A stretch of 64,000 nt of DNA from Xestospongia bergquistia (taxonomy: Eukaryota > Porifera > Demospongiae > Haplosclerida > Petrosiidae), in NCBI GenBank assembly GCA_963965975.1, contig OZ014419.1, positions 6,404,150 to 6,468,149 of the forward strand, read 5' to 3'. Both the position numbers and the translations under genes were made by a program. This document shows, one piece after another, positions 1-64,000 of the stretch. The notes beneath the pieces were generated by a model that saw only the letters and a program-made list of their open reading frames with translations, was not told the origin of the DNA and did not search any database. Numbering within the stretch: the first letter of the stretch is position 1; each line of letters begins with the position of its first letter.

Positions 1-860
1 GTGATTTCCCACATGACAGTTACACTATAAATGTGATCACTTCACTGTCTTAGATACAGTCTATCAATCCTACATAGCACTCAATATTCTATCATTATTG
101 CACTGTGGACTATTGCAGTGCAAGTTGCTGCTTCTACTACTTCTGATAATTCACAGCTACAAAATTCCATTGCCACTCTCATTGATAAGATCGACATGTT
201 TGTCAACTCAACAAAAAAAAATCCTGGCAACATCGATAACTCTCAGCTCTCTATGATCCACATGACAATGATACAACAACATTCAACATTATTGGGATCA
301 ATTCTTGGTCCCATCCCTCCTAAAACAGCTGTACCAAATCATAATTGTTCCTGCAAGAACAACACACAAGCAATCAAAGAATTGCAAGCTGAAAAAGACA
401 AACTCAAAGATGAAATTAAATATCTTAAAAAAATGATACTAACAATTAAAACTTAAGTCCATTAGTCAATGTTCTTGTGAAATAACACTCAAGAAATAGA
501 AGAGCTAAAAGTCAAGAAAGAAGAGTTCGAAAATCAAATTGAACATCTTTAACTAACAATTAATTTTTTGTTTCAAGCTTTCAATAATTTAACAAGTGAA
601 GAGCCTGAATCACCATCACCAGATAACTGCGATGGAATTACCTTCCCTCCAACAAAGTCATGTCAAGAGATCAAAGATAAATGTCCAAGTAGTCCCTCCA
701 GTTATTATACTTTAGTAAGTGGTAATGGTTATTGTCATTTGGAGGATCTATGTAACACCAGTGGAGGATGGAGAAAGATTGAATATCACAATATGTCTGA
801 ACTATATAAAAAGGTGACCTTCCATGATTTAAACTGTATGATCAAAATGGCATAAGGGCT
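1..860 (+). pseudogene. Truncated 5' copy of the secreted fibrinogen-like gene family
   Basis: Decayed relative of the intact genes at 1279 and 3543. A TATAAA box at 26-31 sits in the same context as in the intact copies, but the ATG and first codons of the signal peptide are missing. Recognisable parts are the end of the leader (about 95-140), a coiled-coil stretch (about 340-455) with a stop after it, a second coiled-coil piece (about 480-550) and the start of the fibrinogen-like domain (568-855, with CQEIKDKCPSS and a GGW motif). Similarity then stops in a short out-of-frame tail, so the whole C-terminal half is absent. The same truncated layout recurs at 2636-3119, so truncation came before the tandem duplication. 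It could still be transcribed, but no complete protein is expected. Confidence 0.75.
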
Positions 861-1198
861 TGTAAAAAATACTGTGAACCACTCGTGTTCTTGTAATAAT
901 GTCATATGACAAGTTAAAGAAATATTGAAGGGAACATAATAACTGACCACAGCTTTAAAAACATCAGTAATATTAATTAAGATTAGATAACCTGTACTTC
1001 CTTAGAAGGTAAGTCAGTTGATATAACTCTAGACATCAAGAGTAGTTTTAGTAAACCATTACTACATAGAAATCTCATTTACTTGATAAAGATCTTAATA
1101 ATTTTCACAGTCAAACCAATAAGGTCATTAAAAGTGCCTTGGTGACAGACACACATGCCCTCCTAGGTCACTAAGATCTATTTCTCACAAAACATTTT

Positions 1199-1278
1199 GA
1201 TCATGTGACAGTTACACTATAAAAGTGAGCACTTCATCATTAGAATTTTAGTCTATCGAGTCTACAAAGTGCTCAATA
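1199..1278 (+). promoter_or_regulatory. TATA promoter and 5' leader of fibrinogen-like gene A
   Basis: TATAAAA at 1218-1224 lies about 60 bp before the ATG at 1279, inside a block (GTGACAGTTACACTATAAAA) repeated in front of gene B (TATA at 3482-3488), before the broken copy C (5267-5272) and in the first relic (26-31). Conservation of this block across all family members, including spacing to the ATG, supports a shared core promoter. Confidence 0.65.
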
Positions 1279-2418
1279 ATGGCCAATATATTCTCTATCA
1301 TTATAGCATTGTGGACTATGGCAGTGCTAGTTACTGCTTCTACTTCTACCACTTGTGATAATTCACAGCTAGTAAAATCTATTGCCGCTCTCGCTGATAA
1401 GATTGATATGCTTATTAACCTGACTCAATCATTTGTTGATCCTATCCCTCCTATAAAGGATGTAGGAAAAGACTCTTGTTCCTGTGAAAATAACACACAA
1501 GCAATTAAAGATAACGCTGAAGAAATTGAAGAGCTAAAAATCAAGAATGAAGAGTTTGAAGATCAAATCAAACATCTTAAAAGAATGACAAAATTTTTGT
1601 TTCGGGCATTTAAAAATTTAACAAGACCGGAACCTGAACCTGAACCATCACTACCACCAGATGACTGCGGAATTACCTTCCCTCCACCAACGTCCTGTCA
1701 AGAAATCAAAGATAAATGTCCAAGCAGTCCCTCGGGTATTTATACTTTAGTAAGTGGTAATGTTTATTGTCATATGGAGGATCTATGTAACACTAGTGGA
1801 GGATGGACAAGGATTGCCTATCTCAATATGTCCGATCCACAAGAACAATGTCCTTCTGGATTTAAACTGTATAATCAAAATGGTATAAGAGGTTGTGGAA
1901 GAGCTGCATTACGAAAACAATATTGTGAGTCACACAAGTTCTCCTCTAACATCCAATACTCTCAAGTTTGTGGAAAACTTATTGGATACCAGTATTGGTC
2001 ACCCAATGGTCTTAGTACTGGTACTTCAGATATTAATAGCTATTATGTTGATGGAGTTAGTCTTACATATGGTAGTCCAAGAAAACATATCTGGACTTTT
2101 ATTACAGCTAATAAAGAAAATGGAAACGATTGTCCTTGTGCTACAGGTAGTTCAATAACTGTCCCTTCCTTCATTGGAAATTGCTACTTTTGTGAGTCAG
2201 GAAGTCCAACCACTCCAACCAGAAAATTGTATACTGATCCATTATGGGATGGTGAAAATTGTAGATCAAATGAGAAGCCATGTTGTCAGGTATCTGGTAT
2301 ACCTTGGTTTCATAAAACATTACAAACCTCTACAAATAATGATATAGAACTACGTATATGTAATGATTATGATGATGAAGATACTCCAATAGGTTTCTAT
2401 GATATATATGTGAAGTAA
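1279..2418 (+). CDS. Secreted coiled-coil / fibrinogen-like domain protein, copy A (379 aa)
   Basis: Intronless gene. Residues 1-21 form a signal peptide (hydrophobic IIIALWTMAVLVTA, probable cleavage near residue 20). Residues about 25-110 hold two short helical segments, the second an acidic/basic coiled coil (EEIEELKIKNEEFEDQIKHL). A Pro/Glu linker (RPEPEPEPSLPP) follows. From about residue 135 comes a Cys-rich globular domain that begins like a fibrinogen C-terminal domain (CQEIKDKCPSS, YTLVSG, GGWTRIAYLNMS) and ends with the HIWTF, PSFIGN, PLWDG, CCQVSG and DEDTPIGFYDIYVK blocks. This ending is recognisable from many uncharacterised sponge and cnidarian extracellular proteins. Several NxS/T sites suggest glycosylation. 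The coiled coil implies oligomerisation. Role is inferred as a secreted recognition or adhesion protein; the ligand is unknown. Confidence 0.85.
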   Translation: MANIFSIIIALWTMAVLVTASTSTTCDNSQLVKSIAALADKIDMLINLTQSFVDPIPPIKDVGKDSCSCENNTQAIKDNAEEIEELKIKNEEFEDQIKHLKRMTKFLFRAFKNLTRPEPEPEPSLPPDDCGITFPPPTSCQEIKDKCPSSPSGIYTLVSGNVYCHMEDLCNTSGGWTRIAYLNMSDPQEQCPSGFKLYNQNGIRGCGRAALRKQYCESHKFSSNIQYSQVCGKLIGYQYWSPNGLSTGTSDINSYYVDGVSLTYGSPRKHIWTFITANKENGNDCPCATGSSITVPSFIGNCYFCESGSPTTPTRKLYTDPLWDGENCRSNEKPCCQVSGIPWFHKTLQTSTNNDIELRICNDYDDEDTPIGFYDIYVK

Positions 2419-2502
2419 TACATTCACATGTTGGTTTTTTGCTATGCTATTATTTTGTATTCCCCTTTTGACTTTTTGGTGATTTGAATTAGTAATTATA
2501 TT

Positions 2503-2508
2503 AATAAA
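2503..2508 (+). promoter_or_regulatory. Polyadenylation signal AATAAA, gene A
   Basis: AATAAA 85 bp after the stop of gene A. The matching motif follows gene B at 4759-4764 in a homologous 3' flank. Confidence 0.5.
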
Positions 2509-2635
2509 AACATCAAGTGAGTCAGTTTGTATTCTAGTAATGGTAACATAGACTTGGTTAACTATATCAACTCCAAGCATTAATATGACAAATAACGTGT
2601 TGTGTTGGATAAAGTAGGCTGACATGTCATCAGGA

Positions 2636-3119
2636 CTGATGACAATCAAAGAATTGCAAGCTGACAAAGACAAGCTCAAAGATGAAATCAAATATGTTAA
2701 AACAATGATTACAAACAATTAAAACTAAGTCCATTAGTCAATGTTCTTGTGAAAATAACACTCAAGAAATAGAAGAGCTAAAAGTCAAGAAAGAAGAGTT
2801 CGAAAATCAAATTGAACATCTTTAACTAACGATTAATTTTTTGTTTCAGGCTTTCAATAATTTAACAAGTGAAGAGCCTGAATCACCATCACCAGATAAC
2901 TGCGATGGAATTGCCTTACCTCCATGTCAAGAAATCAAAGATAAATGTCCAAGTAGTCCCTCCAGTTATTATACTTTAGTAAGTGGTAATGTTTATTGTC
3001 ATATGGGGGATCTATGTAACACTAGTGAAGGATGGAGAAAGATTGACTATCTCAATATGTCTGAACTACATAAAAAGGTGACCTTCCATGATTTAAACTG
3101 TATGATCAAAATGGCATAA
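2636..3119 (+). pseudogene. Second truncated relic of the fibrinogen-like gene
   Basis: Close copy of 367-855: coiled-coil fragments at about 2643-2720 and 2750-2825, then the beginning of the fibrinogen-like domain at 2841-3119 ending in the same short out-of-frame tail (HDLNCMIKMA). No promoter, leader or C-terminal half. The signal-peptide portion present in the first relic is missing because the duplication boundary lies inside the coiled coil. Confidence 0.75.
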
Positions 3120-3462
3120 GGGCTTGTAAAAAGTACTGTGAACCACTCGTGTTCTTGTAATAATGTCATATGACAAGTTAAAGAAATATTGAAGGGAACA
3201 TAATAACTGACCATAGCTTTAAAAACATCAGTAATATTAATTAAGATTAGATAACCTGTACTTCCTTAGTAGGTAGGCCAGTTGATATAACTCTAGACAT
3301 CAAGAGTAGTTTTAGTTAACCATTACTACATAGAAATCTCATTTACTAGATAAAGATCTTAATAGTTTTCACAGTCAAACCAATAAGGTCATTAAAAGTG
3401 CCTTGGTGACAGACACACATGCCCTCCTAGGTCACTAAGATCTATTTCTCACAAAACATTTT

Positions 3463-3542
3463 GATCATGTGACAGTTACACTATAAAAGTGAGTACTTCA
3501 TCATCAGAATTTTAGTCTATCGAGTCTACAAAGTGCTCAATA
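3463..3542 (+). promoter_or_regulatory. TATA promoter of fibrinogen-like gene B
   Basis: TATAAAA at 3482-3488, 61 bp before the ATG at 3543, in a block almost identical to that of gene A. Confidence 0.6.
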
Positions 3543-4673
3543 ATGGCCAATATATTCTCTATCATTATAGCATTGTGGACTATGGCAGTGCTAGTTACTG
3601 CTTCTACTTCTACCACTTGTGATAATTCACAGCTAGTAAAATCTATTGCCGCTCTCGCTGATAAGATTGATATGCTTATTAACCTGACTCAAACATTTGT
3701 TGATCCTATCCCTCCTATAAAGGATGTAGCAAAAGACTCTTGTTCCTGTGAAAATAACACACAAGCAATTAAAGATAACGCTGAAGAAATTGAAGAGCTA
3801 AAAATCAAGAATGAAGAGTTTGAAGATCAAATCAAACATCTTAAAAGAATGACAAAATTTTTGTTTCGGGCATTTAAAAATTTAACAAGACCAGAACCTG
3901 AACCATCACTACCACCAGATGACTGCGGAATTACCTTCCCTCCACCAACGTCCTGTCAAGAAATCAAAGATAAATGTCCAAGTAGTCCCTCAGGTTATTA
4001 TACTTTAGTAAGTGGTAGTGTTTATTGTCATATGGAGGATCTATGTAACACTAGTGGAGGATGGACAAGGATTGCCTATCTCAATATGTCCGATCCACAA
4101 GAACAATGTCCTTCTGGATTTAAACTGTATAATCAAAATGGTATAAGAGGTTGTGGAAGATCATTACAAAAAAACTATTGCAAATCACTCAAGTTCTCCT
4201 CTAACATCCAATACTCTCAATTTTGTGGAAAACTTATTGGATACCAGTATTGGTCACCAAATGGTCTTAGCTCTGGTAGTTCAAACATTAATAGCCATTA
4301 TGTTGAAGGTGTTAGTCTTACATATGGTAGTTCAAGAAAACATATTTGGACTTTTATTGCAGCTAATAAAGAAAATGGAAACGATTGTCCTTGTGCTACA
4401 GGTAGTTCAGTAACTGTCCCTTCCTTCATTGGAAACAATTACTTTTGTGAGTCAGGAAGTCCAACCACTCCAACCAGAAAATTGTATACTGATCCATTAT
4501 GGGATGGTGAAAATTGTAGATCAAAGGAGAAGCCATGTTGTCAAGTGTCTGGTATACCTTGGTTCCATAAAAAATTGCAGACCTCTACTACTGACTATAT
4601 AGAACTCCGTGTGTGCGCTAATCATGATGATGAAGATACTCCAATAGGTTTCTATGATATATATGTGAAGTAA
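3543..4673 (+). CDS. Secreted coiled-coil / fibrinogen-like domain protein, copy B (376 aa)
   Basis: Tandem paralogue of the gene at 1279 with the same single-exon structure and domain order: signal peptide (1-21), coiled coil (about 70-105), Pro/Glu linker one PE repeat shorter than in A, then the fibrinogen-like Cys-rich domain. The first 120 residues differ from A at only two positions plus the linker. The domain core differs much more: copy A has GRAALRKQYCESHKF where B has GRSLQKNYCKSLKF, followed by changes around PNGLSSGSSNINSHYVEG and in the last 30 residues. Stop at 4671-4673 and AATAAA at 4759. Function inferred as for copy A. Confidence 0.85.
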   Translation: MANIFSIIIALWTMAVLVTASTSTTCDNSQLVKSIAALADKIDMLINLTQTFVDPIPPIKDVAKDSCSCENNTQAIKDNAEEIEELKIKNEEFEDQIKHLKRMTKFLFRAFKNLTRPEPEPSLPPDDCGITFPPPTSCQEIKDKCPSSPSGYYTLVSGSVYCHMEDLCNTSGGWTRIAYLNMSDPQEQCPSGFKLYNQNGIRGCGRSLQKNYCKSLKFSSNIQYSQFCGKLIGYQYWSPNGLSSGSSNINSHYVEGVSLTYGSSRKHIWTFIAANKENGNDCPCATGSSVTVPSFIGNNYFCESGSPTTPTRKLYTDPLWDGENCRSKEKPCCQVSGIPWFHKKLQTSTTDYIELRVCANHDDEDTPIGFYDIYVK

Positions 4674-5266
4674 TACATTCACATGTTGGTTTTGTTGCTA
4701 TGCTATTATTTTGTATTCCCCTTTTGATTTTTTGATGATTTGAATTAATAATTATATTAATAAAAAACATCAAGTGAGTTAATTTGAATTTTTGTTAAAG
4801 GTCACAAAGAATCAGCTAACACTATCACCTCAGTGTTTTGATGTGACAATTAGTGTGCAGCATAAGGTTGGCCGGTATGTCATTAGGATTGCATGAGGGA
4901 GTCAAGCCTTAGAATGGACAAGAACCCTATCACCAATTAGTCTGTCTTCAGACATCCAATAACCTTATATAAAACACACACATACCATTATATATAATAA
5001 GACATAATGTATGAGTTAATTTTAGTATCTTGTAATGAAGTCATATGACAAGTTATAGACACATTGAAGGGAACCTAATAACTGATCACAGCTTTACAAA
5101 AACATTAGTAATATTAATTAAGATTAGATAACCAGTCTCTACTTAGTGGGTGTGTAGTTGATATAACTCTAGACATCAAAACTAGTTTTATAGATCTCAT
5201 TTACTTTAACAGGCAAACCTATGAAGTTACTTTTTCTCAAAATGTGTTTTCACACAACACTCACAC

Positions 5267-5327
5267 TATAAATGTGAGCACTTCATTGTCTTAGATTTGG
5301 TCTATTGATACAACGAAGCACTCAATA
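5267..5327 (+). promoter_or_regulatory. TATA box before the broken third copy
   Basis: TATAAA at 5267-5272 in the context shared with copies A and B, about 60 bp before the ATG at 5328. The core promoter looks preserved although the gene behind it is disrupted. Confidence 0.5.
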
Positions 5328-6374
5328 ATGGCCAATATATTTTCTATCATTATAGCACTGTGGACTATGGCAGTGCTAGTTACTGCTTCTACTTCTACTA
5401 CTTGTGATAATCAACAGCATCATTCTATTACCATCTTCACAAATAACATTAATATGCTTGACTCATAACAAGTCTTGTAACATTGATACTAACTTATAGC
5501 TCTTAATGATGCCAATGATTTGACATGAAATCAAAGAACTAAAAGTCAGGAAAGAAGAGTTTGAAGATGAAATTGAACAATTTAAAATTATAATAAAATC
5601 ATTGCTTCAAGTTTTTAAAAATTTAACAATTAAGGACAACTGCAATGGAGTCCTCTACCCTTTATCAAGATCTTATCAAGAAATCAAAGCTATATGTCCA
5701 AGCAGTTCTTCTGGATATTAGTAAGTGGTAGTGTTTATTGTCATATGGAGGATTTATGTAATGCTGATGGAGGATGGTCAAGGATTGCCTATCTCAATAT
5801 GTCTGATCCACATGAACAATGTCCTTCTAGATTTAAACTATATAATCAAAATGGCATAAGAGCTTGTGGAAGAGTTGCATTACAAAAACAATATTGTGAA
5901 GTTCTCCTCTAAAATCAAATACTCTTAAGTCTGTGGAAAATTATTGAATACCAGTTTGGGACACCAAATGGTCTTAACAGTGGAATTTTGGATATTGATA
6001 GCTATTTTGTGTTTATGGTGCTAGTTTCACATCCAAGACAACATATCTGGACCTTTATTGTAGCTAATTTGGAAAATAGAAAATATTGTCCCTGCACTAT
6101 AGGTACTATAGTAACTGTTCCTTCATTCATTGGAAATGATTACTTTTGTGAGACAGAAAGCCCATCAGTCCAACTAAAACAATCATATTCTGATGCACTG
6201 TGGGATGGTAAAAATTGTGGATCACTTCAAAAGCCATGTTGTCAGGTATCTGGTATACCTTGGTTTCATAAAGCATTACAGATCTCTACCAATGATGATA
6301 TAGAACTACGTATATGTAATGATTATGATGATGAAGATACTCCAATAGGTTTCTATGATATATATGTGAAGTAA
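5328..6374 (+). pseudogene. Disrupted full-length third copy of the fibrinogen-like gene
   Basis: The start codon and signal peptide (MANIFSIIIALWTMAVLVTA) are intact, but the frame ends in a stop at about 5467 in the region matching the coiled coil. Further downstream, family domain blocks appear in different frames: 5694-5912 (LVSGSVYCHMEDLC, GGWSRIAYLNMSDP) and 5988-6374 (HIWTF, PSFIGN, CCQVSG, DEDTPIGFYDIYVK). The coiled coil is eroded and the linker differs. The last about 75 bp before the stop, and the 3' flank, match copy A almost perfectly and copy B poorly. Most likely a pseudogene, possibly acting as a donor for gene conversion. Confidence 0.75.
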
Positions 6375-7316
6375 TACATTCACATGTTAGTTTTTGCTAT
6401 GCTATTTTGATTTTTTTGTGATTTGAATTAGTAAATATATTAAATAAAAACATAAACTGAGTCAACTTGTATTTTAGTTAAAGGTCACACAATTCCAGTT
6501 AAAAGTCACACAGAGTCACAGATTAGACCTTTTGATTTGGTTGAGTAGGTTGCGATAGTATTTATAAAATATTAGAAAGATTTTAATTTAGTAAGATATA
6601 TTAAAACATTTGTAAATTAATATTTACAATTTACAATGCGCCACATATTGTCTCTACTTCTAGTTTGTTTATTTAGCACATACTCCCAGCAGTCTCATAA
6701 GCTAACATTAACTCTGTTATGTCTCTGTCATCATTAGACTATCTGCATTCTTTGTAAGTCCAGTAAAAACGTTACAACTTAATTCTTAGTAACTACATCA
6801 ATTAAGAGACATTCCCATTCATCAATTAAGAGACATTCCCATTTAGATGTCATCAACAAAAAACTAGACTTTGCAACTTCCAATATATTAAAGAACAAAG
6901 GACTTATTCCAACAATGTTTATACAGACTGTTATAACTAAGACAACAGTCTCATGAGAAAGTGCATTCCCTCTAATCTATTAAAATAGATTCCACTTGTT
7001 GATGTTACAACATGTTTACGGCTGGTATCTATCTTAACATTGTATGCAGTGTATAGACACATTGTAACATTAATAGAACAACATTCCAAACAGTTCATAA
7101 ATTATATGAATAATTCACAAGAAAACTCCAATGTACACAGATAGTCATTAATGGATGTCATTTGGTAATGGATGGTACTGTTTATTATGTAATGGCACAC
7201 AATCAGAAATCAGAAACTGCCATGAAAGAACAAGAGTGCATGACATCACCCTCCCTTCCATTGGGTACATGACCACACACAATGGAGGGGGGAGAGATGG
7301 CAAGAGAAGCAGTGAG

Positions 7317-7345
7317 GTGACACACACACACACACACACACACAA
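7317..7345. repeat. (CA)n microsatellite
   Basis: Uninterrupted CA dinucleotide run. Confidence 0.85.
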
Positions 7346-9191
7346 GGGAGTACATGTACATGTGTGTATCTTCCTCCACAAACTAGCATACAGATTTAAG
7401 TAAGAAATATTTTAATAACAAGTTGATTCATTTCAAGTAGTTGGCAAAATCATATTTCATAAGACATCTATTAATACCTACATGTATTGCATAGCATATT
7501 ATGATAATGTTAGTAAAACATTGACAAACAATACCATATACAGTACTGAAGTATACCACATATCTCATTATTAAATATACATGTAAGTAATACCATTATT
7601 GTCATGTAATGCCAAGATGAACTGTCATACAACAAACATAGACAATATAATCAAATCAGCTTTAACAAAATAGCTATGTTTGGCCAGCAATAGCTACCTA
7701 GTCATTTGTTTAGGCATTTATTCACATAACAGACTTTAAGACCTCTGATTAGTGTGTGTGTACACTGAGTTAGTAATAGTTCTGTGTAATAGTAATAGTA
7801 ATATATTACTTTCTATTGTAATAGACCACATGTCTGGTACACTCAGTTAATGGAAAGATATGGTTGTAATATAATATATACAGTATCTGGTAATATAATG
7901 TATACAATAATTGTATTAATAATTTCATGTTATTCCCTCACACTAAATGTGTGAGTGATGTTGCAATAACAAACACATGTAACACTTCTTAATTAGTTAT
8001 CCTTAACTGTTACAATTTCCCTTAAGTAGAACAAGGAAACTAAAATATAGCCTCTTGTCTGTTTCTTCACAGAGAAGAGATCAAATCATCATGGCATAAT
8101 CCTAGAATAGTTCCCAATCTATTTCTTACTAGTAAATCCCCACATCAGAGTAAGTGAAACTATAGAGGATTAGAGCCACAAGTGCTTCCATGGCAATGAG
8201 ACAAAAAGTCTAGTATGGTGTAGTAACAGTATTGATACAATGGTAAATCCCCTCACCCCTCAAATAATAGTGTTTGGTTAGGAAGATTTCCTAAAATAAC
8301 ACCTGTATGAAAGTGTAGTTAGCCACCATAAAACAAGTAAACAATAGTAGTTAGATTCATAGTTCAATAACAGAACAAAATACTAAAATGACGTAGCCAA
8401 AATGTGCTGAAAAATCTTCGTAGATTAGAGAATGATAAATTTTAATAAGTTTGTATTGCATGTCACTCTGAAAATGCTTTTATTACAAGCCCCTCCCCCT
8501 CCCCTAACAGTATATTTGAAATGTTATTCAATACAATAAAATGACAAACAGTTGTTATGAAGCTAGCTGCCTGTTATTAGCATCAAGATGTTACTGGAAA
8601 AAGGTAATTATTGTATGTATTTAATGTTTCTTCTATAAAAACAATTGAAAAATCTCTAATATTAGTTTGCATAACATAATAAGTAGTTTGACGAAACTGT
8701 GCATAGTAAACTATTAATTTCTAATCATGAAACAGAAATATTGAAATGTTTTATAATGAACTTTATTTCAAACATATAACAAGTAATGTTAATAATTGTG
8801 ACTACAACTATATAATGGACTGTTCCATTCAATATGGTAATACAATTATTATGACATATTATTGCTTACATACCATAGCAAGTAAGAATTGGTGATCTCT
8901 CTTTTGATAAACAAATTAAATGTCAGTACTTGAACAAGTATAGTCATGTTATAATACGGAATAGAGCTTTAATTATATAGGGATTTCCCTACACTTAAGT
9001 ATACACACAGTGTATATACTCTATAATACAGGCAGCCATACTCTTTACAGCATCTAAATTAAATTGATTACATACAGACTTATTATGGTTTCTAATAAAG
9101 CTATAATGACACAACAAAATGTCAGTCAACTGTAAAAACATCAAGATGTTTGTTTATTGAGGAGTATTAGTAGTGACATATCCCTCAAAGG

Positions 9192-9460
9192 CAGTACTTA
9201 CCACAGTGACCTAGAATAGCTACCATTAGCAACATCTACACTAGTGAACATTACCACAGTGATCTAGTAAGCTCTAGATTAGTAAACATCAGTACTTACC
9301 AGAGTAATTTAAGACAGCTACCATTAGCAACATCTATACTAGTGAACATTACCACAGTGATCTAGTAAGCTCTAGATTAGTAAACATCAGTACTTACCAC
9401 AATGATCTAAGATAGTTACCATTGGTGATGCTAGACTAGTGAGCATTTACCAGAGTCATG
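9192..9460. repeat. 98-bp tandem repeat, about 2.7 copies
   Basis: CAGTACTTACCA recurs at 9192, 9290 and 9388, each followed by a CTACCATTAGCAACATCTA-type block and CACAGTGATCTAGTAAGC. The spacing is exactly 98 bp both times; the last copy is more diverged and partial. Confidence 0.8.
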
Positions 9461-10655
9461 TAATATAAATGGTATGGTAATAATTGTCTACTAATGGATT
9501 CTCATAGTATGGGCCACTCTACTATTAGCTATGTGTATTGATGTATTAAGTATTGAACAATTATTAAATACTCCTGTATACTGCGACATAGAGTTGTAAT
9601 GTGGTTTATAATATTGAAGACAGTGGATAGTATAGGAGACAGTAAATGGATAGTAATTTTCAATATAATCAAATAGCCAATAGCCATAGATATATCAAAG
9701 ACATAATGTCATACAAAGCAAAGGAGTTTAACCAACGAATCCAACATAAGGAGAACGATGTACAAATTTTACAGATATCTTTATAATTTCAAAAATTTAC
9801 TCATCTAAGCTTTACATAGACATAAAAGGAATTTTTTAGTAATTTCAGACTGATAATTAACAGTATAAATGTATGAAATTACTTCCTTGGGCCATGCCTT
9901 TTGACTTGAACAAACTCAATAACCTGATACAAGTACAGTAAACAGGATGAATAATGTAATTTTACACCAATAATCAAAGTGACTACTAAAACCAGTATAG
10001 TTACCTGATATATTTATTAAAAATGACGATATTCTTACTGACCAAAATTTTCACCATGAAAAAACATTAATAAAGTCATCATATCATTTAGACATAAGGT
10101 TGCAGATCATCCAGTACTATTACAACAATATTAACTAACTATACTCAAGACAGGGTCCTAAAATAGCAACAAACAATCTGACCTTCAATCTTTAATCTTG
10201 TATTTTGTTCTTTGCTCCTGACTACACCAAACAATAACTTGGTGTCTGGTACAGCTTGTCACTTTGGCTCCACAGTCACAGTAGTACAATCTGTACAGAG
10301 ATTACTGGCTGCTACTGGGTCCTGTAGTTTATAACAATACAATTGAAGGGGTTGCCATTCAACTATGTGAACTCTCTACATATACCGTAAATGTCTAATT
10401 ATATTTAAGAGATCAATGATGTTTTTGTAAAATTTAAATTAGTTCTGACCATAAGTATCTCGGCATCTTCTCGATTTCTTTTATGATAGTATAATTATTA
10501 TATATAAAGCTATTAAGCAAACTAATAGCAAGAAGAAGAGATCTAAAGAGCCTAGAAGCTTTAAAAAGCTTAATTTTAAGGTTAGTTTAGATATCATTAC
10601 TATCATGTGTGACTATACTTGGATTATCCTAAGGTCTTCTTTGTTGCTATTAGTA

Positions 10656-22250
<11,595 letters not shown>

Positions 22251-23004
22251 ATGCTATATGTTTAATTGCTTTTATCCTTAAGATAATAATTGGCTTTAAT
22301 ATTCATTTTGTATACACTATATTAGTTCATTGTTATTGTCACTTTCTATTATTTTCTTGCTCACTTGGTTAATGTAGTGAGATACAACATTACACTCTAT
22401 AATCTGCTAGCTTCCATGATCTAACTAGGGGTTAATAATTTAATAATTTAATTGTAATAATGTATAAAATTTTAAAAAGTATATTTTCATAATAATTTGT
22501 ACAGAAAATTACTTGTCTATAGAGTCTTGTTATGAACAACCAAATTTACCAAATAAACTACACAAATTACTTAAGAGTCATTATCAAATGATAGTTCTAT
22601 ATCTCTTTAGTATTCTTCTGACTAGTCCATGCATTTGTTCCTATAGTATCTGATATATATTGATGTAGTTGTCCCTCACATAACTAAAACAGTGCAATAC
22701 TCAGCTCATGTGACTTAATTACAATACACTCCACAGACAGCATAGAAATCAAGGAAGGATCAACTGATACTTTTGGCTGTTTATACTGAATAGCTAGAAC
22801 ACTAACTACTATAGTGTGTTCTAACATTAGCAGTGACAAAGGAATACCAAACTATATGATGACAATAAAACATAGAGTTAAAATAAAGTGCAATATCTTC
22901 TGTTGCATCACCACTGGATCAGTTTGTCCACCTTTAATAAAATGTTACCACGCCTAATATTTATGTTGATTTTCACATAGGCGCCAAAATTTGTGTAGAA
23001 AGTA

Positions 23005-23135
23005 TTTGATTGGCTATGTCTTCTGTGTTTGTTATTACAACTCACAGTGTGTTTGTTATTCTCTCATGGAGTCAGATTGTTTGTCTTATCATGCGACACG
23101 ATAGGCATGAGGCTCTGTGAGTATATAAGCTGAGA
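23005..23135 (+). promoter_or_regulatory. Promoter-like block: inverted CCAAT box and TATA box
   Basis: GATTGGCTATG at about 23009 is a reverse-orientation CCAAT box; GTATATAAGC at about 23120-23131 is a strong TATA element roughly 110 bp downstream. No coding frame starts near it, so if active it would drive a non-coding RNA across the repeat region that follows. Activity is inferred. Confidence 0.4.
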
Positions 23136-23449
23136 CTAGAAAGAGACAAATCATTTTCAGTCTGTTCAATGTCTATTCCTTTTCTCTTGGAAAGGACTTG
23201 AGCCCCTCTCTTTCTGGAAGGACTGGCTCTTTGGAGCTGGTTCTGTCTGACTATGGCTGCAAAAAACTCTTCTAATTTTAGGAGAAGAAAGCTTTAACTG
23301 TCATGGCTGTCATCTTTGACTGATGCTAGCTAGGAAGAAGACTTGCAATTGTTGTGTAAGTTTAGAAAGAAAGGACTGATTAGTGCTAGGAAGGAGATCG
23401 ACTTTGTTGAAAAATACACTTACTGTCATGGCTGCTGCTTGCAACTGAT

Positions 23450-24360
23450 GCTAGTAATATGAACTGCTGCAGGTGTGTGTGTGACTGCGTGGTGCTGCTA
23501 CAGCTACTGACCTACCAAATCCCAAACAGCAATGTTCTGCTGATGTGGCCTGCTGCTAATGGAAATGAGAATGAGAATGGAAATATGAATGAGAATGCTG
23601 TTGATTTACTACTGATCTGCAATGGAGGAAGAGCCTGCTACTGATCTATTTATTGATGAAGTGAATAGATCAACAGCAGGCTACTCTCATCTGCTACTAA
23701 ATATTACCAACCTGCATTGATGGCAGATGAAGCTGCTGGAACTCAACTCTCCTATGCTACTAAATACTACCAATTTACAAGAGGAAGAGCCTGCTACTGA
23801 TCTATTTATTGATGACATGAACAGATGAAGATAATAGAAATGAGAAAATGTTGTTGCATGGACAGATGAAGCTAGCTGATGGAATGCCACTCTCATCTGC
23901 TACAAGAGCCTGTACTGCATGATCTATTTATTGATCTCTATTAATTGTTGTTGATCTACTAAATAGATCAGCAGCAGGCCAATCTCATCTACATGGAAAC
24001 AAGAATGCTAGCACTGGTGTCACTCAATCTGCTACAAGAGCCATCTACTACTGCCACTCTCATCTGCTACAAGAGCCTGTACTGCATGATCTACTTATTG
24101 ATCTTTATTAATTGTTGTTGATCTGCTAAATAGATCAGCAGCAAGCCATGCAATCAGCAGCAGACCAATCTCATCTGCTACTAAATGCTATACCAATCTC
24201 CATTCTGATGGCAAGAATGCTGCTGTCACTCTCATCTGCTACAAGAGCCTGCTACTGCATGATCTTATCTCTATTAATGGAATCTCATCTGCTACAACCT
24301 GCTCCTGATCTATTTATTGATCTCTATTAATTGAAGGGAGCCTGCTACTGAAGAAATTGA
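23450..24360. repeat. Diverged tandem units with GATCTATTTA hairpins
   Basis: At least five diverged units of about 150-200 bp contain CTCATCTGCTACAAGAGCCT and GATCTATTTATTGATC. Several units carry self-complementary arms: GATCTATTTA and TAAATAGATC face each other in 23920-23970 and, with one or two changes, at 23655-23690 and 24090-24140. Short frames within it lack any recognisable domain. Confidence 0.6.
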
Positions 24361-24394
24361 GTTGGCTATTTTGTTCTTAAAATCTACCACTAGT

Positions 24395-24556
24395 ACTGTT
24401 GCGCGAGTCAATTGTTGTCTACCACTGTTGTGAATCGAATTGTTGTAAATTGTTGTCTATCACTGTTGTGTGAGTCAAATTGTTGTCTACCACTATTGTG
24501 AGTTTGTCTACCACTATTGTGTGAGTCAAATCTTGATACTCTTGGTAGACAAGGGT
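24395..24556. repeat. TTGTCTACCACTGTTGTG repeats closed by an inverted copy
   Basis: The motif TTGTCTACCACTRTTGTG recurs about four to five times between 24413 and 24526. It is followed at about 24543 by TGGTAGACAA, the reverse complement of its first ten bases, so the block can fold on itself. Confidence 0.6.
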
Positions 24557-24711
24557 TTGGGTGAGTACGTTTTCTCCAGAACATCTATATAATTATGTCC
24601 GTTCATATTGAAAGTAATCAAGTATAACATTTAATATGACAAATATAAATGAAATCAAGTATAACATTAATATGACTAATATAAATGAAATCAATAAAGC
24701 ACAGACAATGA

Positions 24712-24765
24712 AGTGACCTATGATATTTCTGTCTTTGTTGAAAGACAGAAAAATCATTGGTCACT
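24712..24765. repeat. Short perfect-looking hairpin, 25-bp arms and 4-nt loop
   Basis: Left arm 24712-24736, loop GTTG 24737-24740, right arm 24741-24765; 23 of 25 positions pair. The size is unusual for chance in AT-rich DNA. Confidence 0.75.
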
Positions 24766-26017
24766 TTGTAAATGTTGACTTTCAAGAATAAGCAACATTG
24801 TATCTGCAGCTATAAACTTTGATATTGATTTTGTAAATATGAAAATTGATATCCAATCTACTGTTATTATTGTGTGTACATTTACTGATAGTTGAAGATA
24901 GTAATGTTGCCTATTCTTGAACATTGACATTTTTGAAGTGATCGATGATCTTTTGTCTTTGTTGCTTTCATTTACTTTTGTTCCAAAGTTACCAAGTGGC
25001 ATGTGTTATCTATTTGTTAATTGTGATAAATTGTGCTATCTCAAAAATAAAAGACTGTCTAGAATGAAATCAGCTATAATTAACATCAATTGGTAATTAA
25101 ACAACCTCACTTCATTCACTATTTTTGCATTTTCAATTTCAGATTCCACCAAAGTCAGGAAAATAATTGCAAGCATCAAGTCAACAGTAAAACTAACCTG
25201 GCTTGGGCAAGGGGTGTGCTTTCTCAGAGAGGTAGAGGATGTTGTGACAAAATTATGGCTAATATCTTTATTGATACAGATACTTTTATCATTAACTTTT
25301 CAGGAATTATTTGGAGATCTTACAAGCAACAAATATAAACTGGTTAAATCATTGCTTTGTTAATGCTAAACTCTACACTGTCACTGCTGCAGTCTTCATT
25401 CTCCTGTGTCAGTTTTTAATTAACCATTGTTTCTATAATTATTTTCCCTGAACACTTAAGAATTGGTCTGAAACTTATTTTTGTACTAGCTGTTTTAACC
25501 ATTTTTAGTATTATATCTATGGCTATTTATAACAATTGAAAGAATTATAAAAGGAAACATCAAGATATCTACCATACGATTGATTTTCTGTTCTAAAAAA
25601 CGCTTGCAGATTCTTGTAGTGTTATCTATTTTAGCTATGTATTAATGAGTTAGTGTAAGGGACAACAATATCAATATATATCAGAGAGCAGAGAAACTTA
25701 CTGAGAGATACATGGAACAATCGGAAGAGATATGAACTATCATCTAATAATAACTCTAATAATTGAATTTTAGGGTGCTGTGCTGGACATTGCTTAATTA
25801 TGTATTCATAGTACCTAGGTATATGAATATTAAGTTTATAGATAACTTAAATAACTATAAACCACACCCAAAATGCATGTGTCTATTATTTGAATGGCTG
25901 CAGTTACTCATATTATATATTTTATATTGGCCATTTACTACTGATCCAGAATTGGTTGATTTCGTAGTTTTCACTTTGTGTATTTGCTTAAAAATTGCTG
26001 CTGGAAATACTTCTAAA

Positions 26018-29000
26018 ATGGCAGTAGATGTTCTCTCACCAGATGCAAGAAAAAAAGTAGATGAGTTATTTCTCTACTGGTTATCAGAGCCCAGCACGCA
26101 AGAATTACTCCGGCATGAACTGGCTAAAGTTTGCGGTCTCCAACAACAGAGAACAGAGCTGCTTAGTCCTACATTGAATTTGAGACCGCGTAGCCCTACT
26201 GCAAGATCGATCACTCCGCCACCTCCTTCACCCTCATTGTCTACTTCAAATCGCTCACCCAAAACCCCTCGAGCTAGTAGCCACCCAATCGGCAAGCAGC
26301 CCGAGGCAAAAGCATTGACAAATGGAGTAGTGGAAGAACCAGATGGACCCGACCAACCCGCCATTTCTACAGAGATTGCAGTCACTAAAACAGCTGCAGA
26401 GTCTTCATCGTTATCAGCTGAGAAACCTACTTCCACTCAGTTCCAAATCCCAACTATTGTCCTACCTGTGGAAACCATTCCTCAATTTTACTTTCCCAAT
26501 GGGAAACTCGAGAAGGGAAAAGAGAGGGAGATGGAGAAGGTGATGGTGACAGTGGGAAAGATATTTGAGCGATACCCAAGGCAAGAGGTCCCAAGAAAAG
26601 ATTTCCATCTAGTAGTCAAGGTAGGTGTATAGAACATACAATTAGTTTGTATACACAGCGACAAGGTTCAAGAGTTAGTACAACATTGTACTATCAATGT
26701 GTATCTTGTTCTTATTAATGGTTAGTATTACTAATGTGCCTTGTTCTTATTAGATTCTAAACAATGATGGGTCATTAATACCTGTTTTGTCTGGTTTAGT
26801 CCACCACCCATCCTATAATACAATGTTCCATAAAAAAAAAACTTAGATTCCTCAATAAATGGTGTTACATCTACTACTACCAGCTGCTTTATTATTTTAC
26901 TTAGAATGCATTTAGTATCAGCTTCTATTTCATTAGTCCTCTCCATTGCTTTCCCGGCTCTCTCAGTAGACACACCATGGCAATCATTTTTGTGTAGTAA
27001 CAACATCTTGATGTTAATAGCTACAAAAATTTGTCATATTTTATTGCTGTATGTGATCAAATATTTAGTATATTATCACATAGTAACTTAACTGGTGTAA
27101 CAGATGGCTTATTGCTTCGCTTATAAATGGATAGACAAACTGACAAATGAACACCTACATGTAGAGATGTATTAATATATTAGTAACTAATGACTATGCA
27201 ATTGATTTGTCTGAAGGATGTATGGTTGTGAGAGTTGTACCATTGACGGCTGGTGTTTAATTTAGTTATCTATTGTTAATTGTGGGAATACAGTGAAATT
27301 GGATGCATGGTTAGAATGAATGGATGTATAGACTGACAGTTGAGTGGACTAGCATTTCAAGTTATTAACAAAAGGAAAGGATTAGCTTTCATGCTGGCTG
27401 CTAAAAGGATTTGTTTTCAAGAAAGTATTCACTTCCAAGTGTATTATAGTCCTTGATATGGAGATGCCTTCACACATAATTAGTCACTTTCAAATAGTTC
27501 AGTTTTGGGTGTATTCCACTGCTAATGTATTGGAATGATGACACTACAAGTTGGTACAATATTACTGTCAAATATTTGGTTATGTTGGTAGTAAAGATGG
27601 TCCAAATTTCAGTTAATGTTTGTTTTGCTCTCTAACTAATATTTATGTTTTCAGAGTTCTGTTTGTGTTTGTATGTCATGAATGAGTCTGTCATTCTCTG
27701 GTATTTTAATGGAAATATTTGTCACTTACTTGCTACAGAAAAAGATATTTTAGTTAGTTTTAAGTTTAGCTATTTCACAATCTTATCAAAGAGGAGGTTT
27801 TGTTTAGCCATTTTGGGAATAAAGTGTCACTGACTCACTGGTCAATGTTAGTAGTAACTTTATTGTGCTAGAAATTTTAGAAGAATGTTTATTAAGTTCT
27901 TGATGTTATTAGTGGGCATACTGTGCTCCTTTATATAGCTCAAAGCTGCTGAAAGTTATCTTCTTTGGTTAGTGATCCGTTGCATTTTTTATTGATTGTA
28001 TTTTAATAATCTAGACTAAAATAATGGTCATTTAACGAATGAGTACCTTTTATTGTAGATAAACTGGAACATTCTATCACCTTAGTGTCTCTGATTCTTG
28101 ATATACTAGAGTATAATGGTATTAATATAGTAACTGGTTTTTGGTATGTAATAGTTGAGTAAATTGTGGTGACTAGTTATGTAATAATTATGTTCATTAT
28201 TCTTTCCTCAGGCTCTCAAGCTTCCTCTGTACTGGAAAGCTCCATTATTTAAGATGGTAGCAGGAAGGAATAAAAAATTTGCTACTCTAAGCTCTTTTAA
28301 AAAGACTTGGTTAAAGTAAGCATAAATAACATAACAACAATTAATACCTCATGTTAATGTAATGGACTGAACTCTAACTATAAAATGTTGTCTATGTTTT
28401 CCTTGTTTTCCTTGGAGAACAGTGATATGATTACTTTCACACATACTTCTAATGTTTTATTGCATACTGCTAAAGGGATCTGCCATCTTACATAACTCAC
28501 TAATAAAACAAACATAAACACAATTGAAGATATCAGTAAACAAGCCTATCCACTTACAATGTTCTAATAAAACAAGCAACAACTGTTACCTTATATACCC
28601 AACATGGAGCTATCCATGTTGTTGCTAGATATGTTTATAGTGTCCCTTGGGAAGAGATGATTAACTCATTAGCAAGTGGTTAACTATTGACATACTTGGA
28701 ATTATTGTCTGCCTACTGACAGACAGACAGATTTACACTTCACTGGGATAGTTGATTTGGGTTACACTAGTGTAAAGAGTAGTAGTGACATAAGTTTCTT
28801 GTTTGTCCATTTAAGTTAAGCATCATCAAGCAGAGTTGTTTATATGATGGGAAACCGCCCAGACAGTGAGTGGGATCAAATTTATACCAAACCTGTTGTC
28901 TGTAGAGTAGGAGAGAATTGAGTAAGCTAATGAGTCATAAAGAAGATAACATGTGTGTGATGTTATTTAATCTCAGTGTTTTTCCCTTGTGGGTTGTAAA

Positions 29001-32000
29001 GGATGTAGCTACCCAGTACACTGTGGGACACACTAAATCCTGTTTATAACCACTGATCAGTTGGAGGAGGCTGACCAACGTTGATATGAGAATTGTAATT
29101 GCATGAACGAACTAGATAAAAGAGATAATACATTGTGCAGACACAATGTTATGAGTTTAAGTGCCCAGAGACTAGTATAATTGTAAACTGTGTGTGTGTG
29201 AGCACAGCATCAACATAGTATATGATGGTGGTATAATTATAAATGCTTATGAAAACTTTTCCTTTTTTACAATCCAAACATGTTTTGCCATTTCTTTCAC
29301 TTACTTAGCAAAATTGCAACATGATAAACATCATGCAATGTTTACTATAGTGGTATTAAGTCCACTGATATCATTAGTAATGTTTGTAGACACTGTTAGA
29401 GTCCTTGCCTGTACATTTATATGTATAATTATATTCCTATTAGGTAGTTACAATTATTATGTCCATATATGGTAATATCTGTGATTTGGTGTAGTATTTT
29501 TGTGGTTTTTATTAATGTCTCGACCTGTTGTCAACTGAGAACCAACTAATGAGTAGAATATGTTTGTTTAGGGGGTTCAGTTTGTAATGTAATGTAGGTG
29601 TATTTACAATTTATCAAAATTTTAGTTTATAGAGTTGTGTAGTAATATCCTCTCTCTCCACAAGTAATTGTTGTACTCTTCAAAGCATAATACCTATTGA
29701 CACTATATCATATTTTATAGTTTTACAATATATATATATATGAGGTCATAGTGCTATGGGATCAATTCATAAGCTTCATCAATATTAAGATTTTTGTAGT
29801 AACCACTAATATTAATTGTATGTGACAAACCTAAATATTTTAAATTCAATGTTATGCTCAACTGAGTAGTACATGGGCGTTGGTTTAATATCTAGACAAT
29901 CTTAGTTATTTGGCAAAAGAAACATTTGCTTAGTTATTACTTTCATGTTGGCAGTAAGTTTTATTAATTGTGTTCTAAAAACTCATTCCGTTACTCAGAA
30001 TATAGACATGATTATATTATTTTGTATTATCACAAGTTCCATGACTTAGCAAGACTAAAGTTTAGTTTTGATAGTAATCATCTGAGTATTTCCCACTATT
30101 TGTGACTAACTATGACATAATGCTGAGTAAACAAATTGGTAATCTTAGTGGACAGTTATTTCTAATCACCCATTGGTAATAGCACAATTGTTACTGTCTA
30201 TATTGTTGCATGAAGTTCATATCATTGTTTTAAAATAATTACAAGGAGAATATGTACATGACCTCATCTCTCTCTCTCTTTGTCTGTCTAGAATGATACA
30301 AAGTTGTCATGATGATGCCTCTAGATTTGTCCATCTTCTCTCATATAGCCACTCAAACAGGAATTATCTAGTACCAGAAGATTTCGAAGTAATTGTGCAG
30401 GTAATGAAATGATCAGATGACAACAAGTATTGTGTTGTCTTTAACCTTTTATGCAACACAGACTATTTACTTTACTCATATGCCAGTGTTATTGTACAAC
30501 TACTTGTTGTTGATCTTAGATTCATAACATTCATAACGTATAATGTAAGGAGTATGCCCCTTTAATAATATTGATATAATACTATGGAATATACTGTAAA
30601 GAATATGCCTTTTGAATAATACTGGAATTGTCCCTTAAATAATACTAGAGTATATGGAATATGGTGACCATGATAAGCTGTTTACATTTCATGGGTTTTA
30701 TTTCTACAACAAACAGTTGTGTTGACTCACATCGTCTGTGATGGTCTTTTAATTCTGTCAACATTCTTTTCATTATGTCTTACCATATTTATTATGTAAT
30801 AACAATGTCATTAATTCTATTATGAAATATTTGGTTGTGTTGTTGTGATGTCAGTCTATGATTATGCTTAATTATAACTTCAATTATGTCAAATATTTGT
30901 CACTGTTTATGCTATATGTCTGTAAAATTGTCAACAAATTGATAGGATTATGTATTATAAGTCATATATATATTTTATTTATGGACTTATTTGTTTTGCT
31001 TCATGGAAGCCCTGATTAAGTTATGGAGTCTGTGATCAATATCAATTTGTCCAACATATAGTGGTATTCTGTTGATGTAACTGATGAACATTTCCTGCGT
31101 TGCTTTAGTTCAGTTACAAGTATGGTTACATTAGTCAGGAGGAATCCCCATTGACTAAGTCGTCATTACATTATCTGTACTAATATCATTGCTATATTCA
31201 ACAATGTTTTTACTATAGAGAGGTTATCTTGAGGTAAATACCCTGAGTAATATTTGTAGGAAACATTGTACAACAGTTATTAGAAACACTGATGACTTGT
31301 GCAATTTAAATCAGTCAAAACAGGCTATGAAATATTGCTAAAATTCACTCCTAACATTAGAGTGTTAATACCAGTGCTACTGCCTTTACCATTTCATTCT
31401 ATAGGATATTGTTGATACTCATCCTGGACTAGAGTTCTTACGAGCTGCCCCTGAGTTCCATGCACGATATGTAGAAACAGTAAGTATATCTCATATTCTA
31501 GTAGTAGTGACCTTTATAGATTATATAAGATCATTGTTTGTGTTACAACACTTTGCCTATACCTTGAAATCATCTTTACTTCCATTGACAATAAGGTCAT
31601 TGATTGATTATTACAAAAATGTGATAAAATTTAAACAGTACACTTCTTAAGCCCACTTAATCTCTTTAAATATGACTTCATACTTAGCCAGGAAACTCAC
31701 CTGGGACTTTAGCATACCATCAGGACTAGCAGCTGTCCACATTATTGATAGGTTTATGTATCATAGTAACACCTGTACAAAGGAAATGGGTGGTAATGTC
31801 TTTAAAGTAAAGAGAGAGCGTTACTCTTTGAGAGAGACAATAAAAGTGTTGTAATTCTATATGATAGAAGATACATATGTTACAAGTTACAACACTGTGT
31901 ACTATTTGTATTGTGGTTGTATTGTCTCTGTTTTAGGTTATCGGTCGTATATTTTATACTGTTGACAAATCATGGAAAGGACGTATTAATATACCAGATC

Positions 32001-34252
32001 TCAGAAATAGCACCTTATTACAAGTTAGTGGAGAGTAGATGAATGTGATAAGTGGATGGATGGATTGATCTATATTCTTTTTATAAATTTATAATAATTA
32101 TTATGTTATTCTCATTAGGCTATTTCACAACTTGAACAAGAAGAAGACATCAATAAATTTACTGATTTCTTTTCCTATGAACATTTTTATGTTATTTACT
32201 GCAAATTTTGGGAACTGGATACAGATCACGACCTCCTAATCGATGCCCAAGATCTTATCAGGCACTCTGACCATGGTAAGTAGGAACATAATAGTTACAT
32301 GTACATTGAAATATGTACATATACATGTAACTATGTACATATACATGTAACTATGTACATATACATGTAATGTAACTATGTACATATACATGTAACTATG
32401 TACATATACATGTAATGTAACTATGTACATATACATGTAACTATGTGCATGTACATAGTTACGTGTACATAGTTACAAGTACATGTAACTATGTATACTC
32501 TATTAATTAGTTATAGTCATATACTATTAGTCAATTCATATGGAATTAGTGAAATAGTTTTGAGATAATTTTTAATTTAATTTTGTTGTTGTTTACATAA
32601 CTACATGATTTTGTTATTAAAGAAGACAGATCTATTAATGTTCGTTTTCACCTCATTAATGACCTATTATATAATAAATAATTATTATTGATTCAATATT
32701 GGTATCATTACAATGTAGTTTACCAAGAATAAGTCTGACATTATTTTTAATGTCAGTTTATTTAAACTCAAGTCTCAATATACCATCTATTATCCTTTAG
32801 CATTGACATCTCGAATAGTAGAGCGATTACTATCAGGTGTAGTCACTCGAAATAGAGACACACCCCCTGGTAAAATGAGCTATAAAGATTTTGTCTGGTT
32901 CTTGATATCAGAAGAAGACAAAACCACTCCCAGGAGGTTTGTACCAATCAATGCATATATACATAAAGAGAGCATATGTTGTTGTGGTCTGTTACTTAAT
33001 TATATTGTTAGGTTTTTTTATATTTCATTGTTATCTCTTCTCATTGTAGTATTGAATATTGGTTCAGAGTTCTTGATAAAGATGGTGATGGTGTTCTTTC
33101 ATTATATGAGCTAGAATATTTCTACGAGGAAGTCCTCGCTCGTTTAGATGAAATGAACATTGAGAGTCTGTCTGTTGAGAACACTGTATGTCAAGTCCTG
33201 GACATGATCAACCCTCAACAACATGGTAAGTGGAAAGATACTTGTACAGGATAAAGTTAACAGTAGTACTATCTTAAGTAACTCAAAAGCTATTAATACT
33301 TTTAACAGTATTAAAGGTGTTATCAATGCTCCTAGACATTGACTAGAACGTCAGATATGGGGATTTAGTTTTGTGCCAATAGTTAAAATACTTCTATAAT
33401 TAATAAGACAAATATATTGCTATCTGCCTACTTGTTACTCTACCATATATAGACTGTTTAATAACATACTCCATTACCCAACTCTAAATAACTAAGGTAG
33501 CTTATAAAATGAATCATTACTTTATCATATTATTACAATTGAAATGCCAACTAACAAAGTTATTGCTGAACTAGCAATAGATAAACTGTACTTTTGACTC
33601 TCTTCTTTGTGGTATGTAAACTGCTTGATGACTTAGTATAACTGTGTCATCTTGACATGACATATTCTGACTATGTTGTCATAACTGACTATCTCATTAT
33701 TAGCTATCATTCTTCCTTGTTATATACAGGTGTGATTACGCTGAGAGATTTAAAGAATTCACAACTATCGTCAATGTTTTTTAATACATTTATCAACATT
33801 GAGAAATACTTGGACTATGAACAGAGAGACCCTGTAGCACTGTCTAGGGTAAGAATAGAGAGAGAGAGAGAGAGAGAGAGAGAGGCTCAATATTGCATAT
33901 ATATTATGTAAAGTATAACTCTATGATTGTCAATGTGGATAGGATGTATGATTATAATATTAATTTTATTATCTATAGGATGAAACAGACAGTGAACGAC
34001 CACCAACTGACTGGGAAAAATATGCTAGTGAACAGTATGAAATATTGGTTGCTGAAGAACAATATGAAAATGATGAGTAAGTATACCTTGTATAATAAAT
34101 CTTGTAAATTAAATAACCTTGCATTAAATTTTTGATTATTTTACTGATGCTGGTTGACTCTCTCTCTCTCTCTCCTCAGTCTAATGGAAGATGAAGATAT
34201 GTTGGACAGTGACACAGAACTAGAAGACAGAGCCACATTAGGACATGTTTAA
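26018..34252 (+). CDS. PPP2R3: PP2A regulatory subunit B'' (PR72/PR48 type), 11 exons, 578 aa
   Basis: Targets and modulates protein phosphatase 2A, with calcium input through EF-hands. The N-terminus has [19 protein letters not shown], followed by a Ser/Pro-rich linker (about 50-150) and the family core starting [10 protein letters not shown]. Further blocks: [54 protein letters not shown] (EF-like loop), [16 protein letters not shown], the canonical EF-hand [37 protein letters not shown] and [11 protein letters not shown]. Exons: 26018-26620, 28212-28315, 30292-30400, 31405-31479, 31937-32023, 32119-32275, 32801-32936, 33050-33225, 33730-33848, 33979-34076, 34180-34252; phases agree throughout. 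Which vertebrate paralogue (A or B) it matches best cannot be settled by eye. The start is the ATG before [17 protein letters not shown]. Confidence 0.93.
32288..32495. repeat. 20-25-bp TACATGTAACTATGTACATA array with inverted end, PPP2R3 intron 6
   Basis: About seven head-to-tail units are followed from about 32440 by inverted units (TGTACATAGTTAC). The unit itself is rich in the palindromes TACATGTA and ATGTACAT, so the whole block can form a cruciform or hairpin. Confidence 0.85.
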
Positions 34253-34852
34253 TTTCAAATTATGTAGATATAATTCTAACAACATCTATGTTGTTACATT
34301 ATTATTGTAAATACACACCAAACACAAGGTATTTCTCATTCAGAAGAAGACTTCATTTTTACACAACTGGTTGTTGTTAAATTTCCTCCCACTCCAAATT
34401 ACATTGTATTATTATTACACAACATATTATGTTATAAATGTTTGTATATTCTATAAAATATTTTTATACTTGATTGGTTTAACAACTGACTGTAACATTT
34501 TTTAGATTGTTGTAATTCTTGTTTGTTTCTGTCTTAACGTCTCAATCAACTTATAATCACTCTCTCCGTGATGTTATATGATTGGTTGTTTTGTAATGAA
34601 GTTATTTAATGAAATGAAAGAGTTATTGTTATTAGAAGAATTAAACTTCAATCTATAAATAACTAAGACACTCAAGCCTTAACAAAATAATTCTTTATTA
34701 TAATATAAATAAATCACACTGTAGAGTTTATATCCAAATATTAAAATTGATATCTTTTCACAGATCCTAGTGTCCAGATGGTTTGATCCTTCACAGTTTT
34801 CTTTGACAGGGTATAAATGGAAAAGTGGCCTTCCCTAAAGGAAAAGGATTCG
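34253..34852. other. Convergent 3' flanks of PPP2R3 (+) and the phosphoesterase (-)
   Basis: 600 bp of AT-rich DNA between two convergent stop codons; it presumably contains both 3' UTRs and polyadenylation sites. No other feature seen. Confidence 0.6.
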
Positions 34853-36649
34853 TTACTTAGTGCTATCAATGAGTGTTTGATTCACTAACATTAGTGATCC
34901 AGGGTTGAGAACAGAAACATTGCCAATTTGGGCTTCACCAAATGCATCATGAGTGTGTCCATGAATATTGATAATAACCTTGGTTTGCTAAATTATAAAC
35001 AATATTTGGCATAACTAATGTGATGACGAAATGAATAAATGGATAGATGAAATGAATAAATGGATAGATGAAATAAATAAATGGATAGATGAAATGAATA
35101 AATGGATAGATGAAATAAATAAATGGATAGATGAAATGAATAAATGGATAGATGAAATAAATAAATGGATCGATGGATGGAAAAATAAATAGATTGATTA
35201 AAATGAGAATATAATGATCTCACTATTTCTGGTTTTATTAGCCATTCGTAAAGAGAGGGGGTACCAGATTCAATGAAATCATTCTGATCAGTAAGAGCTA
35301 CTATAGTAGTGGCTGAAAAGAGACAATAAAACATATATTCACTTCTTTCTATTGTATTCTACCTCTCTCTCTTACATGAGTTGGTAGGCCCATTGTGTGT
35401 CATCAAGATGAGTTGGTCAGTAGGAGATAAAGGTAACATTTCAGAGCTTATAATAGGATCTAATAACTTGGCAAGATCAGCAGATATCTCTTGTTCATCT
35501 CTATAAGGGAAACCTAGGGAGATAAATAGGACTTGGGAAGTCTCCCTTGTTTGTTGTTTGTCTATCAATCTGTTGTCCATCCCTCCATCCAATCCACATC
35601 TCTTTCAATTCATCCATCCATTTATAACATACTGTCCCACTCTTGTTCTCCTCCTTTTCGTCTATATGATGGTACACTACCACCTAAACCGGCTACAAAC
35701 AATCCAGGAGCAATGGGAACACATCGAAGGTGTACATTACAAGGAGGAGATGTTCTGACATCCAATTCAAATGACTTCGGAGCATCATGCTAAACAACAT
35801 GATAGAGATATTAAAAACATTCAATACTAAATATTTCATACATTTCCAGGTATATAGTATACATTATGATTTATCTTGCAAACTGCTTCAACTATTTTCT
35901 GTAAATCGTCATAATAAGAAGCTTTGAATTTTTCGGCAGTTTCAGAAGTATCAAAACCATACTCCATGGGCATATCAGCAATATCACCTGACACAAGTAT
36001 CAGGTCTAACCTGTTATGGTAAATGAATGTACATGATTTATGTGAAATTAATGTAAGGGGGAGACAAACTTTTCGTTGTGGTCAGTTAACCATTTTTGTA
36101 GTTTTTCAATCATCTCAAATGATGTATGAATGTCAGATATGTGTACTAAAAACAGATATAATTATGATATAAATTACTCTAATTAAATGGAATCCAATAA
36201 TTAGATTATCTATTACACTTCAGTGAAATTTGGTTGAGTTTTTGGGATGGAGTTTAGTCTAAAAAGTCAACTTCTAGTTTTTTCACTAATTGCTTTATTA
36301 ATTAACTTAATCTAAGGCTATTTGTTATTGCCTTCAGTAGTTTGGAGAGAGCCAACGTAGACACTCCTTCAATAGGATTTAGCTTGAGACTAGATATACA
36401 CACACTCAATTCTTTAATGAAATTATATAAAGTTAAATTTTGTTCCCAATCCTAAATTATAAGGCTGTTATATAAAATGAAGGTTATAGTAGTAATATTG
36501 AAGTAAATGTACATCTGGTATAAATTTCTTAAGTGTAATACGATAATACATGATCAGTGATAATTTAAAAGTTGCTTTGAATTTAACATATGACCCTAAT
36601 TTTATATGTTCAATAGTTAATACCACTTACAAATATTAAGTACACTCAT
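34853..36649 (-). CDS. Calcineurin-like metallophosphoesterase (7 exons, 253 aa)
   Basis: Dinuclear-metal hydrolase of the calcineurin-like fold. Spliced protein begins MSVLNILHISDIHTSFE. Metal-site motifs appear in order: DIH (residues about 10-12), SGDIAD (about 54-59), THNGP in place of the usual GNHD-type segment or second His motif (about 177-181), and IHGHTHDAFGE (GHTH) near 225, followed by NPGS. Exons from 5' to 3': 36649-36631, 36145-36070, 36010-35863, 35789-35633, 35513-35376, 35312-35224, 34987-34853; phases agree and the frame ends at TAA (34855-34853). The first exon is only 19 nt, identified by a good donor and by frame agreement. Substrate unknown: cyclic nucleotides, phosphoproteins or nucleotides are all possible. 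It is head to head with the PLP-enzyme gene. Confidence 0.85.
35027..35175. repeat. 21-bp tandem repeat (42-bp higher-order), phosphoesterase intron 6
   Basis: About seven copies of ATGAAATGAATAAATGGATAG. Units alternate between ATGAAT and ATAAAT forms, giving a 42-bp super-period. Confidence 0.9.
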
Positions 36650-36708
36650 TATGAATCCTTTCTCCAATGTACGAGCTCCACCCTTAGCCACACCCCTTAT
36701 CATTGTGT
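36650..36708. promoter_or_regulatory. Compact bidirectional promoter region
   Basis: Only 59 bp separate the divergent start codons at 36649 (minus) and 36709 (plus). It contains GAGCTCCACCCTTAGCCACA, a GC-box-like CCACCC/CCACACCCC arrangement and no TATA box. The block was duplicated downstream at about 39035-39085. If the plus-strand protein starts at the later ATG (36775), the intergenic space is 125 bp. Confidence 0.5.
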
Positions 36709-38433
36709 ATGGCTCATGTTAATTTGCAAAAATCTGTTATCTTCCCTTCCCATTTTAGATATCTAGTTAGAAGTATGTCGGTAGTAGATAGCAGGTATAA
36801 AAGAGACACTCTTTATCCCTACACTCCACCTGTTTGGGCTTCCAAACTATTACGTCCTCCATCTCATAGGTTACTTGTAAGTGAGCAATATTTCTATGCA
36901 CATGTTACTTATTCCTTTTCAGTTAGCTCAGTTACCTACTCCCATTCATCAGTGGTCTCCACAAGGTATACCAGAAGGATTTGAGCTGTATATTAAAAGA
37001 GATGACCAGACTGGAGCTGCACTCAGTGGCAACAAGGTTTTATAACACTCATACACACAACTCAACCAGACATTGAGAACTAGCTACACTGAAAATACAT
37101 TACAATAGTTACTTATTAGCACATTGAACCTACTCTTTACTTTAGATTCGTAAACTTGAATTCCTTATGGCTGATGCTCTTTATAACAAATGTGACACAG
37201 TTGTCACAATGGGTGGAATACAATCTAACCATGCTCGTGCCACAGCTGTAATAGGAAAACAACTAGGGCTCCAACCACACCTTCTCTTACGATCTAAAAA
37301 CACAGTAAAATAAGAAGACTAATTCGTCTCTCTTTATCACTTATTTTCTCTTTTTGACTTCACAGGATATATCTAGTGTTGGTTGTAATGGTAATCTTCT
37401 CTTAAATCGATTAATGGGTGCAGATATTATCATCTGTCCTTATCGTAATAAAGAGGACAAGATAATTGATGATAAGCGTGTTAAAGGCATGGATACATTG
37501 ATGGATGAGTACGCTGAAGTATTGAGGTAAGAAAGACTAGCACTAGAAAAGAAAGGATCAATTACTATTACTGTTGATCTCTGGTTTTTAGATCCAAAGG
37601 TCATAATCCTTATTTAATACCTCTTGGTGGCTCAAATGTATTGGGTTTATGGGGTTATATTGAAGCTTTTCGTGAATTTATGGAACAGGTAGAATATTCA
37701 TAACAAATTTATTTCTAATTGTATTGGATCTTAGGATATTTTGGACCAATTTGATGATATAGTTATGGCTATTGGAAGTGGAGGAACTACTGCTGGTATT
37801 GCTCTTGCAAACTATCTGACTGGCTCAAAACTCAAGTAATTAAATCATTTATAATGTATTAATACTACAATGTTTTCTATAGAGTACATGGTGTTTGTGT
37901 GTGTGATAATGCAGACTATTTTTATGAATTTATCGATGATCACTTGAAAGAGTTTGGAGTGTCTGAGCTGGTGAAGGCTAGAGAAATTGTTGATCTCATT
38001 GATGGTTATAAAGGAAAGGGCTATGCTCTATCAACCGAGGAAGAATTAAGTAAGAATGTTAGAACAATCTCTATTTCTCTTTCTCTCATAAAGAGCAACT
38101 TATCCAAATTTCTACTAAAACTGGAGTAATACTTGATAGAGTCTATACTTTTAAAGCAGTGAAAGGAATGTTGGAAGAACTGAAAAAAAATCCATCAAGA
38201 TTCAAAGGAAGGAAGATCTTGTTTCTACACACTGGTATGAGACCATTGACCACATTATCCCTATTTCCAACCAGATTAGTGATTATTAAGTTTAAGTGTC
38301 TTTCCATTATCTTACAGGTGGTATACACAGTATCTTTGATGGTGAATTGGAATCTATTGTAGATCTTGTTGAAGAGAGCAATAAAATTTACGATTATCTT
38401 AGTCCATCTAATCCAACAAAAACTGAAGAATAA
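36709..38433 (+). CDS. D-cysteine desulfhydrase / ACC-deaminase-like PLP enzyme, copy 1 (ancestral type, 407 aa)
   Basis: Fold-type II PLP enzyme. Members of this family release pyruvate, H2S and ammonia from D-cysteine or open ACC. Motifs: [27 protein letters not shown] (Schiff-base Lys in SGNK), [12 protein letters not shown] (SNH substrate/proton loop), PLGGSNVLGLWGY, and the phosphate-binding IGSGGTTAGIALA. Exons: 36709-36876, 36923-37036, 37146-37304, 37366-37526, 37592-37688, 37735-37835, 37883-38049, 38094-38234, 38318-38433; phases agree. The alternative ATG at 36775 gives 385 aa; the longer form adds a basic, hydrophobic N-terminus that might be a mitochondrial presequence. All expected motifs are intact. 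Nine introns' worth of splice sites show it is a eukaryotic gene and not bacterial contamination. D-cysteine activity is inferred. Confidence 0.88.
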
Positions 38434-38559
38434 GCAATTATATTATTAACGCAGTTATTTATTTGTGATCAATTATAATTGATATGTGTACTAAAAAGAG
38501 ATAAAATTAAAATATAAATTAGTTTAATTAAGTGGAATCTAATAATTTGACTATTACAG

Positions 38560-39720
38560 ATATACACATATCCATATTAAGTTCTTGGGATGGACTAATA
38601 AAATCATCTCCTAGTTTTTTTACTAATTGTTTTATTAATTGGCTTAATCTGAGGCATAAAATCATCTCCTAGTTTTTTCACTAATTGTTTTATTAATTGG
38701 CTTAATCTGAGGCTATTTGTCAAGGCAGATTTGTCTTCAGTAGTGTGAATACAGCTGAGGAAGACACTCCTTCAAGAGGATTTAGCTTGAGACTACAGAT
38801 ACACAAACACTCAATTCTTTGATGAAATTATATAAGTTAAATCTTCTCCATAACCTAAAACTATAAGGCTGTTGTATAAATATTGAAGTAAATTAATGGA
38901 CATCTATTAAAATCAAGGTGTAAATTTCTTAAGTCTTTCATAATAATACATGATCAGTGATGATTTAAAAGTTGTTTGAATTTAACACATGATCTCAGTT
39001 TTATTATGTTATAATAATACTCACAAATATTACCTTCTCAAACTACGAGCTCCACCCTTAGCCACACCTCTTATCACTGTGTATGGCTCATCTTAATTTG
39101 CAAAAATCTGTTATCCTTCCTTCCCATTTTAGATATTTAGTTAGAAGTATGTTAGTAGTAGATGGCAGGTATAAAAGAGACACTCTTTATCCCAACATTC
39201 CACCTGTTTTGGGTTCCAAACTATTACATCCTCCATCTCATAAGTTACTTGTAAATGAGCAAATGTTTCCATGCACATGTTACTTATAATATTCCTGTTC
39301 AGTTAGCTCAGTTACCTACTCCCATTCATCAATGGTCTCCATAAGGTCTACCAGAAGGATTTGAGCTATATATTAAAAGAGATGACCTGACTGGAACTGC
39401 ACTCAGTTGTAACAAGGTTTTATAACACTCATACACCTCATACACACAACTCAACCAGACATTGAGAACTAGCTACACTGAAAATACATTACAATAGTTA
39501 CTTATTAGCACATTGAACCTACTCTTTACTTTAGATTCGTAAACTTGAATTCCTTATGGCTGATGCTCTTTATAACAAATGTGACATTGTTATCACAATG
39601 GGTGGTATACAATCTAACCATGCTCATGCCACAGCTGTAATAGGAAAACAACTAGGACACCAACCACACTTTATTTTACAATCTAACAACACAGTAACAT
39701 AAAGACTGATAGATAATTAA
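38560..39720. repeat. Segmental duplication of the phosphoesterase/PLP-enzyme promoter region
   Basis: Matches about 36215-37320 in order: phosphoesterase intron 1, the bidirectional promoter, and exons 1-3 of PLP-enzyme copy 1, shifted by roughly 2.4 kb. A 59-bp segment containing CTAATTGTTTTATTAATTGG is doubled within it (about 38600-38715). The phosphoesterase start codon is not preserved in the duplicate. Confidence 0.8.
39083..39720 (+). pseudogene. Broken partial copy of PLP-enzyme gene 1 (exons 1-3)
   Basis: The exon 1 equivalent (AHLNLQKSVILPSHFRYLVRS) is open. In exon 2 a CAA codon has become TAA just after the QWSP block (about 39343), SGN has become SCN, and the sequence ends after the exon 3 equivalent. 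Exons 4-9 are absent. It lies on the segmental duplication and includes the copied promoter, so short transcripts are possible. Confidence 0.8.
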
Positions 39721-39801
39721 GTTTACTGGATATGTACACCTGCTTTGTTTCCTCAGAAAGTGAGCCTGTCTCATATAGGCTAGACCTAGTTAGGGTACTG
39801 A

Positions 39802-41660
39802 ATGAATAGTGTTGGTGATCATAAGTTGTATACACCTCCAGACTGGGCTACAGGACTAGGCAAAATACCAAAGTCAAGAATAAAGGTATAGTCTAACTGT
39901 GTTTGGTTTAACTTTGCAGATATATATGTTTAAACATAACTTACTATGTTGTACCTGTTACAATTTATGCGATTTTTATGATAATATTCACAAAATGATT
40001 GACATTTCATAAATATTCCTTTTTACAACCCTCTATATAAATTCATGTATACAAAAAAAAATATTTCTGTCTCTTAACAACAGAGAAATATCTTCCAAAC
40101 CTCTTTCTTATAGTTAGCTCAACTACCTACTCCCATCCATCCATGGTCTTTACCTGGACTACCAGAAGAGTTTGAGCTGTATATTAAAAGAGATGACCTC
40201 ACTGGAGCTGCACTCAGTGGTAATAAGGTTATTATAAAGTTAATAAACAGGAACAGCACAGTTATCTACACTGTATTCCAGTAGGTACGTAAACTAGAAT
40301 TCATATTTGCTGAAGCTATAGATCAAGGCCGTGATACTATCATTACTGGTGGACTGATACAATCTAATAATGCACGAGCTACTGCTGTAGTTGCCAAGGA
40401 ACTTGGACTGGACTGTCATTTATTGTTATATGGATCAGTAAGTATATTGTAATGTTCAATGCATGTATAAGTTGTACACCAAGGTAAATGTTCATATTAG
40501 ATCTATCAGACTGAACACCAGTACCAATGGCACAGTGTTACTCATAAAAATGATATCATTCCATAGACCACTACAGATAAAGAGAAAATGAAGCCTACTG
40601 GAAATCTTTTGTTGAGTAGAATGGCAGGGTCAACATTAGGTATTGGGTCAGACTTTTCAGCAGATCCCTTTACCCGGGTCTCAACAGATTGTTCGGATAT
40701 CACAGCAAAGTTAATGTAAGCTTAGCTTCATTATAAAGGTACATTAGACACTATTATCACAATTGCAGAACTCAAGGTAAAACATCCTACTCCATGGAAC
40801 TAGGCGGAGCTAATGCTGCTGGGTTTTGGGGCTACATTGAATTTTTCAAAGAAATAATAGAACAGGTTTAATTTTTCTCTTTTAAGTATCCTCTTCATAA
40901 ACATTTTTAGGGGGCACTAGAAAATTTTGATGATATTGTTACTACTATTGGCACAGGAGGAACAGCTTGTAGTCTAGCTATAGCCAATTATCTCACTGGA
41001 TCTAAATTGAGGTAGAATTATTTTAACCCTTTTCTTTAATTACCACTAATAACAATTTTATATAAGAAAACAATTATGTAGGGTTCATGGCATGCTGGTT
41101 TCTTTTAAGGTCCAAGTCAATGTGATCTGTGAACATATGGATTCTGAGATATCTGATGTAGGATTAAAAGGAGAAGATGGTCAACCATTAAAAAGTGTTA
41201 ACTTAATGAACATTGTTGATATGCAAGGAAAGTATCATGAAGAAGATTTAGGTGAAAATCATTCATATTTTTTTGTTAATGTTATCTTGTTTCTGTAGGT
41301 TTCCTAACTACAGTCTCTACTCAAACTGGTATTATATTAGATACCACATATACATTGAAAGCTGTTATTGGTATGTTACATGAGATGAAGACAAATCCAG
41401 ACAGTTTTAAAGGTCGTAGAATCCTCTTCATCCATACTGGTAAGTCATCAAAATTAAACCTGAGATAATTATTATTATCATAATTTAGCAGTAAATACAG
41501 GTTCTATATTTAGTGTTACAATATCATTTATAGTATATCACTGTGTTCACACTTAGGTGGTCTGTTTGGTCTTGCTACTGGCAAGTTAGATGAGATACTC
41601 ATATCAACTCCTGAGACTAATAAAATACATTCAATATTTGATTTTATTCCTGATCAATAG
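39802..41660 (+). CDS. D-cysteine desulfhydrase-like PLP enzyme, copy 2 (370 aa)
   Basis: Derived-type paralogue with nine exons: 39802-39885, 40114-40227, 40285-40437, 40567-40715, 40769-40865, 40911-41011, 41082-41251, 41299-41439, 41557-41660; phases agree. It starts [20 protein letters not shown]. The PLP lysine is kept (SGNKVRKLEF), but the substrate loop reads GGLIQSNNARA: the usual second Gly is Leu and the SNH histidine is Asn. The phosphate loop reads IGTGGTACSLA. The insert region [18 protein letters not shown] replaces the copy 1 sequence LLLNRLMGADIIICPYR. Intron 1 is 228 nt, longer than the 45 nt of copies 3-6. The 3' flank carries a foldback transposon 66 bp after the stop. Catalysis may differ from copy 1. 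Confidence 0.82.
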
Positions 41661-41729
41661 AATGTGTAATGGCTGCTGGAGAACTAAATCAATTGTCACT
41701 CATCATTCATTTATGATAAAAATTATTAA

Positions 41730-42972
41730 GGTAAAAATATCTGAAATTTTTTTTCAGCTTTTTTTGATGGAATCATGTAAAGATACTTGTTCTAATAATT
41801 GATCATGCTTTAAAAAATTTATTAAACCCTAGTACTTTGCAGAAATGTAGTTTGATTCCTTAATATCTGCAATGTTTGGAGACGTCAAATAATAATATTA
41901 AAGAACCTAGAGAGCTGAAACTTTTGAAAATTAAAGTTGAAGTCAATTACTACAATTTTACGGATGGATTTATTTCTATAATAATATTTGACATTTTTAC
42001 AAAGCTATAAACCTTCCCTACTTTAATCACTATTATTATTACATGTTATACAAATCGTACAAAGAAATGCATCCGTAAAAGTACTAAAAATTGATCATTT
42101 TCGTTCTTGAACTTGTCAGCAGGTTGTTACATTATCCATAAAATCAAAAATCACAACAAAAGTATCTAACAGTGCAAAAGTCGCCATCTTGATAATGAAT
42201 AATCGATTTTCATTAATTAAAGCCAATGAATACACTTAGTGTCAGGTTATTGATAAGTGACTTTCGCGGGGTTAAAATAGTTAAATAAAATGTATTAATT
42301 ATTATTACTATTATTATTATTGTTATTATTGTTCGTAGTCTTATGTGCCTTCATCTCAAAGCAGACCATGCTTTAATAACAGTAATAACAACAATAATAA
42401 AAATAGTAATAATATATTTAACTATTTTAACCCCGCGAAAGTCACTTATCAATAACCTGACACTAAGTGTATTCATTGGCTTTAATTAATAAAAATCGAT
42501 TATTCATTATCAAGATGGCGACTTTTGCACTGTTAGATACTGTTGTTGTGATTTTTGATTCTATGGATAATGTAACAACCTGCTGACAAGTTCAAGAACG
42601 AAAATGATCAATTTTTAGTACTTTTACGGATGCATTTCTTTGTACGATTTGTATAACATGTAATAATAATAGTGATTAAAGTAGGGAAGGTTTATAGGTT
42701 TGTAAAAATGTCAAATATTATTGTAGAAATAAATCCATCCGTATAATTGTAGTAATTGACTTCATCTTTAATTTTCAAAAGTTTCAGCTCTCTAGGTTCT
42801 TTAATATTATTATTTGACGTCTCCAAACATTGCAGATATTAAGGAATCAAACTACATTTCTGCAAAGTACTAGGGTTTAAAAAGTTTTTTAAAGCATGAT
42901 CAATTATTAGAACAAGTATCTTTACATGATTCCATCAAAAAAAGCTGAAAAAAATTTTCAGATATTTTTACC
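41730..42972. mobile_element. Foldback (MITE-like) DNA transposon with TTAA target duplications, 1243 bp
   Basis: Inverted arms of about 600 bp (41730 to about 42333 and about 42377 to 42972) are nearly identical and begin GGTAAAAATATCTGAAA on each strand, with a spacer of only about 40 bp. TTAA flanks the element at 41726-41729 and 42973-42976. The homologous 3' flank of copy 3 has a single TTAA (48196-48199) and no insert, which gives an exact empty site. No transposase frame is visible, so it is non-autonomous. TTAA duplications are typical of the piggyBac superfamily; the end sequence is not the classic CCC, so the assignment is tentative. Confidence 0.88.
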
Positions 42973-43353
42973 TTAAAACAGTATATGTAGTTATAAAACC
43001 AACTTGTGAGAACTACAAGTTAGGAAACAATAAAGAGAAAGACAAATTTAACCTGATAAGTCTGGTGTCCTTGGTGCTTTTAGGGGTGCCTTGGGCCAGG
43101 TGTTAGTGCAGTGGTACTTTGACTGTATTCATTCTTCAAAATTTATAGGAGCTACTAAAGCAGTTTTCTCTAAGCAGAAACTCTTAATAAACACACATCT
43201 TCTAGTTGGAGTATTATATCAAAGCATCTTCATTTCTACACTTCAGGGCCAAACCAAGTTGTCAAATGTCCCCCTCCGGACAGGGCTATCAGAGAAAGAA
43301 TAAAAGGACAGAAGTTATAAATGAATATTGTAACAAAGCTATACTTCTTGTAG

Positions 43354-43715
43354 TTAGCTCAACTACCTACTCCCATTCATCCATGGTGTTACTAGGACCA
43401 CCAGGAGAGTTTGAGCTGTATATTAAAAGAGATGACCAGACTGGAGCTGCACTCATTGGTAATAAGGTTAAAAAACAGGGACAGCACAGTTATCTACACT
43501 GCATTCCAGTAGGTACATAAACTAAAATTCATTTGCTGAAGCTATAGATCAAGGCTTAGATACTATCATTACTAGTGGACTGATACAATCTAATAATGCA
43601 CAAGCTACTGCTGTAGTTGGCATTATCTTATTGGTGGTATACACAGTATCTTTGTTAAAGAGAGCAATATAATATAATTTACAACTTAGTCCATTTAATC
43701 CAGCAAACTGAGGAG
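43354..43715 (+). pseudogene. Chimeric fragment of two PLP-enzyme paralogues
   Basis: From 43354 to 43620 it matches exons 2-3 of the derived copies ([22 protein letters not shown]), with SGNK changed to IGNK and base losses in the exon 3 part (AACTAAAATTCATTTGCTG). At about 43620 it switches to the last intron and exon of copy 1 (CATTATCTTATTGGTGGTA, TATCTTTG, then GAGAGCAATA). Exons 4-8 are missing. Reads as a product of unequal recombination or deletion between copies. Confidence 0.75.
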
Positions 43716-43972
43716 TAACTGAATTTTATTCTCATCTGTTAATCATTTTTTAGAAATGTTACTATGTATGTAAATAAACAAGAAAGAGAAAAAGGACACC
43801 TTATTGGTGAATTTTTTTCCTCAAAAATTGGGGTGTGGTTAGTTTGCATTCTTCTGAAGAGTGAAGACTAAATAATTTTTCTCCCTTTGTCCAGTATTAT
43901 CTACTGTACTGTAAGTAATCTTACTATCATGATTTAATATATGACTCTCAGTTACTCTAGTCTAGATCTGAT

Positions 43973-46111
43973 ATGAGTTCTACCTGCTGTCTAAAATGTA
44001 ATCAACCTTATTGTGACCCTCGTTTGCTCTCTTGTTGTCACTCCTTCTGTACTCAATGTATCCAGTCTCTCATCACTGAAGACACTGGGACTAACTTCCT
44101 CACTTGTCCCTCTTGTCAACAGACCACATCTGTACCCAGTGGAGGAGCCACCTCTCTTCCTTGTAACCTTCACCTTGTCAACAAGCAAAGTGACATTCTT
44201 AATAAGATCACATCTAACTCTCCTCCTCCATGTGACTCATGTGGTAAGGATCTTGCCATAGCATACTGTACTGAGTGTACAGATCTCCTCTGTAAACAAT
44301 GTTGGGATGCTCATCAAATGGTACGTTTAACTCGTACACATTCTTCCTTTACTCTGGAAGAAGCTCGTAGCATGTCTCAAGATAGCCTATCCAAAATGAT
44401 CCCATCCTCCTCTTGTACCTGCCAAGATCATACTGATCAACAACTTGACTTTTACTGCCAACAATGTGCCATTCCTATTTGTGTTAAATGTATTATCATC
44501 AACCACAAGGACCATCCTGTTACTGAGGTCAGTAAACAAGCAGACGAGAATAAACAGGCAGTATTTCAGTGCCTAGAAGGTTTCCGGGTAGCTCAACAAC
44601 AGCTTAACAAGGTTCTGATATCAGGAGAAGAGGTAAAGGGGATGATCAAAGCTTATAAGGATGAGGTCAATACAATCATACGTCAAACATTTGCCAGTCT
44701 TCAGCAACTTCTACATCAACGCGAGGAGGCTCTGTTAGCTCAGAATAGCGAGGTAGCTAATGCTAAGGAGGTTCGTTTGTCTCTTCAACTGGAGGGGATC
44801 CAACATCTCTTGGAGACCATCACCCACTGTCAGAGGTTTGCAACCACTGCCACTGGAGAGTACAATGATGTTGAGTTATTATCAGTTGCTCACACTCTGG
44901 AGACCAGAGCAAATCAATTACAACAACAGTTCTCTGAGACATCTCTTGAGCTCTCTGAGTCACCAACTATATCAGTAAATATTAATACAGATGAACTAGT
45001 TACAAATATAGCTAACTTGGGTGTTGTGCTTGAAGGAGATATTTCTCCTACTCATACAACAGCAAAAGTACCTTCTTGTGTAAAAGTGGGCAAAGAGTTA
45101 AATGTTAAAGTCATATCCAGAGACAATAAAGGGAAGGAGTTATTTAATGGAGGTGCAACAGTGAGTGGTAGATTTATTCCAGTTGGAACAATAATTCAAG
45201 CTAAGACCACAGATTTTGGAGATGGTACATATCTTATCGCTTTGACTCCTCAGCAATTTGGTCGACATAAGCTTTCCCTCACTGTTCATGGTCAGTCTAT
45301 TCAAGGCAGTCCCTTTAGCTCTTTTGTTAGCCGAGATTACACTACTGTCAAAGAACCCGTACAGACTATTACTGGGATAAATAAACCACAATTCATAGCC
45401 ATTTCTGATAGTGGTGACATGTTTGTCACTAGTGGGGGTAGCCATTGTATATATGTATATGACAGTAGTGGAAGAAAGAAGAGTATCATTGGTTCAAATT
45501 TTAATCTTCCCAGTGGAATAGCTATCTGTGGTGATATAATATATGTAGCAGAGAATAGAGGAAACAAGATTCACAAATTAACATTAGGAGGGGATCTTTT
45601 GAGTACTTTTGGCTATAGAGGTTCAGGCAATGGTCACCTCTCATATCCCTGGGCTATATGTATTGGTCCTGATAGTAAAATATATGTTGCTGAATATGGT
45701 AATAATCGTGTTCAGGTATTTCATTGTGATGAGACTTTCTCTCATATCATCAATGGTAATGTAACAGGTGATGGCAGGTTTCAAGGTCCTGAAGGTCTTT
45801 CCTTTGATCCATCTGGTCACCTTCATGTGACTGGTTATAAGTCTAACACAGTTACTGTCTTCACTCCTGAGGGTCAATATGTTCATCATTATGGCCAGTC
45901 TTATCTTAGTGGACCTTGTGGTATAGCTATTGATTCAGCTGGTGAATCACTTGTTGCAAATGGTAGTAAAAATTCCCTCACTATATTTGATCCAAATGGC
46001 ACTTGTATTGAATTATTAGGAGAACTTGACACTCCAATAGGAGTAGCTGTGACTCATGATGGATCAGTGTGGGTAGCTGATCGGGGCAACCATAGACTAG
46101 TAAAGTACTAA
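43973..46111 (+). CDS. TRIM-NHL protein: RING, two B-boxes, coiled coil, filamin repeat, NHL propeller (712 aa)
   Basis: Probable E3 ubiquitin ligase of the TRIM2/TRIM3/TRIM71-like architecture, encoded by one exon. Order: RING finger (residues 6-48: CLKC, CCHSFCTQC, CPSC), B-box 1 (about 86-125, CDSCGKDLAIAYCTEC), B-box 2 (about 148-188, DFYCQQCAIPICVKC, then NHKDHP), a coiled coil (about 200-320), a filamin-type Ig repeat (about 335-445, ending GQSIQGSPFSSFV) and about six NHL repeats (455-712, such as PWAICIGPDSKIYVAEYGNN and VAVTHDGSVWVADRGNHR). NHL propellers in this family bind RNA or protein targets. It lies in the same orientation inside the PLP-enzyme cluster, between a fragment and copy 3. 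Sponges carry many such genes, so one-to-one orthology with a vertebrate TRIM is not claimed. Confidence 0.92.
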   Translation: MSSTCCLKCNQPYCDPRLLSCCHSFCTQCIQSLITEDTGTNFLTCPSCQQTTSVPSGGATSLPCNLHLVNKQSDILNKITSNSPPPCDSCGKDLAIAYCTECTDLLCKQCWDAHQMVRLTRTHSSFTLEEARSMSQDSLSKMIPSSSCTCQDHTDQQLDFYCQQCAIPICVKCIIINHKDHPVTEVSKQADENKQAVFQCLEGFRVAQQQLNKVLISGEEVKGMIKAYKDEVNTIIRQTFASLQQLLHQREEALLAQNSEVANAKEVRLSLQLEGIQHLLETITHCQRFATTATGEYNDVELLSVAHTLETRANQLQQQFSETSLELSESPTISVNINTDELVTNIANLGVVLEGDISPTHTTAKVPSCVKVGKELNVKVISRDNKGKELFNGGATVSGRFIPVGTIIQAKTTDFGDGTYLIALTPQQFGRHKLSLTVHGQSIQGSPFSSFVSRDYTTVKEPVQTITGINKPQFIAISDSGDMFVTSGGSHCIYVYDSSGRKKSIIGSNFNLPSGIAICGDIIYVAENRGNKIHKLTLGGDLLSTFGYRGSGNGHLSYPWAICIGPDSKIYVAEYGNNRVQVFHCDETFSHIINGNVTGDGRFQGPEGLSFDPSGHLHVTGYKSNTVTVFTPEGQYVHHYGQSYLSGPCGIAIDSAGESLVANGSKNSLTIFDPNGTCIELLGELDTPIGVAVTHDGSVWVADRGNHRLVKY

Positions 46112-46470
46112 GTTCTTTTTAAAATCAAGCAGGATTTGATGCTTTTATTAAATCTGTAATATACCATGATTTAGCCTATTTTTATGGTTGTTTCTTATAT
46201 TTATTACAGATGATTTATTTTCTGCTTATCGATATTGTTAATTCTAATGTTTCTGAAAATTATAGCAGAATGGAAACAATAATTTATCTTTTTTGGAAAC
46301 ACACACATCAGAATTTACTGTAGACACTGTTGACAAGACTTATGACTGTTTTAATATATTTAATCCAGAATTATAAACAGTTGTTTTTAAAGTGTTGTAA
46401 TGCTTTACTTAATGCATGCATTTGGTTGATATATCATCTTATCATATTAGAGGGTGGGTCAGGCCTAAGA
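46112..46470. other. Spacer between the TRIM-NHL gene and PLP-enzyme copy 3
   Basis: AT-rich; serves as TRIM 3' flank and 5' flank of copy 3. Copy 3 lacks the AATTGGG/CCCAATT palindrome seen upstream of copies 4-6. Confidence 0.5.
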
Positions 46471-48130
46471 ATGGCAGAATTGTACACACCTCCAGACTGG
46501 GCTAAAGGACTAGCTAAAATACCAAAGTCAAGAATAAAGGTATAATAGTTAGAAAGAATCTTCTTCTAAAGCTACTTCTTATAGTTAGCTCAACTACCTA
46601 CTCCTATCCATCCATGGTCTTTACCTGGACTACCAGAAGAGTTTGAGCTGTATATTAAAAGAGATGACTTGACTGGAGCTGCACTCAGTGGTAATAAGGT
46701 TATTATAAAGTTAATAAACAGGAACAGCACAGTTATCTACACTGTATTCCTGTAGGTACGTAAACTAGAATTCATATTTGCTGAAGCTATAGATCAAGGC
46801 TGTGATACTATCATTACTGGTGGACTGATACAATCTAATCATGCACGAGCTACTGCTGTAGTTGCCAAGGAACTTGGACTGGACTGTCATTTATTGTTAT
46901 ATAGATCAGTAAGTATATTGTAATGTTCAATGCATGTATAAGTTGTACACCAAGGTAAATGTTCATATTAGATTTATCAGACTGAACACCAGTACCACTG
47001 ACACAGTGTTACTCATAAAAATGATATCATTCTATAGACCACTACAGATAAAGAGAAAGTGAAGCCTACTGGAAATCTTTTGTTGAGTAGAATGGCAGGG
47101 TCAACAATAGGTGTTGGGTTAAACTTGTCAACAGATCCCTTTACCCAGTTCTCAACAGAATTTTTAAATATCTCGGCAAAGTTAAAGTAAGCATAAGTTT
47201 CTTTATAAAGATACCTTAGACATTGTTATCATGATTGCAGAGCTCACGGTAAAATGCCCTACTCCATGGAAATAGGTGGAGCTAATGCTGCTGGATGTTG
47301 GGGCTACATTGAATTTTTCAAAGAAATAATAGAACAGGTTTAATTTATATTCACAAACACAGATTAAATAAATGTTTATGATTTAGGGAGTATTAGAGAA
47401 TTTTGATGACATTGTTACTACTATAGCCACAGGAGGATCTGCTTGTGGTCTAGCTATAGCCAATTATCTCACTGGATCTAAATTGAGGTAGAATTATTTT
47501 AATTCTGTTCTTTAATTACCACTAATAACAATTTTATATAAGAAAACAATTATGTAGGGTTCATGGCATTTCTCTTAAGGTCCCAGTCAATGTGATCTGT
47601 GAACATATGGATTCTGAGATATCTGATGTAGGATTAAAAGGAGAAGATGGTCAACCATTGAAAAGTGTTAACTTAATGAACATTGTTGATATGCAAGGAA
47701 AGTATCATGAAGAAGATTTAGGTGAAAATCATTCATATTTTTTTGTTAATGTTTTCTTGTTTCTGTAGGTTTCCTAACTGCAGTCTCTACTCAAACTGGT
47801 ATTATATTAGATACCACGTTTACATTAAATGCTGTTATTGGTATGTTACATGAGATGAAGACAAATCCAGACAGTTTTAAAGGTCGTAGAATTCTCTTCA
47901 TCCATACTGGTAAGTCATCAAAATTAAACCTGAGATAATTATTATTATCATAATTTAGCAGTAAATACAGGTTCTATATTTAGTGTTACAATATCATTTA
48001 TGATCAATCATTGTGTTCACACTTAGGTGGTCTGTTTGGTCTTGCTACTGGCAAGTTAGATGAGATACTCATATCAACTCCTGAGACTAATAAAATACAT
48101 TCAATATTTGATTTTATTTCTGATCAATAG
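46471..48130 (+). CDS. D-cysteine desulfhydrase-like PLP enzyme, copy 3 (363 aa)
   Basis: Nine-exon derived-type paralogue. It starts [20 protein letters not shown] (exon 1: 46471-46539; exon 2: 46585-46698). The PLP lysine (SGNK) and the SNH histidine are kept, but the loop reads [11 protein letters not shown]. The region after exon 3 reads [15 protein letters not shown], unlike copies 2, 4 and 5, and the phosphate loop is [11 protein letters not shown], where Gly is replaced by Ala. Exon 7 has [12 protein letters not shown], two residues shorter than the MLVSLK form of copies 4-5. The stop is TAG at 48128-48130. All splice borders look usable, so it is probably functional, perhaps with changed specificity. 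Confidence 0.8.
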
Positions 48131-48477
48131 AATGTGTAATGGCTGCTGGAGAACTAAATCAATTGTCACTCATCATTCATTTATGATAAAAATTATTAAA
48201 ACAGTATATGTAGTAATAAAACTAACTTGTGAGAACTACAAGTTAGGAAACAATAAAGAGAAAGACAAATTTAACCTGATAAGTCTGGTGTCCTTGGTGC
48301 TTTTAGGGGTGCCTTGGGCCAGATGTTAGTGCAGTGGTACTTTAACTGTATTCATTCTTCAAAATTTATAGGAGCTACTAAAGCAGTTTTCTCTAAGCAG
48401 AAACTCTTAATAAACACACATCTTCTGGTTGGAGTATTATACAAAAGCATCAATATTTCTAATTAAAATGCAGGCAT

Positions 48478-48519
48478 AATTGGGCGAAACGCCACACACA
48501 TTCATAGGCTAACCCAATT
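48478..48519. promoter_or_regulatory. AATTGGG...CCCAATT palindromic element before copy 4
   Basis: AATTGGG at 48478-48484 and CCCAATT at 48513-48519 bracket GGCGAAACGCC, itself a small palindrome. It lies about 27-68 bp upstream of the ATG. The identical block precedes copies 5 and 6. CCCAATT/AATTGGG contains the CCAAT core in both directions. A promoter role is inferred from position and conservation. Confidence 0.45.
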
Positions 48520-48545
48520 GTAAGTGTCTGTTAATTGTCATTAAA

Positions 48546-50223
48546 ATGGCATATTGTAGTGCTGAGTTGTACACACCTCCAGACTGGGCTACGGGACTAG
48601 CCAAAATACCAAAGTCAAGAATAAAGGTATAATAGTTAGAAAAGAGTCTTCTTCTAAAGCTACTTCTTATAGTTAGCTCAACTACCTACTCCTATCCATC
48701 CATGGTCTTTACCAGGACTACCAGAAGAGTTTGAGCTGTATATTAAAAGAGATGACCTGACTGGAGCTGCACTCAGTGGTAATAAGGTTACTATAAAGTT
48801 AATAAATAGAAACAGCACAGTTATCTACACTGTATTCCAGTAGGTACGTAAACTAGAATTCATATTTGCTGAAGCTATAGATCAAGGTTGTGATACTATC
48901 ATTACTGGTGGTGGTATACAATCTAATAATGCACGAGCTACTGCTGTAGTTGCCAAAGAACTTGGACTGGACTGTCATTTATTGTTATATAGATCAGTAA
49001 GTATATATATTGTAATGTTCAATGCATTTATAAGTTGTACACCAAGGTAAATGTTCATATTAGATTTATCAGACTGAACACCAGTACCAATGGCACAGTG
49101 TTACTCATAAAAATGATATCATTCCATAGATCACTACAGCTAAAGAGAAAATGAAGCGTACTGGAAATCTTTTGTTGAGTAGAATGGCAGGGTCAACAAT
49201 AGGTATTGGGTCAGACTTTTCAGCAGATCCCTTTACCAGGGTCTCAACAGATTGTTCGGATATCACAGCAAAGTTAATGTAAGCTTAGCTTCATTATAAA
49301 GGTACATTAGACACTATTATCACAATTGCAGAACTCAAGGTAAAACATCCTACTCCATGGAACTAGGCGGAGCTAATGCTGCTGGGTTTTGGGGCTACAT
49401 TGAATTTTTCAAAGAAATAATAGAACAGGTTTAATTTTTCTCTTTTAAGTATCCTTCTCATAAACATTTTTAGGGGGCATTAGAAAATTTTGATGATATT
49501 GTTACTACTATTGGCACAGGAGGAACAGCTTGTAGTCTAGCTATAGCCAATTATCTCACTGGATCTAAATTGAGGTAGAATTATTTTAATCCTGTTCTTT
49601 AATTACCACTAATAACAATTTTATATAAGAAAACAATTATGTAGGGTTCATGGCATGCTGGTTTCTCTTAAGGTCCCAGTCAATGTGATCTGTGAACATA
49701 TGGATTCTGAGATAGCTGATGTAGGATTAAAAGGAGAAGATGGTCAACCATTGAAAAGTGTTAACTTAATGAACATTGTTGATATGCAAGGAAAGTATCA
49801 TGAAGAAGATTTAGGTGAAAATCATTCATATTTTATTGTTAATGTTATCTTGTTTCTATAGGTTTCCTAACCACAGTCTCTACTCAAACTGGTATTATAT
49901 TAGATACCACATACACAATGAAAGCTATTATTGGTATGTTACATGAGATGAAGACAAATCCAGACAGTTTTAAAGGTCGTAGAATCCTCTTCATCCATAC
50001 TGGTAAGTCATCAAAATTAAACCTGAGATAATTATTATTATCATAATTTAGCAGTAAATACAGGTTCTATATTTAGTGTTACAATATCATTTATGATCAA
50101 TCATTGTGTTCACACTTAGGTGGTCTGTTTGGTCTTGCTACTGGCAAGTTAGATGAGATACTCATATCAACTCCTGAGACTAATAAAATACATTCAATAT
50201 TTGATTTTATTTCTGATCAATAG
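48546..50223 (+). CDS. D-cysteine desulfhydrase-like PLP enzyme, copy 4 (369 aa)
   Basis: Nine-exon derived-type paralogue, starting [20 protein letters not shown] (exon 1: 48546-48626). PLP lysine in SGNKVRKLEF. The loop is GGGIQSNNARA, with glycine restored compared with copy 2 but Asn in place of the SNH His. Downstream blocks: [66 protein letters not shown] and [15 protein letters not shown]. Exon 8 has an intact acceptor (CTATAG, 49856-49861). Exon lengths match copy 2 apart from exon 1. It is nearly identical to copy 5 over the whole unit. Confidence 0.8.
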
Positions 50224-50561
50224 AATGTGTAATGGCTTCTGGAGAACTAAATCTCATCATTAATTTATGATAAAAATTATTAAAACAGTATATGTAGTAA
50301 TAAAACCAACTTGTGAGAAGTACAAGTTAGGAAACAATAAAGAGAAAGACAAATTTTACCTGATAAGTCTGGTGTCCTTGGTGCTTTTAGGGGTGCCTTG
50401 GGCCAGGTGTTAGTGCAGTGGTACTTTGACTGTATTCATTCTTCAAAATTTATAGGAGCTACTAAAGCAGTTTTCTCTAAGTAGAAACTCTTAATAAACA
50501 CACATCTTCTGGTTGGAGTATTATACAAAAGCATCAATATTTCTAATTAAAATGCAGGCAT

Positions 50562-50603
50562 AATTGGGCGAAACGCCACACACATTCATAGGCTAACCCA
50601 ATT
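50562..50603. promoter_or_regulatory. AATTGGG...CCCAATT palindromic element before copy 5
   Basis: Same block and spacing to the ATG (50630) as before copy 4. Confidence 0.45.
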
Positions 50604-50629
50604 GTAAGTGTCTGTTAATTGTCATTAAA

Positions 50630-52303
50630 ATGGCATATGGTAGTGCTGAGCTGTACACACCTCCAGACTGGGCTACGGGACTAGCCAAAATACCAAAGTC
50701 AAGAATAAAGGTGTAATAGTTAGAAAAGAGTCTTCTTCTAAAGCTACTTCTTATAGTTAGCTCAACTACCTACTCCTATCCATCCATGGTCTTTACCAGG
50801 ACTACCAGAAGAGTTTGAGCGCTATATTAAAAGAGATGACCTGACTGGAGCTGCACTCAGTGGTAATAAGGTTACTATAAAGTTAATAAATAGAAACAGC
50901 ACAGTTATCTTCACTGTATTCCTGTAGGTACGTAAACTAGAATTCATATTTACTGAAGCTATAGATCAAGGCTGTGATACTATCATTACTGGTGGTGGTA
51001 TACAATCTAATCATGCACGAGCTACTGCTTTAGTTGCCAAGGAACTTGGACTAGACTGTCATTTACGGTTATACGGATTAGTAAGTATATTATAATGTTC
51101 AATGCATGTATAAGTTGTACACCAAGGTAAACATTCATATTAGATTTATCAGACTGAACACCAGTACCAATGGCACAGTGTTACTCATAAAAATGATATC
51201 ATTCCATAGATCACTATAGCTAAAGAGAAAATGAAGCCTACTGGAAATCTTTTGTTGAGTAGAATGGCAGGGTCAACATTAGGTATTGGGTCAGACTTTT
51301 CAGCAGATCCCTTTACCAGGGTCTCAACAGATTGTTCGGATATCACAGCAAAGTTAATGTAAGCTTAGCTTCATTATAAAGGTACATTAGACACTATTAT
51401 CACAATTGCAGAACTCAAGGTAAAACATCCTACTCCATGGAACTAGGCGGAGCTAATGCTGCTGGGTTTTGGGGCTACATTGAATTTTTCAAAGAAATAA
51501 TAGAACAGGTTTAAATTTTCTCTTTTAAGTATCCTTCTCATAAACATTTTTAGGGGGCATTAGAAAATTTTGATGATATTGTTACTACTATTGGCACAGG
51601 AGGAACAGCTTGTAGTCTAGCTATAGCCAATTATCTCACTGGATCTAAATTGAGGTAGAATTATTTTAATCCTGTTCTTTAATTACCACTAATAACAATT
51701 TTATATAAGAAAACAATTATGTAGGGTTCATGGCATGCTGGTTTCTCTTAAGGTCCCAGTCAATGTGATCTGTGAACATATGGATTCTGAGATAGCTGAT
51801 GTAGGATTAAAAGGAGAAGATGGTCAACCATTGAAAAGTGTTAACTTAATGAACATTGTTGATATGCAAGGAAAGTATCATGAAGAAGATTTAGGTGAAA
51901 ATCATTCATATTTTATTGTTAATGTTATCTTGTTTCTATAAGTTTCCTAACCACAGTCTCTACTCAAACTGGTATTATATTAGATACCACATACACAATG
52001 AAAGCTATTATTGGTATGTTACATGAGATGAAGACAAATCCAGACAGTTTTAAAGGTTGTAGAATCCTCTTCATCCATACTGGTAAGTCATCAAAATTAA
52101 ACCTGAGATAATTATTATTATCATAATTTAGTAGTAAATACAGGTTCTGTATTTAGTGTTACAATATCATTTATGATCAATCATTGTGTTCACACTTAGG
52201 TGGTCTGTTTGGTCTTGCTACTGGCAAGTTAGATGAGATACTCATATCAACTCCTGAGACTAATAAAATACATTCAATATTTGATTTTATTTCTGATCAA
52301 TAG
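50630..52303 (+). pseudogene. PLP-enzyme copy 5, probably newly broken by a splice-site change
   Basis: Very close to copy 4 from promoter to stop, but the exon 8 acceptor CTATAG/GTTTCC of copy 4 reads CTATAA/GTTTCC here (about 51935-51946). The next AG is one base further on; using it shifts the frame and meets a stop within three codons. It also has changes at conserved sites: ELYIKRDD has become ERYIKRDD, CHLLLYGS has become CHLRLYGL, and KGRRILF has become KGCRILF. SNH is intact and the loop is GGGIQSNH. A truncated protein lacking about the last 80 residues, or use of another acceptor, remains possible. Decay must be recent given the identity to copy 4. Confidence 0.65.
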
Positions 52304-52647
52304 AATGTGTAAAAGCTGCTGGAGAACTAAATCAATTGTCACTCATCATTCATTCATGATAAAAATTAAAACAGTATATGTAGTAATAAAACTAACTTGT
52401 GAGAACTACAAGTTAGGAAACAATAAAGAGAAAGACAAATTTAACCTGATGAGTCTGGTGTCCTTGGTGCTATTAGGGGTGCCTCGGGCCAGATGTTAGT
52501 GCAGTGGTACTTTGACTGTATTCATTCTTCAAAATTTATAGGAGCTACTAAAGCAGTTTTCTCTAAGTAGAAACTCTTAATAAACACACATCTTCTGGTT
52601 GGAGTATTATACAAAAGCATCAATATTTCTAATTAAAATGCAGGCAT

Positions 52648-52689
52648 AATTGGGCGAAACGCCACACACATTCATAGGCTAACCCAATT
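52648..52689. promoter_or_regulatory. AATTGGG...CCCAATT palindromic element before copy 6
   Basis: Same block and spacing to the ATG (52716) as before copies 4 and 5. Confidence 0.45.
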
Positions 52690-52715
52690 GTAAGTGTCTG
52701 TTAATTGTCATTAAA

Positions 52716-54364
52716 ATGGCATATGGTAGTGCTGAGCTGTACACACCTCCAGACTGGGCTACGGGACTAGCCAAAATACCAAAGTCAAGAATAAAGGTAT
52801 AATAGTTAGAAAAGAGTCTTCTTCTAAAGCTACTTCTTATAGTTAGCTCAACTACCTACTCCTATCCATCCATGGTCTTTACCAGGACTACCAGAAGAGT
52901 TTGAGCTGTATATTAAAAGAGATGACCTGACTGGAGCTGCACTCAGTGGTAATAAGGTTACTATAAAGTTAATAAATAGAAACAGCACAGTTATCTACAC
53001 TATATTCCTGTAGGTACGTAAACTAGAATTCATATTTACTGAAGCTATAGATCAAGGCTGTGATACTATCATTACTGGTGGTGGTATACAATCTAATCAT
53101 GCACGAGCTACTGCTGTAGTTGCCAAGGAACTTGGACTGGACTGTCATTTATTATTATATGGATCAGTAAGTGATGTAACTTATAAATAAAATTAAATTT
53201 AAAACTAAATATTTTATAGACCACTACAGACAAAGATAAAATGAAGCCTACTGGTAATCTTTTACTAAATAGAATGGCTGGTTCGACTGTAGGTATTATG
53301 CCAACTATACCGCCAGATCAAAGATTTAACATCTATGATCGAATGCTAGAAGATTTCTCTACAAAGTTAAAGTTAGACATCCCTTCATGTGTAAGAAGAC
53401 ATTGTACATGGATTTTATACAGAGCTCAAGGCAAGACTTCTTACTCCATGGAACTAGGCGGAGCTAATGCTGCTGGATGTTGGGGCTACATTGAATTTTT
53501 CAATGAAATAATAGAACAGGTTTAATTTTTCTCTTTTAAGTATCCTCTTCATAAATATTTCGTTAGGGGGTGTTAGAAAATTTTGATGATATTGTTACTA
53601 CTATTGGGACAGGAGGAACAGCTTGTGGTCTAGCTATAGCCAATTATCTCACTGGATCTAAATTGAGGTAGAATTATTTATTATCAATCCTATATTTGCC
53701 AAAGTCAATCAAGTACATTCATAGTTGGCACATTTCACTAAAAATAATTTGTTACTACAATCTATAGTTTATTGTTGTGTTCACCATTTTATATTAATTT
53801 TTAATTTAATGCCCTTATTAGGGTACATGGTATTTGTTTAAAAATCCCAGTTAATGTGATCTGTGAACATATGGATTATGAGATAGCTGAAATAGGATTA
53901 GTAGGAGAAGATGGTCAACCAATTAAGTGTGTAAACCTAATGGAATTTATTGATATTCTTGGCAAGAATGACATGGAAGATTTAGGTATCAAACTATTCT
54001 AATGTAATTATAAATACAAATTTCCTTTCTGTAGGTTTCCTAACTACAGTCTCTACTCAAACTGGTATTATATTAGATACCACATTTACTTTGAAAGCTG
54101 TTAATGGTATGTTACATGAGATGAAGACAAATCCAAACAGGTTTAAAGGTCGTAGAGTCCTCTTCATCCATACTGGTAAGTACTAAATAGTATCCCTTTC
54201 GTTTACTGAATTTAATTTAAAATATGTGTGTGTATGTGTATTTTTGTAATGTGGTATCTCTTTCAGGTGGCCTATTTGAGATGGCTGCTGGCAAGTTAAA
54301 TGAGACAATTCAATTGACTCCTGAGACTAATAAAATACATTCTATATTTGATTTTATAAATTAA
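52716..54364 (+). CDS. D-cysteine desulfhydrase-like PLP enzyme, copy 6 (366 aa)
   Basis: Nine-exon paralogue whose exons 1-3 are nearly identical to copies 4-5 (start [14 protein letters not shown]; loop [11 protein letters not shown] with His kept), while everything from intron 3 on is clearly older: NRMAGSTVGIMPTIPPDQRF, IGTGGTACGLA, VHGICLKIPVNV, FIDILGKNDMEDLG and a shorter C-terminus (FDFIN). Later exons: 53220-53371, 53423-53519, 53567-53667, 53822-53985, 54035-54175, 54267-54364; phases agree. The 51-nt intron at 53372-53422 is stop-free and in frame, so its retention would only add 17 residues. The gene ends 256 bp before the INTS6 start codon. Confidence 0.8.
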
Positions 54365-54401
54365 TATATTAATGAATAATGTAAGATGTAACACGTGTAT
54401 A

Positions 54402-54495
54402 TACGCATGCGCAGGTCTATTAAAATATATACGGTATGAATATGAAAACTTGTAACCACATTAGAATATGACGTCACATGTGGGTGCTATATAAA
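54402..54495 (+). promoter_or_regulatory. INTS6 core promoter: NRF1-like site, CRE and TATA box
   Basis: TACGCATGCGCA (54402-54413) differs by one or two bases from the NRF1 consensus. TGACGTCA (54469-54476) is a perfect palindromic CRE/ATF site. TATATAAAG (from 54488) follows 12 bp later. The ATG is at 54621. All of it fits in the 256-bp gap after the upstream gene. Confidence 0.6.
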
Positions 54496-54620
54496 GGAAG
54501 GATTGACCAATGCGCTCATTAGCTACGTTATTAGCGTGGAGAGAGTGCTAGGGATCAGTATGTCGTTTTTATAGGTGATTTTCAAGTAGTAATTGAAAAG
54601 ACTCATAAACAACACTGAAG

Positions 54621-55863
54621 ATGGGTATTATATTATTTCTAGTGGATACAAGTGCGTCAATGAACCAAAAAACTTTTCTTGGCACGTCGTATCTAGACGT
54701 TGCTAAGGGAGCCATTGACACATTTATGAAGGTTGGTTGCGCATTTGGTTTTTGAAGCTCATAGCGACTTTTTGTTGCTGCGTAGTATTAATCAGAACAT
54801 GATACATAAGTAATGCAAGAATTGACTGAATTGCATATTCTTTTCCTTCAGTATCGCGCTCGAGATCCTGCTAGCGCTGGAGACCATTACATGCTGGTCT
54901 CCTTCGATGACCCGCCTACTTCAATTAAGGTGGGTATACGGAAAAACACGAGCTGTAATATAGTAAATATACTGTGTTTAAAATTTATGTTTAATATTAA
55001 AAAAAAGGTTGATTATAACGACCTATTACAATTCTACATAAAGTTATAATGTAATGTTGTATACAACATGTGTATCTATTTGTTTACACACATCAATATA
55101 TGATATGTAATGTTTAGGTTGGTTGGGAAAACCACGGTATATTTATGTCTGAGTTAAAAAATCTTCAAGCAATTGGACTGTCTACATTTAATCAAAGCCT
55201 CAAAGAATCACTTTATCTTCTCAACATTAATCGTCTTCACACAGGCATTGATCACTATGGACAGGTATAACATGCATGCACTAACACACCAAATGATATA
55301 AATATTGGTATAGATAAGTGGTACTCAATGATGTATTTGGTAGAATAACCACTATAGAATGCCATAGAGACAGACTTTGAAGTACAACTGGCAAATTAAA
55401 TTAAATTAAATTCATTGCTGCTGGTCAAAATTACATTTATTGTACAATAGAATTATAACAAAATATAATATGAATATAATTAATATACTATATAAACCTG
55501 ACTCAATTATAACATTTCGTTAATATATTGGAAACAACCTGTACATACTGATGTCTAAATAGTCTGTTTATTTCTCCTCATGGTCAGACACCATTAAATC
55601 TGTACTCTTATATATTATCTAGGGGCGTAACCCTTTTTTTCTGGAACCAGCTGTAATTATAGCTCTAACTGATGGAGGAAAATTCAATAACAGCACTGGA
55701 AATATTGAAGATGAGGTATGATCACTGAAACAGTAATAATTCTTTAATTTTTGAACTTAATTAGAACTCCACCCATAAACCACATCAAACACTTTCAGTT
55801 TCAATTAATGCAGACCAATAGTTTTAACAATACATAATACTACATGTAAATTTGATACATGTG

Positions 55864-55894
<31 letters not shown>

Positions 55895-58277
55895 ACACAA
55901 ACACACTCATAGCTTGTATTTCCTCGTAATCCCACATCTGAAGGAAGTGAACTCACTAAAGAACTGTTTCGCTGGGATCAGAGAATATTTACAATATTGC
56001 TTCAGCTTCCTGGATTACCTGGCAATGTTATAGGTAATACTAGTGATTTAGAAAAAGAAGGAGAAAAGGACCCAATTTTTTTGTACCTTTCAGCACTGTG
56101 TGAATACACTGGAGGTTAGTATTTGTACTATATTAAGATTGCAATAACTATTGAATTAAGAGCAATATTGTTACTCTTCATTTAAAACTACATACGTATA
56201 TTATAAAGAAATTAATAGTCATGTACAATTTTTAAATTGATCATACATGATTGAACTGATTAGAGTTGTTAAAATTAACTTAAATTCTTTAGTTTTCACT
56301 TAAATAGAATAACTCTTCATCCTTGAAATATTATAATTTTTGTTTTGTTTTGTACTTATATGATTTAGTCTAAATTTTGGTACAAACCAGTTTTTAGTTA
56401 GCAAAATAAAATAATACTAGTTATTAAGTAGTTATTATTAATATCCAAGATACCCATCATTATCTGATAACTATCATAATTGGACACTGATGAATTCTCA
56501 ATATTATAATCATATTATGGATACTAGGTAGTTATTAAGTGATCATGTATAACTTAATATTTAGTAGTTTTTAACAACTCAACTAAGTTGGCTCAGACAA
56601 TCGATTAACTATTGTTATTAATTGAACAGGATGATATGATCTCTCTAATTTTTCCTATTATGTATTTGTTTGTTGTTCATACTTACCAAGCTGTGCTTTG
56701 ATTTCATTTTGCTTAGTTTTACTGTACATCAAGATGACATAGAGATTCTTACTTCATGTCCATGTTTTAAGTTTACATTAAATTATTATTGTTATAGTTT
56801 AAATTAGGTCTTGGTCCTTAAGAAATTAGTTTTAGTTAATACACAAGCTATCAATAATTTAATTTTTTTATTTCACCTTTCAAAGAAAGCTTTAGTTCTA
56901 ACTATTTTAGGATGAAATAAACACTTAGTCCATGGGAAGTCCTCAGAATTTACAAATGCAAAAACCACAATTCCAGACTGCATATGTCTCTCTTTACGTA
57001 GGTAAATGTTATACCAGTACTAACCTCAAGTCGCTTTCTCAATGTATGGAATCTCTTTGTCAAAAACTCCACCCTGGTGTGGTATTAAATTTCCGAAAAA
57101 TTGGCAGTACTGATGATGAAGAGAACAATGGATGGAGCTTGAACAATTATCGTGGAAAATCACGCGAGAGAAGTACTGGTCCACCTTCTAATATGACAAA
57201 TGGTATTAAAGGAAAGGAAAATTCTAGCATGGGAGAAGAAGGAAAGGATAGGGAGGAGTCTCCCCCTGGACGACCCAATGCTTGGCACAATACAAGAAAA
57301 ATGATCTATGTTCGTCCCAATCCTAAAACTAATATTCCTTCTGGTCACTGGCCTATACCAGAATCATTTTGGCCTGAAGTTTCCATGGGAACATTGGTAG
57401 GTGGAGTTTAAATGTTGTCTTAATTAATGTGTTGGTGGACTTTAGACAGGAATCATATTTTCAAATAATTCACCAGCTGTACTAGAAATAAATTCAAGTA
57501 AATAGTCTGTTTTCTTGTCCCCATAACTTTAAATATACAAATAGCAGAGCATATGCTATATTGCTTAGGAGGTGTGAAGTGTTAATAATAATTACTTCCT
57601 GTACTATATATTAAATTAATAGAAATGACATGTAGACATTAATTTACAGCTGGACATTTTATTGAATTATATAATGTATTTTGTTCCTGTTATTATATTT
57701 ACAGCTGGACATTTTATTGAATTATATAATGTATTTTGTTCCTGTTATTATATTTACAGCTGGACATTTTATTGAATTATATAATGTATTTTGTTCCTGT
57801 TATTATATTTACAGCTGGACATTTTATTGAATTATATAATGTATTTTGTTCTGTTATTGTATTTTGTAGACACCTAGAGATGTCCATCCCATTGTTTGGT
57901 TTAATGCTGTTGATATTCAACCTCATCTGTTGGAGAATTTCGCATTTGATAAGTATGAATTAGAACCATCTCCTCTCACACAGCACATCTTAGAAAAACG
58001 AAATCCAACAATCTGTTGGCAGGTACAACTAAATGTAGTATTGTATATACAATGTGTGTGTGTGTGTGTATTTAGTAGAACATCTGATGAGGATTCTTTA
58101 CTATTTAATGTTCCTTTCTTGTCTTGTTCCAAATCTTTTGTCTATAGTAGTACTGTTTGAAGTGGCTTGAGTTGATTTTAGTCTAAACTTAGTAGTAGTA
58201 CTATATTAGAAATATGTTAATACTTTAATATGGAGTTGTTAGTATGTGAACAGTTTTATTGGATATTTGATGATGTA

Positions 58278-58312
<35 letters not shown>

Positions 58313-59245
58313 TAGGTATTCATTAATGATTCTAGTAAAGATAAAGGTATTCATTTTCCGTTTGGTTATCTCAAGGCTAGCAGTAGTGGCAACTTTGTCA
58401 ATCTTTTTGTCATGCCATTCAATTACACACGACTACTACCTCTTATCGGTCAGTGATGTAGTAATAGAGAAGTACAGGTTAGATAGAGTCTGAGGTCAAA
58501 TAAACTACTGCGTATAAGTCAGAAACCCAAGGACCTTTGATATAATTCTCAAGTATGGGGAGTGTTATCAGACTGATAGTCAACTATATCATGTAGTTCC
58601 CATTGACCAAAAACCCTATAGTTATATAATAAAAAGTAGTTGAAAAGCCCCTTTATCTGACCAATCGAATTGCTTGGATTATGCGGTGTACTAACTTATT
58701 TATGTTCAGTGTAGTTTACACTACCTATTATATCTATGAAAGGTATGAGCACTACATGTAGATGCATGTACATGTTGCATGTACACGCATGTACATATAG
58801 TGCATGTGCATGTAACATGTACATATAAGGACATGTTATATGTGAGTTAATGGTAGTGTAGACAATGTATTGTCTTATTGACATACATACATTACTTGTT
58901 AATACTTAATAGTATTAATTGTTAGATTTCTGTCTTTAAAATTAATTTAAAATATTTTAATATTATAGAGGAACTACAGAGACAGCAATTGCGTCCATCA
59001 TCAAAATGGAGGTCAGAATTTGCTGATTACATCACTACAGTTCCAAGTTACTATGCTCAGGTATTTAAAATACACAAGTCATAATGACATCATTGTTTTA
59101 TTTGTAGCCATTACGTAAAGCCCTTCAACTGATGGGAGCTCATCCTAGTTTAGTACCTGAGTCATTTGATGGACAAATGAGTTATTCTATTACTAATTAT
59201 CTGAGGAAGTTAAAGAAACAGGTCAGTTAATGGAATTACGGATTT

Positions 59246-59304
<59 letters not shown>

Positions 59305-62150
59305 TCCCTCCCCCCCTCTCTCTCTCTAATGAACACACACACAAGGCTAAAATAGATGTAACTAAATTGTCATCACAAATTGTAAGAAATAGAGGAAAAG
59401 TTGATAACAATAATGCAAAAAAACCTTCAGGAATGTAAGTTTATGATTACATCACATTTCTTACAATTACATCACATCTATTATTATTACATTATATTAT
59501 ATTAGAGTTGATTTAGGAGATGGTATTAGTGTAGCTATTGGCTCAACGGATGCAAACTCAGGCGAGGTAAGCTCAGGAACTCAATCCTATGTTATGTAGA
59601 GACTCGTTCCTATGTTATTATAGTTATTTAGTAACTCATTTCTATGTTTTGTATGTAGAGACTCAGACCTATGTTATGTAGAGACTCGTTCCTATACTCT
59701 TTGTTCTTCCTATTTGTAGGTAACTAGTCAAAGTTATCGTAATCCATTTGATATCCCTCGGAGGTCCCTATTAGGTCAAGTAGCAAGAATGAGAGCTAAT
59801 TTTTTGTATTCATCAACTAACACACCACACCTCATTGAAGAAGGTATGTCACTTTGTATGGATCTTAGTCTTATTATTGCTGTCTCAATTGCATACAATA
59901 TAAATACATTATAAAGTGTGTAGTCTTATATTGTTGTCTCAATTGCATACAATATAAATATTGTTCTTTTCTCTTGTTCTAGTTTCAAAGCATGAGGTAC
60001 CAATAGGACAAATGGGAAATTATCAGAAACATCTAAAAAGGATCAATCCACTTAGGGAATTAGATACTGGAGATGTCAGAACTCAACTGTTTGGAAATCC
60101 ATTTAAACTCGAAAAACCCTCTGATAAAGTAATGGATAAATAAGTGAATGAATGGACAGACTAATGGGCTGATTAATGGATGAATGGATAGCTAGATGGA
60201 TAAATGAACAGACTAATTGATAGATAGTTGACTGTATAGACAGACTAATGGATTAATTAAAGGATGCATGGACAGACTAATTGATTAATCAACACGTACA
60301 TGGACAGACTAATTGACTAGTGGACTGATTAATGGATGAATGCTAGATGTACTAATGGATTAATTAAAGGATGCATGGACAGAGTAATTGATTAATCAAC
60401 ACGTACATGGACAGACTAATTGACTAGTGGACTGATTAATGGATGAATGCTAGATGTACTAATGGATTAATTAAAGGATGTATGAACAGGCTAATGGACT
60501 GATTAATAGACAACATATTAACAATACATTACATAATATATTCATGTATAAATATAGTAAGTAAGGAGATGAGATTACTTAAACTTTGTTATGATGTTGG
60601 TATGTATCTGTGAAAATACCAAGAAATTTAGTTGATAAAGACAAGCTACTGTCCAATGTGCAGTATATATCCGTACAACATGCAATGTTTGTGTTCATCT
60701 CAAAGAATAATATTTGTAATATTTGTATTGCAGTGTATTCAATTATAACCCATTTCCTCTAATAACTCTGAGTTCTCTCCCAAAAATATTACATGCTGAA
60801 TTTATATAGATCGTTGTAATGTTTTTGTGTCTAGACTGTTAATACATGTCATATTAGATCAGAGGTTAAATTCTATAAATTCTCACTAGAAATATGGAAT
60901 GTTTAATACAATAATGTGCACTTAATGTCTAAGAATGTCCCCTTTGAAATTGTCTGCACAAGTTGCTTGTGTACAACTGTAGCAATAGCTTATAATATTA
61001 ATGTATACACTATACTATGAAGCCCTTCAACCTAGTCTATAATATTATAGTTATAGTATCGTAATGTATTAACATAATTTGATTGAGATATAACTTGCGT
61101 GATCGATGCTGCCATTAAGTGTTATGATAATTCATTTATTGTAATGGTACTATATAATTATTATTGATGAAGAGGGTCTGAAATATTATGTTTGTTTTTA
61201 ATTCCTTCACATAGAGGGGACCTGATGACTATGGTAATGTAGCTGATGAAATGATGGTAGAGCGATTAAAAAGACCTGGTAGTCCAGCAAGGAATCCTCG
61301 TAAACGCAAGCTACGTTCCCCTTCTCCTTTACCCTCTTCACCTTCCCAGAACAAGCCCACACTTCCCGATCCTGGTGTTCCAAAACCAAATAAAATACCA
61401 AAAGATACTCAAATTAAACAAGAGAGTGATAACGGAGTTAAATTTTCCAAACTTTCAAACTCCACCCACCCTCTACCACTACAAGTAAGCACCATAGCAA
61501 CTGAAGATGTGGAAATTGTTGAGATTGACTCATCCACTCAATTAAAAGCTGACTCCACAGATCAAAGTGACAGTATGGAAATTGACTTAGTTGACCCCCT
61601 GGATGGGTCCAGTAAAGACTTAATAAGACAAGACCCAGTGATTCCACCTGTTGACTCAAATTCACATTCTCTTCAAAAGTTACCTAAAATACCACACCCA
61701 CCAGATCTCATCAAAAATGAATCCTCTCTTTCAAATAGCAAAAAGGATATACCCGTATTGATTAACCGTAAACGAACTCCTTCCCCTACCTCCTTCTCCC
61801 TTCCCTCATCCAAACGCCCAAATAAGGACACTACTAAGCCTCCAAATATTGTCATTGAGGGTCTTCCTAAAAGTAACAATAAATCTCCTTCACCTTCTCC
61901 TCTGATTGCTCCACTTCGTCAGACTGGATTATCCTCTGCTTCTCAAGTATTGAACGAAGAGTTTAAGAGAAAACAAACAACAGAAAATTTGAAATTGAAG
62001 CAACTGATTACGAAAGAAATCCGTAAACACAGTAAAAGTAAGAAATGGATGAATGGATGGGAATGTGGTCAGATGGATCAATTGATCATTGGCAGGTATA
62101 GTCATATTAAATTAGTGATAGGAATGTCAGACAGAAATATTAAAGAATGA
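54621..62150 (+). CDS. INTS6: Integrator complex subunit 6 (15 or more exons; C-terminal exon may lie outside)
   Basis: Integrator subunit, part of the complex that cleaves nascent snRNA and promoter-proximal transcripts. In other animals INTS6 helps recruit PP2A to Integrator. The N-terminus is a VWA domain with the metal-site motif DTSASMNQ (MGIILFLVDTSAS). Further family blocks: YRARDPASAGDHYMLVSF, RWDQRIF, IYVRPNPKT, GHWPIPESFWP, YELEPSPLTQ, FGYLKASSSGNFVNLFVMP, NPFDIPRR, GQMGNYQKHLKRINPLREL, GNPFKL and, near the end, LITKEIRKHSK. Exons: 54621-54731, 54852-54929, 55118-55264, 55623-55715, 55913-56114, 57002-57396, 57870-58022, 58316-58448, 58969-59060, 59108-59221, 59346-59434, 59506-59566, 59720-59843, 59983-60128, 61215-62037 or to 62150. 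A donor-like AAAA/GTAAG at 62037 sits where other animals splice into the conserved C-terminal helix; no such exon was recognised before 64000. Read-through gives a stop at 62150 (957 aa). Confidence 0.93.
57643..57860. repeat. 55-bp tandem repeat, four copies, at the 3' end of INTS6 intron 6
   Basis: TTTACAGCTGGACATTTTAT starts copies at 57643, 57698, 57753 and 57808, exactly 55 bp apart; copies are almost identical. Each carries a splice-acceptor-like TTATATTTACAG, and the last copy grades into the real acceptor at 57869. Confidence 0.92.
58735..58835. repeat. CATGTA-rich palindromic cluster, INTS6 intron 8
   Basis: Dense run of ACATGTA, GCATGTAC and TGCATGTACA words, each close to self-complementary, with no fixed period. 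Confidence 0.6.
59251..59304. repeat. (CT)n microsatellite, INTS6 intron 10
   Basis: About 25 CT units followed by C-rich interruptions, then ACACACACAAG at the exon 11 acceptor (59345). Confidence 0.9.
60130..60510. repeat. 107-bp tandem repeat built from TAATGGAT-type words, INTS6 intron 14
   Basis: ACTAATGGATTAATTAAAGG starts copies at 60244, 60351 and 60458, exactly 107 bp apart. The preceding 110 bp are diverged versions of the same GGACAGACTAATNGAT words. Confidence 0.88.
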
Positions 62151-64000
62151 ACACCAATTTTCTGGTTGAGTAAATATACATTGGAACAGTCAAACATTCT
62201 AGTAGTCATAAATATTTTACAGGTGGAAGTATAATTTAATTGAAACTTTCAGTAAGCTTAAATTTTGTCTGTAATAGGCAGAATATTGAACCTGTTGATT
62301 AAGTAATACATTTCCTATATTTAGTAGACACAACTAACACTATTATTCTTTCCTTTCTGGTCATTCGTGGAATGATGAGTACATGTTTGTCAACAGATTC
62401 AATAATCTATCTAGCACTACAAAGACAGTTAGAATGCTTAGTAACTATAGCAACAACAATACTAGTGCTAAACTTGTAGGAAACCCTAATTAATTTTGAT
62501 GGAGACATCTAGTATTTTCTGGTAATCTATTTTAAATTGTAAGTCATACATAGGTATTTCTGCATTAAGTATATCTTTAGTTGTTTGTATTAACTTTACA
62601 GATTTTAGCAAAATGTCATAGTAAAATCACTAAAAATTTTGTATGTGCTAAAATTTAATTTCACACATCACAATACATTGAAAATGGTTATGATCCTGAA
62701 AGATTTAATACATGCTAAATCAGAATGTTTTAAAATCATTACATTTAATTGATGCAGTTGTGACCTGATTTGTAATAAGGGAGTACTTCTGTTTGTGACC
62801 TGATTTGTAATAAGGGAGTACTTCTGTTTGTGACCTGATTTGCAATAAGGGAGTACTTCTGTTTGTGACATGATTTGTAAAAAGAGGGACTATTGTTAAA
62901 ACACCACAAAAACAGTTTTTTAAACATATAGTTACCATGAATAATTGTGCATATATAGCAAGTATATATTGTACTGTATAAATTGTTTTTGAGATCAGTG
63001 GTCCTTTTTTACAAATCAGGTCACAAATGTTTTGTCAGAAGTGGTCCCTTATTGCAAATCAGGTCACAATTATTGATAACATCAATGTAAGGTCATTTTA
63101 AAGTTATGTGGTAAGTGGTAATATTAAATAGCTTCTTTTAAAGCCTGCAATCTGACTTTTGGGACATATATTATTAAACACACAGCTATATATGGTAATA
63201 ACAAGAATTACATCAAATTCTCCGTACACTGTAAATCAGGCTTTACTGCATTTTTAACACTGGCATCATTGTTGCTATAGTTACTAAATAACAGTATTCA
63301 TTCAGTCATTTAGTAGTAATTCAATAGCTCTTTATATCAATACATTAATTTCAACTTGATTTTCCAAGGATATGACAATTTATTAACAAAGATGAGTCAT
63401 AGATTCTTTGTTGGTATGACGTAACAATAGTAGATGTGTAACAATCGTGGGTACATACAATACTACAATGAAATAGTAAACCACAAAAGAAGAATAGTGA
63501 AATTCAATAGGAATTAAATATCAATTATATAGATAGATAGATAGACAAATGTAGACATAATACTCTAGTTTATTGTTATGAATGTTGAATGATAACATTT
63601 GTGGCAGTCCCACACTCTCACTGGCAGACTCATCACCAGTGAACTGTTACTAAATCTAATACACGATAAAAGTACTTTTATAATAGTTATATAACATGTT
63701 AGTTATTTACTTATAATAAATATATATTTTATATGTATACATAACTGCACTGTATATATAGAGAGAATATATTAGAAGTCTGTTTATATAATAACTATTT
63801 TTGGCATGTTTTATGGGCTAATAGTCACGTTATTTATCGCACCATATTTAAGATTCCTTTGTGTGACTACTACAAACTATTAATAAGTAAAACAAACTAT
63901 TAATCCATAAAATAACAACATTACTATTGTAACATTAATTAAGCATGGCAAAAATGCACTCCAATCATGCACATTGTGTGTAGGCATATTACACACAATA
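62151..64000. other. AT-rich sequence after INTS6, no supported gene
   Basis: No coding region recognised. It may hold a long INTS6 3' intron or UTR. The main structure is the foldback repeat at about 62440-63285; the rest is AT-rich with a short GATA run at about 63531-63544. Confidence 0.5.
62440..63285. repeat. Decayed foldback element with AAATCAGGTCACA repeats on both arms
   Basis: Outer arms: AGTAACTATAGCAACAA at about 62440 and its reverse complement TTGTTGCTATAGTTACT at about 63269. Inner part: three to four head-to-tail copies of about 35 bp with TGACCTGATTTGTAATAAGG (62758-62890), and two inverted copies with AAATCAGGTCACAA (63013-63070). Intermediate arm sequence (TTTAAAAT...TTACATT...ATTGATG) also pairs loosely. 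Confidence 0.6.

Follow-up and report, generated by a model that had tools for sequence, protein, structure and literature searches.

D-cysteine desulfhydrases have been described from bacteria and plants, as far as the available portions of PMC3344862 and PMC7432710 go, and plant isoforms of the enzyme are cited in the latter. In mammals, H2S is formed from D-cysteine by another pathway, to judge from a title cited in the available text of PMC12414876. No member of the D-cysteine desulfhydrase family from a sponge, a coral, another invertebrate or any metazoan was recognised in the available portions of the open-licence literature. In the Salmonella enzyme, StDCyD, Tyr261 is the hydrogen-bond partner of Tyr287; the Y287F substitution renders the enzyme inactive, Y261F causes a 75-85% loss on D-Cys, and H80Q a loss of about 50% (PMC3344862, available part). 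According to the same part of that source, where StDCyD has Thr288, Thr315 and His80, ACC deaminases carry Glu, Leu and Gln, respectively.

The window analysed here is a stretch of 64,000 nucleotides from the sponge Xestospongia bergquistia. Between 36.7 and 54.4 kb it contains six nine-exon PLP genes related to D-cysteine desulfhydrase and ACC deaminase (c1 to c6), together with two pseudogene fragments, f1 and f2 (Table 1). With a probability that we put at about 0.6, the array consists of one ancestral desulfhydrase and a locally amplified, gene-converted and functionally altered clade of paralogues, c2-c6.

Organization of the array

Table 1. Features of the array, in positions of the window
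Feature	Positions	Strand	Basis
c1: nine exons, complete, D-cysteine-desulfhydrase-like	36709..38433	+	exon model, TIGR01275, catalytic residues
f1: decayed copy of exons 1-3 (5' part) of c1 with the region upstream	38481..39710	+	blastn
c2: nine exons intact, derived; Asn at the His80 position	39802..41660	+	exon model, alignment
Palindromic (fold-back) insertion inside an array unit	41726..42976	no strand	blastn
f2: chimeric pseudogene	43296..43718	+	blastn
TRIM-type gene, single exon: B-box, filamin, NHL	43961..46111	+	Pfam
c3: intact, derived; Phe at Tyr287; phosphate-loop changes G194A and T198S	46471..48130	+	
c4: intact, derived; Asn at the His80 position	48546..50223	+	
c5: derived; AG to AA at the exon-8 acceptor	50630..52303	+	
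c6: intact, derived, mosaic; Phe at the Tyr287 position	52716..54364	+	

Exon models, splice sites and blastn matches bear out the sequence-only reading, which had counted six nine-exon copies and two fragments. Intron phases are the same in all six copies, and intron positions match at seven of the eight sites in the c1-c6 alignment; at intron 3, c1 is offset from the other five by three alignment columns in a gapped stretch. GT-AG borders were found at every intron except c5 intron 7, which ends in AA. This change lies at 51940-51941, a frameshift is predicted from it, and c5 is probably broken; reading frames are intact in five of the six copies. For c1, the start codon at 36775 gives a protein of 385 aa, and that at 36709 one of 407 aa with a basic N-terminal extension. 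Chance similarity and misread frames were ruled out by the concordance of splice sites, common introns and family scores.

By blastn, f1 matches 36136-37323 at 76-84% identity, its exon 2 being interrupted by an in-frame TAA, and f2 consists of derived exons 2-3 fused to a c1-like exon 9. The array is broken up by the palindromic insert, whose 603-nt arms are 96% complementary and which has a 4-nt candidate target-site duplication, and by the TRIM-NHL gene, which is unrelated to the array genes. A contaminant contig was ruled out by the enclosed TRIM-NHL gene, by an Integrator-subunit-6 gene that follows the array on the 7.5 Mb contig, and by the presence of Wnt genes in the genome. Wnt is a marker of animals, and the three Wnt loci found agree with the earlier view that this is an animal genome. 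A genome search found no member of the D-cysteine desulfhydrase family elsewhere, and a single-protein scan of a collection of genome contigs gave no relative. The genome also holds a silicatein-like cluster, in which Cys, not Ser, stands at the catalytic position in the two copies read.

Family assignment and active-site residues

Copies c1, c2, c3, c4 and c6 were scanned with the D-cysteine desulfhydrase profile TIGR01275, whose cut-off is 289.4 bits. It was passed by c1 at 318.6 bits but not by c2 (246.1), c3 (248.7), c4 (254.9) or c6 (254.1). Against TIGR01274, the ACC deaminase profile with a cut-off of 392, scores were 130.3 for c1, 104.2 for c2, 110.9 for c3, 119 for c4 and 115.8 bits for c6; c1 also fell short, at 227, of the cut-off of 450 for NF052482, the D-cysteate sulfo-lyase CuyA. 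In addition, all six copies have Thr/Thr at StDCyD Thr288 and Thr315, with His or Asn at 80. An ACC deaminase identity was ruled out by the TIGR01274 scores and by Thr/Thr in place of Glu/Leu. The ACC-deaminase function entertained earlier for the array is thereby not supported, whereas the proposed relationship to D-cysteine desulfhydrases holds, c1 being over the TIGR01275 cut-off. On its residues, c1 is desulfhydrase-like rather than an ACC deaminase.

Residues were compared with 77 bacterial rows in StDCyD numbering, three short frames having been dropped from 80. The alignment confirmed that the first copy has all the classic motifs: c1 shows the usual residue at every position checked, keeping Lys51, Asn50, Gln77, Ser78, Asn79, His80, Tyr261, Tyr287, Thr288 and Thr315. 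Equivalents of Lys51, Asn50, Gln77, Ser78, Asn79, Thr288 and Thr315 are common to all six copies. Ser161 and Ser195, each Ser in 76/77 bacterial rows, are both replaced throughout c2-c6, and in two alignments the Tyr261 column, occupied by Tyr in 77/77 bacterial rows, is without Tyr in these five copies. A Tyr lies near this position in c2-c5, three residues on (GKYH) or one off depending on the alignment, and none does in c6. Tyr287 is retained in c2, c4 and c5 and is replaced by Phe in c3 and c6, while the bacterial rows have Tyr in 76/77 and Phe in 1/77; H80N occurs in c2 and c4, at a position that is His in 75/77. Conservation reaches at least 95% of the bacterial rows at 43 columns; c1 keeps 42 of them, its sole departure being Arg for Pro at 316, and c2-c6 keep 36-37.

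Repeat structure, phylogeny and selection

The c3-c6 units recur every 2084-2088 bp, and repeats of up to 300 nt shared in c2-c5 are mostly 90-100% identical, both far beyond chance. The front of c6 is 94-100% identical to c4/c5 and its remainder 63-89% (blastn). Since the window contains no N and the copies are mutually distinct, the array gives no sign of an assembly artefact; an assembly error in copy number is still conceivable.

In the tree, c1-c6 form one clade (support 100/99) and c2-c6 a long-branched clade (100/100), which together with the residues upholds the view that the remaining copies are derived. Pairwise dN/dS among c2-c6, an estimate blurred by gene conversion, ranges from 0.36 to 0.61; of the ten pairs, seven have a 95% interval that lies under 1 and three do not differ from 1. 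For c6 against the other derived copies, dS is 0.23-0.30 and dN/dS 0.36-0.47 with the interval below 1, which indicates that the coding sequence was constrained for much of that time.

Proposed origin and fate of the copies

The activity, location and role of the c1-c6 products given here are what we infer from the observed gene structures, residues, tree and selection estimate. A single intron-rich D-cysteine desulfhydrase gene with an N-terminal YxPPxWA extension would have undergone tandem duplication. The ancestral role would be retained by c1, in which PLP would be held on the Lys of SGNK and the Tyr287 equivalent would take the C-alpha proton of D-cysteine, with subsequent release of H2S, pyruvate and ammonia. 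The basic N-terminal extension may, as its composition faintly hints, direct c1 to mitochondria; composition is the one property considered, and the amphipathic score of c1 (0.69) is similar to that of c3 (0.67). The sister copy of c1 would have diverged fast, with loss of Tyr from the Tyr261 column and of the two near-invariant serines, and would then have been multiplied again as a unit of about 2.09 kb, with c2-c6 as the outcome of gene conversion and unequal crossing-over.

The derived copies probably still bind PLP, to judge from the intact Lys, Asn and GG(T/S) loop, but little or no D-cysteine desulfhydrase activity is expected of them. The purifying selection on c2-c6, though weak, suggests that they have changed role, for instance to another substrate, to binding of PLP or a ligand, or to partnering, and are not simply decaying. 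We give a low probability to the proposal that c2-c6 are a new kind of PLP protein, a desulfhydrase-derived clade that retains PLP binding but lacks all or part of the Tyr261/Tyr287 proton-abstraction pair, and that they either use the PLP-lysine as the base on other (e.g. L-) amino acids or act as non-catalytic PLP/ligand binders, diversified by gene conversion.

It is a doubtful, though arguable, alternative that the gene came laterally into animals from bacteria (Verrucomicrobiota or similar), gained introns and was then amplified. The nearest prokaryotic relatives among the matches listed are three genes (L126, L127 and L128), assigned to Verrucomicrobiota from the named locus that served as the search centre. 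They score 310-344 bits, the top matches listed elsewhere reaching no more than 261.5, have a YxPPxWA-like N-terminus in an extension common with c1, and group with c1 at 100/99 in a tree that leaves out c2-c6 and one long row. However, support for their grouping with c1-c6 is just 37/42 when all copies are in the tree, their identity to c1 is about 50% (47-49% by tblastn, 50-51% in another listing), and the introns predate the split of c1 from c2-c6. Furthermore, a match at E 1e-50 occurs in 3/288 genomes of the bacterial class concerned, one per genome, so that a transfer could have run from animal to bacterium instead. A provisional plant sequence, a lead only, also joins the c1 clade; the gene would then be an old one in eukaryotes. 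A sampled prokaryote as the source of a recent transfer was ruled out, the closest relatives being about 50% identical and no full-length prokaryotic match among those listed exceeding 51%; one of these searches covered 80 of at least 592 matches. One further prokaryotic search gave no match at E 1e-60; viral contigs gave four loci, the two full-length ones at 35-36% identity; and 343 plasmid records were all below 60% identity, the best eight listed at 41.5% or less. The desulfhydrase gene may still have been transferred laterally in the distant past.

We consider it unlikely that most of c2-c6 are dead remnants of a fast-turnover array, their frames open only through youth or recent conversion. 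The acceptor mutation of c5, the dead fragments f1 and f2, the catalytic-site substitutions and the wide intervals around a dN/dS of about 0.5 in the youngest pairs would all fit such relics, but frames are intact in five of the six copies and the values for c6 against the rest point to constraint.

The expansion of working enzymes for D-amino acids or H2S that was proposed earlier is real as an array, and is weakened as to function by changes at His80 or Tyr287 in four of the five derived copies, further near-invariant changes in all five and the c5 splice site. That all intact copies are active on D-cysteine or D-amino acids, the array raising enzyme dosage for the breakdown of D-amino acids or the production of H2S, is improbable: the seven residues common to all copies, purifying selection, a copy number that is real in the assembly at hand and the fact that the Salmonella enzyme does not strictly require His80 and Tyr261 speak for it, but the Phe of c3 and c6 is inactivating in that enzyme (both points from the available part of PMC3344862), several near-invariant positions are altered throughout c2-c6, and c5 is broken at a splice site.

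Comparison with known systems

A gene that has kept all its catalytic residues would give animals an enzymatic path from D-cysteine to H2S that lends itself directly to testing. The altered copies, five in number, form a natural active-site series and provide material for studying how a PLP enzyme changes function after tandem duplication; the array has the look of a duplicated gene whose copies then decayed or took on another function.

Solved relatives are 1j0a and the D-cysteine desulfhydrases 7ysk and 4d8t/4d97, the last of which we take to be StDCyD of Salmonella typhimurium. The top-scoring solved relative of c1 and c4 is 1j0a, deposited as an ACC deaminase, which differs from c1 in having His at the Gln77 position. 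It presumably comes from Pyrococcus, and we take it to be the PhAHP of PMC3344862. The residues of 4d8t/4d97 agree with the StDCyD numbering in the available text of PMC3344862. StDCyD is of the same family as c1 (E 1.9e-43), and the active-site residues named in that text are common to c1, whereas c1 has extra N- and C-terminal extensions; Y287F, the very change by which the bacterial enzyme loses its activity, is present in c3 and c6. The three Verrucomicrobiota genes resemble c1 in their N-terminus but are intronless. ACC deaminases (PDB 1f2d, 1j0c, 1rqx) share the superfamily and the PLP lysine with the array copies, and differ by Glu/Leu vs Thr/Thr and by profile score, c1, c2, c3, c4 and c6 reaching 104-130 bits vs 392. 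Plant-type D-CDes (EC 4.4.1.15), compared through the provisional sequence as a lead only, has family motifs that are also found in c1; that sequence is 50% identical to c1 over 350 aligned positions with the N-terminal extension included, and c2-c6, 40-41% identical to it, differ from the plant type in their altered active sites.

Gene models of the array

Repeats of ~2.09 kb and open frames yielded six nine-exon gene models, c1 to c6, with the start of c2 placed at 39802. All splice sites are GT-AG with the single exception of the exon-8 acceptor of c5, which is AA; reading exon 8 from the AG one base further results in a frameshift and an early stop, and reading frames are intact in c1, c2, c3, c4 and c6. 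Intron phases are the same across the six copies and intron positions match at seven of eight sites, while at the third site c1 is offset by three columns from the derived copies, c2-c6, within a gapped stretch of the alignment. Alternative starts of c1 were found at 36775 and 36709, the longer form adding a basic stretch, with no acidic residue among the first 26. This stretch could be a mitochondrial presequence, as a weak candidate, and the amphipathicity score of c3 nearly equals that of the long form of c1.

When c1 was used to query the whole genome at E up to 1, all 35 exon matches fell within the array and none outside it. The tandem expansion of D-cysteine desulfhydrase/ACC-deaminase-like enzymes described in the sequence-only reading, with six copies and two fragments, is real, slightly richer and more decayed than that reading had it. 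The array unit that follows c2 is interrupted by a palindromic insertion, for which a 4-nt sequence is the candidate target-site duplication. Segment 56929-57408 of the Integrator complex subunit 6 gene, downstream of the array, matched PDB 7cun chain F at 1.4e-19.

Fragments, insertions and neighbours of the array (window positions)
Feature	Position	Description
f1, array fragment	38481-39710	decayed duplicate of the front part of c1; stop in exon 2
Palindromic insertion	41726-42976	arms 41726-42328 and 42374-42976, 603 nt, 96% complementary; 45-nt spacer
f2, array fragment	43296-43718	derived exons 2-3 fused to a c1-like exon 9
TRIM-type gene, single exon	43961-46111	between f2 and c3; B-box, filamin and NHL repeats (Pfam)
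Integrator complex subunit 6 gene	54609-57411	adjoins the array downstream

Genome setting and other features

The assembly comprises 146.46 Mb in 21 contigs, with the window at 6404150-6468149 of contig C9. Nine Wnt exon matches were found at three places in the genome and none in 14 prokaryotic control genomes, so the genome was taken as animal. On the same contig as the array, silicatein/cathepsin-like exons form a tandem cluster (G000:C9:1502856-1523418, partly in locus L108), located with a silicatein query; the catalytic position in the two copies read is Cys, not Ser (CYAF), which leaves a sponge as a plausible source of the genome.

Elsewhere in the window, two open frames in tandem, 388 and 385 aa long and nearly identical (1252-2418 and 3516-4673, with a partial third at 5913-6374) look secreted and cysteine-rich by eye, and the 388-aa frame, the one scanned, gave a single Pfam match, under its cut-off. 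Across the short tandem repeats at 11358-11858, several frames of both strands stay open. Exons at 12781-22250 resemble Mediator subunit 12; Pfam gave no match for 15633-16493 or 17650-18057, nor did PDB for 15633-16493.

Family assignment and origin

Pfam assigned only PALP to c1, c4 and c6. With the NCBIfam D-cysteine desulfhydrase family model TIGR01275, scanned against c1, c2, c3, c4 and c6, c1 scored 318.6 bits, above the cut-off of 289.4, and c2, c3, c4 and c6 scored below it (246.1, 248.7, 254.9 and 254.1 bits). Scores for the NCBIfam models of ACC deaminase, D-cysteate sulfo-lyase and specific desulfhydrases were far under their cut-offs. Solved relatives include 1j0a, 7ysk, 4d8t/4d97 and ACC deaminases. 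The most likely reading of c1 is a D-cysteine desulfhydrase.

An alignment-based scan of genome contigs returned at least 592 relatives, the best 80 of which are at most 44% identical to c1. Searches with c1 within the phyla of particular rows used unequal E thresholds, so that their counts are not comparable as rates: 51 of 82 genomes for Caldithrix (E 1e-3; up to 261.5 bits, 50% identity), 3/395 for Bacteroidales, 27/282 for Myxococcota and 1/288 for Verrucomicrobia (each at 1e-55), and 3/329 for Gammaproteobacteria and 0/321 for Chloroflexota (both at 1e-60). The single Verrucomicrobia match stood out at 310 bits, and its class gave three of 288 genomes at E 1e-50 (310-344 bits; genes L126, L127 and L128). 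These genes share a YxPPxWA-like N-terminus with c1 and are flanked by long open frames of bacterial look. In a tree of 33 rows, without c2-c6 and one long Thermotogaceae row, c1 and the three genes formed a clade (100/99); with those rows included, support for the nine-row grouping was just 37/42. A plant enzyme, which serves as a lead only, also fell within that clade (100/99), and its identity to c1 is 50%.

Taken together, these comparisons speak against recent transfer from the sampled prokaryotes. The three genes are sporadic in Verrucomicrobiota and possibly reflect exchange with eukaryotes. An old transfer and an old eukaryotic gene are both compatible with these data.

History and selection

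Trees with bacterial rows were built from 42 rows (including 34 of the 80 bacterial loci and two solved chains), 39 rows (14/80 loci and 19/22 later loci, three duplicates dropped) and 34 rows (10/80 loci, 17/22 later loci and one plant row). The six copies form one clade (100/99) in which c2-c6 are nested (100/100), on a stem of 0.60-0.84 versus 0.19-0.40 for c1. Synonymous divergence between c1 and c2-c6 is 1.5-1.8, near saturation, with dN/dS of 0.26-0.30; it is 0.23-0.30 between c6 and the other derived copies and 0.03-0.12 among c2-c5. c6 has a mosaic make-up: up to ~53170 it is 94-100% identical to c4/c5, and beyond that point 63-89%. Among derived pairs, dN/dS is 0.36-0.61, and for seven of the ten a codon bootstrap gives a 95% interval below 1 (the exceptions being c2-c3, c2-c4 and c4-c5), which indicates that the derived copies have been under some constraint.

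Active site compared with the Salmonella enzyme

According to the Salmonella study (PMC3344862), Lys51 is the PLP lysine and Tyr287 the proton-abstracting base, Y287F being inactive; Tyr261 is hydrogen-bonded to Tyr287, and Y261F loses 75-85% of activity on D-Cys. H80Q costs about half of the activity, Ser78 and Gln77 are specificity residues, and the enzyme is inactive on ACC, its Thr288 and Thr315 being Glu and Leu in ACC deaminases (PMC3344862). In an alignment with 77 bacterial relatives (80 loci minus three short frames), c1 agrees with it at each of these positions.

The derived copies were compared with these 77 relatives. All five carry Ala for Ser161 and Thr for Ser195, each Ser in 76 of 77 bacterial rows. 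Their loop at Tyr261 (Tyr in 77/77) is shortened and has no Tyr in that column, a loss that depends on the alignment, since c2-c5 have a Tyr within three residues. His80 is Asn in c2 and c4 (His in 75/77), and Tyr287 is Phe in c3 and c6 (Tyr in 76/77, with Phe in one bacterial row). Among 43 columns at least 95% conserved, 42 are kept by c1, 36 by c2-c4 and 37 by c5 and c6; at position 316 of c1, Arg replaces a conserved Pro. Judged by these residues, the copies that were amplified are the ones whose active sites are altered, and the expansion would not merely raise the amount of enzyme.
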